DNA from: Lachnospiraceae bacterium
Lineage (GTDB): Bacteria; Bacillota; Clostridia; Lachnospirales; Lachnospiraceae
Length of the DNA: 64,000 nt
Assembly: GCA_902363835.1 (NCBI GenBank)
Contig: CABJBM010000001.1
Coordinates: 186,001 to 250,000, forward strand
Direction of reading: 5' to 3'
The position numbers and the translations under genes are program-made. This document shows positions 1 to 64,000 of this stretch, piece after piece. Under the pieces are notes generated by a model, which saw nothing but the letters and a program-made list of their open reading frames with translations, ran no database searches and was not told where the DNA came from. Position 1 is the first letter of the stretch. Each line of letters begins with the position of its first letter.

Positions 1-657
1 ATCATGGATCCTGTTACCACCACTGATGAGCTGATTCCTTCCGGCGAGACCTCTTCTTACCGTTCCAATCCTCTTGGCCTTGCGGAATTTACATTGTCCC
101 GCCGTGACCCGGAATATGTGGGGCGTTCCAAAAAGGTAAATGAACTGGAGCAAATCAGAAAAGACGGAAACAATCCCCTAAAAGCCGATCCGTCGCTGGA
201 ATCTGCATTTAACGCCCTGGGCGCCTACTTAAAACAGCCGGAGCTGAATGCAGGGGAAACAGAGATCGGAAGCATGATTTACGCGGTAAAACCGGGAGAC
301 GGCTCTGCTCGCGAGCAGGCTGCCAGCTGCCAGAGAGTGCTGGGCGGTCTGGCAAATATTGCGAAAGAGTATGCCACAAAGCGTTACCGTTCCAATGTTA
401 TGAACTGGGGAATGCTTCCCTTCCTTTTAGATGAAGAACCTGATTTCGAAATAGGAGATTTCATTTATGTACCTGGAATCCGCACTGCCCTTAACGGTGA
501 TATGAAGCATATTCCCGCCTATGTGGTGAAAAATGAGGAAGGGAATCCGATCCATGAGATAAAGCTGCACATTGCTGCTATGACCCCGGAAGAACGGGAA
601 ATCGTAAAGGCCGGATGTCTGATCAATTACAATAGAAACAAAAACCAACAACAGTAA
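1..657 (+). CDS. Aconitase-family hydratase, C-terminal part (5' end outside window)
   Basis: The reading frame is open from base 1, so the first ATG (base 4) is probably internal and the gene begins upstream. The visible ~218 residues match the swivel (C-terminal) domain of aconitase/isopropylmalate-dehydratase-type hydratases: a [16 protein letters not shown] segment near the start, VMNWGMLPF in the middle and [10 protein letters not shown] after it. Full-length relatives are roughly 650-770 residues with [4Fe-4S] ligands in the missing part, so the substrate cannot be judged from this fragment. It converges on the next gene and the two share a strong hairpin. Family call firm, exact reaction uncertain. 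Confidence 0.8.
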
Positions 658-670
658 TTTTAAAACAATA

Positions 671-727
671 ACTCCCCTGACATGGGACTGGTGTAAAAAC
701 CAGAGCCCATTCCGGGGAGCTATATTT
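671..727. terminator. Composite hairpin terminator between convergent genes
   Basis: CTCCCC (672-677) pairs with GGGGAG (714-719), and an inner stem ATGGG-CTGGT pairs with ACCAG-CCCAT. A run of T follows at 722-727. It sits between the hydratase (+) and the metal operon (-) and can serve the + strand gene. Confidence 0.8.
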
Positions 728-728
728 T

Positions 729-1871
729 TTATTTCAGGATTTCTTCTGCCTGCGCATCATCAAGAGTTACATGATAAAACAGTTGGTAAAAGTCCTTTAC
801 TTCCTGCTTTATATCAACGTTATACTGTTCCGGATAAACCAGATTGCCCAGCCACTGAATTCCGATCATCCGGTTGACAGAAGGCGGACTGCTCATAAAG
901 CTGTAGGGAACTGGCGGTATCTGATAAACCTTCCCCTCTTTTACTGCATTTAATTCTCCCCAGACCTTATCCGTTGTTATGGTTTGGTACAGGGCTTCAG
1001 AATCCGCAATGATGATATCCGGCTGCCACAGAAGAAGCTGCTCAAAGGATACTTCACTTCCTCCGCCGCTTGATACTTTTTCAATTTTGGCTGCATTTTC
1101 TGCTCCGATCTGTTCTATGACCCGGGCATGAATAGAACCCTCCGCATTGGTATGGAGTCCGTCATCCCCAGAAGCAAAATAGACCGATTTCTTTTCATTT
1201 TCTGCCAGCTGCTTTTTGGCTGTTTCAGACTTTTCCAGTATGTTGCTGCAATAGTCCGCCAGTTTCTTTGCCTGTTCAGTCTCTCCCGTAAGCTCTCCCA
1301 GCTTTTCATAAGCAGAACTCATGGTATCCAGATCCGCCTCTATAAAAATGACCGGCATATTAAGCTGCTCCTGAAGGGCATCCATGTCCTCTTTTACAGT
1401 TTTTTTCGCTTCTCCGATGTCAATGATCACATCCGGACTTTCCGCAATAAGGGCCTCCATATTTAAGTTTGCATTCTTTCCATAAAACTGGCCGAATTTG
1501 GGAAGTGCCCAATATTTTTCATCTATATACTGCTTTGCACCCTCAGAAAAATCAGAAGCAAGTCCTGACAGCTTATCTGGACAAAGGGTATAAAGCACGA
1601 TCTGTGCCAAAGGCCCGGAAGGAGCAATCTTATTAATTTCCTTTGGCAGTGTAACTTCTCTTCCTGCCGAATCCGTGAACACTCTGGTATCTGACTGTGC
1701 CCCTGCTTCGCTCTTACTTTCTGTTTCTGCCTGAGTTTCCACTTTTACAGACGCCGTTGATTCTGCCTGACTGGCCGGAACCTCCTTGCCGCTTCCTTTT
1801 TGGCAGCCATTTGCCAGCACTGCAGCAGCAAGGAACGCAGCAAGCACCAGCCCCTTTTTTATTTTTTTCAT
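729..1871 (-). CDS. ABC transporter substrate-binding lipoprotein (BtuF/FecB, PF01497-type)
   Basis: Secreted lipoprotein of 380 residues: Lys-rich n-region, hydrophobic stretch and lipobox LANGC near residue 23, followed by a Ser/Glu-rich linker. The body has the periplasmic-binding fold of the iron-siderophore/cobalamin class (RVFTDSAGREVTLP start; ESPDVIIDIG and LLWQPDIIIAD repeats). The start MKKIKK is chosen because GGAGG lies 6 nt upstream. It is the last gene of a minus-strand operon with its own FecCD permease and ATPase. Relatives of this class import Fe3+-siderophores, B12, haem or, as MolA does, molybdate; the XdhC/MobA/ModE neighbours make molybdate or tungstate an attractive inferred ligand. 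Confidence 0.85.
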   Translation of the reverse strand: MKKIKKGLVLAAFLAAAVLANGCQKGSGKEVPASQAESTASVKVETQAETESKSEAGAQSDTRVFTDSAGREVTLPKEINKIAPSGPLAQIVLYTLCPDKLSGLASDFSEGAKQYIDEKYWALPKFGQFYGKNANLNMEALIAESPDVIIDIGEAKKTVKEDMDALQEQLNMPVIFIEADLDTMSSAYEKLGELTGETEQAKKLADYCSNILEKSETAKKQLAENEKKSVYFASGDDGLHTNAEGSIHARVIEQIGAENAAKIEKVSSGGGSEVSFEQLLLWQPDIIIADSEALYQTITTDKVWGELNAVKEGKVYQIPPVPYSFMSSPPSVNRMIGIQWLGNLVYPEQYNVDIKQEVKDFYQLFYHVTLDDAQAEEILK

Positions 1872-1906
1872 ATGATCCTCCATTCTGCCGCTTTTGCGGC
1901 CTATAT

Positions 1907-2656
1907 CTATTTTAGGGAAAGCCTTACCGGCAAACCGGAACGGATTACCGCCTTGTGCTCTCCTTTTTTAACAAATTCCTCTGTAAGCTTTTTATCTGTA
2001 ATAAGAGTGCCTGCCAGCTCCCACACGCCAAAGTCAAAAAGCTGGGGAGCAAGAGCTGCACTGGGACCCACTAATATGACTTTGGCATTCCGTGACAATT
2101 CCAGAAGTCTTGGAAGCGTTTTATTAACCAGGGTAAATCCAGTGATAAATACATAGTCTCTGTCTGAAAGTATGTATTCACAGGCACTGTCAGGATAATC
2201 TCCATCCATTGGATTGCGTTCCAGAATCACACAGGACTCCGCTTCTTTCAAATATTCCTCTGCAAACCAGAAATGTCCGATGGTCGCTACCTTTTTCCCT
2301 TTCATATCCTCACTATGGGCCATAAAAGCATCTTCCTTTGAAAGCTGCCTGATCGTTCCTTCCTTTTCCAGCATTCTGATCCGGTCCGGCTGGTTATAAT
2401 AGGCATTTACCGCCGCAGCACCTATGCTGGCCTCTGAAAAATTCCAGGATTTTATAAGCCCTGCAGCCTCCTTCCATGACATATCCAAAATATTTTTTTC
2501 AGTCCCCGGAATGGTCTGAAGGGGATTTGTTGCTGCCGCACCGGTATTTCCCCCGACAGTCAGTGAAGTCCAATGGCTTCCGGAAATATACTCTTCTATT
2601 TTTACATCGTCTGGTATTGGTTCTATCAGACTGTCATACAATTTCCACATACACAT
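1907..2656 (-). CDS. DUF364/DUF4213 putative heavy-metal chelation protein
   Basis: About 249 residues. The N-terminal part (GNTGAAATNPLQTIPG) resembles DUF4213 and the C-terminal half (SDRDYVFITGFTLVNKTL, then ILVGPSAALAPQLFDFGV) resembles DUF364, families described as Rossmann-like putative metal chelators and often found beside metal ABC importers. The start ATG overlaps the stop of the upstream ATPase as TAATG, so translation is probably coupled. A second ATG two codons later is possible. Function is inferred from family and location only. Confidence 0.8.
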   Translation of the reverse strand: MCMWKLYDSLIEPIPDDVKIEEYISGSHWTSLTVGGNTGAAATNPLQTIPGTEKNILDMSWKEAAGLIKSWNFSEASIGAAAVNAYYNQPDRIRMLEKEGTIRQLSKEDAFMAHSEDMKGKKVATIGHFWFAEEYLKEAESCVILERNPMDGDYPDSACEYILSDRDYVFITGFTLVNKTLPRLLELSRNAKVILVGPSAALAPQLFDFGVWELAGTLITDKKLTEEFVKKGEHKAVIRSGLPVRLSLK

Positions 2657-3429
2657 TACCTTTCTCCGGGCATACACATTTTTTTCCCGCTTTTTAAATC
2701 TTCGTAGATCTCAATGGGCACCTGGTATACGCCTTCTAAAAGTTCTTTTGTCAAGATTTTATCCGGCTGGCCCAAAGCCGTTATCTTTCCATCCATCATC
2801 ACCAATGCTTTATGGGCAAAACAAAAGACATGCTCCGGGTTATGAGTGGACTGCACAATTAAATATCCCTTTTCCGACAAGGCCCGAAGTTCTTCCATGA
2901 CCCGGATCTGGTTGCCGTAATCCAGACTGGAACAGGGTTCATCCATAACCAGTATTTTGGCTTCCTGGGCAATGGCTCTTGCAATCAGCACAAGCTGTTG
3001 TTCTCCGCCGCTGATCTGCCCAAATATGCGATCCTTCATATGGTCAATCCTTAAAAGCTTCAGAGCATTCAATGCCCTGTCTTTTTCTTTCTGTCCCGGA
3101 CCAGCAAAGCGGGGCAGGGAGGCAGTTGTTCCCATTAAAACCATGTCCAGAACCGAAAAAGAGAACGCTGTATCGTGATTCTGTGGTATATAGGCAATCT
3201 TTCCGGCCAGTTCCCGTTCTGAGAGGCGGCGGCATTCTGCCCCATCGATTAAAACCTCTCCCTGATAGCCCTTTAGCAGACCTAAGATGCAGCGAAAAAG
3301 TGTACTCTTGCCCGCACCGTTTTTTCCAAGAACGCAGACCAGCGCACCCTTATTGAATGAAAAATCAATACCCTTTAGTACTGGAAAACAGCCATAGCCG
3401 AATTTCAAATCTTTTACTGTCAGCTCCAT
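2656..3429 (-). CDS. ABC transporter ATP-binding protein, FecE/BtuD type
   Basis: 257-residue ATPase with Walker A GKNGAGKST (~36-44), signature SGGEQQ (~140), Walker B ILVMDEP (~160) and an H-loop in STHNPEH. It would energise the adjacent FecCD permease (13 bp upstream). The order permease-ATPase-DUF364-binding protein in one transcript supports a single importer. Confidence 0.9.
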   Translation of the reverse strand: MELTVKDLKFGYGCFPVLKGIDFSFNKGALVCVLGKNGAGKSTLFRCILGLLKGYQGEVLIDGAECRRLSERELAGKIAYIPQNHDTAFSFSVLDMVLMGTTASLPRFAGPGQKEKDRALNALKLLRIDHMKDRIFGQISGGEQQLVLIARAIAQEAKILVMDEPCSSLDYGNQIRVMEELRALSEKGYLIVQSTHNPEHVFCFAHKALVMMDGKITALGQPDKILTKELLEGVYQVPIEIYEDLKSGKKMCMPGER

Positions 3430-3442
3430 AACTCACCTCCCT

Positions 3443-4459
3443 CTATAACCGGTTCCCTTCCCGCAAAATAAGATATAAAAAGAAAGGAGCGCCAACAAAT
3501 GCAGTCAAAATGCCGATAGGGATCTCGCTGGTAGCCAGAAGCCTTGCAAAATTATCCACGACCAACAAAAAGCTGGCTCCCATAAGCAGAGAGGCCGGCA
3601 ACAGTCTCCGGTAATCACTTCCTACCAGCATTCTGGCAAAATGAGGAATTACCAGTCCTACCCATCCGATATGCCCGCTTACTGAAACTGCAGCTGAGGT
3701 AATTAAAGTTGCGCTGACTACAACAATGAAACGGAGCTTTCTGGTATTAATGCCCATGCTTTTTGCTTCCTCTTCACCAAGGCTTAAAACATTGATACGC
3801 CACCGAAGGAGATAAATCGGAACCATCCCCATCAGGATCCATGGTGCAGCAAATAATACATCTTTCTGCCGGATGGATGCAAGGCTCCCCATAAGCCAAT
3901 AAGTAATGACCGGAAGGGTATTGGTCGGATCTGCCACCAGTTTTAAAAAAGAAACCGTTGAAGAGGCAAGGGAACTTACCATCATTCCGGACAGCACCAG
4001 TCCCAGCACAGGATTAAACTTTACCCGGCTGCTGACCAGACAGACAATTCCTACCGCACCAAGGCCGAACAGAAAGGCACTGAGTGTCACTCCATTATAT
4101 CCGAAGGAGAAAAACAGTCCCAGGGCAGCCCCAAGGCCTGCGCCTGAGGAGGCGCCCAGAACATCCGGTGATACCATGGGATTTTTAAAAATCCCCTGAT
4201 AAGCAGCGCCTGCGCAGGACAATCCTGCGCCGATTAAGGCTGCCATGAAAACTCTTGGAAGGCGAACCCGAAAAATAACAGTCTCTGTCTGGGCAGGCCA
4301 TGTGGGGGTTATGGGAAAAACTTCAGAGAGAAGGACCTTTATGAGGGTGTCCGGGTATACCGGATACCGGCCAAGCAAAAAAGAACCTAAAAAGCAGGCA
4401 ATAAATAAGAGCACTATGATTCCTAAACGTTTTCTATAAATCCAGTCCCTTTCTACCAT
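3443..4459 (-). CDS. FecCD/BtuC-family ABC permease
   Basis: Polytopic membrane protein of ~338 residues with the FecCD hallmarks: RLPRVFMAALIGAGLSCAGA near residue 60, NPMVSPDVLGASSGAG, and GHIGWVGLVIPHFARMLVG in the C-terminal third (contact with the ATPase). The start MVERDW is preferred because AAGGA lies ~7 nt upstream; it overlaps the end of the NTPase gene by 7 nt. Probably works as a homodimer. The same fold is used for siderophores, B12 and MolB-type molybdate uptake. Confidence 0.88.
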   Translation of the reverse strand: MVERDWIYRKRLGIIVLLFIACFLGSFLLGRYPVYPDTLIKVLLSEVFPITPTWPAQTETVIFRVRLPRVFMAALIGAGLSCAGAAYQGIFKNPMVSPDVLGASSGAGLGAALGLFFSFGYNGVTLSAFLFGLGAVGIVCLVSSRVKFNPVLGLVLSGMMVSSLASSTVSFLKLVADPTNTLPVITYWLMGSLASIRQKDVLFAAPWILMGMVPIYLLRWRINVLSLGEEEAKSMGINTRKLRFIVVVSATLITSAAVSVSGHIGWVGLVIPHFARMLVGSDYRRLLPASLLMGASFLLVVDNFARLLATSEIPIGILTAFVGAPFFLYLILREGNRL

Positions 4460-5067
4460 GTGTTTCCTTCCTTTTCCGTACATTCTCTCAAAAATTCCCT
4501 AATTTCTGTCCGAATGTGTTCTTTTCTTTCACGATCAAATGTAAGAATGCGTCCATTTGACCTCTTTTTAAGCGTTTCTTCCAAATCCGAATGGAGCTTG
4601 TCCAGCTCCTGCTGTGCGGGAACTCTGGTCCTCATGGATTCTAAGTTCTTCCGGCTTTTTAAAACTCCGATGCAGGGTACCTTGCTATCAATGCAGCCAA
4701 GAACTGTTTCCATAAATTCCGGTACCAAAAGCTCTATGCCGCCTATTTCATCCAAAAGCAAAAGCCTGTTTTCAGGGGAAGAACGTAGAATTTCTATTCC
4801 ATCGGTTTTAAAAAACTCCAGATTTTTATGGAAGCCATTTTCAGTCTGTTCAATAAATACATTTGTCATCCCTTTTTTATAAGAGGCTGCCGGGATCCAT
4901 TCTTCACCTGCAGGAACCATGCGAAATCCCATGGTTATTCTGTCTTCATTTATCAATCGTTGGGAATAAAAACCTCCGGTCATCCGGTGCCAGGGCTTTA
5001 AGCATTCAAAAAGCAGGGTTGTTTTTCCTTCCCCGGAATCACCTTTTAAAAATAAAAACTCCCCCAT
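4453..5067 (-). CDS. THEP1-like nucleoside-triphosphatase / P-loop protein
   Basis: 204 residues with an N-terminal P-loop GDSGEGKTTL (~9-18) and Walker B LLLDEIGGIELL (~100-111), the layout of NTPase_1/THEP1 proteins. The start overlaps the xdhC stop as TAATG. Proteins of this family are small NTPases of unsettled role; a place between XdhC and a metal importer suggests a helper role in cofactor or metal insertion, which is inference. Confidence 0.75.
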   Translation of the reverse strand: MGEFLFLKGDSGEGKTTLLFECLKPWHRMTGGFYSQRLINEDRITMGFRMVPAGEEWIPAASYKKGMTNVFIEQTENGFHKNLEFFKTDGIEILRSSPENRLLLLDEIGGIELLVPEFMETVLGCIDSKVPCIGVLKSRKNLESMRTRVPAQQELDKLHSDLEETLKKRSNGRILTFDRERKEHIRTEIREFLRECTEKEGNTW

Positions 5068-6098
5068 TATTTTTTTCGTCCCTCTCGCAAGGCTCTGACA
5101 GCTATCAGTTCTCCTGCCACGCTGATGGCGATTTCAGCCGGTGTTTCCGCATGAATTTCCAGGCCGATAGGGCTGTGGCAGTTATTGATTTGTTCCCTGG
5201 TAACGCCGTCTGCCATAAGTTTTTCAGCCAGAGTCTCCAGTTTCCTGCGGCTTCCAATCACACCGATATAGCAGGCATTTTTCGTAAGCACCTGCCTTTG
5301 AACAACGTAATCCGACTGGTGTCCTCTGGTCATGACGCAGACATAATCGCATTCCCTTAATTCCAGGTAATCAAAAATCCTCTCATAATCTCCCACAATG
5401 GTTCTCTCTGCCTGGGGAAACAGTTTTTCATTGGCAAATTCCGGCCGGTCATCAAAAACAACACACCGAAATCCTACATGTGCCAGAACCGGTACCAATT
5501 CCTGTGCCACATGACCGCCGCCGAAAATATAGACACAGCCGGCCCGGACCAAAGGCTCACTGTAATACTTACGTTCTCCAAAGCTTTTCTGAACCGCTTT
5601 CTGCTGAAGGAGAAGTTCTCTTTCCTCTTCATCAATTCCCTTTATTCCTGTAAATCCCGCTGATTTGCTGTAAAGGCCCAACCCCCATCTGGCTTCGTTG
5701 GTAATGTCCATAATAAGCCAGCTGTCTTCATCCTTGTCATAGGCTTCTTCTATCTTCTTAAATAAGTCCTTAAATTCCTGATTTTCATGGTCCAGATACT
5801 GGAAGTAAACCACCACATCACCGCCGCAGATCATACCCAGATCAGCTACCTGTTCCTTTCCCAGTACAAAGCTGTGGATATAGGATGCCTTTTCTTCAAT
5901 CGCCTTTTGTGATCTTTGGATGGACCGGTATTCCACTGCTCCGCCTCCGATCGTTCCTTTTGTAGTCCCGTCCCGCCTTACCAGCATATGGGATCCAGCA
6001 CCTCTGGGAGTGGATCCAGAACTTGCAATAATGGTTACCAAAACACCATCTTCGCCTTTTTCCAGTGTTTCTAAAACTGTTTTAAACAACTGCCTCAT
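5067..6098 (-). CDS. XdhC/CoxI-family molybdoenzyme accessory protein
   Basis: 343 residues. The N-terminal XdhC_CoxI domain has the LVTIIASSGSTPRGAGSHM motif and GTIGGGAVEY; the C-terminal Rossmann domain has YIFGGGHVAQELVPVLAHVG and GVIGSRRK. XdhC proteins bind and help sulfurate molybdenum cofactor before insertion into xanthine dehydrogenase-type hydroxylases. It overlaps the upstream MobA-like gene by 4 nt (ATGA). No molybdo-hydroxylase lies in the window, so the client enzyme is encoded elsewhere. Confidence 0.88.
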   Translation of the reverse strand: MRQLFKTVLETLEKGEDGVLVTIIASSGSTPRGAGSHMLVRRDGTTKGTIGGGAVEYRSIQRSQKAIEEKASYIHSFVLGKEQVADLGMICGGDVVVYFQYLDHENQEFKDLFKKIEEAYDKDEDSWLIMDITNEARWGLGLYSKSAGFTGIKGIDEEERELLLQQKAVQKSFGERKYYSEPLVRAGCVYIFGGGHVAQELVPVLAHVGFRCVVFDDRPEFANEKLFPQAERTIVGDYERIFDYLELRECDYVCVMTRGHQSDYVVQRQVLTKNACYIGVIGSRRKLETLAEKLMADGVTREQINNCHSPIGLEIHAETPAEIAISVAGELIAVRALREGRKK

Positions 6099-7024
6099 TT
6101 CAATACCCCCTCAAAATATTTAAAAAACAGTTCTTCTGTTTTTTCATTTAATTCTTTTTCCATGTTTAAGAACCGGTTTAAAAAATCCTTTGTTTTTGGC
6201 GTGAGCTGGGAAAATCCTCCTTCAGCTCCGCCCGACTGGGTGATCAAAAGAGGATATCCCAGCTGCTTTTCCGCCTCTTTCATGATTTTCCAGCCTTTGC
6301 TGTAGGACATGTTCATCTGACGGCAAGCCGTCTGCATGGAACCGTTATGCTCAATCAGCATTAAAAACTGTGCTATTTCCGGCCCAAAGAAAATCTCGTC
6401 GCATTCCAGAAACAGATTTGCAACCGGGTGCATGGAAACCCGTCCGGTAGAACGGTTTCTTGCATAGTCTTCATCCGTTTCGATTGCTTCTATGATTCCT
6501 TTATCATCAACAGGGATTTCTTCAATTAAAGCATCCATTTCCGCCTGTCTGAAAGCTCCCCGCAACCCCCGGTTTCCGTCGTATGACCGGATGGCCGGTA
6601 TCAGCTCCCGGCTGATCATAACCGGATGGCCCCTGCGGCCGTCAAAAACCGGGCAGGCAGCCGGCCGGCTGCTGTTCATAATCTTTTTAATGGTTTCCGG
6701 CAGCATCATGGGGAACTTTGCCGGAAGAACAAGAACCCGGTCGCACAAATCCTCAATGTAATTAAGACCCGTACAGATGCTGTCAAACATCTGGGAATTT
6801 TCATAATTCTCATTTCTAAGACAGATCACTCTTAGCTTGGAAATGTGTTTTTCCAATTCCTTTGCATCTTTCCCGGTTATGACCACAATGGGATCCACGC
6901 CGGACTGCTTTAACATCATGATTATCCGTCTGATAATGGTTGTCCCTCCAATGGGCATCAGTGGATTAAACGTACTGGCGGAACTTTTATGCCCAGCCGC
7001 AGAAATGACCGCACCTGTCTTCAT
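6095..7024 (-). CDS. MobA-like nucleotidyltransferase fused to a ModE-type HTH domain
   Basis: 309 residues with two parts. Residues ~1-195 resemble MobA/MocA NTP transferases (AVISAAG start, VLVLPAKFPMM, FDGRRGHPVMISRELI). Residues ~205-300 resemble the ModE/LysR winged helix (GSMQTACRQMNMSYSKGWKI, then KQLGYPLLITQSGG). MocA-type enzymes make molybdopterin cytosine dinucleotide; ModE domains bind operator DNA. The usual LAAGxSxRxG nucleotide loop is degenerate here (SAAGHKSSAS), so catalysis is uncertain and the protein may be mainly a regulator. First gene of the operon, with AAGGAGG 8 nt before the ATG. Confidence 0.82.
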   Translation of the reverse strand: MKTGAVISAAGHKSSASTFNPLMPIGGTTIIRRIIMMLKQSGVDPIVVITGKDAKELEKHISKLRVICLRNENYENSQMFDSICTGLNYIEDLCDRVLVLPAKFPMMLPETIKKIMNSSRPAACPVFDGRRGHPVMISRELIPAIRSYDGNRGLRGAFRQAEMDALIEEIPVDDKGIIEAIETDEDYARNRSTGRVSMHPVANLFLECDEIFFGPEIAQFLMLIEHNGSMQTACRQMNMSYSKGWKIMKEAEKQLGYPLLITQSGGAEGGFSQLTPKTKDFLNRFLNMEKELNEKTEELFFKYFEGVLK

Positions 7025-7074
7025 ACCGGATTCCTCCTTACCGTTATTTTTTCAAAAACATTACGCATGCCCCT

Positions 7075-7103
7075 ATTATAATCTTTTTTCCAGAATTTGT
7101 AAA
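7075..7103 (-). promoter_or_regulatory. Sigma-A promoter of the XdhC/metal-uptake operon
   Basis: Read on the minus strand: TTTACA (-35), 17-bp spacer, TATAAT (-10), about 50 bp upstream of the MobA-ModE start. The match to the vegetative consensus is strong. Confidence 0.7.
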
Positions 7104-7117
7104 CCTGAGAAAAACAA

Positions 7118-7174
7118 AAAACTCCCGGATTGAAATTTAATCAAAATATCAATTAAATTTCAATCCGGGAGTTT
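7118..7174 (-). terminator. Long perfect-stem terminator after the NlpC/P60 gene
   Basis: Two 23-nt arms (7118-7140 and 7152-7174) are exact reverse complements with a short AT-rich loop. On the minus strand the stem is followed by a T-rich run. It ends the cell-wall hydrolase transcript just before the metal operon promoter. Confidence 0.9.
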
Positions 7175-7179
7175 CTAAA

Positions 7180-8799
7180 TTAATCACCAATCATATTTCG
7201 GATCTTTACCGGTGTCCGGTAATTCCATGTGGAAATTTTAATTCCGCTTCTCTTGCTGGCCGCATGCACGATCTGGCCGTTGCCAATATACATGGCCACA
7301 TGGTTGATGGTCCCTCCGCTGTTTGCGTAATAAATCAGGTCTCCTGGCCTCATCTCACTGGATTTTACCGCCTTGCCCATGCCGGCCTGAGAGCCGGAAT
7401 AATGAGGCAGTCCAATGCCAAAATGAGCATAAACGGATAAGGTAAATCCAGAGCAGTCAGCCCCTTTGGTAAGGCTGGTTCCTCCCCACACATAGGGGTT
7501 CCCCAAATACTGCAGGGCATAATTTACGATCTGGGTCCTGAGGGAAGCCTGTGCATTGGCCTTTTCCTCTAATGGAGAGAATTTGATGGCCTCAGGAAGA
7601 GCGTACCGGACGTCAACATAATCTGTGGATACATAGGCGCTGCTGTCTTCCTCCAGCTCGATCTGAATCCAGCCATCAATCTGCTTTAATACCGGATACC
7701 GTTCATTGTTGGAGATTTGTGTCCATATCTTCGAATCAGTGGAAGGTTCGGTTCTGGCATTTAACATATCCGTGTTGACAATGGCCATAAGCTCTGCCAC
7801 CTGCAGGGCTTCATCCTTTGCCGCCGGCCCTGTCAGAATATAATCGGATTTTACATAGCCGGTGATCTTACCGGACTGGATCTTATACCAGCCGTCAGTG
7901 GTCTCTAAAATATTTCCTGCGGCCTTACTGGGCATCTTTCCAATGATCTTCCCGTTTTCGCTGGGCTCTTCTCTTACATTTAAATAATTATCCACATCGG
8001 AAATTCCGATATTTTTATAGAGATTAAACACCATTGCCTTTAAATCCAGCTTTCTGGCCTCGTTCAGTCCGTATTCCAGATTTACATAGTCCGCGGATAA
8101 ATACCCGGCAGGAATTTCTATCCAGCCGTCTGTCTGACTTATGACCTCATACCGTTCACTTAAAAGCGCCTGGCCAACCACATCGGAGCTGGTGGAAGGT
8201 TCCTTCCTGATGTTCATGCTGTCGGTCTGGACCACGGCTCTCAGCTTTACCAAGTCCATTGCTTTTGCCTTTGCCTCTTCCCCTGTCAGAACATATTCGG
8301 AAATTATGTATCCTTCAATTCCGCCGGAAGATATCTTATACCAGCCTGTATCCGTCTTCTCCAGGATATCACAGGCGCTGTCGCCCTGAAGCTTTCCGAT
8401 TACATCCTCTTCAGTGCCCGGTGCTTTTCTCACGTTTAAATAACCTGATACCTGAATAATTCCCAAATCCTTATAGGAATTAACTATCTTTTCTTTTTCC
8501 TCTTTTTCCTTTGCCGCCTGGGCTGCGGACTCAGACTCAGCTTCAGCTTTTGCCTTTGAATCTTCTGGTTCCGCCATTTTTGCGGAAAGGGCCTCTGATC
8601 CGGTGGCAAGGCCTGCGGGTTTTGCAGAGATATGATTCTTAACCGCCACTCCTGCGGCGGAAATTGCTGCCACACAAAGAACTGCGGCGCCTCCCAGTGT
8701 CAAAAGTTTCTTATAATCATTCTGACTGCGTTTTTTTCTGGCTTTATCCAAACGGATTATATAATCTTTTTTGTCACTTTTGTCGTTATTATTTTCCAT
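7180..8799 (-). CDS. Secreted SH3-repeat NlpC/P60 cell-wall endopeptidase
   Basis: About 539 residues. A cytoplasmic Lys/Arg-rich N-terminus is followed by one membrane anchor (~residues 33-55). Then come a charged Ala/Glu linker and four SH3b-like repeats, recognised by recurring LNVRKAPGT, MNIRKEPST, LNVREEPSE and LNARTEPST motifs. The NlpC/P60 domain is C-terminal, with catalytic Cys in GADCSGFT, His in INHVAMYIG and a third polar His in IVHAAS. It probably cleaves peptidoglycan stem peptides outside the cell. The start MENNND is preferred, with GGAGAG ~10 nt upstream; an in-frame ATG six codons earlier has poorer spacing. Monocistronic. Confidence 0.88.
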   Translation of the reverse strand: MENNNDKSDKKDYIIRLDKARKKRSQNDYKKLLTLGGAAVLCVAAISAAGVAVKNHISAKPAGLATGSEALSAKMAEPEDSKAKAEAESESAAQAAKEKEEKEKIVNSYKDLGIIQVSGYLNVRKAPGTEEDVIGKLQGDSACDILEKTDTGWYKISSGGIEGYIISEYVLTGEEAKAKAMDLVKLRAVVQTDSMNIRKEPSTSSDVVGQALLSERYEVISQTDGWIEIPAGYLSADYVNLEYGLNEARKLDLKAMVFNLYKNIGISDVDNYLNVREEPSENGKIIGKMPSKAAGNILETTDGWYKIQSGKITGYVKSDYILTGPAAKDEALQVAELMAIVNTDMLNARTEPSTDSKIWTQISNNERYPVLKQIDGWIQIELEEDSSAYVSTDYVDVRYALPEAIKFSPLEEKANAQASLRTQIVNYALQYLGNPYVWGGTSLTKGADCSGFTLSVYAHFGIGLPHYSGSQAGMGKAVKSSEMRPGDLIYYANSGGTINHVAMYIGNGQIVHAASKRSGIKISTWNYRTPVKIRNMIGD

Positions 8800-8993
8800 C
8801 CTGTACTTTCTCTCCATCTTCCTGTATTCTAGCGGAAAGCCGATTCAGACTATGAGCCTATTTGTCTAAGTATAGCATAAAATGTCACATATTGCGATAT
8901 AAGACCTGCAAAAAATTATTAAGATTATGTTACAAACCTTTAAAAAAGATACATCCAAAAGACATTTAATAATAAGCTTCCGGACGTTAAAGC

Positions 8994-9043
8994 AAAAAAA
9001 CAGGACCGGAAGCGCTTATAAAGGGCTCCTGGTCCCATGTTTT
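8994..9043 (-). terminator. Terminator of the TrpXYZ-like ABC operon
   Basis: On the minus strand a GGACC-GGAGC arm pairs with GCTTCCGGTCC (9003-9035, one bulge) and is followed by seven T. It lies just beyond the ATPase stop. Confidence 0.8.
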
Positions 9044-9050
9044 TCACCAG

Positions 9051-9848
9051 CTATTTTGCCAGAATCATTCTGTCATTGGAGAATTCCTCACCGCTGGCCT
9101 CTTCAAACTTCTTAAGAAGGTCTTCCACTTCCAGCTTCTTTTTTTCTTCCCCTGATACATCATAAATGATGCGGCCTTCATGCATCATCACAAGCCGGTT
9201 ACCGATCTGAATGGCATCCTTCATGTTATGTGTGATCATAAGGGTGGTGAGATTCTGCTCTTTTACAATCTCCTGGGTAATTTCCAGCACCTTTTTGGCT
9301 GTCTTTGGGTCAAGTGCTGCAGTATGTTCATCCAGCAGAAGAAGTTTTGGTTTCTTTAAAGTCGCCATCAGAAGGGTAAGGGCCTGTCTCTGGCCGCCTG
9401 AAAGAAGCCCGACCTTGTTGGTCATACGGTCCTGAAGTCCAAGTCCCAGCTTTTTAAGAGCCTCATGGTAAAATGCCTTTTCATTGGCCCTGATTCCCCA
9501 GGCAAGACCTCGTCCCTGTCCCCGGCGATAGGCCAGGGCCATATTTTCCTGTATTTCCATTCCGGCGGCAGTCCCCATCATGGGATCCTGAAACACTCTT
9601 CCAATGTACTTGGCTCTTCTATACTCCGGATCTCTGGAAATATTGATTCCGTCAATCTGGATCTTACCGGAATCAATGGGATACACTCCTGCTATCATAT
9701 TTAACATTGTGGATTTTCCCGCTCCGTTTCCGCCGATTACAGTTACAAAATCGCCTTCGTCCAGATGGAGGTCAATGCCATTCAATGCCTTTTTTTCATT
9801 GATTGTGTTCTTATTAAATGTTTTTCTGACATTCTTAATATCCAGCAC
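9051..9848 (-). CDS. ABC transporter ATPase, partner of ABC_sub_bind-type importer
   Basis: 265 residues with Walker A GGNGAGKST (~38-46), signature LSGGQRQ (~147) and Walker B LLLLDEHTAALDP (~168). It follows the permease with only 3 bp between, so the two are co-translated. This arrangement (PF04392-type lipoprotein, BPD_transp_2 permease, ATPase) is the TrpXYZ-like layout; known ligands of the class include aromatic amino acids, but the ligand here is not determined. Confidence 0.88.
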   Translation of the reverse strand: MLDIKNVRKTFNKNTINEKKALNGIDLHLDEGDFVTVIGGNGAGKSTMLNMIAGVYPIDSGKIQIDGINISRDPEYRRAKYIGRVFQDPMMGTAAGMEIQENMALAYRRGQGRGLAWGIRANEKAFYHEALKKLGLGLQDRMTNKVGLLSGGQRQALTLLMATLKKPKLLLLDEHTAALDPKTAKKVLEITQEIVKEQNLTTLMITHNMKDAIQIGNRLVMMHEGRIIYDVSGEEKKKLEVEDLLKKFEEASGEEFSNDRMILAK

Positions 9849-9851
9849 GGT

Positions 9852-10766
9852 TTATTCTCCTCCCTCTGTATAAGATTTCCTGATGCGCCATTTGTTTGCC
9901 ATGACCGGCACGCAAAGGGCCACAGCTACGATCGCAGCCGACAGCAGCTTCATATCATTGGCATCCATGCCCATTCTCAAAACAACGGCACGGATCACAA
10001 AATATATGACGGAGCCAACTACCGCAGAGGTAAGCTTGCTTCCAAAGGAGCGCAATTTTCCCATGAGCACATCACCAATGACAATAGCGGCAAGGCCGAT
10101 GACAATGGCGCCGGTACCCATACCGATATCCGCATATTTCTGGCTTTGACACACCAGCCCTCCGGAAAGTCCCACAAGCCCGTTGCTGATGGCCAGGGCC
10201 AGAAGCTTGGTCCAGTTGGTATTGACACCCTGGGCGCGGATCATGGCCTGATTATTGCCCGTAGCCCGCATGGCGCTGCCGATTTCCGTTCCAAAGAACC
10301 AGTAAAGAAGGGCAATCATGACAATTGCCACTCCAATCCCAATGGTCATGGAGGCGGCCTGTTTGCTTAACCCGGATACTGCTATAAATTTAGACATGAT
10401 TGTATCTGTCTTTAAAAGCGGCACATTGCTCTTTCCCCCCATGATCCGGAGATTAATGGACCAAAGTCCGATCTGTGTCAGGATTCCGGCCAGAATTGCC
10501 GGTATTTCAAAGATTGTATGTAACAATCCTGTTATGGATCCGGCCACTATTCCGGCTATGGCTGCAATTCCCAAGGCAATCCAGGGATCCACATGAAAAT
10601 TCAGTATCATGACGGCGCATACACAGCCGCCCATGGCAAAGCTTCCATCCACCGTCAAATCGGCAATATCCAACAGTTTATAGGTAATGTAAACCCCTAA
10701 AACCATAATCCCCCATAAAACCCCCTGAACAACTGCATCCTGAAGGGATACCAGTAAACCACTCAT
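9852..10766 (-). CDS. ABC transporter permease, BPD_transp_2 family
   Basis: 304-residue membrane protein with ~8 hydrophobic segments and typical branched-chain/nucleoside-type permease motifs (LLDIADLTVDGSFAMGG near the N-terminus, ATGNNQAMIRAQGVN in the cytoplasmic loop contacting the ATPase). It is separated from the binding-protein gene by ~250 bp full of hairpins, which may allow lower permease than binding-protein expression. Confidence 0.85.
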   Translation of the reverse strand: MSGLLVSLQDAVVQGVLWGIMVLGVYITYKLLDIADLTVDGSFAMGGCVCAVMILNFHVDPWIALGIAAIAGIVAGSITGLLHTIFEIPAILAGILTQIGLWSINLRIMGGKSNVPLLKTDTIMSKFIAVSGLSKQAASMTIGIGVAIVMIALLYWFFGTEIGSAMRATGNNQAMIRAQGVNTNWTKLLALAISNGLVGLSGGLVCQSQKYADIGMGTGAIVIGLAAIVIGDVLMGKLRSFGSKLTSAVVGSVIYFVIRAVVLRMGMDANDMKLLSAAIVAVALCVPVMANKWRIRKSYTEGGE

Positions 10767-10791
10767 GAATCATTCCTCCATGTTTTCTCAT

Positions 10792-10893
10792 TTCATATTT
10801 CTTGCCCATGTATTTTGGGCATAAAGGTATGCCCGAAAGGCGTTCATATTTCCTGCCCATGTATTCTGGGCATAAAGGTATGCCCGAAGGGCG
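10792..10893. repeat. Tandem duplication of a 51-bp hairpin unit
   Basis: Copy 1 (10792-10842) and copy 2 (10843-10893) are adjacent and differ at only a few bases; a third copy appears to begin (TTCATA at 10894). Each unit contains TGCCCA-N7-TGGGCA and the overlapping GGGCAT-N6-ATGCCC (minus strand), so the two hairpins compete. Lies in the leader of the permease gene. Confidence 0.85.
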
Positions 10894-10901
10894 TTCATAG
10901 G

Positions 10902-10992
10902 CATAAATGCCTTACATAAAAAATGAAAGCCCCATTCTTTATGTAAAGCATCTATGGCTGACAGGCGGCCCAGTCATAAGGCGCCGCCTGCC
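10902..10992 (-). other. Hairpin cascade downstream of the binding-protein gene
   Basis: Three inverted repeats follow one another after the lipoprotein stop (minus-strand order): 10992-10960 (arms differ at one base), 10946-10912 (TTACATAAA/TTTATGTAA) and a short GGCATTTATGCC. None has a good T-run, so partial termination or 3'-end protection of the upstream message fits better than full termination. Confidence 0.6.
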
Positions 10993-11019
10993 GATCATTC
11001 CATTCCTGTTTCAATCCGC

Positions 11020-12057
11020 CTATTTAAGACTGGAAACATCGATTCCAAGAGCCTTCGCTGTTTCCTCGTTAACAGTCAGTTTACACTTATCCAAGGGAAG
11101 ATATTCAATGGGCATCTTGGAAATGTCCGCACCGTCCATTAAGATCTTCACTGCCTGCTGTCCGGTTAAATAGCCCAGCTCATAATAGTCAATGCCATAT
11201 GTAGCAAGACCGCCGGCATTTACCATGCCTTCTTCTCCGCAGATCACCGGAATGCCGTTTTCATTAGCTATCATGCTTACGGTTGCCATGCCTGCGGCAA
11301 TGGTATTATCCGTAGGAGCATAGAGAGCGTCTACCTTGCCCACCATGGAGGTGACAACCGTCTGGATCTCATTGGAGTTGGATACGGTGTAATCCACTGC
11401 TGTCATGCCTTCCGCTTCAATGGCATCTCTTGCCATCTTGGCCTGGATCTCGGAGTTGGACTCTGCGGAGCAGTAAATGATTCCAACGGTTTTTGCATCA
11501 GGGAGAATCTTCTTTAACAGGGATATCTGCTCTTTCACAGGAGTCAGATCAGAGGTGCCGCTGACATTGCCTCCCGGATTCTCATTGCTTTCAACCAAAT
11601 CTGAAGATGCCGGATCAGTGACGGCTGTCAGCAGAATCGGGATATCGCTTGTGGCTCCTGCCACGGCCTGAGCTGCCGGTGTTGCAATGGCAAGGATCAA
11701 ATCATCTTTATCATTGACCAGCTTGCTGGCAATGGTCTGGCATGTAGACTGGTCGCCGGATGCATTCTGCTGGTCAACGGTGTAGTTAAGGCCTGCATCA
11801 TCAAGGGCCTGGATAAAGCCTTTGTTGGACGCATCTAAGGCTGCGTGCTGTACAAGCTGGAGAACCCCGATTTTAAACTGCTTTCCATCTGCCGTCTTTT
11901 CTGCCGTGGATTCTGCCGCTTCACTTGCCTTCTCTCCCGCAGTTGTGGTTTCCGGTGCCCCGGTTGTGGTTTCCGGCGCTTTGCTGCCGCATGCCGTTAA
12001 GGACATCATCATGGCACCGGCAAGAACCAGTGATAACACTTTTGCTGATTTCTTCAT
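11020..12057 (-). CDS. ABC_sub_bind (PF04392) substrate-binding lipoprotein, TrpX-like
   Basis: About 345 residues with a signal peptide ending in the lipobox LTAC (~25) and a Thr/Glu-rich linker. The two-lobed domain shows FKIGVLQLVQHAALD, ILLTAVTDPAS, VGIIYCSAESNS and an ending LTVNEETAKALGID typical of this family. The start MKKSAK is chosen because GGAGAG precedes it by 8 nt. It captures a small solute outside the membrane for the downstream permease/ATPase. Confidence 0.88.
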   Translation of the reverse strand: MKKSAKVLSLVLAGAMMMSLTACGSKAPETTTGAPETTTAGEKASEAAESTAEKTADGKQFKIGVLQLVQHAALDASNKGFIQALDDAGLNYTVDQQNASGDQSTCQTIASKLVNDKDDLILAIATPAAQAVAGATSDIPILLTAVTDPASSDLVESNENPGGNVSGTSDLTPVKEQISLLKKILPDAKTVGIIYCSAESNSEIQAKMARDAIEAEGMTAVDYTVSNSNEIQTVVTSMVGKVDALYAPTDNTIAAGMATVSMIANENGIPVICGEEGMVNAGGLATYGIDYYELGYLTGQQAVKILMDGADISKMPIEYLPLDKCKLTVNEETAKALGIDVSSLK

Positions 12058-12110
12058 AATCTTCTCTCCTCTTCCTTCCAAAATCTCGTCCTTTCTGGAA
12101 CTTAATTCGT

Positions 12111-12139
12111 ATCATACTACAAAAAAGACAAGCCGTCAA
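12111..12139 (-). promoter_or_regulatory. Sigma-A promoter of the TrpXYZ-like operon
   Basis: Minus strand TTGACG, 17-bp spacer, TATGAT, ~55 bp before the lipoprotein start. No T-box or riboswitch-like structure was seen in the short leader. Confidence 0.7.
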
Positions 12140-12234
12140 TTTTATTGCTTTAATTTTATATGTTTTTAAAGTGCTAAAGTACATTTTCGTCAAAATTCAC
12201 TATAAAATGATCTTATCCCCTTATTTATTCGTCA

Positions 12235-12268
12235 AAAAACCGGAGAATCTCTGTTCTCCGGTTTTTTT
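12235..12268 (-). terminator. Terminator overlapping the yitT stop codon
   Basis: AAAAACCGGAGAA and TTCTCCGGTTTTT flank a 6-nt loop. A/T tracts on both sides make it usable in both directions; it closes the YitT gene. Confidence 0.9.
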
Positions 12269-13131
12269 TAATTGGCAAGAAAGCCTTTTCCTATAATCTC
12301 ACTGGAATTGGATATGAGTATAAATGCCGTTGGTTCCACTGTGCGTATATAGTTTTTAAGCTTAAGCGCCTGGGAACGTTTCATGGTCGTTAAAATGACC
12401 GTCTTTTTATGATGGCTGAAAGCGCCCTGTGCCTCGTAAACTGTGGCGCTCCGGTTAAGCCCATGGATGATATAATCACAAATAGGTCCCGGATCATCAC
12501 AGATGATGCTGAAGCACTTGCATAGATTAATATTTTCAATAACATCGCCGATGATAAGGGATTTGGCCATTAAGCCCAGGGATGAGAATAATCCGGTCTC
12601 CGGTCCGAATACAAAGTAGGCCAGAATCACACCCGCCATATCCACCAGCAAAAGCACTGTTCCTATATTAAGGCTGGTGTACCGTTTCAGTATCATGGCA
12701 ATAATATCCGTTCCTCCGCTGGAAGCTCCGATGTTAAAAAGGATCGCAGAGCCTACGCCTGGCAACAGGATGGCAAAGATCAGTTCCAAAAGCGGTTCCG
12801 TTGTAAGGGGCCTTGTAATTGGATACAGCCGTTCCAATAAATAAAGCAATACGGACATCAGGATGGTAGCGTAAACCGTTTTAATCCCAAAGTTCCGTCC
12901 AAGAAAGAGAAAGCCAATCACCATTAATAAAGTGTTCACAATGTTTGTAAACTCACTGGCCGACCAATGGGTTAATGCACTGATAACCGATGCAAAGCCC
13001 GTGACACCTCCGAATGCAAAATTATTTGGGAATTTAAAAAAATAGATTCCTACCACCATAATCCAGATGCTGAACGTGATCAGTCCATACTCTGTAAGCG
13101 TTCTCAGTGTTTTATTTTCTATCTGCTTCAT
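12268..13131 (-). CDS. YitT family membrane protein (DUF161 + DUF2179)
   Basis: 287 residues: five or six hydrophobic segments in the N-terminal ~200 residues with PNNFAFGGVTGFASVI and GASSGGTDIIAMILKRYT motifs, then a soluble DUF2179 domain (KTVILTTMKRSQALKLKNYI). YitT proteins are common in Firmicutes; no substrate is established. Appears monocistronic. Confidence 0.87.
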   Translation of the reverse strand: MKQIENKTLRTLTEYGLITFSIWIMVVGIYFFKFPNNFAFGGVTGFASVISALTHWSASEFTNIVNTLLMVIGFLFLGRNFGIKTVYATILMSVLLYLLERLYPITRPLTTEPLLELIFAILLPGVGSAILFNIGASSGGTDIIAMILKRYTSLNIGTVLLLVDMAGVILAYFVFGPETGLFSSLGLMAKSLIIGDVIENINLCKCFSIICDDPGPICDYIIHGLNRSATVYEAQGAFSHHKKTVILTTMKRSQALKLKNYIRTVEPTAFILISNSSEIIGKGFLAN

Positions 13132-13279
13132 GACTGTTTATCTGCTCCCCTCCGGCTCCTTTTAGCCGGTTATGTACGTTTATTGAGTGAATTTAATATT
13201 TCCTTTCACTCCCATTCGACTATACCTCAAAGGGGCGGTAATTACAAACACCAATCCATCTGATATTCTCACAGTCTTT

Positions 13280-14797
13280 CTATTGTGAGCAGGGGGTAAA
13301 TCCCACACTGGCAAGGAACCGTCCAAACCCGTTCCGTCCCTGTTCGTCACATTTGTAAACGCCTGAATCCTCCAGCACCCGCTCAAATACCAGGCCAACT
13401 TCCTTCTTTAAAATATCCTCCACGTTTTCCTTTGTCACTTCATGGTATTTTCCAAGAAAAGCCTCCGCCCAGTCCGCGTGCTTCTCAATGGTTTTGTCAT
13501 CCCTGATATTTTTTCCTTCTGCAATGCATTGGGCCAGCAGATTAAGCTCTTCTTTCAGTCTGGAAGGCAGGACTGCCAATCCCATGACCTCAATTAAGCC
13601 GATATTCTCTTTTTTGATGTGATGAAGCTCTTGATGAGGGTGGTAAACACCAAGCGGAAATTCTTTTGTGGTGATATTGTTTCTTAAGACCAGATCCAGT
13701 TCATATACTCCATCCCGCATTCTGGCAATGGGAGTGATGGTATTATGAGGCTCTCCGTCAGTTTCCGCAAAGAGAAAGAGCTCCTCATCCGTATAAGCTC
13801 TCCAGGCATTGAGAACCTTTGTTCCAAGATTGATTAAGTCCTCCGGGTTTTTGCTTCTGGTACGGAGCACAGACATGGGCCACTTCACGATCCCGGCTTC
13901 CACGGAGTCAAAGCCTTTTATACGGAAGCAAGCCTCCATGGGAGCCTTTGCCATGGCAAAATCATAATTTCCTCCCTGGAAATGGTCATGAGAAAGGATG
14001 GAACCTCCCACAATAGGCAGATCCGCATTGGAGCCAAGAAAATAATGGGGAAACAGCTTGACAAAATCAAACAATTTTACAAAGGTATCTCTCTCTATTT
14101 TCATGGGGATATGCTGTCCGTTAAAAACAATGCAATGTTCATTATAATAAACATAGGGAGAATACTGAAACCCCCATTGGCTGTTGTTGATCTCAAGACG
14201 GATGACCCTGTGGTTATTTCTGGCAGGGTGGTTGGCTCTTCCTGCATAGCCTTCATTCTCCATACAAAGCTGGCATTTTGGATAACCGCTTTGCTTTGCA
14301 AGCTTGGCCGCTGCAATGGCCTTGGGATCTTTCTCAGGCTTTGACAGGTTTACCGTAATGTCCAGATCTCCGTATTTGGTAGGGGTCACCCAACGCATGT
14401 CCTTTTTGATCCGGTACCTTCTGATATAATCGGAATCCTGGCTCAGTTTATAATAATATCCGGTTGCAGCCTGAGGCGACTGGCACTGATACAGCTCCCA
14501 GAACGTTTTTTCTATTTCGCTGGGTCTTGGCATCAGGCAATTCATCAGCTTTGCATCAAACAGATCCCGGTATGTAACACTGTCTTCCTCTATGATTCCG
14601 GTCTGGCAGGCGTAATCAAGCAATTCCTGCAAAACAGCTTCCAACTCTATTTCCCCGCATTCTCTTATCCCTTCCTCATACTCGTCCATCATCATCACGT
14701 CGAGGATCTGGTTAAGGGCATAAAACCGGTCCGTTTCCTGGATCAAGCCTGTGTTTAGTCCGTACTGCACCAGTTTCTTAATTGCCTCATAAATCAT
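13280..14797 (-). CDS. galT: Class II (Gram-positive type) galactose-1-phosphate uridylyltransferase
   Basis: 505 residues, the usual length of the Firmicute GalT type rather than the ~350-residue E. coli type. Diagnostic segments are NNHRVIRLEINNSQWGFQYS, GGSILSHDHFQGGNY (His-rich nucleotidyl-transfer region) and GVYHPHQELHHIKKENIG. It exchanges UMP between UDP-glucose and galactose-1-phosphate in the Leloir pathway. galK and galE are not adjacent. Ribosome site GGAGGG lies ~9 nt before the ATG. Confidence 0.93.
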   Translation of the reverse strand: MIYEAIKKLVQYGLNTGLIQETDRFYALNQILDVMMMDEYEEGIRECGEIELEAVLQELLDYACQTGIIEEDSVTYRDLFDAKLMNCLMPRPSEIEKTFWELYQCQSPQAATGYYYKLSQDSDYIRRYRIKKDMRWVTPTKYGDLDITVNLSKPEKDPKAIAAAKLAKQSGYPKCQLCMENEGYAGRANHPARNNHRVIRLEINNSQWGFQYSPYVYYNEHCIVFNGQHIPMKIERDTFVKLFDFVKLFPHYFLGSNADLPIVGGSILSHDHFQGGNYDFAMAKAPMEACFRIKGFDSVEAGIVKWPMSVLRTRSKNPEDLINLGTKVLNAWRAYTDEELFLFAETDGEPHNTITPIARMRDGVYELDLVLRNNITTKEFPLGVYHPHQELHHIKKENIGLIEVMGLAVLPSRLKEELNLLAQCIAEGKNIRDDKTIEKHADWAEAFLGKYHEVTKENVEDILKKEVGLVFERVLEDSGVYKCDEQGRNGFGRFLASVGFTPCSQ

Positions 14798-14888
14798 TGT
14801 GGTATCCCTCCTGGTTTCTTTTTCTCCTTATATAACTATCTCATTATACCTTTCCAAAGGCGGCAAAACAATGTGATATATTTTGTTT

Positions 14889-15404
14889 TTATTGCATTTT
14901 TTTAATAAAACCATTGATTCTGTTTATGATCATGCCGCCCAGGATCCCTATGACAAGTCCGGCGGCCGTACCGGCAATCAGAAGCATGGGGAGATAAAAG
15001 AACACTCCTGCCTGCTTTACCACAAGGGCAGCCACGCAGAGCTGGCCGATGTTATGCCCCACACCGCCCAGAATGCTGGTGCCAGTTGTGCCGATCCAGT
15101 TCCTTTTTCTACAAAAGACCATTAAAAGAAGGCTTAAGCTCCAGCCTCCCAGGCTGTAGAGCATTGCAAACAGGTTCCCAAAGGTGAAGCCGGTGAGGAC
15201 GATCCGCAAAAGTGAGATGACGACCGTACCGCCTGCCCCTACGGTATAGAGTCCTACCACTGTGACCAGATTGGCAAGTCCAAGCTTTACCCCCGGTATC
15301 CCAAGAGAAATGGGGATCAGTGATTCTACAAAGCTGAGAACAAACGCCAGTGCAATCAGCATCCCGTACAACGCTGCCACATGTGCCGAATTTTTTCCTT
15401 TCAT
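14889..15404 (-). CDS. Gx transporter family protein (heptaprenyl diphosphate synthase component I family)
   Basis: 171 residues with about five hydrophobic helices and the motif IPGVKLGLANLVTVV, then GTTGTSILGGVGHNIGQL. The family (PF07456) was named for component I of heptaprenyl-PP synthase but resembles small S-component-like membrane proteins. Strong AAGGAGAG ribosome site. Substrate unknown. Confidence 0.83.
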   Translation of the reverse strand: MKGKNSAHVAALYGMLIALAFVLSFVESLIPISLGIPGVKLGLANLVTVVGLYTVGAGGTVVISLLRIVLTGFTFGNLFAMLYSLGGWSLSLLLMVFCRKRNWIGTTGTSILGGVGHNIGQLCVAALVVKQAGVFFYLPMLLIAGTAAGLVIGILGGMIINRINGFIKKMQ

Positions 15405-15470
15405 AAAAGCTCTCCTTTTTCTTGCGTTCAGCCTCTATCTTATCACACTTTGGTATTTATGTAAAAGAAA

Positions 15471-15514
15471 ATCCCGGAGAGCATCCTAACGATTAGGAAA
15501 CCCTTTCCCGGGAT
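15471..15514 (-). terminator. Terminator after degV-family gene
   Basis: ATCCCGG (15471-) pairs with CCCGGGAT (-15514), with an inner TCCTAA/TTAGGA stem. On the minus strand it is followed by TTTTCTTTT. Confidence 0.75.
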
Positions 15515-15564
15515 AAAACTTTTGGTTGATTCCTGCCTCACCTGGCCTAAATATTTTTCCTGGT

Positions 15565-16452
15565 CTAATCCGTTCTTTTATCTCCCCAGAAAAACAATGC
15601 AACAGTGCCAGGTCCTGTATGGGAACCGATGACAGCACCAATGCTGTTTAACTGCACTTTACCGGAAAGCCTGGGAAAGCGTTCTTCTATTAAGTCTGCC
15701 ACTTCCCTGGCATCATTTTCACAGGCGGAATGAGAAAGAAAGCATTTCCCGCTGTAATCCCTTCCATCCTTTGCATGAGATTCCATTGTCTTTACAATCT
15801 CCTGGATGGCTTTTTTCTTGGTACGGATCTTCTGCCTTGGAATCAAATGTCCCTTGTCATTAATGCTCATAAGGGGGCAGATATTAAGGACAGTGCCAAG
15901 CATTGCAGAGGTTGCCGAGATCCTCCCTCCCCGCTTAAAGCTGGTTAAGTCCGTAGAGAAAAACCAGTGGTGTACGAAAAGCTTGTTATTCTCCGTCCAC
16001 TCTCTTGCTTCTTCCAGGGAAACACCCTTGTCCCTTAAGTCTGCCACCGCATCGGTCAACAGACCATATCCGGCAGAAGCGCTAAGGGTATCCACAATGA
16101 CAATCTGCCTTTCCGGGTATCTGGAGCTCATCTCTTCTCTGGCTACACATGCGGAATTGTAGGTTCCTGAAATGCCGGAGGAAAGAGTGAGGTGCAGAAT
16201 GTCCTTGCCTTCCTTTAAAAATGGTTCAAAAAAATCACAATATTCTTCCACATTAACCTGGGAAGTCACAGGTGTTGCACCTTTGGCAATCCGGTCATAA
16301 AACTCTGAAAAGGGAATGCTCCGCCCCAGATCATCCGGATAAGTAACGCCATCCATTGTATAATGAAAACACACATAGGGAATCTGACGCTGCTCAAAAA
16401 ATTCCTTCTTCATATCTACCGTTGAACAGCAGGTTAAAATAAAACTTCCCAT
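15565..16452 (-). CDS. DegV family fatty-acid-binding protein
   Basis: 295 residues with the DegV layout: N-terminal ILTCCSTVDM (position of the DSxxD loop), TSQVNVEEY, LTLSSGISGTYNSA around residue 95, then VDTLSASAGYG and C-terminal IGAVIGSHTGPGTVALFF. FakB-type members present fatty acids to a FakA kinase; no fakA is nearby. The first loop reads CSTVDM rather than the usual DSSCDL, a small deviation. Confidence 0.88.
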   Translation of the reverse strand: MGSFILTCCSTVDMKKEFFEQRQIPYVCFHYTMDGVTYPDDLGRSIPFSEFYDRIAKGATPVTSQVNVEEYCDFFEPFLKEGKDILHLTLSSGISGTYNSACVAREEMSSRYPERQIVIVDTLSASAGYGLLTDAVADLRDKGVSLEEAREWTENNKLFVHHWFFSTDLTSFKRGGRISATSAMLGTVLNICPLMSINDKGHLIPRQKIRTKKKAIQEIVKTMESHAKDGRDYSGKCFLSHSACENDAREVADLIEERFPRLSGKVQLNSIGAVIGSHTGPGTVALFFWGDKRTD

Positions 16453-16486
16453 ATCTGCACACCTCCTATCATTTACTGAATCAATA

Positions 16487-17890
16487 TTAACATATTTTTT
16501 CCTGAATTGGAATCTTTACGACAAATTCCGTCCCAACATCAAGCTCTGAGCGGACGGTAATGGTACCATGATAGAAATTTACAATGTGCTTTACAATGGA
16601 AAGCCCCAGGCCGGTCCCGCCCTGCTTTTTGCTCCGCCCTTTGTCCACCCGGTAAAAGCGTTCAAAAATACGGTTTAAGGATTCCTTTGGGATACCCATT
16701 CCGTTGTCCTTTACACGGATTATCACATTTCGGTCCTCTTCTGTTACGATGACCCATACCTGGCCTCCAGGCTTGTTATACTTTATGGCATTGCTGATCA
16801 AGTTCCCAAAAAGCTCTTTCATCTGCTGCCCATTGGCATGGATGCAAAGGGGCTTGCAGTCCACATGGATGATAACTTCATGGGACGCTACCAGGGGCTT
16901 TAAGGATTCAACGATATCGTCTAAAAGAATGGACAGGCGCACATCGCTTTTTAAAACCTCTGCTTCTTTTGCTTCCAGCCGGGAAATCATAAGGATGTCA
17001 TTAATGAGATGATTCATATTGATTGCTTCCTTTTTGATGCGCCTTATGAAATCCATTTTTTGTTCTTCAGCCTTAATAATTCCGCTTTCCAGAAGCTCTG
17101 CATACCCCTGAACCGATGTAATAGGGGTTTTCAGTTCATGGGAAGCATTGCTGAAAAATTCCTGGCGGATCTGCTTTTCAAGCTCAATCTGATTTAAATA
17201 TTCCTTTATATTTTTAGACATTGACCTGGTGGTTTCCGCTATAATATTTATTTCCGGATACTGGTAGGTTTCAAAGGAAAGATCCGTATAGTCACCGTTT
17301 ACTTTCAGCATCTCCTGAGAAATTTCTTTTAACGGCTTTGTAATGGATTTTGAAAAACTGTCCGCAGAAAATGCAGAATACATGATGGCCATGAGAAAGC
17401 TGAGCCAGATGGCAGGCAGCAGAAGCATCAGATATTCTTTCATTCCGGAATAAGGAATGGCCATACGAAGAATATAATCCGCCTGTGAAGAGCGGATGGC
17501 CACATAAAGCATGTTCTCTTTCAGAGTATTGGAATAACGCCTGGCAGTGCCGGCCCCGTCTGCAAGAGCCTCTTTCACTTCCTCCCTGTCCAAATGATTA
17601 TCCAGGGAAGAGACCGGCACATTTCCAGTATCGGCCGCAACGCTTCCATCCATGCGTATAATTGTAAAACGGCTTTGACTTTCACTGAAAGCCTGCTTAA
17701 GATCCTCTATCTCACCCTCAAGATTGCCGGAATAATCCAGGATCCCATCCATGGCTTTTAAAGTGTAAGTCATATCCTTTCTGGAATTTTTAAGCAATGC
17801 GCTGCTGGAGGCAATGTAAAAAACAGTACAGCTGAGTACCAGAACAACCATAATGATCCGGATAAATTTCTTAAAGATCACGCTTCTCAT
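16487..17890 (-). CDS. phoR: PhoR-like membrane sensor histidine kinase
   Basis: 467 residues: TM1 (~10-30), extracytoplasmic sensor (~31-145), TM2 (~158-180), HAMP-like linker, HisKA with phospho-acceptor His in NASHELKTPITSV, and HATPase with NLISNAIKYN, DNGMGIP and GGTGLGLSIV boxes. The start MRSVIF has GGAGG 6 nt upstream. It follows its response regulator and a Na/Pi symporter whose promoter carries Pho-box-like repeats, so phosphate sensing is the likely job (inference from context). Confidence 0.85.
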   Translation of the reverse strand: MRSVIFKKFIRIIMVVLVLSCTVFYIASSSALLKNSRKDMTYTLKAMDGILDYSGNLEGEIEDLKQAFSESQSRFTIIRMDGSVAADTGNVPVSSLDNHLDREEVKEALADGAGTARRYSNTLKENMLYVAIRSSQADYILRMAIPYSGMKEYLMLLLPAIWLSFLMAIMYSAFSADSFSKSITKPLKEISQEMLKVNGDYTDLSFETYQYPEINIIAETTRSMSKNIKEYLNQIELEKQIRQEFFSNASHELKTPITSVQGYAELLESGIIKAEEQKMDFIRRIKKEAINMNHLINDILMISRLEAKEAEVLKSDVRLSILLDDIVESLKPLVASHEVIIHVDCKPLCIHANGQQMKELFGNLISNAIKYNKPGGQVWVIVTEEDRNVIIRVKDNGMGIPKESLNRIFERFYRVDKGRSKKQGGTGLGLSIVKHIVNFYHGTITVRSELDVGTEFVVKIPIQEKIC

Positions 17891-17935
17891 AGATTCCTCC
17901 ATTCTGCGGCATGTGCAGCCAGGTTATAGAATTCC

Positions 17936-18625
17936 CTACTCTTCCGTCTTAATAAAACGATATCCCACACCCCGGATCGTTTTAATGCAGGAGCCGCCGT
18001 TTTCTCCAAGCTTTTGCCGGAGGGTACGGATATGCATGTCCAGTGTTCTGGTTTCTCCGTCGTAATCATACCCCCAGATGTGATTTAAAAGCTCATCCCT
18101 GGTGACCACCTTATTATGATTCTCCATTAAATACTGTAAAAGCTCAAACTCCTTTAAAGTCAGTTCAACCTTGACACCGTCACAGCGAACCTCTCTTGTT
18201 TTTTTGTTTAAGCTTAAACAGTACTGGTTCAGCTCATTTGATGAAGCCTGGTCCCTGGTGCTGCGGCGCAAAAGGCTCCGGATTCTGGCAGCCAGCTCCA
18301 TGACTCCAAAAGGCTTTGTCATATAGTCGTCTGCTCCGCCATCCAGTCCTGCCACCTTATCAAACTCCCTGTCTTTTGCCGTCAGGATAAGAATAGGAAT
18401 ATCTTTTAAAGAATCATTTTTCCGAATCTTGCGGATAGCTGTCAGGCCATCCATTCCAGGAAGCATCAGATCAAACACGGCCAGCGCCGGTTTATCTGAC
18501 TCAATGTGCCTCAAAGCCTCCTCCGCCATCTCAAAAGCGGACACTTCGTAGCCAAAACCTTCCAGGGCAATTTTTATTAAATCCCTGATGTTGTCATCGT
18601 CTTCAATCACATAGATAAGTTCCAT
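17936..18625 (-). CDS. phoP: PhoP/PhoB-type response regulator
   Basis: 229 residues: receiver domain with acidic pair EDDDN, phospho-acceptor Asp in AVFDLMLPGMDG and Lys in MTKPFG; C-terminal OmpR/PhoB winged helix with ELTLKEFELLQYL and VRTLRQKLG-like recognition region (MHIRTLRQKLGENG). Pairs with the kinase 45 bp downstream. It likely binds the direct repeats upstream of the Na/Pi symporter gene. Confidence 0.88.
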   Translation of the reverse strand: MELIYVIEDDDNIRDLIKIALEGFGYEVSAFEMAEEALRHIESDKPALAVFDLMLPGMDGLTAIRKIRKNDSLKDIPILILTAKDREFDKVAGLDGGADDYMTKPFGVMELAARIRSLLRRSTRDQASSNELNQYCLSLNKKTREVRCDGVKVELTLKEFELLQYLMENHNKVVTRDELLNHIWGYDYDGETRTLDMHIRTLRQKLGENGGSCIKTIRGVGYRFIKTEE

Positions 18626-18749
18626 ACAATCTCCTTTCTATTTCCTGTCCACGTTTTCCTGGCAAGGCCCGCCCCGTTTTATCGGCACCGTGGATAAAGG
18701 GATACCTCCAGAACATTCCGTCACAAGGAAAAAATCATATCGCCTTCTG

Positions 18750-20405
18750 TTACATTTCATCTCTCACATAACCGGCGATATTATGGGCATGGTCTGAAAT
18801 ACGTTCCAGGTTGCTCAGTGCATCCAAAAAAATAACTCCGTTTTCCGGCTTACAGGTTTGAGCGGATAAGCGATCAATATGACGCTCCCTTAATTCCTCC
18901 TCCAGGTTGTCCACACGCTCCTCGCATTGAACCACTGCACGAACTTCAGACATATTGGAAGTTTCTCTGGCCTTTATGGCATGTTCCAGAGAAGACCGTA
19001 CTTCTTTGAGCATTTCCTTTATCTCATTTTCCGCATCTTGTGAAAAAATAATGCTCCGGTTTGCTTTTTCCACCGCCAGTTCCGATAAGTTCTCACAGTG
19101 ATCACTGACCCGCTCAAAATCGCTGACCGTATAAAATAAATTTTTAACCAGCAGATGCTGCTCTTCATTTAAAGACTGGTTGTTGATCTTCACCAAATAT
19201 TCAATAAGTATTTTTTCATAATCATTAATCTTTTGTTCCATTTTTTCCACCAGCTTTGCCTCAGCTTTGTTGCTGCCAAGAAGAGCCGCCGCTGCAAGGT
19301 CTAAGTTTTCCATGGCAGCATACCCCATGTTCACCACCTCGTGGTTTACGTTTTCAATTGCAAAGGAAGGGGTTTCCAGAATTCTGTCATCCAAATGGCG
19401 CCTCATCTGGGCCTTAGAATCCATGGGCTCTTCCTTTTTATCCTCCCGGACAAGAAGCCCGGAAGCCTTTACCAAAAGTCCTGCAAAAGGGAATAAAATT
19501 ATGGTATTGCTCACATTGAATATGGTATGGAAGATGGATATGCCCACACTGGTAATTCGTGAAGCCGCAAAAACCGGATTCAGCTTAAATACAACAAACA
19601 TGATGCAGCCAAAAATCACAGCACCGATCACATTAAAAAGAAGGTGGATTACAGCGGCGCGCTTTGCGGTTTTATTTGCTCCAATACTGGAAAGCAGGGC
19701 AGTCACACAGGTACCGATATTCTGTCCCAGGGTGATGAAGATGGCTGACTGCCAGTTTACGATTCCATTGAGGGCCAGGGTCTGTAAAATTCCCACGGAG
19801 GCTGAGGAACTTTGAATGATGCCGGTAACCACAAGACCTGCTAAAATTCCAAGAAGGGGATTTCTCCCTAATACGGAAAATGCCTGGCTGAAAATAGGAG
19901 CATTCCGGTAAGGAGTAATGGAATCCGACATGAATGTAAGGCCTATAAACAGCACACCAAAGCCGACTAAAATTTCTCCGATCTGTTTTTTCTTTTCGCT
20001 TCCTGTAAAAAGACTTAAAACAGCACCTACGCCAACCAGGGCCGGAGCGAAAAACTCGGGCTTAAGCATTTCTCCCCATTCGCTCATGGATACAATCCAG
20101 CTGGTAACAGTCGTTCCGATATTAGCTCCCATAATAATGCCCACGGCCTGGGCCAAATTGATGATCCCGGCGTTTACAAAGCCCACTACCATGACCGTGG
20201 TAGCCGAACTGCTCTGGATGATGGCAGTGATTCCGGTTCCCAAAAGCACACCCATGAGCCGGTTGCTGGTCAAGGCTCCTAAAAGCTGCTGCATTTTATG
20301 GCCTGCTGATTTTTGAAGCCCATCGGCCATTGCATTCATTCCATAGAGGAACATCCCCAGGCCCCCGATAAATTTAAATAGCATTTGTATCTCTGTGATT
20401 GACAT
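18750..20405 (-). CDS. Na+/phosphate symporter with C-terminal PhoU-like domain (NptA/YjbB family)
   Basis: About 551 residues. The N-terminal ~310 residues hold two inverted Na_Pi_cotrans repeats, each with the QSSSA signature (AIIQSSSATTVMVVG and GIIQSSSASVGILQ). The C-terminal ~200 residues form a PhoU-like helical domain (EKMEQKINDYEKILIEYL, DFERVSDHCENLSELAVE). It imports phosphate with sodium. The start MSITEI is preferred over an ATG seven codons upstream because GGGAGG stands 6 nt before it. Upstream TTTACAT repeats suggest induction by phosphate limitation. Confidence 0.9.
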   Translation of the reverse strand: MSITEIQMLFKFIGGLGMFLYGMNAMADGLQKSAGHKMQQLLGALTSNRLMGVLLGTGITAIIQSSSATTVMVVGFVNAGIINLAQAVGIIMGANIGTTVTSWIVSMSEWGEMLKPEFFAPALVGVGAVLSLFTGSEKKKQIGEILVGFGVLFIGLTFMSDSITPYRNAPIFSQAFSVLGRNPLLGILAGLVVTGIIQSSSASVGILQTLALNGIVNWQSAIFITLGQNIGTCVTALLSSIGANKTAKRAAVIHLLFNVIGAVIFGCIMFVVFKLNPVFAASRITSVGISIFHTIFNVSNTIILFPFAGLLVKASGLLVREDKKEEPMDSKAQMRRHLDDRILETPSFAIENVNHEVVNMGYAAMENLDLAAAALLGSNKAEAKLVEKMEQKINDYEKILIEYLVKINNQSLNEEQHLLVKNLFYTVSDFERVSDHCENLSELAVEKANRSIIFSQDAENEIKEMLKEVRSSLEHAIKARETSNMSEVRAVVQCEERVDNLEEELRERHIDRLSAQTCKPENGVIFLDALSNLERISDHAHNIAGYVRDEM

Positions 20406-20457
20406 AGTATCCTCCCGATTTTCCATGATATGACATGCTATGTAGGTACTATATCAA

Positions 20458-20520
20458 ATTTATGTAAAATAGCATGCACGTAAATGTAAAGTTTATGTAA
20501 AATTCTGTCTTAATGTAAAA
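20458..20520 (-). promoter_or_regulatory. Pho-box-like TTTACAT direct repeats before the Na/Pi symporter
   Basis: Four copies of TTTACAT on the minus strand (20513-20519, 20495-20501, 20484-20490, 20462-20468) have start spacings of 18, 11 and 22 nt. The 11-nt periodicity matches Firmicute PhoP boxes. A TATAGT-like -10 follows with no good -35, as expected for an activator-dependent promoter. The first copy overlaps the end of the dipeptidase gene. Confidence 0.7.
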
Positions 20521-21502
20521 TTTCCTTATAGACTCGAAGCACATTCCCATAAAAAACTGCTTCTATTTCACTTTCTGAAAATCCTTCCTTTTTCATAAAG
20601 GCTTCCAAAAGAGGCAGATCCTCCGGGGATTTCACCTCCATATTTCCCCCGATCCCGTCAAAATCCGATCCAAGGCCAATACACTGGATGCCTCCCACCT
20701 GTTTCATATGCTTTATGTGGAAAACCATATCCTCCATCCGGCTTAAAACCCCTTCTCCCTTTTTCCAGTCATGAAGAAAATCAGCGCAATAATTGATTCC
20801 GGCAACGCCTCCCCGTTCGGAAAGTCTTTTTATCATATCATCCGTTAAGTTCCTGGGACTGGAAGCAATGGTCCTTGCATTGGAATGGCTGGCTACGAAC
20901 GGCTTTTCCGTATACCGGAACACATCTTCTATGCCCGCATCCGACAAATGGGACACATCAATGATCATCCCCAGTTTTTCCATTTCCTGAACAAAAGCGA
21001 TCCCTTTTTCCGTAAGGCCGTGCTCTGTTTCCGGTTGGAAAAAGGCCTCTCCGTTTTCCTCCCAGATCCGGTTGGGATATCCCAGTTCATTTTTATAATT
21101 CCAGGTAAGGGTTGCCATGCGGACTCCCAGGCGGTGAAAATTTCTTAAAAATGCCGGCTCTCCCTGGCAGACACCACCTTCTTCAATGGTGAGCATGGCA
21201 GACATCTTCCCTTTTTTCCGGTTTTCTTCAATATCACCGTAAGTTCTTACAATACCGATGATATCCTCATATTTTTCCATCTCCAAATAGAAAAGGTCAA
21301 CAAGCTTCATGCAATATTCAAAAGGATGCTCCTGCCTTGCAAGATTTGTAAACATGGCAAAGTTCTGAAGAAAGTAATCCCCTTTTTGCATACGTTCCAA
21401 GTCAATATGGCAGTCATTCTTTAAGATGGAATATTCCTTTCCTTCCTCCTTGCGGTAAAAAAGCTCTGTAATGGTATCACAGTGCATATCAACAACCTTC
21501 AT
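20510..21502 (-). CDS. Membrane (renal) dipeptidase family M19
   Basis: 330 residues. Zinc ligands are visible in VDMHCDTI (HxD), in TIEEGG (bridging Glu), in IDVSHLSD and in VASHSNAR, followed by LGSDFDG. These enzymes hydrolyse dipeptides, some with D-residues. No signal peptide, so likely cytoplasmic. AAGGA lies before the ATG. Confidence 0.9.
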   Translation of the reverse strand: MKVVDMHCDTITELFYRKEEGKEYSILKNDCHIDLERMQKGDYFLQNFAMFTNLARQEHPFEYCMKLVDLFYLEMEKYEDIIGIVRTYGDIEENRKKGKMSAMLTIEEGGVCQGEPAFLRNFHRLGVRMATLTWNYKNELGYPNRIWEENGEAFFQPETEHGLTEKGIAFVQEMEKLGMIIDVSHLSDAGIEDVFRYTEKPFVASHSNARTIASSPRNLTDDMIKRLSERGGVAGINYCADFLHDWKKGEGVLSRMEDMVFHIKHMKQVGGIQCIGLGSDFDGIGGNMEVKSPEDLPLLEAFMKKEGFSESEIEAVFYGNVLRVYKEILH

Positions 21503-21545
21503 AGTTCCTATCCTTTCTCATGATCCTCTGAATTTCCTCTACACA

Positions 21546-21577
21546 AAAGGAGCAGCCCGAAAAAGAGCTACTCCTTT
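21546..21577 (-). terminator. Terminator of the SLH/MacAB operon
   Basis: AAAGGAG-AGC and GCT-CTCCTTT arms with a ~10-nt loop; minus-strand T-run follows. Confidence 0.8.
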
Positions 21578-21634
21578 GGTAACTATGCAAATAATATCAC
21601 CAATATGACATATTTGCAATAAAATATTAGGTTA

Positions 21635-22819
21635 TTACTCACTGCGCAGGGCGTCGATTGGGTTTAAATCTGCTGCCCTTCTGGCAGGCATATAGCCGAA
21701 TAAAAGGCCGATCCCCACGGACACGCTAAAGGAGACCATAACGGCTCCGGGCGTTGGGGGAGCGTCCATTCCCATGGCTTTCCCGATGATCGTGGTTGCC
21801 ACGGATCCTACCAGGATGCCCACAACTCCGCCAAGAGAACTGGTAACAGCTGCTTCTATTACAAACTGCTGCATGATGTTGCGTTTTTTTGCTCCCAGCG
21901 CCTTTCTGATGCCGATCTCCCTGGTGCGCTCCGTTACCGACACCAGCATAATGTTCATAACCCCCACACCGGCCACCAGAAGTGAGATTCCGGCGATTCC
22001 GCCAAGCATCATGGACATCATGGAAATCATGGAATTTAAGGAGTCCAAAAGCTCGCTCATGGCAGTGATCCGATATAAGTCCTCATCCTTGAAGATGCCA
22101 AAGAGAAAGGTATTAATGGCTTCTTTTGCCTCCGCAGTATGGTCCATATCCGCTGTGGCAAAGATATAGCTGTTTATGTCAGCAGTATTATTCATCTTGG
22201 CAGCACAGGTGTAAGGAAGGTATAACACGTCGTCTGAGCCCCCGGCCTTGAGCTCGCTCTCATCCTGTCTGGCAACCACGCCAACAATCTGGTAGGAATA
22301 GCCGTTTATTTTTATGGTCTGGCCGATTGCTTTTTCCGCTCCCCCGTATAATTCCCAGGCAACATAATAGCCTGCCACACAAACCTTTTGTCTGGATATA
22401 ATATCGGAATACTGAAGGAACCGCCCTGAATTTAAAGTCTGGTCCTTCATGTCCAGATATTCCTCACTGACACCGGATACCGTGGTATTTGTCAGGGATT
22501 CCGTTCCGTTTTTTAAGGTAGAGGATAAGGAAACCCTTGGCGTCATCTGCGCAAAAAGGTCCCTGTTGTCCTCATAAAATTCATACATCTGGTCAACGGT
22601 TACGGTCCTGGAAGAAAGATTGGTCACATTGACATTCATCTGGTTGGTTCCCATGCTGGCAAATTGTGCTGTCATATAGGACATCTGTCCGTTTACAAGG
22701 CTTACCAGAATGATGACCGATGCCACGCCGATGATGATTCCAAGCATGGTGAGAAAGGAACGCATCTTATTTCCCCAGATGCTTTTTAAAGCCATTTTAA
22801 AGGATTGCAGAATATTCAT
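21635..22819 (-). CDS. MacB-type ABC transporter permease (FtsX domain)
   Basis: 394 residues: TM1 (~17-40) with MLGIIIGVASVII, a large MacB periplasmic-core domain (~45-265), then three TM helices with GGIAGISLLVAGVGVMNIML, RTREIGIRKALGAKKRNI and the ending ARRAADLNPIDALR. These are hallmarks of MacB-like mechanotransmission exporters. It overlaps the ATPase end by 23 nt, with GGAGA before its ATG. Works with the upstream adaptor and ATPase. Confidence 0.9.
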   Translation of the reverse strand: MNILQSFKMALKSIWGNKMRSFLTMLGIIIGVASVIILVSLVNGQMSYMTAQFASMGTNQMNVNVTNLSSRTVTVDQMYEFYEDNRDLFAQMTPRVSLSSTLKNGTESLTNTTVSGVSEEYLDMKDQTLNSGRFLQYSDIISRQKVCVAGYYVAWELYGGAEKAIGQTIKINGYSYQIVGVVARQDESELKAGGSDDVLYLPYTCAAKMNNTADINSYIFATADMDHTAEAKEAINTFLFGIFKDEDLYRITAMSELLDSLNSMISMMSMMLGGIAGISLLVAGVGVMNIMLVSVTERTREIGIRKALGAKKRNIMQQFVIEAAVTSSLGGVVGILVGSVATTIIGKAMGMDAPPTPGAVMVSFSVSVGIGLLFGYMPARRAADLNPIDALRSE

Positions 22820-23504
22820 TTACGTCTCCATCGAAATTAATCTTACCATCGTGTACCCGTACCACCCGCCTGGCCTCCCGCGCAATGGCACTGTCATGGG
22901 TGATCATGACAATGGTATTTCCTTCATCGTTCAGCTTTTTTAAGAAGTTAAGAACCTCCCGGCTGGTTTTTGAATCCAGGGCTCCAGTGGGTTCATCAGC
23001 CAGAATCAGGGAAGGATCTCCTGCCAGCGCCCTTGCGATGGAAGCCCTTTGCTGCTGGCCTCCGGAAAGCTGATTGGGAAAATTTTTCCACTTTTCTGCC
23101 AGACCAACCCGTTCCAGGGAGGCCATGGCCCGTTTGTTCCGTTCATTGACTCCTATTCCTGCATACAACAGGGGGAGTTCCACATTTTCAAGCAGATTCA
23201 GTCTGGGAAGCAGATTATACTGCTGGAAGATAAAGCCGATCATCTTATTCCTTATCCCGGCCAGCTGGTTATCCGACATCCTGCCCACATCTTCTCCGCC
23301 CAGAAGATAGTCTCCTGAGGTGGGGACATCCAATGCACCTATGATGTTCATAAGCGTGGATTTTCCGCTTCCCGACTTTCCTACGATGGCCACAAACTCC
23401 CCCCGGCAGATGGTTAAGGATACTCCGTCGTTTGCCCGGACCTCCTCCTCTCCCATCTGATATACTTTATAAATATCCTTTAATTCAATCAAAGTTTTAT
23501 CCAA
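22797..23504 (-). CDS. MacB/LolD-type ABC exporter ATPase
   Basis: About 235 residues from a TTG start (23504). That start is chosen because AAGGAGG lies 9 nt upstream and the protein then begins at the normal LIELKDIYKVY position. The frame stays open upstream as an Arg-rich stretch that is only the antisense-like shadow of the Gly-rich 3' end of the adaptor gene. Walker A GKSGSGKST, signature LSGGQQQRASIARAL, Walker B LILADEPTGALDS. Confidence 0.9.
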   Translation of the reverse strand: MDKTLIELKDIYKVYQMGEEEVRANDGVSLTICRGEFVAIVGKSGSGKSTLMNIIGALDVPTSGDYLLGGEDVGRMSDNQLAGIRNKMIGFIFQQYNLLPRLNLLENVELPLLYAGIGVNERNKRAMASLERVGLAEKWKNFPNQLSGGQQQRASIARALAGDPSLILADEPTGALDSKTSREVLNFLKKLNDEGNTIVMITHDSAIAREARRVVRVHDGKINFDGDVNEYSAIL

Positions 23505-23575
23505 GCTTTGCAACCTCCTTGCTGCCTTTAGGGCTGAGGACCGCCGCCACTGCAACGTCCTCAGCTTCCGGTGTT

Positions 23576-25357
23576 TCAGCCGCCGTTGCGCCCTGCACCG
23601 CCGGAACCTCCGCCAGAACCGCCTCCGGAACCTCCGCTGCTGCGCCATCTGCCTTCAGAGCCGCCTCCGCCTCCGCCTCCAGGGCCTACGTTTATGCCGC
23701 CCATGCCGCCTGGTATCATGACATTTGTTGTGTTGCTTACAGTGGTCTGTGCAACATAAACCTCCTGGTTTTCTTCCAGCCCGCTGGTAATCTCCACATA
23801 ATTATCATTGATCAGGCCTGTGGTAACTTCTACGGCCCTAAAGCCTGCCGGAATGTTTCCCTGGGCCTCCTTTACCGTTTCATCCTTTACATAAACCTGA
23901 TTTCCCCGCATAAGGGCATCAGCCGGAACAGCAAGAACATCGGTTGCTTTATCCAGAATAATCACTCCGTCTACGTTCATGCCAGGAAGAAGCTCATCCA
24001 TGCCGTCATTTAAGGTGACAGTGACCGGGTAATTGGTGACGCCGTTGGAAGTAGAGCTTTCCAGGCTCACATTGGTAACCGTACCTGAAAAGGTCTTACC
24101 TGTTACCGCATCAGCTGTAATCACTACCTCCTGGCCCACTTTTACAGACTTGACATCCAATTCATCCACAGACATTTTAAAGGTATAGCCGGACATATCG
24201 TATATGACTGCCAGAGTCGTGCTTCCGCTGGAGCTTTTGGTGATCTTGTCTCCTGCCTTCACGGTTTTTGTAATGACCTTTCCGGATATGGGGGCAGTAA
24301 TGGTGTAGTTATCATAAGTATCACTTGTACTTTCCAGCTTGCTTTTTGCCGATTCCAGGGTTTCCTGCGCTTTTTCCATGGCATCCTTATACGTGCGCAG
24401 CAGCTTATCCGCGGATTTGTTCTCCATTGTAAATATGGGAGTGCCTTTTGTTACATAATCCCCTTCATGAACCAGTAAAGTTCCTACTTCCACGTTGGAC
24501 GACAAGTCCGCTTTCATGGTTGTTTCAAGCTTTGGTTCAAAGGTTGATTCCACAGTGCATACGTAATCACCCACCAACGCTGTGGCCGGGGTTTCCGCGG
24601 TGAGTCCTCCGGGATTTGTCACTTCAAAGGTGACATAACGGACGATACGCCCTCCTGTCAAAGTCACGTCCATATTGCTGACTGAAGTGACAACGCCCTG
24701 AATCTGTTCTCCTGTGTCCGTAAGGGTTAAAACCGCCCCCTGTCCGGCCGTTATCTCAGCGGCCTCGCCGGAAAGGAAAGGAAGCTTGATTCTCATTGTT
24801 TTATCATCATAGATGGAAGCGATTTCCGTATTGTTTCCGACTTTATCCCCTTCCTTAATGGAAAGTGATTTTATGTACCCGCTCTCAGTGGATTTATAAG
24901 TGTTTCCGCTGTAATCACTTAAAGCAGTATTATAATCATCCTGAGCTGCCTTATAATTCTCCTCAGCCCTGGCCAGGGAGTTGTTTACAGAGGTCATCTC
25001 CGACTCCATGGAGGAGGTATCGATCTGATAAAGGATTTGTCCTTTTTCCACTTCATCGCCTTCTTCAAAATCCGCTGCTATCACTTCTCCTTCAACCAGA
25101 GAAGTGATGTCATAGGTATTCAAAGGGGAAATGGTGCCGGAGGAGGACAGTTCGGAAACAATATCCTGCTTTGTTACCCTGGCAGTTTTTACGCTTTTTG
25201 CCGCGGAAGAGGCTTCTTTTGATTTTTTAAAGTTCACTGCTGCAATGGCTCCTGCCAGCACTGCAAGAATTATGATTAAAAAGATCAAAACCTTTTTTCC
25301 CTTTATCCGGCCCTTTCTTTTTTCTTTTGAAAATAATTTCTGAATGACTTTTTTCAT
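23576..25357 (-). CDS. MacA/HlyD-type membrane-fusion (adaptor) protein with Gly-rich tail
   Basis: 593 residues: single N-terminal TM (~24-44), biotinyl-lipoyl-like domain split by a coiled coil (SLVEGEVIAADFEEGDEVE ... ITAPISGKVITKTVKAGDKI), barrel and membrane-proximal domains (VYVAQTTVSNTTNV end). The last ~50 residues are a low-complexity Gly/Ser/Arg tail with GGSGGGSGG repeats, unusual for the family. First of the three exporter genes after the SLH gene (14 bp gap). Confidence 0.87.
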   Translation of the reverse strand: MKKVIQKLFSKEKRKGRIKGKKVLIFLIIILAVLAGAIAAVNFKKSKEASSAAKSVKTARVTKQDIVSELSSSGTISPLNTYDITSLVEGEVIAADFEEGDEVEKGQILYQIDTSSMESEMTSVNNSLARAEENYKAAQDDYNTALSDYSGNTYKSTESGYIKSLSIKEGDKVGNNTEIASIYDDKTMRIKLPFLSGEAAEITAGQGAVLTLTDTGEQIQGVVTSVSNMDVTLTGGRIVRYVTFEVTNPGGLTAETPATALVGDYVCTVESTFEPKLETTMKADLSSNVEVGTLLVHEGDYVTKGTPIFTMENKSADKLLRTYKDAMEKAQETLESAKSKLESTSDTYDNYTITAPISGKVITKTVKAGDKITKSSSGSTTLAVIYDMSGYTFKMSVDELDVKSVKVGQEVVITADAVTGKTFSGTVTNVSLESSTSNGVTNYPVTVTLNDGMDELLPGMNVDGVIILDKATDVLAVPADALMRGNQVYVKDETVKEAQGNIPAGFRAVEVTTGLINDNYVEITSGLEENQEVYVAQTTVSNTTNVMIPGGMGGINVGPGGGGGGGSEGRWRSSGGSGGGSGGGSGGAGRNGG

Positions 25358-25371
25358 TCCGGCTTCTCCTG

Positions 25372-26463
25372 TTAATCTTCTATATAATCAATGACAGTTC
25401 TGGTTTCATTTCCTTCTTTGTCCACAGACAGGGTGTAGACCAGATTCACCGTATCTCCTACCCTCATGCCTCCGTAAGAAGAAAATGCAAACTTCATCTC
25501 AGTGCTGGAAAGCTCATATGTATTGCCGCCATCCAGTATGATCGCTCCAGGAGTCATTAAATCCGTGGAATCATAGACCACATTGGTGATTTCTCCAAAT
25601 ACGGCGGAACGGCCGTTTTCATTTTCATTACCAACCGTATAAAGCCATACGGTTTTAGAAAGGGAATGATAATATACCAGAACCCCGTCCGAGCTTTCCA
25701 GGGAAACATTGATTGCATCGCTGGAATTGGAAACAGCCTCGCCGTCCAGATAAACATTGGCGTCACTTAGTTTAAAGGGAAGAAGGGAGTTAAGCCTGCT
25801 CTTGCTTCTTACGATCTTCGGCCCTTTGAGGCTGTTGTCAACCATTGTAAATGGATTGATCTCACCGTCATCTGTTAATTCGCAGTTTAAGCTTTTTCCA
25901 AACATGGTTCCGGACTTGGTATCGGTTTTTAAGAGATTATAAAACAGATTAATGCAATCCTCTTTATTAAGGATCTCCAAAGCCTCTTTGTTAAGGTTAT
26001 CATCTAATTCCAGGAAATGATATTTGGAAAGCCTGGAACCGGTCTGGTCACCGGTAAAGTCAGAATTTACATATCCCAAAAGCCCTAAAACCCCTTTTAC
26101 TCCCTCCTGAAGGGTTATGGATTCGTCAGGCTTAAAATTTCCTCCCAGATATCCGTTCATCCACCCCTGCTCCGCTGCGATCCGGATCTGGGCCGCATAT
26201 TCATGATTTCTGGGCACATCCGCAAATACGGAAGTATTGCTGGTTTTTCCTGCCGTGCTTCGGTAGGAGGAAGCATTGACCAGCATACTGGCAAATTCTC
26301 CCCGTGTCACCGGAAGACCCAGATTCCCAGTGCTCATGATCCCCGAAACTCCGATTACCTTTTTTCTTAAATCAAAATTACTTGATGCCTCCGTTATCAT
26401 AGGGCTCACTGCCGTCGCAGCCATTACAAAAGCCAGGGAAGCTGCTATTTTCCGTCCGTTCAT
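25372..26463 (-). CDS. Secreted SLH-domain protein
   Basis: 363 residues with a signal peptide (cleavage near TEASS, ~27). SLH-like segments follow: VTRGEFASMLVNAS and FADVPRNHEYAAQIRIAAEQ through MNGYLGGNFKPDESIT. The remaining ~200 residues look beta-rich with no recognised domain. SLH modules bind secondary cell-wall polymers, so the protein is probably surface-attached. Its place at the head of an exporter operon, divergent from a two-component system, suggests envelope-stress or export function. Confidence 0.82.
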   Translation of the reverse strand: MNGRKIAASLAFVMAATAVSPMITEASSNFDLRKKVIGVSGIMSTGNLGLPVTRGEFASMLVNASSYRSTAGKTSNTSVFADVPRNHEYAAQIRIAAEQGWMNGYLGGNFKPDESITLQEGVKGVLGLLGYVNSDFTGDQTGSRLSKYHFLELDDNLNKEALEILNKEDCINLFYNLLKTDTKSGTMFGKSLNCELTDDGEINPFTMVDNSLKGPKIVRSKSRLNSLLPFKLSDANVYLDGEAVSNSSDAINVSLESSDGVLVYYHSLSKTVWLYTVGNENENGRSAVFGEITNVVYDSTDLMTPGAIILDGGNTYELSSTEMKFAFSSYGGMRVGDTVNLVYTLSVDKEGNETRTVIDYIED

Positions 26464-26622
26464 CCAGTTTCTCCTCTCATCATTGAAATCTGTAGCTTAT
26501 TTTAACAGGCTCTTATGTCTGTTTTGTGACAGTAAGCTGAAATTAACCTGAAACTCTGCTATTTCAGTCTATTTTAAGCTTGATCCCTTATGATTGGTAT
26601 AACTGAAAAAGACACGCTTTGA

Positions 26623-26651
26623 TTGCTTAATAAGCGGTCTTAACTTATAAT
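26623..26651 (+). promoter_or_regulatory. Sigma-A promoter of the two-component operon
   Basis: TTGCTT, 17-bp spacer, TATAAT, 44 bp before the response-regulator ATG, which has AGGAGA as ribosome site. The rest of the ~230-bp divergent spacer shows short CTGAAA repeats but no clear operator. Confidence 0.65.
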
Positions 26652-26695
26652 AGATTGTAACCGGTTCATAATAAAGAATATAGGAGAATCTAATC

Positions 26696-27370
26696 ATGAA
26701 AGTGCTGATTGTAGAAGATGAAGTAAGGCTGGCCGATGCATTGGGACAGATTATGAAGGAACAGCATTATCAGGCCGATATTGTATATAACGGAACGGAT
26801 GGTTTGTCCTGCGGTCTTTCCGGGGAATATGACGTCATTGTTTTGGATGTGATGCTCCCGGGAGAAAACGGCTTCCAGGTGGTAAAAAAACTGCGGGAAT
26901 CCCGCATCCAAACTCCTGTTCTCATGCTGACCGCACGGGATGATATCCGGGATAAGGTGACCGGACTTGATAAGGGAGCTGACGACTATATGACAAAGCC
27001 CTTTGTTCCGGAGGAGCTGCTGGCCCGCATCAGAGCCCTCTCCCGCCGCCAGGGAGAAGTGATTGTAGAGGAAATGAAATTCGGGGACTTAACCTTAAAT
27101 ATATCTGCCAATGATTTATGCTGCGGCCCCAAATCCATTCATCTTGGATATAAGGAATTTGAAGTGCTGAAAATCCTTATGAGCAATTCCGGCAGGATCG
27201 TTTCAAAGGAATCTCTTATTTCAAGGGTATGGGGCAGCGATTCAGACGCAGAAGACAATAATGTGGAAGCGTACATTTCCTTTTTGCGCAAAAAACTGAA
27301 TTTTGTGGGATCAAAGGTAGAGATCAGTACCGTCCGCAAAGTAGGATACCGCCTGGAGGAACGGTTATGA
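26696..27370 (+). CDS. OmpR-family response regulator
   Basis: 224 residues: receiver with IVEDE, phospho-acceptor Asp in IVLDVMLPGENG, Lys in MTKPFVPEE; winged helix with LGYKEFEVLKILMSN and AYISFLRKKLNFVG. It overlaps the kinase start by 4 nt (ATGA). Divergent from the SLH/MacAB operon, which it probably controls. Confidence 0.9.
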   Translation: MKVLIVEDEVRLADALGQIMKEQHYQADIVYNGTDGLSCGLSGEYDVIVLDVMLPGENGFQVVKKLRESRIQTPVLMLTARDDIRDKVTGLDKGADDYMTKPFVPEELLARIRALSRRQGEVIVEEMKFGDLTLNISANDLCCGPKSIHLGYKEFEVLKILMSNSGRIVSKESLISRVWGSDSDAEDNNVEAYISFLRKKLNFVGSKVEISTVRKVGYRLEERL

Positions 27371-28635
27371 TAAAAAAATTAAGAAAAAAGTTTGTTTTGA
27401 TCAATATGGCCTTTGTGATCAGCATCCTTTCCGCAGTTATGGGGATCTTTTATTATGCCAATTCAAAACGGATTGAACGGCAGACCGTTATGGCCCTGTT
27501 ACAGGTTTTGGACCATGACCGGCTGGACCGGCCTCTGGATAAGGTGGAATTAGACCGTGGCCCCCAAAGGAATCTGCCCCCTTTTATCCCTGTTTTTGTG
27601 GTGACTTTAAACAGCCGCAATTCCATAGAAAACATCAGGGAAAATAACATCACCGTTTCAAAGGAGCAGGCTACTCTCCTGGTAAAGCTGGCAAATACCG
27701 GCGTATCCTCTCAGGGAGAGCTTAAGGATTACTCCCTTCGTTATATGAAAGTTTCCGCCATGGGAGGCATGAAAATAGGATTTGCAGACCAAAGCTATGA
27801 ACGGAATAATTTAAAAGCCCTGTTCATTAACTGTTTGCTGGTCTTTTTTGTGGCCACCTTTCTTTTTTTAATCCTGAGCCTGTACCTTTCCCGGCTGGCT
27901 TTGATACCTGTGGAAAACGCATGGAGAATGCAAAACCAGTTCATTGCCGATGCTTCCCATGAATTAAAGACACCTCTTACCGTGATTCTGGCCAATTTGC
28001 AGATCCTGTCCCATCACAAGGAATGCACCATCAGGGAACAGCAAAAATGGCTGGATAACACGGAAGAAGAGGCAGAACGGATGAAACAGCTTGTGGAGGA
28101 ACTGCTCTTTTTGGCCCGTTCCGATGCCGAATCCCTTCAGGCCTGCCAGGCAGCAAAGTCCCCCCTGGATTTCAGTGACATCGTGTTAAATGGGGTCCTG
28201 CTTTTTGAATCCGTTGCCTTTGAAAATAAAGTAAATCTGGAAAATCAGATTGAACCAGGCATTTTTCTGGAAGGCTGGGAGACCCAGTTAAAGCAGCTGA
28301 CTACCATTCTCCTGGACAATGCCTGCAAATATGCAGGAGAGAATGGCTCCGTTTCCGTGACCCTGAAAAAATCATCCCATAATGCAATTTTAACCATTCA
28401 AAATACAGGGGAGCCCATCCCTGAAAAAGAACAGGATCATGTTTTTGAACGGTTTTACCGCACGGATAAATCAAGGGTGCGTAAGGAAGGCGGATACGGA
28501 CTCGGCCTTTCCATTGCAAAGACCATTGTTGACCAGCATAGAGGGAAGATCAGCTTAATCAGCAGCCTTGGGACGGGAACTGTTTTTACGGTCAGCCTGC
28601 CCCTTCTTACCCGCCAGCACTCAAGCAAAACGTAA
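27367..28635 (+). CDS. Membrane sensor histidine kinase
   Basis: 422 residues: TM1 (~10-32), short extracellular loop (~33-150) containing a DRPLDKVELDRGPQRNLPP segment, TM2 (~152-175), HisKA with ADASHELKTPLTVI, HATPase with LDNACKYAG, and GYGLGLSIAKTIV. Partner of the preceding regulator. The small extracellular domain resembles intramembrane-sensing or peptide-sensing kinases that often sit next to MacAB/BceAB-like exporters. Confidence 0.9.
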   Translation: MIKKLRKKFVLINMAFVISILSAVMGIFYYANSKRIERQTVMALLQVLDHDRLDRPLDKVELDRGPQRNLPPFIPVFVVTLNSRNSIENIRENNITVSKEQATLLVKLANTGVSSQGELKDYSLRYMKVSAMGGMKIGFADQSYERNNLKALFINCLLVFFVATFLFLILSLYLSRLALIPVENAWRMQNQFIADASHELKTPLTVILANLQILSHHKECTIREQQKWLDNTEEEAERMKQLVEELLFLARSDAESLQACQAAKSPLDFSDIVLNGVLLFESVAFENKVNLENQIEPGIFLEGWETQLKQLTTILLDNACKYAGENGSVSVTLKKSSHNAILTIQNTGEPIPEKEQDHVFERFYRTDKSRVRKEGGYGLGLSIAKTIVDQHRGKISLISSLGTGTVFTVSLPLLTRQHSSKT

Positions 28636-28677
28636 AAAAAGAGCGCAATTATGAATCTTCCAAATTGCGCTCTTTTC
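28635..28677. terminator. Bidirectional terminator between convergent genes
   Basis: AAAAGAGCGCAATT and AATTGCGCTCTTTT are perfect arms around a 12-nt loop, with A/T tracts on both sides. Confidence 0.93.
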
Positions 28678-28681
28678 TTCA

Positions 28682-29392
28682 TTATTTTGAAACAGAAATT
28701 CCATGATCCTCAATTCTCTTTCTGATACTCAGCATCCGTTCATCGGTCTGAGCGATCACATCCGCGCATTCCCGCAGTTCCTCACTGATTTCATGAGAAT
28801 ACTCTTCCACTTCTTTTTTGTATTTTAATTGATGATCAAGGCTGGCCCAGAAATCCATGGCAATGGTGCGGATCTGGACCTCGGTTCTCATCCATTTCTT
28901 CTGGTCAGAAAAGAAAACGGGTATCTCAACGATCATATGATAGCTGCGGTACCCGTTTTTTTTCGGGTGCCGGATATAATCCTTAATGGCAATGATATGC
29001 ACATCATCCTGACGGGCCAGCATCTCTGCCACCGCATAAATATCATCAAGAAAGGAACAGATCACACGGATTCCTGCAACGTCATCCAGATTCTCCATCA
29101 TGGACTCTAAGGAAACCGGCAAACCTCTGCGCTGCAGCTTTTCTACAATGCTTATAGGCTTTTTAACTCTGGATTTGACCAGTTCAATGGGGTTTCTGGA
29201 GTTTCTCACCGACAGTTCGTCGTTTAAGACCTCCAGCTTTGTCTTAATTTCCCGGATGGCGCAGGTATACATCATCATTGCTTCCTGAAACTGGTATGCC
29301 TGCTTTATAAGCGGATCCGGAACCTGAACCAGATTGGGAACATTCACAATGGACTGGTTCAATTCACTATTGGGGTTCATGCTAATATTCAT
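28682..29392 (-). CDS. Small alarmone synthetase / GTP pyrophosphokinase (RelQ/YjbM type)
   Basis: 236 residues carrying only the RelA/SpoT synthetase domain: DDVAGIRVICSFLDD (~105), KDYIRHPKKNGYRSYH (~135) and EVQIRTIAMDFWASLDHQ (~170). There is no HD hydrolase, TGS or ACT domain, so it should only synthesise (p)ppGpp-type alarmones. Stress signalling in the cytoplasm. Confidence 0.92.
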   Translation of the reverse strand: MNISMNPNSELNQSIVNVPNLVQVPDPLIKQAYQFQEAMMMYTCAIREIKTKLEVLNDELSVRNSRNPIELVKSRVKKPISIVEKLQRRGLPVSLESMMENLDDVAGIRVICSFLDDIYAVAEMLARQDDVHIIAIKDYIRHPKKNGYRSYHMIVEIPVFFSDQKKWMRTEVQIRTIAMDFWASLDHQLKYKKEVEEYSHEISEELRECADVIAQTDERMLSIRKRIEDHGISVSK

Positions 29393-29417
29393 TCTTATCC
29401 CTCGAAACGTACATTAC

Positions 29418-30254
29418 TTAAGCTTTCTCTGCTGCCAAAACTGCTCCGTCAAGCCAGGCTGCTTCTAAATATTCAACAGTGCCTTCATCCACTGACGCTG
29501 CGATCCTTGGGTCAATGGGGATCTTTGCCAGTACCTTAAGGCCGTTGTTTTTTGCCGCCTCATCCACACGGCTTTTACCAAATACGGAAATCTCTTTTCC
29601 ACAGTCCGGACAGACCATGTAACTCATGTTTTCCACAAGGCCCAGAATCGGTATATTCATCTTTTTCGCCATGTTTACCGCTTTTTCAACAATCATGGTG
29701 ACCAGTTCCTGAGGAGAGGTCACAATGATGATTCCATCCACAGGAAGGGACTGGAACACGGTTAAGGGCACATCTCCTGTTCCCGGAGGCATGTCCACGA
29801 ACATGTAATCAATATTTTCCCAAAGGGCTTCCTGCCAGAACTGCTTGACTGCCCCTGCAATCACAGGACCTCTCCAGATAACAGGATCCGTCTCGTGATC
29901 CAGAATCAAATTTGCTGACATCACTTCAATTCCCGTTGCAGTGGTGGCCGGGATCATAAGGCCATTGGGCGTCATTCCCACGCCGTAATCTGTAAGGCCA
30001 AAGGCTTTTGGAATGGATGGACCGGTAATATCCGCATCCAGAATGGCTGTTTTATATCCTTTGGCGTTCATTCCTACAGCCATCATGGAGGTTACCAGGG
30101 ATTTTCCCACACCGCCCTTTCCGCTTACAACACCGATTACCTTTTTTACTGTGCTGGCAGGGTTAAGGGGCTCTAAAAAGCTTACAGGCTCCTCCCGGCT
30201 GCCGCAGTTCTCGTTGCAGGTATTACAATTATGAGTACAGTTTGTTTCACTCAT
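29418..30254 (-). CDS. Mrp/NBP35-family Fe-S cluster carrier ATPase
   Basis: 278 residues. An N-terminal Cys-rich segment CTHNCNTCNENC precedes the deviant Walker A GKGGVGKSLV (~44) typical of ParA/MinD-like P-loops. DMPPGTGDVPLT and the C-terminal CPDCG (Cys pair for the bridging cluster) complete the family. It holds and transfers [4Fe-4S] clusters. The gene overlaps the next (HAD) gene by 8 nt. Confidence 0.92.
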   Translation of the reverse strand: MSETNCTHNCNTCNENCGSREEPVSFLEPLNPASTVKKVIGVVSGKGGVGKSLVTSMMAVGMNAKGYKTAILDADITGPSIPKAFGLTDYGVGMTPNGLMIPATTATGIEVMSANLILDHETDPVIWRGPVIAGAVKQFWQEALWENIDYMFVDMPPGTGDVPLTVFQSLPVDGIIIVTSPQELVTMIVEKAVNMAKKMNIPILGLVENMSYMVCPDCGKEISVFGKSRVDEAAKNNGLKVLAKIPIDPRIAASVDEGTVEYLEAAWLDGAVLAAEKA

Positions 30255-31065
30255 GGATCATTCCTCCTAATGAATTATAATCTAATATATGAAAGACAGC
30301 CTTTCTTAAGCCATCTGCTTCTATAGAATCCGTAACATATCCGGCTGCATCCTTAACCGCATCGGAAGCGTTTCCCATGGCAATTCCAAGGCCTGCGCCG
30401 GTTAACATGGAAATATCATTTTTTCCGTCGCCAATGGCAGCCATCTCATGGGCGGCAAAGCCGTAATGTTCTGCCATCTTTATAATCCCTTTCCACTTGC
30501 TCCCCCCTGCCGGAATCACATCACAGCCCATCTCATCATGCCACCGTATGAATTCGCAGCTTAAAAGATGCTTTTTCAGCTTCTGCTCCATGTCAAAGGG
30601 TACATAAGGTATGATCTGGTAAATGCGCTGGTTTCTGGCCCGTTCCACATTTAAAATCTGAGGAACTCTGGTTCCGATATCCTGCTGGACCTTTTCCACC
30701 ACATGATTCACCATATTGATGTACATGCAGTCCGCCTCCATAAACATACATGGAAATGGTTCCTCCTCCAAAAGAGTTAAAGTCCTCTGAACTTCACCGG
30801 GATCTATTGGCAGATCATAAATGACCCTGTCCCCGCAATAACAGTACTGGCCGTTTAAGGTCACATATCCGTCAAAGGAAATCCCCTCCAAAAGGGCTTC
30901 TTCTTCTATTTCAAGCTTGTGGCGTCCTGTTGCAATAAACAGCAGGAGTCCTGCTTTCCTGGCTTCCAAAAGCGCCTCTTTTGCACTGTCCGGAATTCTC
31001 CCTGTCTGAAAATCCCTCAACGTACCGTCAATATCAAAAAAAATGGCCTTTATCTGCTTTTTCAA
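30247..31065 (-). CDS. HAD-superfamily Cof-type sugar-phosphate phosphatase
   Basis: 272 residues: motif I FFDIDGTL (~9), motif II FIATGRHK, a C2b cap (~85-190), motif III Lys in GGSKWKGI and motif IV GDGKNDISML. The start codon is TTG with AAGGA ~11 nt upstream. Substrate not predictable. It precedes and overlaps mrp. Confidence 0.88.
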   Translation of the reverse strand: MKKQIKAIFFDIDGTLRDFQTGRIPDSAKEALLEARKAGLLLFIATGRHKLEIEEEALLEGISFDGYVTLNGQYCYCGDRVIYDLPIDPGEVQRTLTLLEEEPFPCMFMEADCMYINMVNHVVEKVQQDIGTRVPQILNVERARNQRIYQIIPYVPFDMEQKLKKHLLSCEFIRWHDEMGCDVIPAGGSKWKGIIKMAEHYGFAAHEMAAIGDGKNDISMLTGAGLGIAMGNASDAVKDAAGYVTDSIEADGLRKAVFHILDYNSLGGMIHE

Positions 31066-31272
31066 TTTTTTATCATTCCTTTTTAACCTGATTATTCTTG
31101 TTGGTTATCCGCCCGGATCATACAAACACTTAAGATTATAATATAGCTTATCGGAACTTGCAACGCAAGTTTCGATAAAAGGGCTGCTTCTTAGCCCGTC
31201 CATCCGATTATGAAAAGTGTTTTTGTTTTCATAATATGAAAGGAAGCATCTGTCTACGGATTTTCCTTGCCA

Positions 31273-31311
31273 AAAAGGCCTGTGCCGTCATTCCAGACGC
31301 TACAGGCCTTT
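31273..31311 (-). terminator. Terminator after folT
   Basis: AAAGGCCTGT and ACAGGCCTTT arms; T-run on the minus strand. Confidence 0.85.
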
Positions 31312-31349
31312 GTTCTTTATTCTCTTGAAGGCAACGAGCCAAGGTCAAA

Positions 31350-31925
31350 TTATAAGGTATTTGACTTTGTTCCGACTGTGCGGATTGTCTTAAAGATCCC
31401 CATGGTATCCAGGGCTTTTACCATGGTGTAAAATATCATGGAGTCAATGGGCCACATAACCAGATTTTTAAGCGCCCTGGCCGGAAGAAGCGCCATAAAG
31501 CCCTTTCCGTAAAGGATGGAAAGGCACATGGTATTAAGAACCACGTTACAGATCAGCATGACCAGAAACTTGGAGATCAGAACCCTTCTTAAGGTAACAG
31601 GTTTTCTGTAATACATGCAGCCGTACATGATACCAGCCAAAACAGTGACCAGGGTCAGCCCCGGGAAAAATGCGCCGGTAGGCTTTAATAAGTATTTAAG
31701 CACATCCATGCTTCCGGAAAACAGCCCTCCTACTACCGGACCAAACAGGTATGAAACTATTCCGTTGGGAATGGAAGAAAAACTGATCCGGATGTAATTT
31801 CCCATGTTAATGGAAAACATGCCCAAAACAATTGCTACTGCGCCAAACATGGCTGAGGTGGTAATGGTCCTCACAGACTTCAGCTCTCTGTAAGAATCGG
31901 TGAACAAAGTGACGAATTTTTTCAT
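31350..31925 (-). CDS. folT: Folate-specific ECF transporter S component
   Basis: About 191 residues from MKKFVTL (AAAGGAGG 7 nt upstream), with ~6 hydrophobic helices and the S-component motif AMFGAVAIVLGMFSINMG, then FGPVVGGLFSGSMDVLKYLL typical of the folate family. It binds folate in the membrane and docks on the shared EcfAAT energising module encoded elsewhere. A THF riboswitch in its leader supports the substrate independently. Confidence 0.9.
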   Translation of the reverse strand: MKKFVTLFTDSYRELKSVRTITTSAMFGAVAIVLGMFSINMGNYIRISFSSIPNGIVSYLFGPVVGGLFSGSMDVLKYLLKPTGAFFPGLTLVTVLAGIMYGCMYYRKPVTLRRVLISKFLVMLICNVVLNTMCLSILYGKGFMALLPARALKNLVMWPIDSMIFYTMVKALDTMGIFKTIRTVGTKSNTL

Positions 31926-31985
31926 AAAAAATACCTCCTTTGCAGACCTCAAACTACAACCGGAGATAATATTCCTATCTTCTGA

Positions 31986-32083
31986 TGCAGCGGGATGCGA
32001 CCGGTGTACCGCAAGAAAATCTTTTCGTCCAGCTGACAACTCCCTGTTCAGCCGGCACTTAACGCACACGGGTCTACTCTGCG
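31986..32083 (-). ncRNA. Tetrahydrofolate (THF-I) riboswitch
   Basis: The minus-strand leader of folT contains the conserved THF blocks in order: AGAGTAGA, GCGTTAAGTGCC, GGGAGTTG, GACGAAA, TTGCGGT and CATCCCGCTGC. The ends pair (GCAG with CTGC) as P1. Between it and the Shine-Dalgarno is a small AGATA/TATCT hairpin. Recognised by eye against the known consensus; a covariance search would settle it. Confidence 0.85.
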
Positions 32084-32119
32084 ACTATTAAATTGTACTT
32101 TTGTAACGCCATCAGTATA

Positions 32120-32668
32120 TCACAGATTCTCCGGAAAGCAAGTATTTTTTTTTAAAATTTTGCTCCCCTCCACCATGGAGTGAACCAAAACTGCAATCAA
32201 AATACCCAAAACCAGCCCTGCCAGCACATCGGTCGGGAAATGAACAAACAGGTACATTCTGGAAAAACCGATGAGAACCGCCAGGGCCAGGGCTGGGGTT
32301 CCCCACTTCCGGTTATAAAGCCAGATGCTGACTGCTCCTTCAAAGGAGGATAAGGTATGCCCGGAGGGAAAAGAATAATCTCTGGGGTTTTTGATCAGAA
32401 GAGGAATACTGTCATCAATCCAACAGGGCCTGGATCTTGCAATCAGGTTCTTAAGGAACATATTCCCGATTAAAAATCCGGCTGCAAGGGATAAAATAAC
32501 GCAAAGCCCCATGATTCTGGTCTTTTTAAAGCACAAAAGAACAGCACCGGTAATGATCCAGAATATCCCATGGTCTCCCAGACCGGTTATTTCCTTCATA
32601 AACACATCCAGCCAGGGGGTATGTATTGATTGTAAAAAATATAAAATGTCAAATTCTATGCCAGCCAT
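32120..32668 (-). CDS. PAP2-family membrane phosphatase
   Basis: 182 residues with ~5 TM helices and the three acid-phosphatase motifs: KNLIARSRP (~78), PSGHTLSSFEG (~105) and SRMYLFVHFPTDVLAG (~145). Likely dephosphorylates lipid or isoprenoid diphosphates (undecaprenyl-PP type) at the membrane; the substrate is not proven. Confidence 0.9.
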   Translation of the reverse strand: MAGIEFDILYFLQSIHTPWLDVFMKEITGLGDHGIFWIITGAVLLCFKKTRIMGLCVILSLAAGFLIGNMFLKNLIARSRPCWIDDSIPLLIKNPRDYSFPSGHTLSSFEGAVSIWLYNRKWGTPALALAVLIGFSRMYLFVHFPTDVLAGLVLGILIAVLVHSMVEGSKILKKNTCFPENL

Positions 32669-32702
32669 TATGCTTTTTTGCTCCTTTTCTATTCATGCTT
32701 TT

Positions 32703-32731
32703 ATTATACCTTGCAGCCTTAAATTTGCCAA
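32703..32731 (-). promoter_or_regulatory. Sigma-A promoter of the PAP2 gene
   Basis: Minus strand TTGGCA, 17-bp spacer, TATAAT, ~35 bp before the ATG. Confidence 0.7.
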
Positions 32732-32760
32732 TAAAAAATAAATTATGTCAATAAAACCAT

Positions 32761-32789
32761 TTGACAAGCCATGTATTTAAGTTTAGGAT
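32761..32789 (+). promoter_or_regulatory. Sigma-A promoter of lrgAB
   Basis: TTGACA, 17-bp spacer, TAGGAT, 44 bp before the lrgA ATG, which has GAAGGAGG as ribosome site. Confidence 0.7.
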
Positions 32790-32833
32790 AAACCATAGTT
32801 GAAATTCAGGAAGGAAACGAAGGAGGCTTTGTA

Positions 32834-33205
32834 ATGAAATACATCAGACAATTTACTATTATTCTTTTCATATCTCTGGCAGGAGAAATTATCCATCTGC
32901 TTGTTCCCCTTCCGGTGCCCGCAAGTATTTATGGCCTTTTGATCATGCTGATCGGGTTAAGGAAAAGATGGATTCCATTGGAGGCGGTCGAGGAGGCCAG
33001 CACATTTCTTATAGACATTATGCCATTGATGTTTATTCCGGCGGCCGTCGGACTTTTGGATTCCTGGGGAGTCCTCCGGCCTATTTTAATCCCTTTTCTG
33101 GTCATCACCCTGGTTTCTACAGTCATCGTCATGGTGATTACCGGAAAAGTGACCCAGTTTTTCATCGAGAACGACAGCAATAGAAAGGCGGAAAAAGATG
33201 AGTAA
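32834..33205 (+). CDS. lrgA: LrgA/CidA-family holin-like membrane protein
   Basis: 123 residues, about four TM helices, with PVPASIYGLLIMLIGL and DIMPLMFIPAAVGLL, the CidA/LrgA signature. Pairs with the downstream LrgB (8-nt overlap). Such pairs influence murein hydrolase activity or transport small metabolites such as pyruvate; which applies here is unknown. Confidence 0.9.
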   Translation: MKYIRQFTIILFISLAGEIIHLLVPLPVPASIYGLLIMLIGLRKRWIPLEAVEEASTFLIDIMPLMFIPAAVGLLDSWGVLRPILIPFLVITLVSTVIVMVITGKVTQFFIENDSNRKAEKDE

Positions 33206-33890
33206 TACAGTAAGTGATTTTTTATTTTTTGGCGCGGTACTGAGCCTTTTAGGCTATGAAGTGGGACTCCGTTTGAAAAAAAGGTTCAAATGGGCTGTCT
33301 TCAATCCCCTTTTAATCTCCATTTGTGTTGTTATGGCATTTTTATCAGTATTTCACATTGATTATGAGGTTTACGACAAAAGCGCCAAATACATCAGCTA
33401 TCTTCTAACTCCGGCCACCATTTGCCTGGCAGTTCCCCTTTACCGCCAGCTGGAGCTTCTTAAGAAACATTCTAAGGCTATCATAGCCGGAACCCTGACC
33501 GGAGTTCTCACTACAATGAGCAGCGTATTGCTGCTGGCCCTGGTCTTTGGTTTAAATCACCAGGAGTACGTAACATTTCTGCCAAAATCCATTACAACCG
33601 CTATTGCAATGGGCATCTCAGAAGAAATGAAAGGATATGTGACCATTACGGTTGCCAGCATCATTATCACCGGCATCCAGGGAAGCATTATTGCAGAGGC
33701 CGTATGTAAGGTATTTAAAATCACGGAACCCATTGCCAAGGGCATTGCCATTGGTGCTGCTTCCCATGCCGTCGGGACCACAAAAGCCATAGAAATGGGG
33801 GAAATCGAAGGGGCCATGAGCAGCCTGGCCATTGCAACTTCCGGGCTTTGTACTGTTCTATTTGCTTCTGTTTTCTCGATTCTTTTATAA
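33198..33890 (+). CDS. lrgB: LrgB/CidB-family membrane protein
   Basis: 230 residues, ~7 TM helices, with FLPKSITTAIAMGISEE and GAASHAVGTTKAIEMGEIEG, the LrgB hallmark. Co-translated with lrgA. No lytS/lytT regulators nearby. Confidence 0.9.
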   Translation: MSNTVSDFLFFGAVLSLLGYEVGLRLKKRFKWAVFNPLLISICVVMAFLSVFHIDYEVYDKSAKYISYLLTPATICLAVPLYRQLELLKKHSKAIIAGTLTGVLTTMSSVLLLALVFGLNHQEYVTFLPKSITTAIAMGISEEMKGYVTITVASIIITGIQGSIIAEAVCKVFKITEPIAKGIAIGAASHAVGTTKAIEMGEIEGAMSSLAIATSGLCTVLFASVFSILL

Positions 33891-34021
33891 GCAGTCAAAG
33901 ACTTTTTTGATATCTTCATCAAAAACAGGAAATTATCTGTTTAAAAGGACAGGTTTTTGGTGTATAATAAGTATGGGAAATCCTCTCTCTTTTGCTTTCT
34001 TGGATTTTGAATCAATGGCCT

Positions 34022-34050
34022 TATCCGGCTGAAAAGGATAAGCCGGCTGT
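34022..34050 (+). other. Hairpin in the PTS leader
   Basis: The segment TTATCCGGCTGAAAAGGATA followed by AGCCGG can fold two ways (TTATCC with GGATAA, or CCGGCT with AGCCGG). It sits between a TATAAT-like -10 (33962-33967) and the PTS gene. The T-run is poor (GTTTCTC), so its role as an attenuator is only possible. No BglG-type RAT sequence was seen here. Confidence 0.4.
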
Positions 34051-34079
34051 TTCTCATCAAAACAGGAAAGGAGGCGTTT

Positions 34080-34097
34080 ATGGGTAAAAGGAAATAA
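34080..34097 (+). other. Possible five-codon leader peptide (MGKRK)
   Basis: ATG-GGT-AAA-AGG-AAA-TAA is preceded by an excellent AAAGGAGG 6 nt upstream, between two hairpins and 86 bp before the PTS permease gene. A perfect ribosome site in front of a five-codon frame is unusual; it may couple translation to leader folding, or be accidental. Confidence 0.35.
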
Positions 34098-34183
34098 ACT
34101 TACACTGCCGCAACGGCCAGTTTCAGCTGCTGTTTGCGGAGCATTTCTTTGTTAATTACATAATAAAGATGGAGGGCTATAGT

Positions 34184-36337
34184 ATGAAAGATAAGATATT
34201 TGGTGTTTTACAACGTGTTGGAAGATCATTTATGCTGCCGATTGCGATTCTGCCGGTAGCAGGGTTGTTTTTAGGGATAGGCGGCTCCTTTACAAATGAG
34301 ACCATGCTGGAAACCTATGATCTGACCAGGGTCATGGGCCAGGGAACTTTTATTTATGCTTTTCTTACGGTATTAAAAGCCGCAGGGGATATTGTATTTG
34401 GAAACCTGCCTTTAATATTCGCAATCGGAGTATCCATTGGAATGGCTAAAAAAGAAAAGGAAGTAGCCGCATTGGCAGGAGCTATTGCCTTTTTTATCAT
34501 GCACGCTTCCATTGGAGCCATGATCACCATAAACGGCGGTTCCGAGAATATGCTGCCCGGATCAACGGCCTCGGTTCTTGGAATCAACTCATTGCAAATG
34601 GGTGTATTCGGAGGTATTATCGTGGGCCTTGGTGTTGCTGTCCTTCATAACCGCTACTATAAGATACAGCTGCCTCAGGTACTGTCCTTTTTCGGCGGAA
34701 CCCGGTTTGTGCCGATTATTTCTGCTGTAACTTATATGCTGGCAGGTATCCTGATGTTCTATCTCTGGCCTCCGGTTCAGAAGGGGATCTACGCAGTGGG
34801 GGATTTAGTAAGAGGCTCCGGATACGGCGGAACCATGTTATACGGCATTATGGAACGGGCCTTGATCCCATTTGGCCTGCACCATGTGTTTTATCTTCCT
34901 TTCTGGCAGACGGCAGTAGGCGGAACTGCGGAAGTCGGAGGCCGAATGGTGGAAGGCGCCCAGAATATTTTCTTTGCGGAATTAGGCACAAAGGGAATCA
35001 GTCACTTCAGCGTGTCCGCGACCAGGTTTATGTCCGGCAAGTTCCCCTTAATGATATTTGGCCTTCCGGGTGCTGCCCTTGCAATGTATCATACGGCAAA
35101 GCCGGAGAAAAGAAAGCTGGTAGGCGGTCTTTTGCTGTCAGCTGCACTGACTTCCATGCTGACCGGCATTACGGAACCAATTGAATTCACCTTTCTTTTC
35201 GTTGCACCGATCCTTTATGGAATCCACTGTGTTTTTGCAGGTGCAGCCTACATGCTGATGCATATGTTAAATGTAGGCGTAGGTATGACCTTTTCAGGCG
35301 GTTTTATTGATATGTTCTTATTCGGTATATTGCAGGGAAATGCCAAAACCAACTGGATCAACATTGTCTTTGTGGGAATTGTCTACTTTACCATGTACTA
35401 TTTCCTGTTTAAGTTCATGATCACAAAATTCAACTTAAAGACCCCTGGCCGTGAAGACGATGACCAGGAAACAAAGCTTTACACCAGAGCCGATTACAAT
35501 GCTTCCAAAGAATCAAAAGGGGAAGATGCCGGTTCAGGAAAAGATACAGCTTCAGCCCTTATTGTAAAGGGACTGGGGGGAAGCATCAATATCAGTGACG
35601 TGGATTGCTGCGCTACCAGGCTGCGCATCACAGTGCATGACCCTGGTAAGGTTAAAGAAGACTTGCTGAAGCAAAGCGGCGCTGCCGGCGTTGTTAAAAA
35701 GGGAAACGGCATCCAGGTAATCTACGGACCTCGTGTGACTGTCATTAAATCCAATCTGGAAGATTATCTTTTGGATGGAGGACGCAATGAAGAAGATGAT
35801 GCAGCTGCTCATGCTCCTGACAGCTCTCCTGCCCAAAAGGAAACAGTACAGGAAAAAGCGGCAGCTGAGGAAAAGGAAGCTTTGGAAGAAATCGTATGCT
35901 CTCCCATAGAAGGCACTGTAATCCCTCTGGAATCCGTAAGTGACAGCGTGTTCTCTTCCGGAATGCTGGGAAAGGGAATTGCCATTGAACCATCAAAGGG
36001 ACGTGCCGTAGCTCCTGTAACAGGAACGGTTTCTGTTGTATTTGATACAAAACACGCCATTGCCGTCACTTCGGAAAACGGAGCAGAGGTTTTGATCCAC
36101 ATAGGACTGGATACCGTCCAGCTTGGAGGAAAGCATTATAAAACTTATGTCCAGGTGGGGGACAAGGTAAATGCCGGTGATTTGCTGGTGGAATTTGACA
36201 TTGACAAGATCAAGGAAGAAGGCTATCCGGTGGTGACGCCGGTGCTCATTGCCAATACCCCCAACTACCGGGAGGTGCAGTCTCTTGCCCTTGATGGCGT
36301 AAAGGAACAGGATCCGGTATTAAAGCTGGTAAAATAG
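34184..36337 (+). CDS. PTS glucose/N-acetylglucosamine-type transporter, fused IICBA
   Basis: 717 residues combining three PTS domains. EIIC is ~1-410 (SFMLPIAILPVAGLFLGIGG start; ITEPIEFTFLFVAPI). EIIB is ~450-530 with the phospho-Cys in ISDVDCCATRLRI. EIIA is ~570-717 with phospho-His in EVLIHIGLDTVQL and accessory His in DTKHAIAV. It phosphorylates a hexose during uptake without needing a separate IIA. The start MKDKIF has GGAGGG 9 nt upstream. NagE/PtsG-type specificity is likely but glucose and GlcNAc cannot be told apart by eye. Confidence 0.9.
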   Translation: MKDKIFGVLQRVGRSFMLPIAILPVAGLFLGIGGSFTNETMLETYDLTRVMGQGTFIYAFLTVLKAAGDIVFGNLPLIFAIGVSIGMAKKEKEVAALAGAIAFFIMHASIGAMITINGGSENMLPGSTASVLGINSLQMGVFGGIIVGLGVAVLHNRYYKIQLPQVLSFFGGTRFVPIISAVTYMLAGILMFYLWPPVQKGIYAVGDLVRGSGYGGTMLYGIMERALIPFGLHHVFYLPFWQTAVGGTAEVGGRMVEGAQNIFFAELGTKGISHFSVSATRFMSGKFPLMIFGLPGAALAMYHTAKPEKRKLVGGLLLSAALTSMLTGITEPIEFTFLFVAPILYGIHCVFAGAAYMLMHMLNVGVGMTFSGGFIDMFLFGILQGNAKTNWINIVFVGIVYFTMYYFLFKFMITKFNLKTPGREDDDQETKLYTRADYNASKESKGEDAGSGKDTASALIVKGLGGSINISDVDCCATRLRITVHDPGKVKEDLLKQSGAAGVVKKGNGIQVIYGPRVTVIKSNLEDYLLDGGRNEEDDAAAHAPDSSPAQKETVQEKAAAEEKEALEEIVCSPIEGTVIPLESVSDSVFSSGMLGKGIAIEPSKGRAVAPVTGTVSVVFDTKHAIAVTSENGAEVLIHIGLDTVQLGGKHYKTYVQVGDKVNAGDLLVEFDIDKIKEEGYPVVTPVLIANTPNYREVQSLALDGVKEQDPVLKLVK

Positions 36338-36349
36338 CAAAATAAAAAA

Positions 36350-36398
36350 GATTGCCGGAATGACTCAGGCCGCAAAAACCTGAATTATTCCGGCAATC
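36350..36398. terminator. Bidirectional terminator between convergent genes
   Basis: GATTGCCGGAAT and ATTCCGGCAATC form a perfect 12-bp stem, with an inner CAGG/CCTG helix. It separates the PTS gene from fliB. Confidence 0.9.
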
Positions 36399-36412
36399 GT
36401 TGTTTTCTCTCC

Positions 36413-37573
36413 CTATAGCAGTCCAAGAATCTCTTTGAGACCATAACTTTCATCCGTCTTAAATATTTCCTCCAGCGTATTGAGATTCACATCTGAATGC
36501 TCCACCTCTCTGGAAAACCGGTGGGCCAGATGAACAAATTCCTTAAAATCCAGCCTGCCTTTATTCCTTTTAAAAACTGCCTGTGCCATTTCCTGAATGA
36601 GAAGGGTGCTCACTGCGGCAAGCTTTGCTTTTGCATAGGGATGTTCATCATAAACAGCCCCGCAGAAATAGGTGAAGATAAAGTACACCATAAGCTGTTC
36701 GCTCCACTGCTCCCATTGGCGTTTCCTGTCCTTTTCTTCCATTAAATACCGGTCAAAGGCGTTCCTGTTTTCCTCATAGCTTTCGGCCCCGGCGTCAAAC
36801 AATATCTGTTTAAGGCTGTCTATATATTGGGGCCAGTCCGGATTAAGCACTTCAAGCTTTTCAAACAGGGAAAACCATTCCTTCATCTTTTCAAACCGCA
36901 CCCTGCCGTCTGTACTGCGGCCTTTCATTTTCTTTTTCACAAGCATTGCTCCGGCCGCCCCCTGATACCGTTTCATCAATTCATCCAACTCATACAGCTT
37001 TTCCTGGCGGATCCTTCTTTGCATATCATGGGAAAACCCCAATGCCATGGCAATGCGCAGGCGGCAATCCAGATCCCGGTTCTGCAGGAGGGAAAGGATT
37101 AAATCCCTTGCATCCATAAGCTTTGTAAAAAGGAAGAAATCAAAATCCGGGTAGGATTCTTCTCTCTCATCTTCTTTTGTAAGAAAGCGGACAGGTTCTT
37201 CACAGCCAAGGATCAGCCCTGCCGCCTCCTCACAGGACAAAGACAGGGAGATCTCCCTGACTCCCTCGTATTCCTCCGTATGCCTTGGATAGTCCCGGCA
37301 GGTTTTGCAAAGCATTCCCGGACCGGCTTCTGTATAAATATCGCATAGATTGTCCTTATTCAGAAAAGCGCAGCGGCGGCCGCACTGCTTAAAGGAACCA
37401 TTCTTCCAGTCAATACAATGATGAAGCCTTCTGCCCAGGGCATCCTTTCGTATTTGATACCGTTTTTTTGTGACATCATCAATCATAATGGCCCAGCCTG
37501 CACAGCAGGTATCAGGGCATTCTCCGGCCACACAGCGGAATTTATTGTAATAATGAGGGATAGTAAACTGCAT
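36413..37573 (-). CDS. fliB: FliB-like flagellin lysine-N-methylase
   Basis: 386 residues. The N-terminal Cys-rich block (FRCVAGECPDTCCAGW, then CAFLNKDNLCDIY and MLCKTCRDYPR) is the FliB signature, probably binding an Fe-S cluster. FliB methylates lysines on flagellin. No flagellar gene lies in the window, so it is an orphan copy. Start MQFTIPHYY with AGGAGC upstream. Confidence 0.83.
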   Translation of the reverse strand: MQFTIPHYYNKFRCVAGECPDTCCAGWAIMIDDVTKKRYQIRKDALGRRLHHCIDWKNGSFKQCGRRCAFLNKDNLCDIYTEAGPGMLCKTCRDYPRHTEEYEGVREISLSLSCEEAAGLILGCEEPVRFLTKEDEREESYPDFDFFLFTKLMDARDLILSLLQNRDLDCRLRIAMALGFSHDMQRRIRQEKLYELDELMKRYQGAAGAMLVKKKMKGRSTDGRVRFEKMKEWFSLFEKLEVLNPDWPQYIDSLKQILFDAGAESYEENRNAFDRYLMEEKDRKRQWEQWSEQLMVYFIFTYFCGAVYDEHPYAKAKLAAVSTLLIQEMAQAVFKRNKGRLDFKEFVHLAHRFSREVEHSDVNLNTLEEIFKTDESYGLKEILGLL

Positions 37574-37612
37574 AAATGATTGCTCCTGTTTTTGATAACG
37601 ATTATACCCCAA

Positions 37613-37660
37613 TTAAAAATGAGGTGCAACCCATTTAAAGAGAAGCACCCCATTTTTAAT
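37613..37660 (-). terminator. Terminator after ytaF
   Basis: Arms TAAAAATG-GGTGC and GCACC-CATTTTTA; AT-rich flanks. It sits beyond the YtaF stop on the minus strand. Confidence 0.8.
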
Positions 37661-37667
37661 CAGCTGA

Positions 37668-38288
37668 TTATAATTTTCCAAATGCAAGGAACAAAAACAG
37701 TATGCCGCTGACCCAGGTTAAATCCCAGCCCTTTAATGCAGCAAGCTTGCGCCCCAGAAACAGGCCAATGTACATAACAACAGTTCCCAGCACCAGGGAA
37801 GTGAGCGCAGTAAGCCCCGGAGAGATCATTAAGAATCCGGACAAAGCCCCGGCCACCAGACTGTCCAAAGACATGGCCAGGGAAAACATAATGGTTTCCT
37901 TCCAGGACAGGGACTTGGAATGATCCCAGTCCGCGGCCATGGGATTTCCGTAAATATTTATGATAATGCTCAGGCCGGAAATAGAAAATGTCAGATCCTT
38001 GTGAATATTTACATGACTGTTGATATATTTTTTTATGGTATAATCCAGAAGCTTTATTACTCCCAAAAGAAACAGGCAGGAAAATGCCGCTCCCTTTGCA
38101 AAAGTTTCCGGCACCAATCCGCTGATCATGCCCCCAAATATAAGAGCGGCTCCCAGACAGCAGCTGCAGATCATATTGACTGCAATTACCTTTCCACACG
38201 AAACTTTCAGACGGTTTGCCCCATAGGCAATGCTGGCAACAAAGGTGTCAGTGCTAAGCGCCAGCACAAGAATGAATATATCACGCAT
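37668..38288 (-). CDS. ytaF: YtaF/MntP-like sporulation membrane protein
   Basis: 206 residues, six TM helices, with the repeated MntP/YtaF motif: LALSTDTFVASIAYGAN at the N-terminus and LAMSLDSLVAGALSG in the second half (the paired Asp residues). YtaF is a sporulation membrane protein; MntP exports manganese. The length and motifs favour YtaF. Confidence 0.8.
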   Translation of the reverse strand: MRDIFILVLALSTDTFVASIAYGANRLKVSCGKVIAVNMICSCCLGAALIFGGMISGLVPETFAKGAAFSCLFLLGVIKLLDYTIKKYINSHVNIHKDLTFSISGLSIIINIYGNPMAADWDHSKSLSWKETIMFSLAMSLDSLVAGALSGFLMISPGLTALTSLVLGTVVMYIGLFLGRKLAALKGWDLTWVSGILFLFLAFGKL

Positions 38289-38418
38289 ATCCTGTCGAAC
38301 CTTTTTATTTTAATATATTCATCCAAGTTGGGTTTGGCCCCCCGGAAAACACCGGATTTTTTAAATCCTTATCTCATTCAGCCTTTATCTGCCATTCCAG
38401 CCGTACATGAAAGAAAAA

Positions 38419-38447
38419 AAGCAGGGGCCTATTGCTGCCCCTGCCTT
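38419..38447 (-). terminator. Terminator of the RAT-controlled PTS operon
   Basis: GCAGGGGC and GCCCCTGC arms with an 8-nt loop, followed on the minus strand by seven T. Confidence 0.9.
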
Positions 38448-38459
38448 TAAATTCACTCA

Positions 38460-39896
38460 TTACTGGCACATTTTCTTAAATTCATCTGCCACAAACTGCA
38501 CCTGTGGTCCTACGATGACCTGTACGCTGGTCTTGCCTGGTCTGATAATTCCGGCAACACCTGAGGATTTGATCTTCTTCTCATTTACCAGAGTATAATC
38601 CTTGATCTCCAGTCTTAATCTTGTAATACAGTTGTCAACGCTGGTAATGTTACCCTTACCGCCAAGTCCTTCCAGTATAATGGCCGCCACTGCGGTATAG
38701 TTATTATTGGAAAGGGTGACTGTATTTTCATCCAGATCATCATCTTCCCGTCCCGGAGTCTTGAAATTAAAGGTTAAAATTGCAAAGCGGAATACAAAGT
38801 AGTAAATCACCGCGTAAACAAGGCCCAGAGGGATGATAAACAGCGGATTTACAGCCATAGGAGCCTTAAAGCTTAAGAACCAGTCAACAAAACCTGCGCT
38901 GAAGTTAAATCCCGCACGTACGGGAAGCAGGGCGCAAATGGTTAAGGAAATACCGGTTAAAATTGCATGGATTAAGTAAAGGCCTGGTGCAAGGAACATG
39001 AAAGCGAATTCCAGAGGTTCTGTTACGCCTGTAAAGAAGGAGCAAACTGCTGCTGCAAGCAATAAACCATATGCATTTTTCTTTTTACCAGGTTTTGCGG
39101 TATGATACATAGCCAGAGCTGCGGCCGGAAGACCGAACATCATAACCGGGAAGAAACCTGTCATGTACTGGCCAGTCTGGCCCAAAACACCGTTTCCTGA
39201 CCAGAAATTGCCAAGGTCGTTCACACTTGCAACATCAAACCAGAATACGGAATTCAGTGCGTGATGAAGGCCTACCGGAATCAGAAGGCGGTTGAAGAAA
39301 CCATAAATACCGGCTCCTATAGCGCCAAGTCCCAGGATACCTTTACCAAAGGTAACCAGTCCGGTATATACAACCGGCCATATGAAGAATAAAACAAGGC
39401 AGGCTACCAGAGAAACAAGAGCGGTAACAATGGCAACAGACCGTTTGCCGCTGAAAAATCCCAGGGCATCAGGCAGCTTGGTATTTTTAAACTTATTATA
39501 GCAGCCGGAACCGATAACACCGGATAAGATACCAATAAACTGGTTTCCGATTTTGCCGAAAGCCGGATTTACTGCACTGACATCAATGCCCTTTAACATG
39601 GCCACAACACCAGGCGAAAGAATCGTCTGAATCATCAGCCAGGAAACAATGGCTGCCAGGGCTGAGGTACCTTCATGGTCATCTGCCATACCAACGCCAA
39701 CACCGATTGCAAACAGCACTGCCATGTTATCAATGATGGCGCCTCCTGCCTTAATCAAAAAGGCTGCAATGGCACTGTTTGCTCCCCACCCGGTGGGGTC
39801 GATCCAGTAACCAATCCCCATCAGGATGCCTGCGGCAGGCAAACATGCCACCGGAAGCATCAATGACTTACCTAGTTTTTGCAAATACTTCATCAT
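38460..39896 (-). CDS. PTS IIBC component, NagE/glucose family
   Basis: About 478 residues. EIIC (~1-385) shows SLMLPVACLPAAGILMGIGY and VTEPLEFAFMFLAPGLY. EIIB is C-terminal with phospho-Cys in SVDNCITRLRLEI. Lacks IIA, which is encoded separately two genes upstream. Start at MMKYLQKL; GGGG lies ~12 nt upstream, a weak site. Last gene of the LicT-crr-HPr-IIBC operon. Confidence 0.9.
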   Translation of the reverse strand: MMKYLQKLGKSLMLPVACLPAAGILMGIGYWIDPTGWGANSAIAAFLIKAGGAIIDNMAVLFAIGVGVGMADDHEGTSALAAIVSWLMIQTILSPGVVAMLKGIDVSAVNPAFGKIGNQFIGILSGVIGSGCYNKFKNTKLPDALGFFSGKRSVAIVTALVSLVACLVLFFIWPVVYTGLVTFGKGILGLGAIGAGIYGFFNRLLIPVGLHHALNSVFWFDVASVNDLGNFWSGNGVLGQTGQYMTGFFPVMMFGLPAAALAMYHTAKPGKKKNAYGLLLAAAVCSFFTGVTEPLEFAFMFLAPGLYLIHAILTGISLTICALLPVRAGFNFSAGFVDWFLSFKAPMAVNPLFIIPLGLVYAVIYYFVFRFAILTFNFKTPGREDDDLDENTVTLSNNNYTAVAAIILEGLGGKGNITSVDNCITRLRLEIKDYTLVNEKKIKSSGVAGIIRPGKTSVQVIVGPQVQFVADEFKKMCQ

Positions 39897-39967
39897 AATA
39901 AAGAAACCCCTTTCTTTTTGTCCTACCGGACATTTTTTATCCATTCCTGCTGTTATGCAGGTTTAGA

Positions 39968-40222
39968 TTACATGTTTTCCAAAACGGCACGGATGGCGGT
40001 TATGGCCGCCTCCTCATCCACCCCGTCAAACCGGAACCGGATGTCACTGCCCCCTGTGACGCCAAGCCCCATTAATCCCAAAAGGCTTTTGCAGTCCGCT
40101 TTGTCTGATTCCCACTGGGCTTCTATGCTGCACGAATACTTCCTTGCTTCCATAAAGATCAGGGAAGCCGGCCTGGCATGAAGGCCCATGGGATCCTTTA
40201 ATTCATACAAATACTCCCTCAT
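39968..40222 (-). CDS. HPr-family phosphocarrier protein
   Basis: 84 residues with the catalytic His in MGLHARPAS (~15) and a Ser in CKSLLGLMGLGV at the regulatory HPr-kinase position (~46). An operon-encoded HPr beside a dedicated IIA and IIBC is less common than a single central ptsH-ptsI. The protein may be a dedicated donor or a second copy. Confidence 0.88.
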   Translation of the reverse strand: MREYLYELKDPMGLHARPASLIFMEARKYSCSIEAQWESDKADCKSLLGLMGLGVTGGSDIRFRFDGVDEEAAITAIRAVLENM

Positions 40223-40230
40223 TTAAATAC

Positions 40231-40725
40231 CTACAGTTCGATGATTGGTTCCAGCTCTTTTACCTGCATCCCTGTATGACATACCATATCCGGATAATTT
40301 GGGGTATTGCATATGATCACCGGAGTGATCACTTCATATCCGGCTTCCTTTATGGCTGCCATGTCAAATTCCAAAAGAAGCTCCCCTGCTTTTACTTTAT
40401 CTCCCTGCTTTTTATGAGCAGTATAATGCTCTCCTTTTAAATTGACCGTATCAAGTCCCACATGGACGATGACCTCGGCACCTCCCGGGGTGGTAATGCT
40501 GACCGCATGCTTTGTCTCAAACAACACCGTCAAAACTCCGTCAGCCGGCGCAACAACTCTTCCCTTTGCAGGAATAATGGCAACTCCCTTTCCAAGGATC
40601 TCCTGGCTAAAAGTGGGATCATTCACTTCACTTAAGGGGACAACCGTTCCTTCAACCGGTGACAGGATTTTTTCTTTTCCTTTTTCACTGCCGCCCCCGA
40701 ACATTTTCTTTAATGAATCAAACAT
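40231..40725 (-). CDS. PTS IIA component, glucose (Crr) type
   Basis: 164 residues: SPVEGTVVPLSEVNDPTF start, accessory His in ETKHAVSITT and active His in EVIVHVGLDTVNL. It receives phosphate from HPr and passes it to the IIB domain of the operon's IIBC. AGGAGG lies before the ATG; the next gene follows after 8 bp. Confidence 0.92.
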   Translation of the reverse strand: MFDSLKKMFGGGSEKGKEKILSPVEGTVVPLSEVNDPTFSQEILGKGVAIIPAKGRVVAPADGVLTVLFETKHAVSITTPGGAEVIVHVGLDTVNLKGEHYTAHKKQGDKVKAGELLLEFDMAAIKEAGYEVITPVIICNTPNYPDMVCHTGMQVKELEPIIEL

Positions 40726-40744
40726 ATAAAAAATCCTCCTTTCG

Positions 40745-41572
40745 TTACAACCTCATTCTTTTGATATGGACCGCCAAATATGCGGTTTCTTCTTCTGTTA
40801 CATCGTGATGGTAAGTTTCCATTATATAATCCTTGATTTGTAAACTGCACCCGTATTCCTCCGGGTACATCTGGGATATCAAATGGTTAAACTCCCCGTT
40901 TCCGCTGTCTAACAGCTCCTTTGTAACAATTCTCTGCGCCAGGAACCTTAAATGGGTGACAAACCGCTGATAATTCAAAGATGTTTCATCAGGCTCCATT
41001 GAAAAATACTCTTTTACGATCCCTACGGTATTCTGAATCAGGTTCGTGATGTCTATGGTATCCCTCATGGCGGTATTAAATTCCGCGTTGACGATATGAA
41101 ACGCAATAAACCCCGCCTCATCAACAGGAAGGGATATGCCTATCCTCCGCTCAATTAAAGCAATGGCATACTCACCGATTAAGTATTCCTCTTTGTAAAA
41201 GGCTTTTATCTCATTTAGCAAAGGGTTTGAGAATTTCATCTTCTGCTTAAAACGGTGAATGGCAAAATTAATGTGATCTGTCAGCGTTATATATATGTTT
41301 TGATTAAGGCTCCTGTTTAATACGCTTTTCGCGTAATTTATTATTTCCGTAGAGACCTGGATATGCTCAAGGGGAAGGTTCACAAGCAGTTCTTTAAACT
41401 TGTCAACACTGTTCTGGCTGTCCAGACGGAATACCTTTTCAACCGCGCCTTCCGGGATTTCCTTTCCCGGCTTCACCCCAAAGCCGATCCCTCTGCCCAT
41501 GACTATGACTTCTTTTCCATCCGGCTCCAGCGCGCTGACAATATTGTTATTGATGATTTTGTCAATTTTCAT
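40745..41572 (-). CDS. BglG/LicT-family transcription antiterminator
   Basis: 275 residues: N-terminal CAT RNA-binding domain (MKIDKIINNNIVSALEPDG, then VMGRGIGFG) followed by two PRD domains with regulatory His residues (TLTDHINFAIHRF; IAFHIVN; FVTHLRFLAQRI; YLAVHIKRMRL). It binds a RAT hairpin to block a terminator; activity is set by HPr/IIB phosphorylation. Its own leader contains such a RAT plus terminator, so it autoregulates the operon. The start at 41572 is placed where the CAT domain begins. Confidence 0.9.
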   Translation of the reverse strand: MKIDKIINNNIVSALEPDGKEVIVMGRGIGFGVKPGKEIPEGAVEKVFRLDSQNSVDKFKELLVNLPLEHIQVSTEIINYAKSVLNRSLNQNIYITLTDHINFAIHRFKQKMKFSNPLLNEIKAFYKEEYLIGEYAIALIERRIGISLPVDEAGFIAFHIVNAEFNTAMRDTIDITNLIQNTVGIVKEYFSMEPDETSLNYQRFVTHLRFLAQRIVTKELLDSGNGEFNHLISQMYPEEYGCSLQIKDYIMETYHHDVTEEETAYLAVHIKRMRL

Positions 41573-41596
41573 AAAACATCCCATCCTATAAAATAA

Positions 41597-41653
41597 AAAA
41601 CCAATTTTGACCACGAAAATAAAAATCATTTCCCAGTAATCAAAATTGGTTTT
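41597..41653 (-). terminator. Leader terminator overlapped by the RAT
   Basis: AAAACCAATTTTGA (right arm on +: TCAAAATTGGTTTT) forms a perfect 14-bp stem ending in a T-run on the minus strand, upstream of the antiterminator gene. Its 5' arm shares AAAACC with the RAT, so the two are mutually exclusive. Confidence 0.88.
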
Positions 41654-41675
41654 GCCTGCTTTCCAGTAACAACCC
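41648..41675 (-). promoter_or_regulatory. Ribonucleic antiterminator (RAT) site
   Basis: The minus-strand segment GGGTTGTTACTGG-AAAGCAGGCAAAACC matches the BglG/LicT RAT consensus (bulged hairpin). Binding of the downstream antiterminator would let transcription pass the overlapping terminator. Confidence 0.88.
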
Positions 41676-41698
41676 ACTTAATATTTATCCTTGCTTGA

Positions 41699-41727
41699 AC
41701 TATATCAGTTTTTTTCTAAAAAGTCAA
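41699..41727 (-). promoter_or_regulatory. Sigma-A promoter of the LicT-PTS operon
   Basis: Minus strand TTGACT, 17-bp spacer, TATAGT. It lies between the sigK 3' end and the RAT; transcription would start ~20 nt before the RAT hairpin. Confidence 0.75.
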
Positions 41728-41768
41728 TAAAAGTTTATACTTTTTTATATATTCTTTATAATTCAATG

Positions 41769-42134
41769 CTATATACTGTTTTTTTTAAGTTCATCTCTCA
41801 GCCGCTCCAGGGCTTTTTTTTCCAGCCGTGATACATAAGATCTGGATATGCCCATTACATCCGCGATCTCCCTTTGAGTATATTCCTTTCCACCATGAAG
41901 TCCGTACCTCATTCCGATGATGGTTTTTTCATTATCCTTTAAACAGCTGTCAAAGGCTTCATACAGCTCCTTAATATCCTGTTTTAAAATAATCGTTTCC
42001 AGTGTCTCTTTATTTTCCATTTCAATGACATCTACAAGGCTCACGGTCTCCCCATCCTTGTCTACGCCGATCGGTTCAAACAGAGAAACTTCTTTTGAAT
42101 ATTTTTTATTTGCGCGAAGAAGCATTAGGATTTC
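41769..42134 (-). CDS. sigK: Sporulation sigma factor K, C-terminal part (split by skin-like element)
   Basis: 121 codons starting EILMLLRANKK, covering the end of region 2, region 3 and region 4 (HTH with EYTQREIADVMGISRSYVSRLE). It matches SigK from the usual ENEILM point onward. No promoter or ribosome site precedes it; the frame only continues into the element as 44 unrelated codons. The N-terminal half lies ~7.7 kb away at 49844-50110 in the same orientation. Joining at the shared AATG restores the frame. Not a decayed gene: both halves are intact. Confidence 0.9.
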   Translation of the reverse strand, partial: EILMLLRANKKYSKEVSLFEPIGVDKDGETVSLVDVIEMENKETLETIILKQDIKELYEAFDSCLKDNEKTIIGMRYGLHGGKEYTQREIADVMGISRSYVSRLEKKALERLRDELKKNSI

Positions 42135-42137
42135 ATT
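42126..42137 (-). repeat. att-like core, C-terminal sigK border
   Basis: Minus strand AATGAAATCCTA. The copy at the other border reads AATGGTATCCTA, so 10 of 12 positions agree, in direct orientation. The recombinase stop TGA lies inside this site. Joining at AATG gives ...VEN-EILM..., the sequence expected of SigK. The B. subtilis skin element also recombines at an AATGA core. Confidence 0.75.
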
Positions 42138-43818
42138 TGCTAGAGTCACCTTGCGGCTTTGGCGGTTTAGGATCCTCTGAACCAAACAGGTACAGATGGA
42201 CATTCTCTCCATCCCATATGACCTTATCCACAAAGGTTCGGACCGCCGCCCGCTTTTGCCGGACATCCATAAGGTCTACCACATTCCGAAAGGAGGATAA
42301 GGTCTGCTTTAAGAGCTGAAACTCCGGGCCAGTAAGCTCACTGCTCCCGGCGGCCTGAGAAAGGGTCAATATCTGCTGATTTATTTCTTCCCTTCTTTTA
42401 TGCAGGTCATCTATCTGCTTTATAATGTATCCCTCCGCCCCGGTTCCCCCGGCTTTTCCAAGGGAAGCTACCAATCCGGCAATTTCCCCTTCCATATTCT
42501 TAAGCTCCTCATTTAAACGGGATATATCCCATTCCAGCTCCTGGCCGCTGTCTTTTACCGCCTTTTTACTTCTGCTTAGCTGAGTTTGAAATTCATCATA
42601 ATCTTCCGATATTCTTCTGATTTCCTCCAGAACCATCTGATCCAGCATATTTCCGTTTACATTCTTCATCTTACAGCATTTCATACGGCTCTTTTCCTTC
42701 ATAGTACATAAATATGAATAAATCTGTTCCCCCTGGTCATTGTACCGCGGGGACAGTTTTGGACGCATGTAATCACCGCAGCAGCCGCAAAAGAGGATTC
42801 CGGACAGCAGGGCCACATTGCTGCGGGGCTTCCTGTAATTTTTTGATTTGTTTTGATCCAGCAGACGCTGAACTCTGACCCACATGGAACCTGAAACCAC
42901 TCCTTCATGCTTTCCCACGGCTACGATCCACTCCTCCATATCCTTTATTTCGTGGGTTTTTCCAGCCTTTTGAAGGGTGCGGTTATATGCTATCACCCCA
43001 TGGCTTCCGTTAAAAGCTTCTTTTTCTGCGAACAAATCCACCTTTTTTTCCAGCAGATATTCATAGGCCTCCTGGTCTGCTGCCATGTAAACCGGATTGG
43101 TCAATATCCCCTTTATGGCAAAGCGGCTGAACTGGCGGCCGTATTTTGTCTTATGACCGTTTTGAATTAGATAGGTTTCTGTCTGGGTCAATGATCCTGT
43201 TTCTAAAAACTTCTCGAAAATCAGCCTGACAAGCTTTGCCTCTTCCTGAATCAGCTTAAGCTTAAAGGCCTTTTTCATCTTGCCGTCAATGGTCACGGAG
43301 GACACGCTTTCCGATGTGTAGCCTGTAGGGGTATTCCCTCCCAGCCATCTTCCGCTTTTGGAAAGCTCAAGCATATTATCCCGGATGCGCTCCGCTATGG
43401 TCTCTCTCTCCAGCTGGGAAAAAACAGAAGCAATGTACATCATGGCCCGCCCCATGGGAGAAGAGGTATCAAACTGCTCTTTTATAGAAATAAAGGAAAT
43501 ATGAAGCTCGTTAAGCTCTTCAATAAGATTTGCAAAATCTCCGATATTACGGCTGATACGGTCCAGCCGGTAGCATACCACCGCTGTAAACCTCTTTTTT
43601 TTTGCCTCCTGCATCATGGCTTTAAACTGGGGCCGTTCAAGGTTTCCTCCGGAAAATCCCTCATCCTCATATACCCAGGCGCTGTCAGCAAAACTCTCTC
43701 CATAATGTGCGGAAATGTATTGTCTGCACAGCTCGATCTGATTGCCGATGCTCTCTCCCTTTCCGGTAAATTTTGACTTTCTTGAATAAATCGCAAACAA
43801 TTCTTTCCCGGCTTCCAC
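42133..43818 (-). CDS. spoIVCA: Large serine recombinase (SpoIVCA-like), sigK element excisase/integrase
   Basis: About 561 residues: resolvase domain with catalytic Ser in IYSRKS (~12) and CYRLDRISRN, recombinase domain (~165-270), Zn ribbon (GILFCGCCGDYM ... MKCC) and a C-terminal coiled coil (~440-500) required for synapsis control in this family. The GTG start at 43818 is chosen because GGAGG lies 9 nt upstream and the resolvase fold begins a few residues later; upstream in-frame ATGs lack ribosome sites. The stop codon is part of the recombination core. By position it should catalyse excision that restores sigK. Confidence 0.9.
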   Translation of the reverse strand: MEAGKELFAIYSRKSKFTGKGESIGNQIELCRQYISAHYGESFADSAWVYEDEGFSGGNLERPQFKAMMQEAKKKRFTAVVCYRLDRISRNIGDFANLIEELNELHISFISIKEQFDTSSPMGRAMMYIASVFSQLERETIAERIRDNMLELSKSGRWLGGNTPTGYTSESVSSVTIDGKMKKAFKLKLIQEEAKLVRLIFEKFLETGSLTQTETYLIQNGHKTKYGRQFSRFAIKGILTNPVYMAADQEAYEYLLEKKVDLFAEKEAFNGSHGVIAYNRTLQKAGKTHEIKDMEEWIVAVGKHEGVVSGSMWVRVQRLLDQNKSKNYRKPRSNVALLSGILFCGCCGDYMRPKLSPRYNDQGEQIYSYLCTMKEKSRMKCCKMKNVNGNMLDQMVLEEIRRISEDYDEFQTQLSRSKKAVKDSGQELEWDISRLNEELKNMEGEIAGLVASLGKAGGTGAEGYIIKQIDDLHKRREEINQQILTLSQAAGSSELTGPEFQLLKQTLSSFRNVVDLMDVRQKRAAVRTFVDKVIWDGENVHLYLFGSEDPKPPKPQGDSSK

Positions 43819-43915
43819 CCAAACCTTCCTCCTTATTACGATAAAACTCTGACTTCTGACTTTCTGCCCGTGTTTTTTACAGATCCCGCCATGACCATAC
43901 CCTTTATTCCCAAAC

Positions 43916-43943
43916 ATACGGGACATGGGCGACATCATACATT
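43916..43943 (+). promoter_or_regulatory. Candidate sigma-E promoter inside the element
   Basis: ATA (43916-43918), 17-bp spacer, CATACATT (43936-43943) agrees with the mother-cell sigma-E pattern ATA-N16-18-CATACAnT. It points to the small + strand gene. Found by eye; short motifs like this occur by chance. Confidence 0.4.
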
Positions 43944-43972
43944 ATAACAAGAGTAAATATCAGGTCCATGCA

Positions 43973-44134
43973 ATGAATATGATCGTACATCATCCACAAA
44001 CCAAAGAGGATAGGGAGGAATTAAAAAGAAAAGCCGCCATCCTCCATAGCCAGGCTGTCCTTCAATATGTACAGCAGCTTTCCTGCTCCAATGATCAAAA
44101 ACAAGCTCTTATGGAAGCGCTTCACACAATCTGA
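43973..44134 (+). CDS. Small uncharacterised protein of the sigK element (53 aa)
   Basis: 53 residues beginning MNMIVHHPQT, followed by a predicted helix rich in Lys/Glu (REELKRKAAILHSQAVLQYV) and QKQALMEALHTI at the end. It resembles small helical proteins found beside recombinases in Lachnospiraceae mobile elements, from memory only. The ribosome site is weak (CAGGT). An in-frame ATG 16 codons upstream exists. The gene is divergent from the recombinase and its 3' end overlaps the hydrogenase large-subunit 3' end by 13 nt. A candidate sigma-E promoter lies upstream. Function unknown. Confidence 0.6.
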   Translation: MNMIVHHPQTKEDREELKRKAAILHSQAVLQYVQQLSCSNDQKQALMEALHTI

Positions 44135-45498
44135 ATGGAATTCCTAAGCTTTCCGCCGGAAAAAACATGGGTGGCACAGGATACGCAAGGGTCAAAGGAC
44201 CGTATGATCCTGCCGATTTCCACTGGTGCTTCCACATTGTTTACAGGCGTTCCTATAAGAGCCTGTTCTCCGGTTCCCTTCATCCCGTTTGATTGAGTTG
44301 ACAGATTCCATGCCGACGGCGTTATGATCTGGTAGAAAGCAATTTCCCTGTTTTCAATATACAGCCAGTGGCCAAGGGCTCCTCTTGTAGTGTCCACCAG
44401 CCCGGCCCCTGATGATTGTACAGGAATCTCATATTCCTGCTGCATGGGTACATCCGGAATCAAATTGGCTATAAGTATTTGCATAATTTCTACAATTTTC
44501 TTAGCTTCCAGCGCTCTTGCAATGGTCCGGTCCATGGCAGAGATCCCATTCCTATATTCGCCGGACAGCCACTGCCTTGCAAGCGGTCCTACCTCATAGG
44601 GAAGATTGTCGTATCTGGGCGCTTTTACCCAGGAATAGGCCTGAGGCTTATTCTTATCAGGTTCATCATTTTCATTGAACCATGCATATTCATCTTCCTG
44701 GGTTATGAGAGCCGGATCAAAGGGGGATATACTGTCTTTTGAGAATGCAAGCGGATCCACATAGAGAGTTCCCAAATCCTCATAATTATTAAAACACCCA
44801 TAACTTAATAAATTTCCATAACCTCCGCCCATATGATAGTACTCCGGATAATAAGTTCCAATGGTATATACATCAGGAACCATTTTTTCCACGACAAACT
44901 GCCCTATTCCATATAAAATGGATTTTATGCTGATAATCTTATCTGCAGAAATGGGCGATGTAATTCCCCCGATAAATACCCCATGGTTATGAGGAGCCTT
45001 TCCGCCCAGTATGGCCAGCATCTGATGGGCATTACGGCTGAATTCAAGGGATTCAAAATAATCCTTAACCATTTTATCGTTTATGTCCTTTGGAAGCCTG
45101 AAATCATCATGCTCCCTTTTAAACAGCGGATAATCTTCCGGAAGCTTTACGTAGTCAGGAAGGGTAAACTGATAAAAATGCCTTAAATGATTTTGCAGAA
45201 ACTCACATGCATGAAGCAGATCCCTAAGATACCTGCCCTGCTCAGAAGGAACAATGTTCAATGCTTCTTCCAGGGCAAGGGCTGAGGCCATGGAATGTGC
45301 GGTGGAACAAATCCCGCAGATCCGCTGCGTAAAATAAACAGCGTCAAAAGGGCTTCTTCCCTGGAGCATTTTTTCAAATCCCCGGAACATCATGCCTTTT
45401 GTTTTTGCATCCACAATGGACTGTTTATCAATATCAGCTTCAATTTCCATATAACCATTGATACGGGTAATAGGATTTATGGTTATTTTCTCTGCCAT
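44122..45498 (-). CDS. [NiFe]-hydrogenase large (catalytic) subunit
   Basis: 458 residues with both nickel-binding motifs intact: L1 RICGICSTAH (~60-69) and L2 DPCVSCATH (~437-445). A 14-residue C-terminal extension beginning VFSGGK follows the His, the part normally removed by a maturation protease after nickel insertion; such a protease is encoded at the head of this operon. No signal or membrane segment. Sequence type looks nearest to group 1-like uptake enzymes, but the subgroup needs phylogeny. Two bp after the small subunit. Confidence 0.92.
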   Translation of the reverse strand: MAEKITINPITRINGYMEIEADIDKQSIVDAKTKGMMFRGFEKMLQGRSPFDAVYFTQRICGICSTAHSMASALALEEALNIVPSEQGRYLRDLLHACEFLQNHLRHFYQFTLPDYVKLPEDYPLFKREHDDFRLPKDINDKMVKDYFESLEFSRNAHQMLAILGGKAPHNHGVFIGGITSPISADKIISIKSILYGIGQFVVEKMVPDVYTIGTYYPEYYHMGGGYGNLLSYGCFNNYEDLGTLYVDPLAFSKDSISPFDPALITQEDEYAWFNENDEPDKNKPQAYSWVKAPRYDNLPYEVGPLARQWLSGEYRNGISAMDRTIARALEAKKIVEIMQILIANLIPDVPMQQEYEIPVQSSGAGLVDTTRGALGHWLYIENREIAFYQIITPSAWNLSTQSNGMKGTGEQALIGTPVNNVEAPVEIGRIIRSFDPCVSCATHVFSGGKLRNSIQIV

Positions 45499-45500
45499 GT

Positions 45501-46403
45501 CTACTCCTCTCTCATGGTGTGGTAGGTGATAAACGGCTCCATTGCATCAGGGAACCCGAACTGGGCACAGCCAATGCAGGGAGAATCATCTCCTATGGGC
45601 CAGTTGACATGGCCGTTCCACTGGCGTATGGGGCAGTCGATCTGGGTAACCGGTCCCTTGCATCCCATCAGGAACATACAGGTTTCTTCCCCAAGCTTTG
45701 TGGCAAAGATGCCATTGTCATAATAGGATCTCCTTGGACACCTGTCGTGAATGGTGGTACTGTAAAACATCAGGGGGCGGTCCCCGCTGTCAAGAGGTGG
45801 TTCCCCGTATAATATCAGATAAGCCAGAGTGCCCATGAACCAGTCGGGATGACAGGGACAGCCTGTCAGTTTGATCACTTTCCGGCCTAAAACATCCTGA
45901 ATTCCCACACATTGGGTGGGGTTTGGCCTTGCTGCGGACACGCCCCCGTGTGAAGCACAGGCCCCCACAGCGATTACATGGGCAGCACGTTCTCCCAGCC
46001 TTTTGACAGCTTCCAATCCTGTAATCTCCCTGCCATTGCTCCGGCCCACGGTCTGGTAGGAACCGTTATCCTTTAAGGAGACCGCTCCTTCCGCAGCCAG
46101 AATATAATTACTGCCGATTATGCCAAACAGCTGGTCCATTGCCTCATTTCCTTCGGAAGCAATCAGGCTGTTGCTGTATATGAAATTGGTCATTTGAGTC
46201 AGCAGATACTGGAAATCCGGGTTCTGGCCGTTAAGAAGAGAGATGGTATTGCCGGTGCATCCGTTTAATTCAAGCCAGACCAGATTCTGCTTTTGGCGTA
46301 CAGAATTGGCGATATCGTTCTTTACCCTGTTTACAAGGGTTTCCGTTGTTTTTAATCTGCTTTCCTGGTATGGGCATTTAAAGTTTATTGAATCCAAATT
46401 CAT
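45501..46403 (-). CDS. [NiFe]-hydrogenase small (Fe-S) subunit, no Tat signal
   Basis: About 300 residues. Cluster ligands are visible: proximal ELNGCTGNT, GACASHGG and TGCPCHPDW; distal/medial IHDRCPRRSYYDNG, FLMGCKGP and SPCIGCAQFGF. The N-terminus has no RRxFxK Tat motif and there is no C-terminal anchor, so the enzyme should be cytoplasmic, unusual for a group 1-like small subunit. ATG at 46403 used; GTG one codon earlier is possible. Confidence 0.92.
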   Translation of the reverse strand: MNLDSINFKCPYQESRLKTTETLVNRVKNDIANSVRQKQNLVWLELNGCTGNTISLLNGQNPDFQYLLTQMTNFIYSNSLIASEGNEAMDQLFGIIGSNYILAAEGAVSLKDNGSYQTVGRSNGREITGLEAVKRLGERAAHVIAVGACASHGGVSAARPNPTQCVGIQDVLGRKVIKLTGCPCHPDWFMGTLAYLILYGEPPLDSGDRPLMFYSTTIHDRCPRRSYYDNGIFATKLGEETCMFLMGCKGPVTQIDCPIRQWNGHVNWPIGDDSPCIGCAQFGFPDAMEPFITYHTMREE

Positions 46404-46411
46404 CACCAGCT

Positions 46412-46888
46412 TTACGCATAGACCAGATAGCCTACCACCGGTAATCTGGTTAAGACCATTGCTCCAGGATGGCAGGTCTGAAACTCACTTGTTAAATCAT
46501 TTCCAGGATTAAGACCAAAATGGCTGTCTCCCTTCCAGACAGAATTATTTGTAACATCATATACCACTCCATTTACCGCAACGTAAGCAGGAGCTCCATT
46601 CTTTCCGTTATATCCGGATAACTCCTCCAGAGTAAAGTATCTTGGGGGAGTGGCCTCCTCCTGGTTTTGGCTTGCATGGATAGGCTGGTAGGGATTTTCT
46701 ATCTCTTCCATGCTTAAATGGTTGGTTTGGCTGAAATATTTGATGTGGCTTTCCAGCATGATCACTTCACCGTTTAAATGATCCAATACTGCGCTGTTAT
46801 CATTCTCATTGGAATAGAGCTTTTCCACATCCTCGTTTATCTGCTTCACACAGTTCCCGATATAATCCAAAAACAGATTTAATTCCAT
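46412..46888 (-). CDS. Cytochrome b5-like heme-binding domain protein in hydrogenase operon
   Basis: 158 residues: an N-terminal helical/acidic region (~1-70) and a C-terminal cytochrome b5/MAPR-like domain (~83-155): YFTLEELSGYNGKNGAPAYV, AVNGVVYDVTNNSVWKGD and a His in FQTCHPGAMVL. It lacks a signal peptide or TM. Its place directly before the small subunit (8 bp) suggests an electron-transfer partner where most group 1 operons have a membrane cytochrome b. Heme binding is inferred; the classic HPGG pair is only partly present. Confidence 0.8.
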   Translation of the reverse strand: MELNLFLDYIGNCVKQINEDVEKLYSNENDNSAVLDHLNGEVIMLESHIKYFSQTNHLSMEEIENPYQPIHASQNQEEATPPRYFTLEELSGYNGKNGAPAYVAVNGVVYDVTNNSVWKGDSHFGLNPGNDLTSEFQTCHPGAMVLTRLPVVGYLVYA

Positions 46889-46950
46889 AAAAACCTCCTA
46901 AATAAAAATGCATAATCATTGATATGGTTTGACGGCCAAAAGGGCCTGCT

Positions 46951-47208
46951 TCATTGGAATTTCTCACCCTCAATCCTGTCTATGATTGCAGTAAGGGGCT
47001 CCATTTCCTGTTTGTGTACCAGAATGTTTGTCCAGTCGCCAATAAGGGCATTTTTTCTTTCAGAAAAATATTCCCGGATGCTGTTTTCACTTATATGGCT
47101 GTTTGTATGTACTGTAATTGTCAGGTTTAAAATCCTGGCAATGGCGTTTTCTCTGCATAAATCAATGATTGACTCATATAGATTTTGATTTAAGAAAGTG
47201 TCGTGCAT
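46951..47208 (-). CDS. HypA-like nickel-insertion protein lacking the zinc domain
   Basis: 85 residues starting MHDTFLNQNLYESII, which matches the nickel-binding N-terminus (Met-His) of HypA/HybF. The first domain (LNLTITVHTNSHISENSIREYF) follows, but the CxxC...CxxC zinc domain is absent and the protein is ~30 residues shorter than HypA. The start is fixed by GGGAGGAAG 6 nt upstream; it overlaps the protease gene by 35 nt. May be a dedicated nickel delivery or chaperone variant. Confidence 0.65.
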   Translation of the reverse strand: MHDTFLNQNLYESIIDLCRENAIARILNLTITVHTNSHISENSIREYFSERKNALIGDWTNILVHKQEMEPLTAIIDRIEGEKFQ

Positions 47209-47662
47209 GATTGGCTTCCTCCCATATGATTTTTTGAATGATGTTTTCAATTTCCCTGCAGATTTGGGGCAGCTTATCCATTAAAACAGGGCTGAGCTCG
47301 CAGCCAAGACCGATCTCGGAAACTTCAATGCCAATGAGATAGCCTTTAAACTGGATGCCGTACAGCTTCATGAGTTCCACCATACTTAAATCATGGGGCA
47401 TGGAGAACAAGGAAGGCTGTGACATCACATCTTCAAGGCGGAACAAATGGACCTTTCCAGGCTCTGCCCTTGGGGAAAGTGCGTCAAGTATAAAAACAAA
47501 GTCATCCTTCTCCAGTAAATAAAAACAGTTTTGAAAATCAGTTTCACCAATGATTACATGAACATCCTGGCGGTTTAATCGGTCCTCCAGCATTTCGGCA
47601 GCTTGAATTGCTATAGCGTCATCCTTCATAAACCGGTTGCCAATAGCAACTAACTTCACCAT
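47174..47662 (-). CDS. Hydrogenase maturation protease (HyaD/HybD, M52)
   Basis: 162 residues: LVAIGNRFMKDDAIAI start with the metal-binding acidic residue, VFILDALSPRAEPG with the second Asp and SMPHDLSM with the His, i.e. the nickel-sensing triad of M52 peptidases. It removes the C-terminal tail of the large subunit in this operon. First gene of the operon, with AAAGGAGG before the ATG. HypB-F are not in the window. Confidence 0.88.
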   Translation of the reverse strand: MVKLVAIGNRFMKDDAIAIQAAEMLEDRLNRQDVHVIIGETDFQNCFYLLEKDDFVFILDALSPRAEPGKVHLFRLEDVMSQPSLFSMPHDLSMVELMKLYGIQFKGYLIGIEVSEIGLGCELSPVLMDKLPQICREIENIIQKIIWEEANHARHFLKSKSI

Positions 47663-48013
47663 AACCTTGCCTCCTTTTCTAAATTTGCTATTTATCAATA
47701 TATATGTTGGACATAATCAAATATTCTTTGCTGGGGGAATATTGCAGGAGAGACTGCAGCAACCCTGATTTACATAGAATAAATAAGGATGATTTTCCCA
47801 AAACTTTTATGCATTACTCATATAAACCCGCCTAAACTTTTGCACTACTTGCACATATTTTTGCAATTTTTCAAAAAATTCAAGCTTGCACCCTTATTGA
47901 TTTGAGGATATACTGGAGGCTGAATCAGCCATTGGACTGGTTTTACCGGTAATTTTATAAACATTGGTAACCATACTTTCAGGCTGGACAAAATAATGAT
48001 TTGGGGGCTTATC
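47663..48013. promoter_or_regulatory. Divergent spacer between hydrogenase operon and chemoreceptor
   Basis: About 350 bp with no gene. On + a TTGGAC-N17-TTATAA promoter candidate (47932-47960) precedes the chemoreceptor. TTGCA occurs four times (47840, 47849, 47861, 47886) and an imperfect palindrome TTGCAGGAG-AGA-CTGCAGCAA lies at 47743-47763, possible regulator sites. No convincing promoter was found for the hydrogenase operon. Confidence 0.45.
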
Positions 48014-49756
48014 ATGAAAGTTTCTTTTATATCAAAATTATCTTTCCGGAAAAATATCAGGGTAAAAATTACAGTATTTTTTCTTGCAATGGTAATATCC
48101 ATTGCTGCGGCACTGGCATATATCTTATACCTGCAAAGCTATAAGATGATAACCAGCAGGGCTGCCGAAGACGCCTTCCGGACAGTATCCCAATCCGGCA
48201 AATATCTTGATATGGAGAAGTTTAAAGCATTAACATCCATTGAGGATGAGAACACGGCCTATTATATTCAGGAAAGAGACAACCTGGCAAAAATAAGGGA
48301 GATCAGCGGAGCCAGGTATATTTTCACCATGAGGAAAACCAATGAAGGGAAATTCATGTATGTAATCGACGGCTCTCCTGCTGAGGATATTTCACATATT
48401 GGAGAAACAGAAGAATCAGCCCCCTCCTATGAACAGGCCTGGAGCGGCATTCCTTATATTGACAGCAGGTTAAATGTTGTTGAGGGCTGGGGCATATTTA
48501 TAAGTTCCTATTACCCGCTAAAGGACAGCCAGGGCAATGTTGCCGGAATTATCGGCGCGGATTTTGATGCAAAAAACATCTATCAGGAGCTTAACCGCTT
48601 TAAGAAAATCAGTCTCCTGGTCCTTCTGGCATTTACGGCAATTATTGTTGTATCAGGCCTGATTTTTTCCGGCAAAATATCACGTTCCGTCAAGTGTGCT
48701 TCCGATTACTCGAAAAAACTGGCTGATTTTAACCTGACAAGGGATATTTCCAGGAAAGAATTACGTAAAAAGGATGAATTCGGGATCTTAGCCAATTCGC
48801 TGGAAAGCATCCGGGATAATTTTAAAAATATCATCCAAAAAATCAACGCTTCTTCCAGGCAGGTAGCCATTACCTCCCAGCAGCTTACGGCTGCTTCTTC
48901 CCAATCTGCCAGAACCGGGGAAGAGGTATCAAATGCAATCCGGGAAATTGCAGAAAGAGCCTTAGAACAAACAGAAAATACTATGGAGGGTACTTCTAAG
49001 ATCATACAGTTAGGCCGTATCATTGACAACAACCTGAAGGCTGCCAACCACATAAACAGTGCAATTACAAACGTCACAGAGGCCATTGACAGCGGATTTG
49101 GGGAAATGGAAAGCCTGTATAAGATCACAGAAGAAAGCAACTGCGCCAATGAGAAAATATATGATTTGATAATAAAGACAAATGACAGTTCCAAAAAAAT
49201 CAGTGCAGCAAGCAGCCTGATCTCTTCCATCGCACTCCAAACCAGGCTTTTGGCTTTAAACGCCTCTGTAGAGGCTGCCAGAGCAGGCCAGGCGGGAAAA
49301 GGATTTTCCGTGGTGGCAGGGGAAATAAAAAAGCTGGCCGCCCTATCGGCTGATTCCTCAAAAAGTATTGAAGAAATTGTTTCAGAACTTCAGAAAAATG
49401 CCGCCAATGCCGTGGATATTATGGACAGAATAAAGAATATCACAGCAGAGCAAACCCAGCGTGTTGACAGCAGCAGAGAAAATTACAGATTGATCAACCA
49501 GGCAATGGAGGAATCCCAAAAGGCTTCCCTGCACTTAAGCAGTACTGGAAGGGAAATGTATGATATGAAAAACATGATACTGGCTTTGCTGGAGAATTTA
49601 TCCCACATTGCTAAACAAAATTCCTCTGCGGCCGGAGAGGTCAACCGGTCCATGGAGGAAGAATCTGATGCTTTGGAAGAGATTGCAGCCTCCAGCGACA
49701 TCCTGTCCGGGCTGGCTGAAGAGCTGCATGATATGATCCTGGAATTTAAAATATAA
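48014..49756 (+). CDS. Methyl-accepting chemotaxis-type receptor in the sigK element
   Basis: About 580 residues from MKVSFI (GGGGG 7 nt upstream): TM1 (~18-40), extracellular Cache-like sensor (~41-190) with [16 protein letters not shown] and [23 protein letters not shown] (split here: [18 protein letters not shown]), TM2 (~200-220), HAMP and a long coiled coil with the signalling tip [19 protein letters not shown]. Signals to CheA/CheW, which are not in the window. Divergent from the hydrogenase operon. Its ligand is unknown. Confidence 0.88.
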
Positions 49757-49762
49757 CATAAG

Positions 49763-49803
49763 GAACCGGTCCGCACCTGACTGTTACAGGCATGGGCCGG
49801 TTC
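49763..49803 (+). terminator. Hairpin after the chemoreceptor gene
   Basis: GAACCGG and CCGGTTC arms with an inner CCTG/CAGG stem; the T-run is weak (TTCTCCCCT). It lies at the element's N-terminal border and may stop transcription into antisense of sigK. Confidence 0.6.
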
Positions 49804-49828
49804 TCCCCTATTCAAAGGTTTGGAGCCG

Positions 49829-50110
49829 TTATGATAGGATACCATTCTCCACACATTTGGCCGCATAAGTGGCCAGTCTGGAGCCTCGATCCGGATGAAA
49901 GGTATTAACGGCTTTAATAAGTCCTATGGTTCCTACGGAAAGAAGATCTTCCATATCATAATCCGTATTCTGATACTTTTTTGCCACATGTGCCACCAGG
50001 CGCATATTCCGCTCGATGAGTGTGGCTCTCGCCTCCCGATCCCCTTCCTGGTATCGTTCCAGACACTCTCGTTCTTCTCGCGCAGTTAAAGGTTTGGGAA
50101 AAGTCTTCAA
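49829..50110 (-). CDS. sigK: Sporulation sigma factor K, N-terminal part (split by skin-like element)
   Basis: 93 codons, of which the first 89 (to VEN) are sigK; GILS and the stop come from the element. Covers region 2.1-2.4 (RNMRLVAHVAKKY, MEDLLSVGTIGLIKAV, LATYAAKCVEN). The start is TTG at 50110 with AAGGTGG 6 nt upstream. An in-frame stop lies 8 codons further up with no other start between, so there is no pro-sequence of the B. subtilis kind (~20 residues), as in C. difficile. Joined to 41769-42134 it gives 210 residues. Confidence 0.9.
   Translation of the reverse strand: MKTFPKPLTAREERECLERYQEGDREARATLIERNMRLVAHVAKKYQNTDYDMEDLLSVGTIGLIKAVNTFHPDRGSRLATYAAKCVENGILS
49835..49846 (-). repeat. 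att-like core, N-terminal sigK border
   Basis: Minus strand AATGGTATCCTA, direct repeat of AATGAAATCCTA at 42126-42137. Only AATG and ATCCTA are shared. Crossover in AATG yields Glu (ENEILM), crossover in ATCCTA would yield Gly (ENGILM); the conserved SigK sequence favours AATG. Confidence 0.75.
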
Positions 50111-50139
50111 AGAAAGCCACCTTAAACTTACTTACTCTC

Positions 50140-50166
50140 ATTTTATGCCGCCCTTTCCTTTAAAGT
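50140..50166 (-). promoter_or_regulatory. Candidate mother-cell promoter of sigK
   Basis: Minus strand AC, 17-bp spacer, CATAAAAT, resembling the sigma-K/sigma-E -10 (CATA). Transcription would begin ~20 nt before the TTG start, which fits that start. Weak, by eye. Confidence 0.35.
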
Positions 50167-50264
50167 GCTTTTACAAAAAATATAGGCTGGTACTTATTTT
50201 CCCTTTCCGCCTGTCTTCCTGTACAATATTCATGTGAACAGGCCTGGGGCTTCTGTTTTAAGGA

Positions 50265-51443
50265 TCAGTGATGGAACAAACGGACTCCTGTAAATGCCAT
50301 GGCCATTCCGTATTTGTTGCAGGTTTCAATTACCTGATCATCCCGGACAGAGCCTCCTGGCTGGGCAATATACCGTACACCGCTTTTATAGGCCCGGTCA
50401 ATGTTGTCACCAAAGGGGAAGAATGCATCGGAGCCTAAGGAAACCTCTGTCAGCCGGTTTAACCATGCCCGCTTCTCTTCTCCTGTAAATACGGTTGGTT
50501 TCATCCTGAAAATATTTTCCCATCTGCCGTCTTCAATTACATCCATATAATCGTCTCCGATATAAACATCAATGGCATTGTCCCTGTCAGCACGGCCGAT
50601 TCCATCTACAAAAGGAAGCTCCAAAACCTGAGGCGCCTGACGCAGAAACCAGTTGTCAGCCTTATTTCCTGCCAGCCTTGTGCAGTGGATGCGGGACTGC
50701 TGGCCAGCCCCAATGCCAATGGCCTGTCCATTTTTTGCATAGCAGACAGAATTAGACTGGGTGTATTTTAAGGTAATAAGTGAAATGATCAGATCAATTT
50801 TAGCTGATTGGGGGATTTCCCGGTTTTCTGTCACCACATTCTTTAAAAGCCCCTCATCAATTTTCACTTCATTTCTTCCCTGCTCAAAGGTGATTCCATA
50901 AACCTGTTTTCTCTCAAGAGGATGAGGTTCATAATCCGGGTCAATCTGAATAATATTATAATTGCCGTTTTTCTTGGATTTTAAAATTTCCAGAGCTTTT
51001 GGCTCATACCCTGGGGCAATGACACCGTCAGATACCTCCCGCTTGATGATCCTGGCAGTATCAGCATCACAGGGATCTGAAAGGGAAATGAAATCCCCAA
51101 AAGACGACATGCGGTCAGCCCCTCTTGCCCTTGCATAGGCACAGGCCAAAGGAGAAAGCCCTTCCATATCTTCCACCCGGTAAATCATGGCAAGAGTCCG
51201 GTCAAGAGGCAGTCCAACAGCTGCTCCGGCCGGGGATACGTGTTTAAAGGAAGAGGCTGCCGGAAGGCCGGTCGCTTCTTTTAATTCCTTTACCAGCTGC
51301 CAGCCATGAAAGGCATCCAGGAAATTAATATATCCCGGGCGGCCGCTTAAGACCTGGATTGGAAGTTCTTTCCCATGGGTCATATAAATCCTGGAAGGTT
51401 TCTGATTGGGGTTACAGCCATATTTTAATTCCAGTTCATTCAT
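50265..51443 (-). CDS. purH: AICAR formyltransferase (stand-alone PurH transformylase)
   Basis: 392 residues corresponding to the AICAR transformylase part of PurH (NPNQKPSRIY start; FKHVSPAGAAVGLPL; KYTQSNSVCYAKNGQAIGIG; RIHCTRLAGNKAD; ending FGDNIDRAYKSGVRYIAQPG). The IMP cyclohydrolase domain is missing and replaced by the upstream purO-like gene, 14 bp away. Adds the C2 formyl group in purine synthesis. Start MNELEL with AGGAGT upstream. Confidence 0.92.
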   Translation of the reverse strand: MNELELKYGCNPNQKPSRIYMTHGKELPIQVLSGRPGYINFLDAFHGWQLVKELKEATGLPAASSFKHVSPAGAAVGLPLDRTLAMIYRVEDMEGLSPLACAYARARGADRMSSFGDFISLSDPCDADTARIIKREVSDGVIAPGYEPKALEILKSKKNGNYNIIQIDPDYEPHPLERKQVYGITFEQGRNEVKIDEGLLKNVVTENREIPQSAKIDLIISLITLKYTQSNSVCYAKNGQAIGIGAGQQSRIHCTRLAGNKADNWFLRQAPQVLELPFVDGIGRADRDNAIDVYIGDDYMDVIEDGRWENIFRMKPTVFTGEEKRAWLNRLTEVSLGSDAFFPFGDNIDRAYKSGVRYIAQPGGSVRDDQVIETCNKYGMAMAFTGVRLFHH

Positions 51444-51457
51444 CGTTTGTACTCCTG

Positions 51458-52171
51458 TCATTGGTTTTTATTCACGATCCGTGTCTCATAGTCTCCTGAT
51501 TCTATGTCAATATATCTTACAAAAAGGGAGATTTTATTTTCCTCATGAAGGCTTTCCCATATCATGGCAGTAAATTCATCCGGATCGTCAAGGGTAGACA
51601 CCAGCTTTGGCTCCCCTTCAAAGCTTGGCAAAGGGCTTCCGTCATGCATATAGGTATGAATGAAATGAGCCTCTCCTGCCGCAGGATTGTCGTAGGCAAA
51701 GGTATACCTGTTGCAGGATTCCGGATTCCCATGGTTGCTCTTTATTATGGACATGGCGTAATTAAAACGCCCATCCTCTATATGCATGATTCCGGAAATG
51801 CGGGGCGTATAATTAGGACTGTCCGGCTCAAATTCCCTGCACCGCAAGGATTGTTCAAAGGTCAGCTGTATATCCATTCCCTCATAAATGGTATCAGTCT
51901 GGTCCCCGTTTGTGACAATGGTCTTATTTCCCATGACACGCACCGGAGCGTAAATAATAAGGCTTGGGTCAGTGACTTTGGAAGGATCAAAGGCCTGAGT
52001 TCGGATTCCTGTTCCTTCCTCCACGAATACGCGGTTCCGGCTGTTTTCGCTTCTCCCCATAATAAAGTAAGCGGCAACCGCCTTCCTGCCATCCGGTGTT
52101 TTTCCCATTACAATGCCCCTTCCCGGATAGGAATTGTTCTTTAAGTCCTCTTGTAAAGAAATCAAATGCAT
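51458..52171 (-). CDS. purO: PurO-like IMP cyclohydrolase
   Basis: 237 residues: SLQEDLKNNSYPGRGIVMG, then FIMGRSENSRNRVF and YAMSIIKSNHGN, matching the PF07826 IMP cyclohydrolase first known from archaea. It closes the ring to IMP after the downstream transformylase. The start at 52171 has AAAGGAGA ~10 nt upstream. A ZTP riboswitch and terminator precede it. Confidence 0.9.
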   Translation of the reverse strand: MHLISLQEDLKNNSYPGRGIVMGKTPDGRKAVAAYFIMGRSENSRNRVFVEEGTGIRTQAFDPSKVTDPSLIIYAPVRVMGNKTIVTNGDQTDTIYEGMDIQLTFEQSLRCREFEPDSPNYTPRISGIMHIEDGRFNYAMSIIKSNHGNPESCNRYTFAYDNPAAGEAHFIHTYMHDGSPLPSFEGEPKLVSTLDDPDEFTAMIWESLHEENKISLFVRYIDIESGDYETRIVNKNQ

Positions 52172-52210
52172 CAGATCTGGTCTCCTTTCTGAAATGAAAA
52201 CACATAAAAA

Positions 52211-52245
52211 ACCGCCTGGACATCCCATAGGGGCGCCCAGGCGGT
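52211..52245 (-). terminator. Terminator of the ZTP riboswitch
   Basis: Minus strand CCGCCTGG pairs with CCAGGCGG, followed by TTTTTT. Its 5' arm is the conserved CCGCCTGGGC of the aptamer, so ligand binding would prevent the terminator. Confidence 0.88.
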
Positions 52246-52312
52246 CGGCTTTTTTCGTATCGTGCTCCCCGTGGTATAACTCCACTGATCCGCCAGTCGC
52301 ACGTACCTTGTT
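52231..52312 (-). ncRNA. ZTP riboswitch (pfl motif)
   Basis: Minus-strand blocks in order: GGTACGTGCGACTGGCGG, GTGGAG-TTATACCAC, GGGGAGCACGATACG and GACCGCCTGGGC. This is the pfl/ZTP aptamer layout, followed by an overlapping terminator. It senses ZMP/ZTP (AICAR nucleotides), the substrate of the purH gene it controls. Confidence 0.88.
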
Positions 52313-52363
52313 TAACATCATATTATATTCCCCTGAAAAATGCAAGCCCCTTTTGTAAATCGG

Positions 52364-53725
52364 CTATTCATTTCTTATGGCTGCAAGAGGGCTCAGCTTC
52401 ATGGCCCTTAAGGCAGGGAAAAAGCCTGCGGCCATACCTACAAAAACAGCAAAACCAACGGCTGCCAAGGAAAGCCAGGATGGAATCCTGGAAAGATCCC
52501 CGGGCATTCCCGGCATAAAGCGGCCGGAAAGGAACTTGTTAATGAGGAAGGAAACCCCGTAGCTGAACAGAATCCCTGTGATTCCACCTAAAAAGCCGAT
52601 AAAGCCTGATTCCAGAAGGAACATGTTTCTGATATTATTCATATCACAGCCCAGCACCTTTAAGATCCCGATTTCCTTTGTTCTTTCATAAATGGACATC
52701 ATCATGGTATTGGCAATACCGATTGCAGCAACAAACAGGGATACAGCTCCGATTCCACCTAAAAGTGCCTGAACCATTTTGGCCTGCTTCTGGGACTGCT
52801 CCAGCCATTCCATATTGCTGTTGGCCTGATATCCCATATCTGTAATGGCTTTCTGTACCGCCGTTACATGGTTCATATCATCCACTTCCACAATTGCCTG
52901 CTGGTAAATAAAATAATTATAGGGTTTTCCCTTTTTATTGGTCGGCTGATTGGGAATCGGCTTCTTTTTAAAAATCTGTTTCAGCTGGGATTTTAAAGCA
53001 TCCAGATCCACATATACGTTGTAGCTGTAGCTGTTCCAATCCTCCATCCCTCCTGCAACCAGTCCGGCCGTTGGTATCAGATACTTTTTAGGAGGTTTCA
53101 CGGTTGTGCCTCCCTCTCCTGTTCCTCCGCCCTGGGACTGATAATAAGCATCCATATCGAAAATTACAAACAAAGGCTTATTCATGAAATCAATGACAGG
53201 GATGCTGGAAGGATCATCATAATAATCATACCGATTGCTTTTTGGATTGGTGAAATTCCTGGCAACCATATTTCCTACCACCATCTGAAGTTCCCTTTTT
53301 CCCGATTCCGGGATACGGCCTTCCTTTAACGGAATATTTTTCATGTATTCCTGAGAAACTCCAATCAGGTTGATATATCCCTGATAAACGCCCTGGGTCA
53401 TCAAAACATTGGTTTCAAGAAGGGGAGAAGCCGTTGTAACGTGTTCGATCCGCCCAAACTGTGCGATCACATCGTCTGTCATGTAATTCGGATCTTTGCT
53501 GCTGTCATTTCCGCCCCACATGGCGTTGGAATATACGGAAATTTCTGTAAGGCTTCCGTAGGAAGCGATCTGTTCCATGGTAAGTTCATTAAAACCGATC
53601 CCCAAAGACACCATGACAACAATGGAAGCCGTACCGATCAAAACTCCCAGAACCGTTAAAAATGTCCTTAGCTTCCTGCGCCTTAAGTTATTTACACTCA
53701 TGGAAAGCAAATCGCTAAATCTCAT
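52364..53725 (-). CDS. MacB-like ABC exporter permease (FtsX domain)
   Basis: 453 residues: TM1 with TFLTVLGVLIGTASIVVMVS, a large extracellular domain (~45-325), then three TMs with GGIGAVSLFVAAIGIANTMM, RTKEIGILKVLG and ending ALRAMKLSPLAAIRNE. The start overlaps the upstream NEW3 protein gene by 11 nt. Third gene of an ATPase-secreted protein-permease operon. Confidence 0.9.
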   Translation of the reverse strand: MRFSDLLSMSVNNLRRRKLRTFLTVLGVLIGTASIVVMVSLGIGFNELTMEQIASYGSLTEISVYSNAMWGGNDSSKDPNYMTDDVIAQFGRIEHVTTASPLLETNVLMTQGVYQGYINLIGVSQEYMKNIPLKEGRIPESGKRELQMVVGNMVARNFTNPKSNRYDYYDDPSSIPVIDFMNKPLFVIFDMDAYYQSQGGGTGEGGTTVKPPKKYLIPTAGLVAGGMEDWNSYSYNVYVDLDALKSQLKQIFKKKPIPNQPTNKKGKPYNYFIYQQAIVEVDDMNHVTAVQKAITDMGYQANSNMEWLEQSQKQAKMVQALLGGIGAVSLFVAAIGIANTMMMSIYERTKEIGILKVLGCDMNNIRNMFLLESGFIGFLGGITGILFSYGVSFLINKFLSGRFMPGMPGDLSRIPSWLSLAAVGFAVFVGMAAGFFPALRAMKLSPLAAIRNE

Positions 53726-55556
53726 TGTCTTTTTCCTCTTCCAGTTCTAATGCTTCTTTTTTCCTTTTGCGCCTCTTAAGCACAAATACGGTTCCAACGG
53801 TTCCAATGACCAGGACGGCAATTACCGCCGGAATGATGAATTTTCCATATTTGGAAGAGCCTTCCGGATCTGTAACCGCCGGAAAATCCTCTGAACCATC
53901 CATTCCCGGATCCTGGTCCATCTGTTCTGTTACCATTAACGTTATTTCTTTTTCAACAGGATCGCTGACAACGCCATTTTCATCCTCATAGGTGATCATG
54001 ACCTTGACCTTCCCCTCATCCATGGTGGGCGCTGTCCCGGTGATCATTGCATCCACATTCCCTGATTCTCCCGGCTTTATGTTGCCCACATAGGCGTTGG
54101 TCTGCTGGATGGAATCCCCTACAAAGGCCACCATTACATTATAAAGCAGAACCTTTCCCGTATTGTTGATGGGAAACATTACATTGGTCTCCGAGCCTAC
54201 GGAAATCGTATCAGGCATCACCTCAATGGTTCCGGTGTTCAGCCTGGATACCTGCTTGACAGGGATGTTCACCGTTACTTTTTCTTCCGCATTTTTAAAC
54301 TCAGGACTGTCATATTTTTCATTGACAGTGATGGCATAAGTCCTTTGATCCACCCAGGCTCCCGCCCGGAGCTTCACCTTTATATCCGCTGTCTGGCCTG
54401 CGGCAAGGGAATTCACCACAATGGAGGAGGAACCGGAATCCATGGTAAATACAGCACTGTCCGTTACCTTTTCTGATTCTAAGTTAAAAAGGATGTTGCT
54501 TGCCGCAACATTTTCAGAAGCGTTCTTCATATGAAGAATCATTTCAAACTCTTCTCCTGCATAAACCGTTTCCGGAATCGTCTGGAACCCATCCACAATG
54601 ATTCTGGCCTTTGTCCTGTCATTGGCGTTAAAATCGCCTGTCTCTTCTTCCTTGTCTTTATTCTGGATCTTTACATAGAAGGTCTCTTCCGCTTTCTGCA
54701 CATCTCCATCCGTGCTGTCACGGTATTCGATGGTAAAGGTGATGGGATAATATCCGCTGTAAACATCCTTGCGGATATTCATGCTGTATGGAACCTCCAC
54801 CGTTTCGCCACCGCCGATCCGGTCGTAATGCCTGGTGTAGTTTCCGTCGTTAATATCAAAGGGAAACTTGGTGCTGTCCTGGCTCAGCGCCATCCGGACG
54901 TCAACATCAAAAGCTGTGAGGTTGGAGGAGTTTCGGACATTCATATTAAAATTCATGGTTTGGGGATAAATGCCGGAAGGCGTGTTCTGGTTTTCCCCCA
55001 GCTCAAACTGGATAGTCCCTTCATCTTTTCCGGATTCCGTGGTTGAGGAGGATTTTGTGATCCAGATATTCACCTTTTCATAGCTGGCATGGGCACCGTC
55101 ATCCTTTTTCAGTGCATCTGTTACAACTTCCAAAGGCACCAGGTAATACCCCTCTGCTATGTCTCTCCGTACCCTTGCGGTAAGGGAAATAGTTTTAGAA
55201 CTTCCGCTTTTTATTGTCCCCAGCTTTTTGTTATCAAAGGTGCTGGAAGTGACCTCAAAAGGAAACACAGCTCCGGAATATTTTGTCTCTTCATCTGCGT
55301 CTTCCGTGGCACGGTATTCCTGTTCTGCCAGATCCCGGTCAAACCTCACTGCCACATTGTTTAAATCATAGCTTCCGTTATTGGTAAAAACCATATTAAT
55401 GGTAACGTTTTCCCCGGTCTTTCCTGACGGGGTTTTCTTCACATCAATGTAGGTATTTTTGCTCAGGTCATATTGGGCAAAGGCCGCACCGGGTACGGCT
55501 CCAATGACCATAAGGGCTGTAAGCAGCCATAAAAATCCTCTCCTACACTTCTTCAT
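53715..55556 (-). CDS. Secreted, membrane-anchored NEW3/CARDB-like multidomain protein
   Basis: 613 residues: signal peptide (to ~AFA, 26), several Ig-like beta domains resembling NEW3/CARDB repeats (KTPSGKTGENVTINMVFTNN, NTPSGIYPQTMNFNMNVRNS, ETVYAGEEFEMILHMKNAS, DTISVGSETNVMFPINNTG), a C-terminal TM (~575-595) and a Lys/Glu cytoplasmic tail. Takes the adaptor position between ATPase and permease genes, where MacA-like proteins usually lie, so it may replace a membrane-fusion protein. Confidence 0.8.
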   Translation of the reverse strand: MKKCRRGFLWLLTALMVIGAVPGAAFAQYDLSKNTYIDVKKTPSGKTGENVTINMVFTNNGSYDLNNVAVRFDRDLAEQEYRATEDADEETKYSGAVFPFEVTSSTFDNKKLGTIKSGSSKTISLTARVRRDIAEGYYLVPLEVVTDALKKDDGAHASYEKVNIWITKSSSTTESGKDEGTIQFELGENQNTPSGIYPQTMNFNMNVRNSSNLTAFDVDVRMALSQDSTKFPFDINDGNYTRHYDRIGGGETVEVPYSMNIRKDVYSGYYPITFTIEYRDSTDGDVQKAEETFYVKIQNKDKEEETGDFNANDRTKARIIVDGFQTIPETVYAGEEFEMILHMKNASENVAASNILFNLESEKVTDSAVFTMDSGSSSIVVNSLAAGQTADIKVKLRAGAWVDQRTYAITVNEKYDSPEFKNAEEKVTVNIPVKQVSRLNTGTIEVMPDTISVGSETNVMFPINNTGKVLLYNVMVAFVGDSIQQTNAYVGNIKPGESGNVDAMITGTAPTMDEGKVKVMITYEDENGVVSDPVEKEITLMVTEQMDQDPGMDGSEDFPAVTDPEGSSKYGKFIIPAVIAVLVIGTVGTVFVLKRRKRKKEALELEEEKDNEI

Positions 55557-56283
55557 ATCTCATTTCCTCCTTTGTATCCTCATGATGCTGTTCTTCGATT
55601 TTAACGATCTTTCCATCTACAATATGGAATTGTCTGTCTGCAAACTTTGCAATATATGTATCATGAGTTACCATGACCAGAGTCTGATTCTGTTCCCTCA
55701 CGATTTTCTGCATCAGGCTTAAAATTTCCCTGGTCGTCTTGGAATCCAGGTTCCCGGTGGGTTCATCCGCAAAGATGATCTGGGGACTCACCGCCAAAGC
55801 TCTTGCAATGCCGACTCTTTGCTGCTGGCCGCCTGACATTTCATTGGCCATATGCTTCATCTGCTTCTCAAGACCCACCAGCTTTATGTACTCTTTTGCT
55901 TTTTCATTCCTGGCTTTTCTTGATACTCCCCGAAATGACAGTGGCATGGCTACATTCTCTACCGCATTCATGGTCTGTAATAGATTATAAGACTGGAAGA
56001 TAAAACCCACATGCTTTCTTCGGAATGATACCAGCTGATTTTCCGAAAGCTTCTCTATATGGTTTCCGCCAATGACAATCTCCCCCTTTGAGGGTTTTTC
56101 AAGGCCGGCCAACATGTTTAAAAGAGTGGATTTACCGGAGCCGGAAGGGCCTACGATTGCACAGAATTCTCCTTTGTATATGGTAAAGTCCACGCCGTTT
56201 AATGCATAGACTTTTGTGTTTCCCACTTTGTATACCTTGTATAGATTCTTGACCTGAATCATAGGTATTTTATCTTTTTCCAA
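55543..56283 (-). CDS. MacB/LolD-type ABC exporter ATPase
   Basis: 246 residues from TTG at 56283 (AAGGAGG 8 nt upstream). Walker A GPSGSGKST, signature MSGGQQQRVGIARAL, Walker B IIFADEPTGNLDS. Upstream in-frame codons belong to a hairpin-rich spacer and are not coding. It overlaps the next gene by 14 nt. Confidence 0.9.
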   Translation of the reverse strand: MEKDKIPMIQVKNLYKVYKVGNTKVYALNGVDFTIYKGEFCAIVGPSGSGKSTLLNMLAGLEKPSKGEIVIGGNHIEKLSENQLVSFRRKHVGFIFQSYNLLQTMNAVENVAMPLSFRGVSRKARNEKAKEYIKLVGLEKQMKHMANEMSGGQQQRVGIARALAVSPQIIFADEPTGNLDSKTTREILSLMQKIVREQNQTLVMVTHDTYIAKFADRQFHIVDGKIVKIEEQHHEDTKEEMRYEEV

Positions 56284-56427
56284 AGTAGATTCCTCCTTAA
56301 TATGTGTCCGTAGCAGGGCGGGTGACTGCAGGGTGGTGACCTGTTGGGTAGACAGAGTAACCTGTGGGGCTGTCGGTAATGTGTTGGACAGCCGGGGGCT
56401 GCAGGGTGGACCGCTGATCCGCAGTGC

Positions 56428-56454
56428 AGCCAGGGAACCGCAGGTTCCCTGGCT
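56428..56454. repeat. Perfect 12-bp inverted repeat
   Basis: AGCCAGGGAACC-GCA-GGTTCCCTGGCT. Part of a ~490-bp spacer (56284-56773) between divergent operons that holds no convincing gene. Confidence 0.85.
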
Positions 56455-56472
56455 CACTGGCATTCGCCCTAT

Positions 56473-56537
56473 GAAAGGGAGCAAGGACAAATTTTCTTAT
56501 GTGCAGGCACAACGAAAATTTGTCCTTGTTCCCTTTC
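56473..56537. repeat. Long hairpin element with 24-bp arms
   Basis: Arms 56473-56496 and 56514-56537 differ at one base (G-U compatible). The 17-nt loop itself contains TGTG/CACA. No T-run. Possible small non-autonomous repeat element or structured RNA. Confidence 0.85.
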
Positions 56538-56627
56538 GCACTGCTCATTGCTTTCATGAACATTATACAACAACATATTTCCATTGGTCATTCTTTATTT
56601 TCTTACACTTCCTTAAATATTCCTTAC

Positions 56628-56662
56628 AGGCCCCCTTTTCCAGTTTCTGGAAAAGGGGGCCT
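56628..56662. terminator. Strong hairpin before pyrB promoter
   Basis: GGCCCCCTTTTCCA and TGGAAAAGGGGGCC are perfect arms around a 5-nt loop, 34 bp before the pyrB -35. The T-run is poor on both strands, so it may insulate rather than classically terminate. Confidence 0.65.
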
Positions 56663-56695
56663 GATCTGAATTATAATATAAATTTTAAAAAGGTG

Positions 56696-56724
56696 TTGAA
56701 ATATTTTAACTTATACTGTATAGT
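56696..56724 (+). promoter_or_regulatory. Sigma-A promoter of pyrBI
   Basis: TTGAAA, 17-bp spacer, TATAGT, 49 bp before the pyrB ATG (AAAGGAGA ribosome site). The leader is too short for a PyrR-type attenuator, and none was seen. Confidence 0.75.
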
Positions 56725-56773
56725 AGATGGGATAGAATTTTAAACCATAATTTAGTGGATAAAGGAGATTCTT

Positions 56774-57688
56774 ATGAGACATTTACTTAACCCGTTAGAC
56801 TTTAGTGTGGAAGAGACAGGACAGCTTTTAGAGTTGGCTAAAGATATCGAAGATAATCTTCCGAAATATTCTCATGTATGCGATGGAAAAAAATTAGCGA
56901 CATTATTTTATGAGCCAAGTACAAGAACTCGATTGAGTTTTGAGGCTGCCATGTTAAATCTCGGCGGCAGTGTACTCGGCTTTTCTTCTGCCGACTCCAG
57001 TTCTGCCGCAAAAGGAGAAAGTGTTGCTGATACCATTCGGGTCCTTTCCTGCTATGCAGACATATGTGCCATGAGACATCCAAAGGAAGGTGCTCCGCTG
57101 GTAGCTGCCAACCATTCCAGCATACCGGTGATCAATGCCGGAGACGGAGGGCACCAGCATCCGACACAGACACTGACTGATCTTCTTTCCATACGTTCTT
57201 TAAAAGGCCGCTTAAATGATCTGACTATCGGCCTCTGCGGTGATTTAAAATTCGGCCGTACCGTCCACTCTCTGATTAATGCTCTCGTACGATACGAAAA
57301 CATTAAATTTATCTTGATTTCCCCCCCAGAACTGCGAGTGCCTGAATACATCCGGGAAGATGTGCTGAAGGCCAACAACATTGAATTTGTGGAAATGGAC
57401 AGCCTTGACGAAGCCATGCCGTCTCTTGATATCCTCTACATGACCCGGGTTCAGAAGGAGCGTTTCTTTAACGAAGAGGATTATATCCGTTTAAAAGACT
57501 GTTACATTCTGGACAAGAAGAAAATGAAACTGGCAAAAGAAGATATGTATGTTCTCCATCCCCTTCCAAGAGTCAACGAAATTTCAGTGGAGATTGACGA
57601 AGACCCCAGAGCCGCCTACTTTAAACAGGCACAATACGGCGTATATGTGCGCATGGCCCTTATCATGACATTATTGGAGGTAAAATAA
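56774..57688 (+). CDS. pyrB: Aspartate carbamoyltransferase catalytic subunit
   Basis: 304 residues: carbamoyl-phosphate loop [17 protein letters not shown] (~49), the 80s loop [33 protein letters not shown] and [10 protein letters not shown]. Catalyses the first committed pyrimidine step. The pyrI start follows 2 bp after the stop, so the E. coli-like c6r6 holoenzyme is expected. Confidence 0.95.
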
Positions 57689-57690
57689 TC

Positions 57691-58116
57691 ATGTTAAATA
57701 TCAGCGGATTAAAAGAAGGAATCGTATTAGACCACATAGAGGCAGGAAAAAGCCTGGACATTTATTATAATCTGGGATTGGACAAGCTGGACTGTCAGGT
57801 AGCCATCATCAAGAATGCCAGAAGCAATAAGATGGGAAAAAAGGATATTATTAAAATTGAAGGCGGCCTGGATCACATTGACTTAGACATTCTGGGCTAT
57901 ATTGACCACAACATTACGGTCAACATCATTAAGGATAATCTGATCGTTGAAAAGAAGGCCTTAAGCCTTCCCAAAAAGATCACCAACGTAATCCACTGCA
58001 AAAATCCCCGCTGCATTACCTCCATTGAGCAGGGACTTCCCCATGTATTCTATCTTGCTGATGAAGAAAAGGAAGTTTACCGCTGCAGGTATTGCGAAGA
58101 AAAATATACGAAATAA
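57691..58116 (+). CDS. pyrI: Aspartate carbamoyltransferase regulatory subunit
   Basis: 141 residues: N-terminal allosteric domain (GIVLDHIEAGKS, IIKIEGGLDHIDL-like) and a C-terminal zinc domain with Cys in CKNPRCITS and CRYCEEKY. It binds nucleotides and holds PyrB trimers together, giving feedback control. Confidence 0.94.
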   Translation: MLNISGLKEGIVLDHIEAGKSLDIYYNLGLDKLDCQVAIIKNARSNKMGKKDIIKIEGGLDHIDLDILGYIDHNITVNIIKDNLIVEKKALSLPKKITNVIHCKNPRCITSIEQGLPHVFYLADEEKEVYRCRYCEEKYTK

Positions 58117-58120
58117 CTAA

Positions 58121-58145
58121 AAAAGCCCGGCTCAGCCGGGTTTTT
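58121..58145. terminator. Shared terminator of pyrI and rnpB
   Basis: CCCGGC-TCA-GCCGGG flanked by A and T runs, usable on both strands: it ends pyrBI (+) and lies beyond the RNase P RNA 3' end (-). Confidence 0.9.
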
Positions 58146-58159
58146 CATTTTTAAGTTTT

Positions 58160-58500
58160 GAGCAAGACGATAAGCCGGGTTATGTCGTTGAATGGCCATC
58201 TATCTAGGCCTGCCGTCGCCGGCAGGCTCAAGCGACCTACCCGGGAGCAGACGGGCCGCCTTATGCTCCCTGTTCGGTCTTGCTTCGGATGGGGTTTACA
58301 TGGACCCCTCCTGTTACCAGAAGGGCGGTGGTCTCTTACACCACCTTTCCACCCTTACCGCATAATGCGGCGGTATATTTCTGTTGCACTTTCCCTAGAG
58401 TCGCCTCCGCCAGACGTTATCTGGCATCCTGCCCTGTGAAGCCCGGACTTTCCTCATCTGCAGCCTTTCGGCTTTGCAGCTGCGGCCATTTGTCTTACTC
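58160..58500 (-). ncRNA. rnpB: RNase P RNA, class A
   Basis: Minus strand carries the universal blocks in order: GAGGAAAGTCCGGGCT, ACAGAAA, GGTAAGGGTGGAAAGG, TAGGTCGC, AGATAGATGGCC and ACATAACCCGGCTTATCG. The ends GAGTAAGAC and GTCTTGCTC pair as P1. The catalytic RNA removes 5' leaders from pre-tRNA. About 341 nt. It explains most of the gap between pyrI and the next gene. Confidence 0.95.
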
Positions 58501-58647
58501 AAAACTATATTAGAAAACAAAAACCTGTTTTCATAATCCCATGAACGGTACTAAAAACAGCACCTTTTATAAGAAACGAAAAAACAGCTTCTCATAAGCT
58601 ATATTAACATATCACAATTTTATCTGTTTGTAAAGCCAATTTCCCTT

Positions 58648-60309
58648 CTAAACCTTAAAACAGCTTCCTCCGATGAACTCCCTGACAATGGAGTTGCGGG
58701 GAATATCCTCACTGTTGACCCCAAGAAAATAATCAAGGAATTTCAGCAGGCGCTTTGCTTCCATATATTCCGGAGATTCCCTTGGAATGCCGAATAACAG
58801 TGGTTCTGCATATTGTTTCAGCACGGACAGCTCATAAACCGTAGCGGAGTTAAACATCATATCCGCAGACTCCTGGAAGGGGAAAATATATTCTTCCTCG
58901 CCTTCCCTTACTGACGGCCACATGCGTATGGTGTCCTGTGCGGAAGCGCCTCTTGTTCTGGCATCCCGCACCATCCGCCGGATCAGACGGCAGTCGGTTG
59001 TTGGGATCCGGTTATGCTCATCAACGTTTAACTGGGTCAGGGCGCTTACATATACCCGGAATTTACTTTCCTTTGGAAGAGAATAGGACAGTCTGTCATT
59101 TAAACAATGGATTCCCTCAATCACCAGAATATCATCTTTTCCCAGCTTTAAATAATCGCCTTTGTACTCTCTTACCCCTGTTTTAAACTGATACCGGGGC
59201 ATCTCCACGGTCTCTCCGGCCAGAAGAGCTGTCATGTCTTTATTAAACTGTTCAATGTCCAGACATTCCAGAACCTCATAATTATAGCTTCCATCGGGAT
59301 TTTTAGGACTGTTTACCCGGTTTACAAAATAATCGTCTACTGCAATGGGATGGGGAATCATTCCCTGAGCCTTTAACTGAACGGACAGGCGGTGGGAAAA
59401 GGTGGTTTTCCCGGATGAGGACGGCCCGGCAATCATAACAAATTTCTTGCTCCGGTCCGCTCCTATTCTTGCCGCGATCTCAGCAATTTTCTTTTCCTGA
59501 AGCGCCTCCTGGATTAAGATCAGTTCATTGATATTACCTGATGCAATTTCTTCGTTAAGAGCTCCAACATGGGAAACGTTCAGCCGTTCCCCCCATTTTA
59601 CGCTTTCCTTTAACACCTGGAACAGCTTCTGTTTTGCCTCCGCCTCAAAAACAGGTACCTCTTTTGGATCTTCCTTCTGGGGCAGCATGAGCATAAAGCC
59701 GTCATCATATAATATCAGATCAAAGTACTTAATATATCCGGTATTTTGTACCATGTATCCGTAATAGTAATCTTCAAAACCGCCTATGCTGTAAATATTG
59801 ACCCGGGAAACCCGGCGGTAACGGAACAGTCTCTCCTTGTCATACATCCGGTGCTTGTGAAACAGTTCAATGGCATCGTCGGTGTTTATGTTCCGCTTCA
59901 TAATCGGAATTTTCTGGCTCACATATTCCTCCATGCGGGCCTTTACCTTAAAAAGCAGTTCCTTTGTCAGTTTAACCTTTCCATGGGCCTCAATATAATA
60001 ACCTTTTCCAAGAGAAAAATCCACAGTCACCTTTTCTATGTTTTCTGCTCCTGCCACATCATAAAAGGCTTTCATCATAAGAAAAATTGCGCTTCTGTGA
60101 TAGGTCTGAATTCCCGGCTGGTCTTTCCCTGTAAAAAAACGAAGGTTGCAGTCAAACTGGACTGTTTTATGGAGTTCACTTAGTTTACCGTTTATGCTGA
60201 CCAGTAAAATGTCATTTTCAAACTGGCGCTGATACTCCTTTGCAATTTCTTGAAAAGACGTACCAACGGGGTATTCCTTTGCAGCACCATCTATTGTAAC
60301 AATTGCCAT
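58648..60309 (-). CDS. TGS-domain uridine kinase-like nucleoside kinase
   Basis: 553 residues: N-terminal TGS domain (VTIDGAAKEYPVGTSFQEIA), a ThrRS/AlaRS editing-like second domain (~60-240), then a phosphoribulokinase/uridine kinase domain with P-loop GPSSSGKTTFSH (~295), DDYFVNR and IEGIHCLND. Widespread in Firmicutes as a nucleoside kinase fused to tRNA-synthetase-like domains. The substrate is thought to be a nucleoside; the role of the N-terminal part is unknown. Confidence 0.87.
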   Translation of the reverse strand: MAIVTIDGAAKEYPVGTSFQEIAKEYQRQFENDILLVSINGKLSELHKTVQFDCNLRFFTGKDQPGIQTYHRSAIFLMMKAFYDVAGAENIEKVTVDFSLGKGYYIEAHGKVKLTKELLFKVKARMEEYVSQKIPIMKRNINTDDAIELFHKHRMYDKERLFRYRRVSRVNIYSIGGFEDYYYGYMVQNTGYIKYFDLILYDDGFMLMLPQKEDPKEVPVFEAEAKQKLFQVLKESVKWGERLNVSHVGALNEEIASGNINELILIQEALQEKKIAEIAARIGADRSKKFVMIAGPSSSGKTTFSHRLSVQLKAQGMIPHPIAVDDYFVNRVNSPKNPDGSYNYEVLECLDIEQFNKDMTALLAGETVEMPRYQFKTGVREYKGDYLKLGKDDILVIEGIHCLNDRLSYSLPKESKFRVYVSALTQLNVDEHNRIPTTDCRLIRRMVRDARTRGASAQDTIRMWPSVREGEEEYIFPFQESADMMFNSATVYELSVLKQYAEPLLFGIPRESPEYMEAKRLLKFLDYFLGVNSEDIPRNSIVREFIGGSCFKV

Positions 60310-60320
60310 TCGCTTCCTCC

Positions 60321-61142
60321 TTATATGAATGTTTCAGGAAATTCAACTTCTGCTTTGCAGATTTCCAAATTCTCCCCTGCTTCTTTCTTCAAGTATTCTT
60401 CCAGAAAATCCAGAAACAGATATTCCAGGCCATAATGGCCGGCATCAATGACAGCCATATTGTTTGCAGCGGCATCGATCCCATTGTGGTGGCCGATATC
60501 TCCTGTTATAAAGACCTTCACACCTGCCTTTAAAGCCAGTTTTATAAGGCTTCCCCCTGATCCCGGACTTATGCCCACAAAGCGTGCGGCATCTCCCGGA
60601 GCTGCTTCTCCGTAAACCGTGACAAAGGGAAGACAAAACCGTTCCTTTACAAGAGCGGCTATTTCTCTTACGGTCATCTCTTTCTTAAGATACCCCGTTT
60701 TCCCGATTCCATATACTGTTTCCTCCAGCCCTTTTTCTGTTTCCCTGGGCATTACGCCTTCTTTTTCCAGCACATTTAAATCTGTAAGACCAAGCTTTTC
60801 TGCGGCCGCATCAGCCATGCAGCCCGGCGCCGCATCAAAGTTGGTATGCATGGCGTAATAGGAAATGTCATTGCGGATCAGTTTTATGATACGCCGGGAT
60901 ATAAAATCCTTGTCATTGATTTTACTTAAGGGCTTGAAAATAAGGGGATGATGGGTGATCAATAAATCCGCCTCCCATTGGACGGCCTTTTCCACCACCT
61001 CATCGGTAGCATCCAGCGCAATAAAAACCTTTTTCACTTCTTTATCGCTGCGGCCCGCCAAAAGGCCCACATTATCCCAATCACAGGCACAGACTGGCGG
61101 CGCCAGCTGTTCCAGTTTATCTATTAATTCATCGCATCGCAT
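60321..61142 (-). CDS. Nif3-like dinuclear metal-centre protein
   Basis: 273 residues with DWDNVGLLAG near the N-terminus, metal ligands in LLITHHPLIF, MHTNFDAAPG and the C-terminal DAGHYGLE. Forms hexamers with a two-metal site; cellular role unclear. It overlaps trmK by 14 nt, an arrangement conserved in Firmicutes. Confidence 0.9.
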   Translation of the reverse strand: MRCDELIDKLEQLAPPVCACDWDNVGLLAGRSDKEVKKVFIALDATDEVVEKAVQWEADLLITHHPLIFKPLSKINDKDFISRRIIKLIRNDISYYAMHTNFDAAPGCMADAAAEKLGLTDLNVLEKEGVMPRETEKGLEETVYGIGKTGYLKKEMTVREIAALVKERFCLPFVTVYGEAAPGDAARFVGISPGSGGSLIKLALKAGVKVFITGDIGHHNGIDAAANNMAVIDAGHYGLEYLFLDFLEEYLKKEAGENLEICKAEVEFPETFI

Positions 61143-61881
61143 CCTGTGCCTCCTTATTATAGGCCAGTTCCAGCTTCAGCTCTTCCATTCTTCTCTGGGC
61201 TGATTCCGTCCCGCTTATGGAAATCCCCCTCATGATCTGCTTAAGCTGTTCCTCTTCCTTTTTTAAATACTCCATTAAAACAGGATCTTTTGATTCCAGC
61301 AGGTGTTTGCCATAACGGTAGGAAATTTCCTTTTTATCTTTACTACCCATGCTTTCCTGGCATAGAGATATGCCGGAAGGGCAGACGTCCTTTATGGCAG
61401 CTTTTGGGGTTCTGCTGACCCCCATAACGGAATAATATTTTCCTTCCTCTTTTATCATAGTCTCCCGCCAGATAAAAAATGCCTCTTCCTCCAGGAATCT
61501 GCGCACCTTATCCAGCTCTGAGTGGGGGGATAAGACCCAGCAGGGAATGCCTTCCCACAAATCACGGCCTCCCTCCAGGATATGTATTATCAGCTCTCCG
61601 CCCATGCCTGCTATAACCACACAGTCTGCTTCGTTTTTCTCTAATTTTAAAAGTCCGTCGCTTAAACGGACTTCCACACAATCTTGTAAGCCAGCCTCCT
61701 GGATATGGGCCCGGGCCCGTAACAAGGGGCCCTCCCTCACATCCATGGCAATGGCATATTTTGCTTTTCCTTCCTGTACCAGATGGATAGGAATATAACC
61801 ATGATCAGTTCCAATATCAGCAACTCTGCTTCCTTCCGGAACAAAGGAAGCGATCATATCCAAACGCCTTGATAGCTTCAT
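61129..61881 (-). CDS. trmK: tRNA (adenine22-N1)-methyltransferase
   Basis: 250 residues: SAM-binding VADIGTDHGYIPIHLV (~20), AMDVREGPLLRAR, and CVVIAGMGGELII, characteristic of TrmK (YqfN). C-terminal helical region. Methylates A22 of certain tRNAs. Between rpoD and nif3 as in many Firmicutes. Confidence 0.92.
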   Translation of the reverse strand: MKLSRRLDMIASFVPEGSRVADIGTDHGYIPIHLVQEGKAKYAIAMDVREGPLLRARAHIQEAGLQDCVEVRLSDGLLKLEKNEADCVVIAGMGGELIIHILEGGRDLWEGIPCWVLSPHSELDKVRRFLEEEAFFIWRETMIKEEGKYYSVMGVSRTPKAAIKDVCPSGISLCQESMGSKDKKEISYRYGKHLLESKDPVLMEYLKKEEEQLKQIMRGISISGTESAQRRMEELKLELAYNKEAQDAMR

Positions 61882-61902
61882 CTTAAACTCCGTCTTATGT
61901 CC

Positions 61903-63108
61903 TTAATCATCCAGATAGTCCTTAAGCTTCTTGCTTCTGCTGGGATGGCGCAGTTTACGCAATGCTTTTGCCTCTATCTGACGAATCCGTTCTCTCGTAA
62001 CATTAAATTCTTTTCCCACTTCTTCAAGGGTCCTTGGCCGGCCGTCATCAAGGCCGAATCGCAGCTTTAAAACCTTTTGCTCCCGCTCGGTTAAGGTGTC
62101 AAGCACCTCCATCAGCTGCTCGTGGAGCATGGTAAAGGTAGCGGCATCAGCGGGAACGGCAACCTGCTCATCCTGGATAAAATCACCCAGATGGCTGTCC
62201 TCTTCCTCTCCGATAGGAGTCTCTAAGGATACGGGTTCCTGGGATACCTTCATGATTTCCCTGACCCTTTCCACCTGCATATCCGCCCTGGCAGCGATCT
62301 CCTCTGGCACCGGTTCCCGTCCCAGCTCCTGCAAAAGCTGCCTGGATACACGGACCAGCCGGTTAATGGTCTCCACCATATGAACCGGAATGCGGATGGT
62401 ACGCGCCTGGTCTGCAATGGCCCGGGTGATGGCCTGTCTGATCCACCAGGTGGCATAGGTGCTGAACTTATAGCCTTTCCGGTAATCAAATTTTTCCACT
62501 GCCTTAATAAGCCCTAAGTTCCCTTCCTGGATTAAGTCTAAAAACTGCATACCCCGCCCAACATAGCGCTTGGCAATACTGACCACCAGACGCAAGTTGG
62601 CCTCTGTCAGCCTCTGCTTTGCATCATCGTCTCCCAGCTCGATTTTCTTGGCAAGTTCAATTTCATCTTCACTGGAAAGAAGCGGAACCTTACCGATCTC
62701 TTTTAAATACATGCGGACCGGATCTTCCACGCTGACACCTTCCGGAACAGATAAATCGATACTCTCCATATCGATCTCTTCTTCTTCCTCAATATCTTCC
62801 TCTATAAAAAGATCCTCATCCAGATCTAAGTCCTCGCCGCCGATTTGAAGTACATCTACCTTATTGCTTTCCAGAAAATCAAAGATCTGATCCAGCTTAT
62901 CCGAGTCCAGGGTCTCTCCTGCAAAAAAATCCAGAATCTCCTGGTTTTCCAGCACATTCCGTTTCTTTTTTGCCAAAAGAAGAAGTTGGTTTAATTTTTC
63001 CTCAAATGCAGCGGCCGCCGCCAAAGCCAAAGCTTCTGCAGCCTGCTCCTCTTCTGTTTTTCTTGATCCCGCCATCCTATCTGCCGTTTTCTTCACATTC
63101 TCGTCCAT
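61903..63108 (-). CDS. rpoD: Primary sigma factor RpoD (SigA)
   Basis: 401 residues: region 1.1-like part, a long acidic run (~85-105), region 1.2 [11 protein letters not shown], region 2 with [14 protein letters not shown] and [10 protein letters not shown], and region 4 with [20 protein letters not shown]. Start MDENVKK preferred over an ATG six codons upstream (AAGGA spacing). Housekeeping promoter recognition. Follows dnaG as in many Firmicutes. Confidence 0.95.
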
Positions 63109-63147
63109 GTTCTTCCATCCTTCCACAGCCTGCCTATAGTGTACACC

Positions 63148-64000
63148 CTAATCCAGCGAAATATGCAAATCCTTTAGCGCAGCCTGTTCCTTTATAATAT
63201 TCTGCAGTTCTAAAATTCCTGCTGCATGGCGGCTGGCATGATCCAGACTATTTTTTTTCACCTTCATAATCGTTTCCGAAAACGCCTTTTTTTGCTCTTC
63301 ATTATCTAGGGACTCTTTTAAGCTCGCATGAAAAAGACCTGCGACTGCCCGGTATTGATCTTCATCATGAATGAAATGATTCAAGATCTCAGCCGGATTC
63401 AATGTTCCGGCAGCGTGTCCGTCAAAAACCATCCGTGCCACCTTGTGATACAGTTCTTCTATAAAATCATCCGGAGTGATCACTCCTTTAATCTTATCAA
63501 ATAGTAAGGGATTTTCAATAAGCCAGGTAAGAAGCAGCCGTTGGGACTGATTTACACCGTCTTCCTTTTCCTTTTTCCGCTGGCTTTTAAAGCTTCCCTC
63601 TTCCTCCCGCAAAGAGGAAACCGACGGTCCCAGAGAAGCGCCCAGACGGTTGACCAGACGTTTTAAATCTTCATAATTAATGAAATATTCCCTGGATACT
63701 GCCTCCAAATAATTCTCCCGTTCCAGGGCTTCGGGAAATTCCAGAAGCTTCCTGGCCACCTGATTGTAAAATTGTGTTTTCTGCTCCGGATCATCCATTT
63801 TATAATTCTTTTTCAGCACGTCAATTTCAAACAGGAAGCTGTTGCGGGCCTCGTCGATCCGCTGGCGAAACGCCTCCGCTCCCAGATTTTTTATGAACTC
63901 ATCCGGATCCTTGTAAGGCTGCATGTTCAGCACGCGAATGGACATGCCTGCTTCCTTGAGAATGGGAATGGCACGGAGGGCAGCCTTGACACCCGCACCG
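63148..64000 (-). CDS. dnaG: DNA primase, C-terminal part (5' end outside window)
   Basis: The frame is open to the window edge: the last residues read include GAGVKAALRAIPILKEAG of the Toprim region, followed by KDPDEFIKNLG. The C-terminal part (~150-280 of the fragment) is the helicase-binding domain. Makes RNA primers for replication. The N-terminal zinc and catalytic domains are beyond base 64000. Confidence 0.9.
   Translation of the reverse strand, partial: GAGVKAALRAIPILKEAGMSIRVLNMQPYKDPDEFIKNLGAEAFRQRIDEARNSFLFEIDVLKKNYKMDDPEQKTQFYNQVARKLLEFPEALERENYLEAVSREYFINYEDLKRLVNRLGASLGPSVSSLREEEGSFKSQRKKEKEDGVNQSQRLLLTWLIENPLLFDKIKGVITPDDFIEELYHKVARMVFDGHAAGTLNPAEILNHFIHDEDQYRAVAGLFHASLKESLDNEEQKKAFSETIMKVKKNSLDHASRHAAGILELQNIIKEQAALKDLHISLD

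Follow-up and report, generated by a model that had tools for sequence, protein, structure and literature searches.

A small sigK-intervening element of Lacrimispora carrying a [NiFe] hydrogenase operon with a predicted mother-cell promoter

Among the closest described systems, the skin element of Clostridioides difficile, skin(Cd), relies on the recombinase CD1231 and the excision factor CD1234, a protein of 72 aa (PMC5025042). The initial annotation had described the known sigK elements as phage-like, which is not the complete picture: the gin element in gerE is without phage genes according to the text consulted in PMC5595907. Hydrogenases made late in sporulation have also been reported in part of the literature on anaerobes, namely CD3258 of C. 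difficile, mbhSL of C. acetobutylicum and a NiFe cluster of C. beijerinckii.

We analysed a window of 64,000 nucleotides (contig CABJBM010000001.1) that belongs with Lacrimispora and in which sigK is interrupted by an element of 7,709 bp at 42134-49842, a length equal to the distance between two copies of AATG. The N-terminal half of the gene (49829..50110, minus strand) starts at a TTG with the ribosome-binding site AAGGTGG, is without pro-sequence and has a conserved upstream region, and the C-terminal half (41769..42137, minus strand) has an intact region 4. The original description of intact, collinear halves about 7.7 kb apart, with matching borders and a large serine recombinase, was borne out in every part, and both halves are open. 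Joining them yields a SigK of 210 aa that scores above the cut-off of the NCBIfam SigK subfamily (293 vs 252 bits) and just under that of the NCBIfam equivalog model (291.2 vs 298.65), and that does not cover positions 1-24 of the model, the expected place of a pro-sequence. At the junction of the N half and the element lies the attR core AATGGTATCCTA (49835..49846, minus strand), from which the element arm TATCATAACGGCT runs on inward, and at the junction of the element and the C half lies the attL core AATGAAATCCTA (42126..42137, minus strand), preceded by the element arm AGCCGCAAGGTGACTCTAGC. Cores and arms matched when compared across the loci having both ends (recombinase with the Pfam domains Resolvase, Recombinase and Zn_ribbon). 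The codon following the shared AAT is always GAA or GAG on the C side and is GGT, GAT, GCT, GAA or GAG on the N side; because it is fixed on the one and variable on the other, the crossover should fall in AATG and the rebuilt gene should be under selection. The insertion point is presumably the same Asn-Glu codon pair as that of skin(Bs) of Bacillus subtilis.

An uninterrupted sigK in identical gene order (purP-purH-sigK-licT-ptsG) was found in G076, the genome whose intact SigK is closest out of 120 genomes sampled from the family. The same large serine recombinase is present in 22 of 25 Lacrimispora genomes, and in 19 of the 25 it sits between the two sigK halves on a single contig, several of these contigs being multi-megabase; in the remaining genomes the parts lie at contig ends (5) or sigK gave no match (1). 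Misassembly, raised at the outset as a possible refutation, is very unlikely because so many genomes share the one-contig arrangement. No intact SigK was detected at E <= 1e-25 in the 19 Lacrimispora genomes tested (19/19), where sigK occurs only as two halves. One contig of G002 (L059) was considered as a rebuilt sigK and rejected: it starts within the recombinase and is thus an attL contig.

The recombinase (42133..43818, minus strand) likely starts at a GTG at 43818, after AAGGAGG; a longer reading frame from 43938 was rejected, as this start is not conserved and is probably unused. When eight element proteins were compared with PHROGs, the recombinase alone matched a family of known function, with hydB, hydA and the chemoreceptor matching PHROGs of unknown function. 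The recombinase is the sole recognised phage-type gene of the element, which gives no support to a phage origin. A 53-aa ORF (43973..44134, plus strand), predicted to form a helical hairpin, is a candidate recombination directionality factor (excision factor) and occurs in each of 23 sequences as well as in six related Lachnospiraceae elements. Its conserved promoter block (43914..43943, plus strand), ACATAC-GGGACA-...-CATACATT, has a -10 of the sigma-E type and a SpoIIID-like GGACA. The block gave 23 matches, one per sequence and each 58-61 bp upstream of the ORF; a looser version occurs in four of six distant Lachnospiraceae elements, being missing from L086 and L092, and had no further match in 204,599 bp. 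The spacing is N15 here, against N16 in C. difficile spoIIID. The SpoIIID-like sites in the element are short matches to the SpoIIID consensus.

In clade A (8 sequences), dN/dS was 0.018 for sigK, 0.087 for the recombinase, 0.17 for the 53-aa ORF, 0.072 for hydB and 0.085 for hydA, and the very strong purifying selection on the sigK halves implies that the gene is rebuilt. The element could instead be dead, with sigK staying split and spores formed without sigma-K or not at all: the recombinase of G030 looks frameshifted, and the C half of sigK has, in some species, a second break within region 4. This is extremely improbable given strong purifying selection on both halves, the recombinase and the 53-aa ORF, as well as the conservation of att sites and promoter blocks. 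The skin-like reading first proposed is strongly supported by the comparison, through the empty site in G076, the lack of intact sigK in all 19 genomes tested, the selection acting on both halves, the att pattern and the conservation of a putative excision factor whose promoter is of a sporulation type.

We consider it likely, on these genome comparisons, that this is a sigK-intervening skin-type element working like that of C. difficile, in the form of a small non-phage cargo element with a sigma-E-driven hydrogenase. In growing cells and in the forespore, the element would stay in and leave sigK broken. Mother-cell sigma-E, acting with SpoIIID, would turn on the candidate 53-aa excision factor, which together with the serine recombinase would recombine attL and attR within the shared AATG, producing a 7.7-kb circle and a rebuilt sigK (VEN-EILM). 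Because sigma-K here is without pro-sequence, excision would be its main switch.

The cargo comprises, on the minus strand, a HycI/HyaD-like hydrogenase maturation protease (47174..47662, PF01750), a HypA-like small protein with no zinc ribbon (46951..47208), a cytochrome b5-domain protein with an N-terminal two-helix domain (46412..46888) and the small (45501..46406) and large (44122..45498, motifs RICGIC and DPCVSCATH) subunits of a [NiFe] hydrogenase, and, on the plus strand, a methyl-accepting chemoreceptor (47996..49756) that likely starts at an ATG at 48014 and is open here. Pfam and NCBIfam agree with the initial annotation on the recombinase, both hydrogenase subunits, the protease, the cytochrome b5 domain and the chemoreceptor; its full operon does not stand, the set being incomplete in itself because hypB-F are not among the element's ORFs (G001 and G028, two relatives, have them elsewhere), and the match of the HypA-like protein to Pfam HypA is weak (E 0.013, under the cut-off, residues 1-53). 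We rejected the idea that these genomes are without another NiFe hydrogenase: G001 has an Ech-like large subunit (Complex1_49kDa/NiFe-type) with hypABFCDE-like genes elsewhere, and G028 has a similar cluster; the hydB search had missed this enzyme.

Elements in the related loci measure 2.7-11.5 kb and have as constant parts the recombinase, the 53-aa ORF and the cytochrome b5-domain protein, which is the sole cargo gene found in all 22 loci. The chemoreceptor is a variable passenger, present as fragments in three of the 22 (L039, L042 and L044) and not found in the other 19. The suggested search of relatives for hydrogenase genes between sigK halves was positive: 17 of 25 Lacrimispora genomes have the hydrogenase, always beside this recombinase, and it is inherited vertically among them. 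The enzyme appears group 1-like, with two CxxC nickel motifs, a protease and an FeS-domain small subunit (PF00374, PF01058, PF14720, PF01750). Periplasmic group 1 [NiFe] hydrogenases carry a twin-arginine signal on the small subunit, and no RR motif was found at the N terminus of the one encoded here. Our guess is that the enzyme takes up H2 through the cytochrome b5 protein.

Upstream of the cargo operon lies a sigma-E-type promoter (47701..47726, minus strand), GAATATT-N13-CATATA, with a SpoIIID-like TATGTCC inside the spacer. The pattern [GT][ACT]ATA[AT]T-N13-CATATA has 22 matches in 467,833 bp, and 20 of these immediately precede the first cargo gene (about five sequence contexts, because the species are related), and other spacer lengths give 0-3 matches each. 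It is present in 18 of 18 hydrogenase-bearing elements and in two of five elements without hydrogenase (missing from L047, L048 and L056), a presence that is partly by construction, as both this pattern and that of the 53-aa ORF were written after viewing alignments; what carries information is that they are absent elsewhere and keep a fixed spacing. The same architecture stands at spoIVA, with [GT]AATA[AT]T-N13-CATAT in 12 of 12 genomes and CATATA in 11 of 12. From the promoter in 18/18 hydrogenase-bearing elements we predict hydrogenase synthesis in the mother cell ahead of excision and not in vegetative cells, so that the early proposal that the mother cell loses the hydrogenase and spores keep it is probably the wrong way round.

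Excision could also proceed as proposed with the hydrogenase as ordinary vegetative cargo, the sigma-E-like promoter being incidental or one of several. Other elements of the family do carry housekeeping-type cargo (a sugar PTS with a glycosidase, a two-component system, an alpha-galactosidase-like gene), and Anaerotignum and others have a similar operon that lies away from sigK and does not have that promoter: of 15 hydrogenase loci located outside sigK, none had the strict 13-nt pattern and one had a 14-nt variant near the operon. Yet between hydrogenase-bearing elements, all 18 of which have the promoter, spacer sequences differ and the 13-nt spacing is constant, and by eye the region upstream of the clade A operons shows no other conserved block; we regard vegetative expression as unlikely. 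Under the preferred reading, the cargo operon (protease, HypA-like protein, cytochrome b5 protein and NiFe hydrogenase) would be driven by its own sigma-E-type promoter, and the mother cell would produce a cytoplasmic hydrogenase while sigma-E is active.

In one clade, the cytochrome b5 protein carries a long Gly/Pro/Thr-rich (GPTGGIT)n linker, whose composition we take to be reminiscent of spore surface proteins. We rejected it as collagen-like (period 7 vs collagen's 3) and as a herpesvirus glycoprotein domain (a low-complexity match just under the cut-off). The linker, the sigma-E-type promoter and the missing Tat motif would suit a mother cell that makes the hydrogenase and the cytochrome b5 protein for deposit on the forespore surface, the spore keeping a hydrogenase shell though the genes are removed from the maker cell; with a repeat that is not collagen's, no coat-localising domain recognised in the element's proteins and a soluble cytoplasmic role fitting equally, such a shell has a very slim chance.

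In open-licence PMC papers, among the matches listed, we found neither a description of hydrogenase genes in a sigK element, consistent with the first impression of a cargo not previously described, nor a paper on sigK of Lacrimispora. We see an even chance that skin elements can be developmental expression cassettes, their cargo transcribed under sigma-E in the cell about to excise it, with a hydrogenase and cytochrome b5 module captured and timed with the sigK switch, in a tiny non-phage family of varied cargo recurring across Lachnospiraceae. If so, an element that splits sigK is not necessarily a prophage in decay; it can be phage-free, be inherited stably and bring along a metabolic operon that is under selection and tied into the mother-cell programme. 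This would offer a natural way to test why hydrogenases come on late in sporulating anaerobes, and the very small recombinase and excision-factor pairs form a family potentially usable as DNA switches.

Cytochrome b5-NiFe hydrogenase operons of Anaerotignum and related genomes have a similar gene set (large subunit 72-74% identical in the nearest five of 17 non-Lacrimispora genomes), and one (L005) shares its gene order with the largest skin element (L045), but no sigK was found beside them in the examined stretches and they are without the strict sigma-E-type promoter. C. difficile CD3258 is a hydrogenase under sigma-E, lowered by SpoIIID, but is listed as an iron hydrogenase, not [NiFe], and is not described as part of an excisable element in the text consulted (PMC3789822). 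The gin element of Bacillus cereus ATCC 10987 is similar as an intervening element free of phage genes that is excised in sporulation through a serine recombinase and an extra factor; it differs in its size of 28.6 kb, three recombinases, target gene and mostly unknown cargo (PMC5595907). Skin(Bs) also interrupts sigK, which a serine recombinase (spoIVCA) rebuilds in the mother cell, but it is prophage-like and its sigma-K has a pro-sequence (PMC5025042), whereas here no phage gene but the recombinase was recognised and there is no pro-sequence. With skin(Cd), the element shares the split sigK, the large serine recombinase, a small ORF of the size of a directionality factor with a sigma-E/SpoIIID-type promoter, and a sigma-K without pro-sequence (PMC5025042); the 53-aa ORF is likened to CD1234 by size and promoter type. 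What sets the present element apart is its cargo, a metabolic operon equipped with a sigma-E-type promoter of its own; elements of this kind measure 2.7-11.5 kb, and skin(Cd) has 19 genes.

The two sigK halves of the window lie on the minus strand at 49829-50110 (N half, SigK models matched from position 24) and 41769-42137 (C half, matched from position 109), with an AATG-to-AATG distance of 7,709 bp. Joined, they gave a 210-aa SigK lacking the first 24 model positions, which scored above the cut-off of the SigK subfamily model (293 vs 252 bits) but narrowly under that of the equivalog model (291.2 vs 298.65). Outward from the C half, a large serine recombinase comes first, followed by a 53-aa ORF in the opposite orientation (43973-44134, plus strand). 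The minus strand then encodes the hydrogenase large and small subunits, a protein with a cytochrome b5 domain, a small HypA-like protein and a maturation protease; outermost, toward the N half, lies a chemoreceptor (47996-49756, plus strand). The splitting of sigK described in the initial annotation was confirmed, with both halves, recombinase and hydrogenase cargo present, and the reading of the element as skin-type is well supported. In a PHROGs scan of eight element proteins, the recombinase alone matched families of known function, and three others matched PHROGs of unknown function. The chemoreceptor gene is open in the window and broken or fragment-sized in the close relatives L039, L042 and L044.

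A hydrogenase large-subunit scan yielded 8 loci, of which three also have this recombinase together with one half of sigK: Lacrimispora celerecrescens 152B (L001), a Lacrimispora MAG (L002) and a MAG titled Paenibacillaceae but classified in the L. celerecrescens genus (L004). The recombinase was found in 22 of the 25 genomes of this genus (67-87% identity), flanked by both sigK halves on a single contig in 19; a contig edge falls at one or both sides of the element in genomes G002, G004, G009, G014 and G022, and a sigK search of G017 (3.1 Mb) gave no match. SigK was found solely as two halves in all 19 genus genomes examined (the C half ending at residue 191 in G010, G028 and G029); the search otherwise matched a SigE-like protein (45%) and, more weakly, four further proteins (38-41%). 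Among 120 family genomes, 82 matched SigK at E <= 1e-30 and 38 did not; SigK was unbroken in at least 68 of the 120 (matches spanning residues 1-3 to 202-209, 50-89% identity). Genome G076 (89%) has an empty site, with the gene order purP-purH-sigK-licT-ptsG and an uninterrupted VENEILM. Element size ranged from 2,654 to 11,508 bp in the 20 sequences with both ends.

In loci with both ends, the N side of sigK reads AATG-nn-AT(C/A)CT(A/G), and the arm that follows contains CGGCT (TGGCT in L046, CGGCC in L056). On the C side the sequence is AATG-A(A/G)-ATCCT, and the arm before it contains AGCCG (AGCCA in L054 and L058). Once joined, the element ends would therefore make an inverted repeat. On the C side AAT is invariably followed by a Glu codon (GAA/GAG), whereas the N side has GGT, GAT, GCT, GAA or GAG at this position. 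Since only the C-side version gave the canonical ENEILM in every case, the crossover should lie within the shared AATG, and the rebuilt sigK should be what selection sees.

Mean dN/dS over eight clade A sequences (a subset of Lacrimispora; 25-28 pairs with dS over 0.05) was 0.018 for sigK, 0.065 for the flanking purH, 0.087 for the recombinase and 0.17 for the 53-aa ORF; for the cargo it was 0.072 (hydB), 0.085 (hydA), 0.127 (cytochrome b5) and 0.169 (protease). Trees of purH, hydB and the recombinase (15 sequences) had 10 of 12 splits in common for each pair, and the unshared splits of each pair's first tree never had support above 0.9; from this agreement, the element and its hydrogenase appear to be inherited with the chromosome. 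Hydrogenase genes between sigK halves, which the initial annotation had suggested seeking in other genomes, were indeed recovered, with a single-copy hydB in 17 of the 25 Lacrimispora genomes, adjoining this recombinase every time. hydB was missing from eight genomes, including G009 and G022, with contig-cut elements, and G017, with no element. We read the five hydrogenase-free elements as losses, because the hydrogenase occurs on both sides of the tree. All five retain the cytochrome b5 gene, and the smallest element (2.65 kb, L055 and L057) comprises only the recombinase, the 53-aa ORF and cytochrome b5. Three interrupted matches may reflect decay or sequence error: the recombinase of G030 (L058; split in two, with a stop), hydB of G026 (L044; one in-frame TGA) and hydA of G012 (L054; three pieces).

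We devised both promoter patterns after inspecting alignments; what carries weight is therefore their absence from other sequence and their spacing. GAATATT-N13-CATATA lies ahead of the cargo operon. A search of 467,833 bp with [GT][ACT]ATA[AT]T-N13-CATATA gave 22 matches, of which 20 were directly upstream of the cargo's first gene, one in each of 20 loci with the window among them, and two at a single homologous antisense place in L042 and L044; spacings of 6-12 and 14-23 nt gave 0-3 matches apiece in the same sequence. The motif was found in 18/18 hydrogenase-bearing elements and 2/5 hydrogenase-free ones (not in L047, L048 and L056). Spacers vary from clade to clade (e.g. TGATTATGTCCAA, CCCATGTCTTTTT, TCGCAATAAAGCT, CAGGTCTGTTTTT, AACGGGACCTTAT), so these represent about five contexts rather than twenty. 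Allowing up to one mismatch, the motif occurred twice in the window (once exactly) against 0.26 expected; two occurrences arose in 3 of 100 shuffles. Two genes of the same genomes served as calibration: spoIVA carries [GT]AATA[AT]T-N13-CATAT in 12/12 (CATATA in 11) and spoIIID CATACTT-N13-CATAAGT in 12/12. Their assignment to sigma-E in these genomes is by analogy with B. subtilis and C. difficile. The C. difficile spoIIID promoter is reported as ATA-N16-CATATATA (PMC3789822), one nucleotide wider than the ATA-N15-CATATA of the cargo operon. Searching 15 hydrogenase loci outside sigK with a looser pattern (12-14 nt spacer, plus strand), we obtained three matches: those in L008 and L166 lie downstream of hydB, and that in L173 (14 nt) is close to where the operon starts; L003 and L168 end before the operon start. 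The clade A spacer contains TNTGTCC, the reverse of GGACA. The spacer of three species (L042, L043, L044) matches the SpoIIID consensus, WWRRACARNY, in full. As described in PMC517825, the SpoIIID sites that act in repression in B. subtilis generally overlap those of RNA polymerase, so SpoIIID repression of the cargo operon is possible; we make no claim on whether the effect is positive or negative.

The 53-aa ORF is a candidate excision factor. We found ACATA(C/G)-n-GGACA-N9..11-CATA(C/T) 58-61 bp ahead of its start in 23/23 sequences, with no other occurrence on either strand of these 23. Six distant Lachnospiraceae elements encode an ortholog of the ORF, and in four of them (L084, L088, L089 and L093, not L086 and L092) the looser block ATA-nn-GGACA-N9..13-CATA was at the equivalent place; these were its sole matches in 204,599 bp. 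At 43925-43972 of the window, the start of a mechanically called 69-aa ORF overlaps the conserved promoter block; translation probably begins instead at the ATG at 43973. Three Lachnospiraceae orthologs are 72-74 aa long. The family had 755 members at E <= 0.01, with a functional name for 0 of the 120 listed, and one member searched against 50,697 phage records gave no relative. The 53-aa protein is predicted by AlphaFold as a helical hairpin (mean pLDDT 87). Among the matches listed, the best for the recombinase were 39.7% for phages (Terrisporobacter phage) and 51% for plasmids (a Ruminococcus albus replicon).

The large subunit carries the motifs RICGIC and DPCVSCATH, and its best solved relatives among the matches listed are NiFeSe hydrogenases; the small subunit has no twin-arginine motif, so the enzyme should be cytoplasmic. 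HypD was detected in 21/25 genomes, within the element in G024 only. In both G001 and G028, the latter lacking hydB, it belongs to an Ech-like cluster with hypABFCE-like genes. In the L045 element the HypA-like and cytochrome b5 genes are separated by HypF, HypC, HypD and a HypE-like gene (Pfam), an order also read from the sequence of Anaerotignum L005, there outside sigK. An alpha-galactosidase-like gene (Melibiase_2) lies in the element beside the sigK N half in L045 (2283-3593, oriented) and L053 (4266-6520, oriented), accompanied in L053 by an AraC-type regulator. The cytochrome b5 protein is predicted to have two long N-terminal helices followed by a heme domain (AlphaFold, mean pLDDT 74); in one Lacrimispora clade (L046, L049-L053, L058) a long Gly/Pro/Thr-rich linker, (GPTGGIT)n, joins the helical and heme domains.

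Among 397 sampled family genomes, 14 had the recombinase at E <= 1e-145, two of them Lacrimispora. Of the other 12, six (L084, L086, L088, L089, L092, L093) combine the small ORF with two sigK-like halves, three (L085, L087, L090) have the C half alone, and three (L083, L091, L094) showed neither in the stretches examined. The sigma halves of L087-L090 are only 52-59% identical, so the split gene may be a distant sigK or a different sigma gene. Cargo varied among these elements and comprised a two-component system, an AAA/DUF4143 ATPase, a PTS with GH1 glycosidase and, by eye, lipoprotein-like genes, with no hydrogenase subunit in the stretches examined. In L089 (3458-11445), a PTS gene, a GH1 glycosidase and a LicT-like ORF lie between the sigma-factor halves. 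Within Lacrimispora, a second cut was seen in region 4 of the sigK C half, after residue 101, in L052 (G004, 6470-13474), L047, L048 and L056. In L052, the remainder of sigK follows about 7 kb on, past a polysaccharide deacetylase-like gene and three serine recombinases (Pfam), an insertion that recalls the gin element of gerE; this sigK would need two excisions. The rest of the C half was not found in the stretches examined of L047, L048 and L056.

We infer both element excision and cargo expression. The initial annotation had the mother cell losing the hydrogenase on excision and the spores keeping it; we revise the reading of the cargo from vegetative to predicted mother-cell expression, given the sigma-E-type promoter in 18/18 hydrogenase-bearing elements. 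In the proposed mechanism, the candidate excision factor would enable the recombinase to cut out the element, and sigma-K would take over from the rebuilt sigK. Late hydrogenases have precedents: C. difficile CD3258 is described as under sigma-E and lowered by SpoIIID (PMC3789822), C. acetobutylicum mbhSL as a late hydrogenase, through stationary phase (PMC2530871), and the C. beijerinckii NiFe cluster as peaking at T4-T5 (PMC6362236). The closest tested case of excision is CD1231/CD1234 of C. difficile, where, as reported in PMC5025042, CD1234 has 72 aa and is sigma-E- and SpoIIID-dependent, and the two proteins are necessary and sufficient in E. coli.
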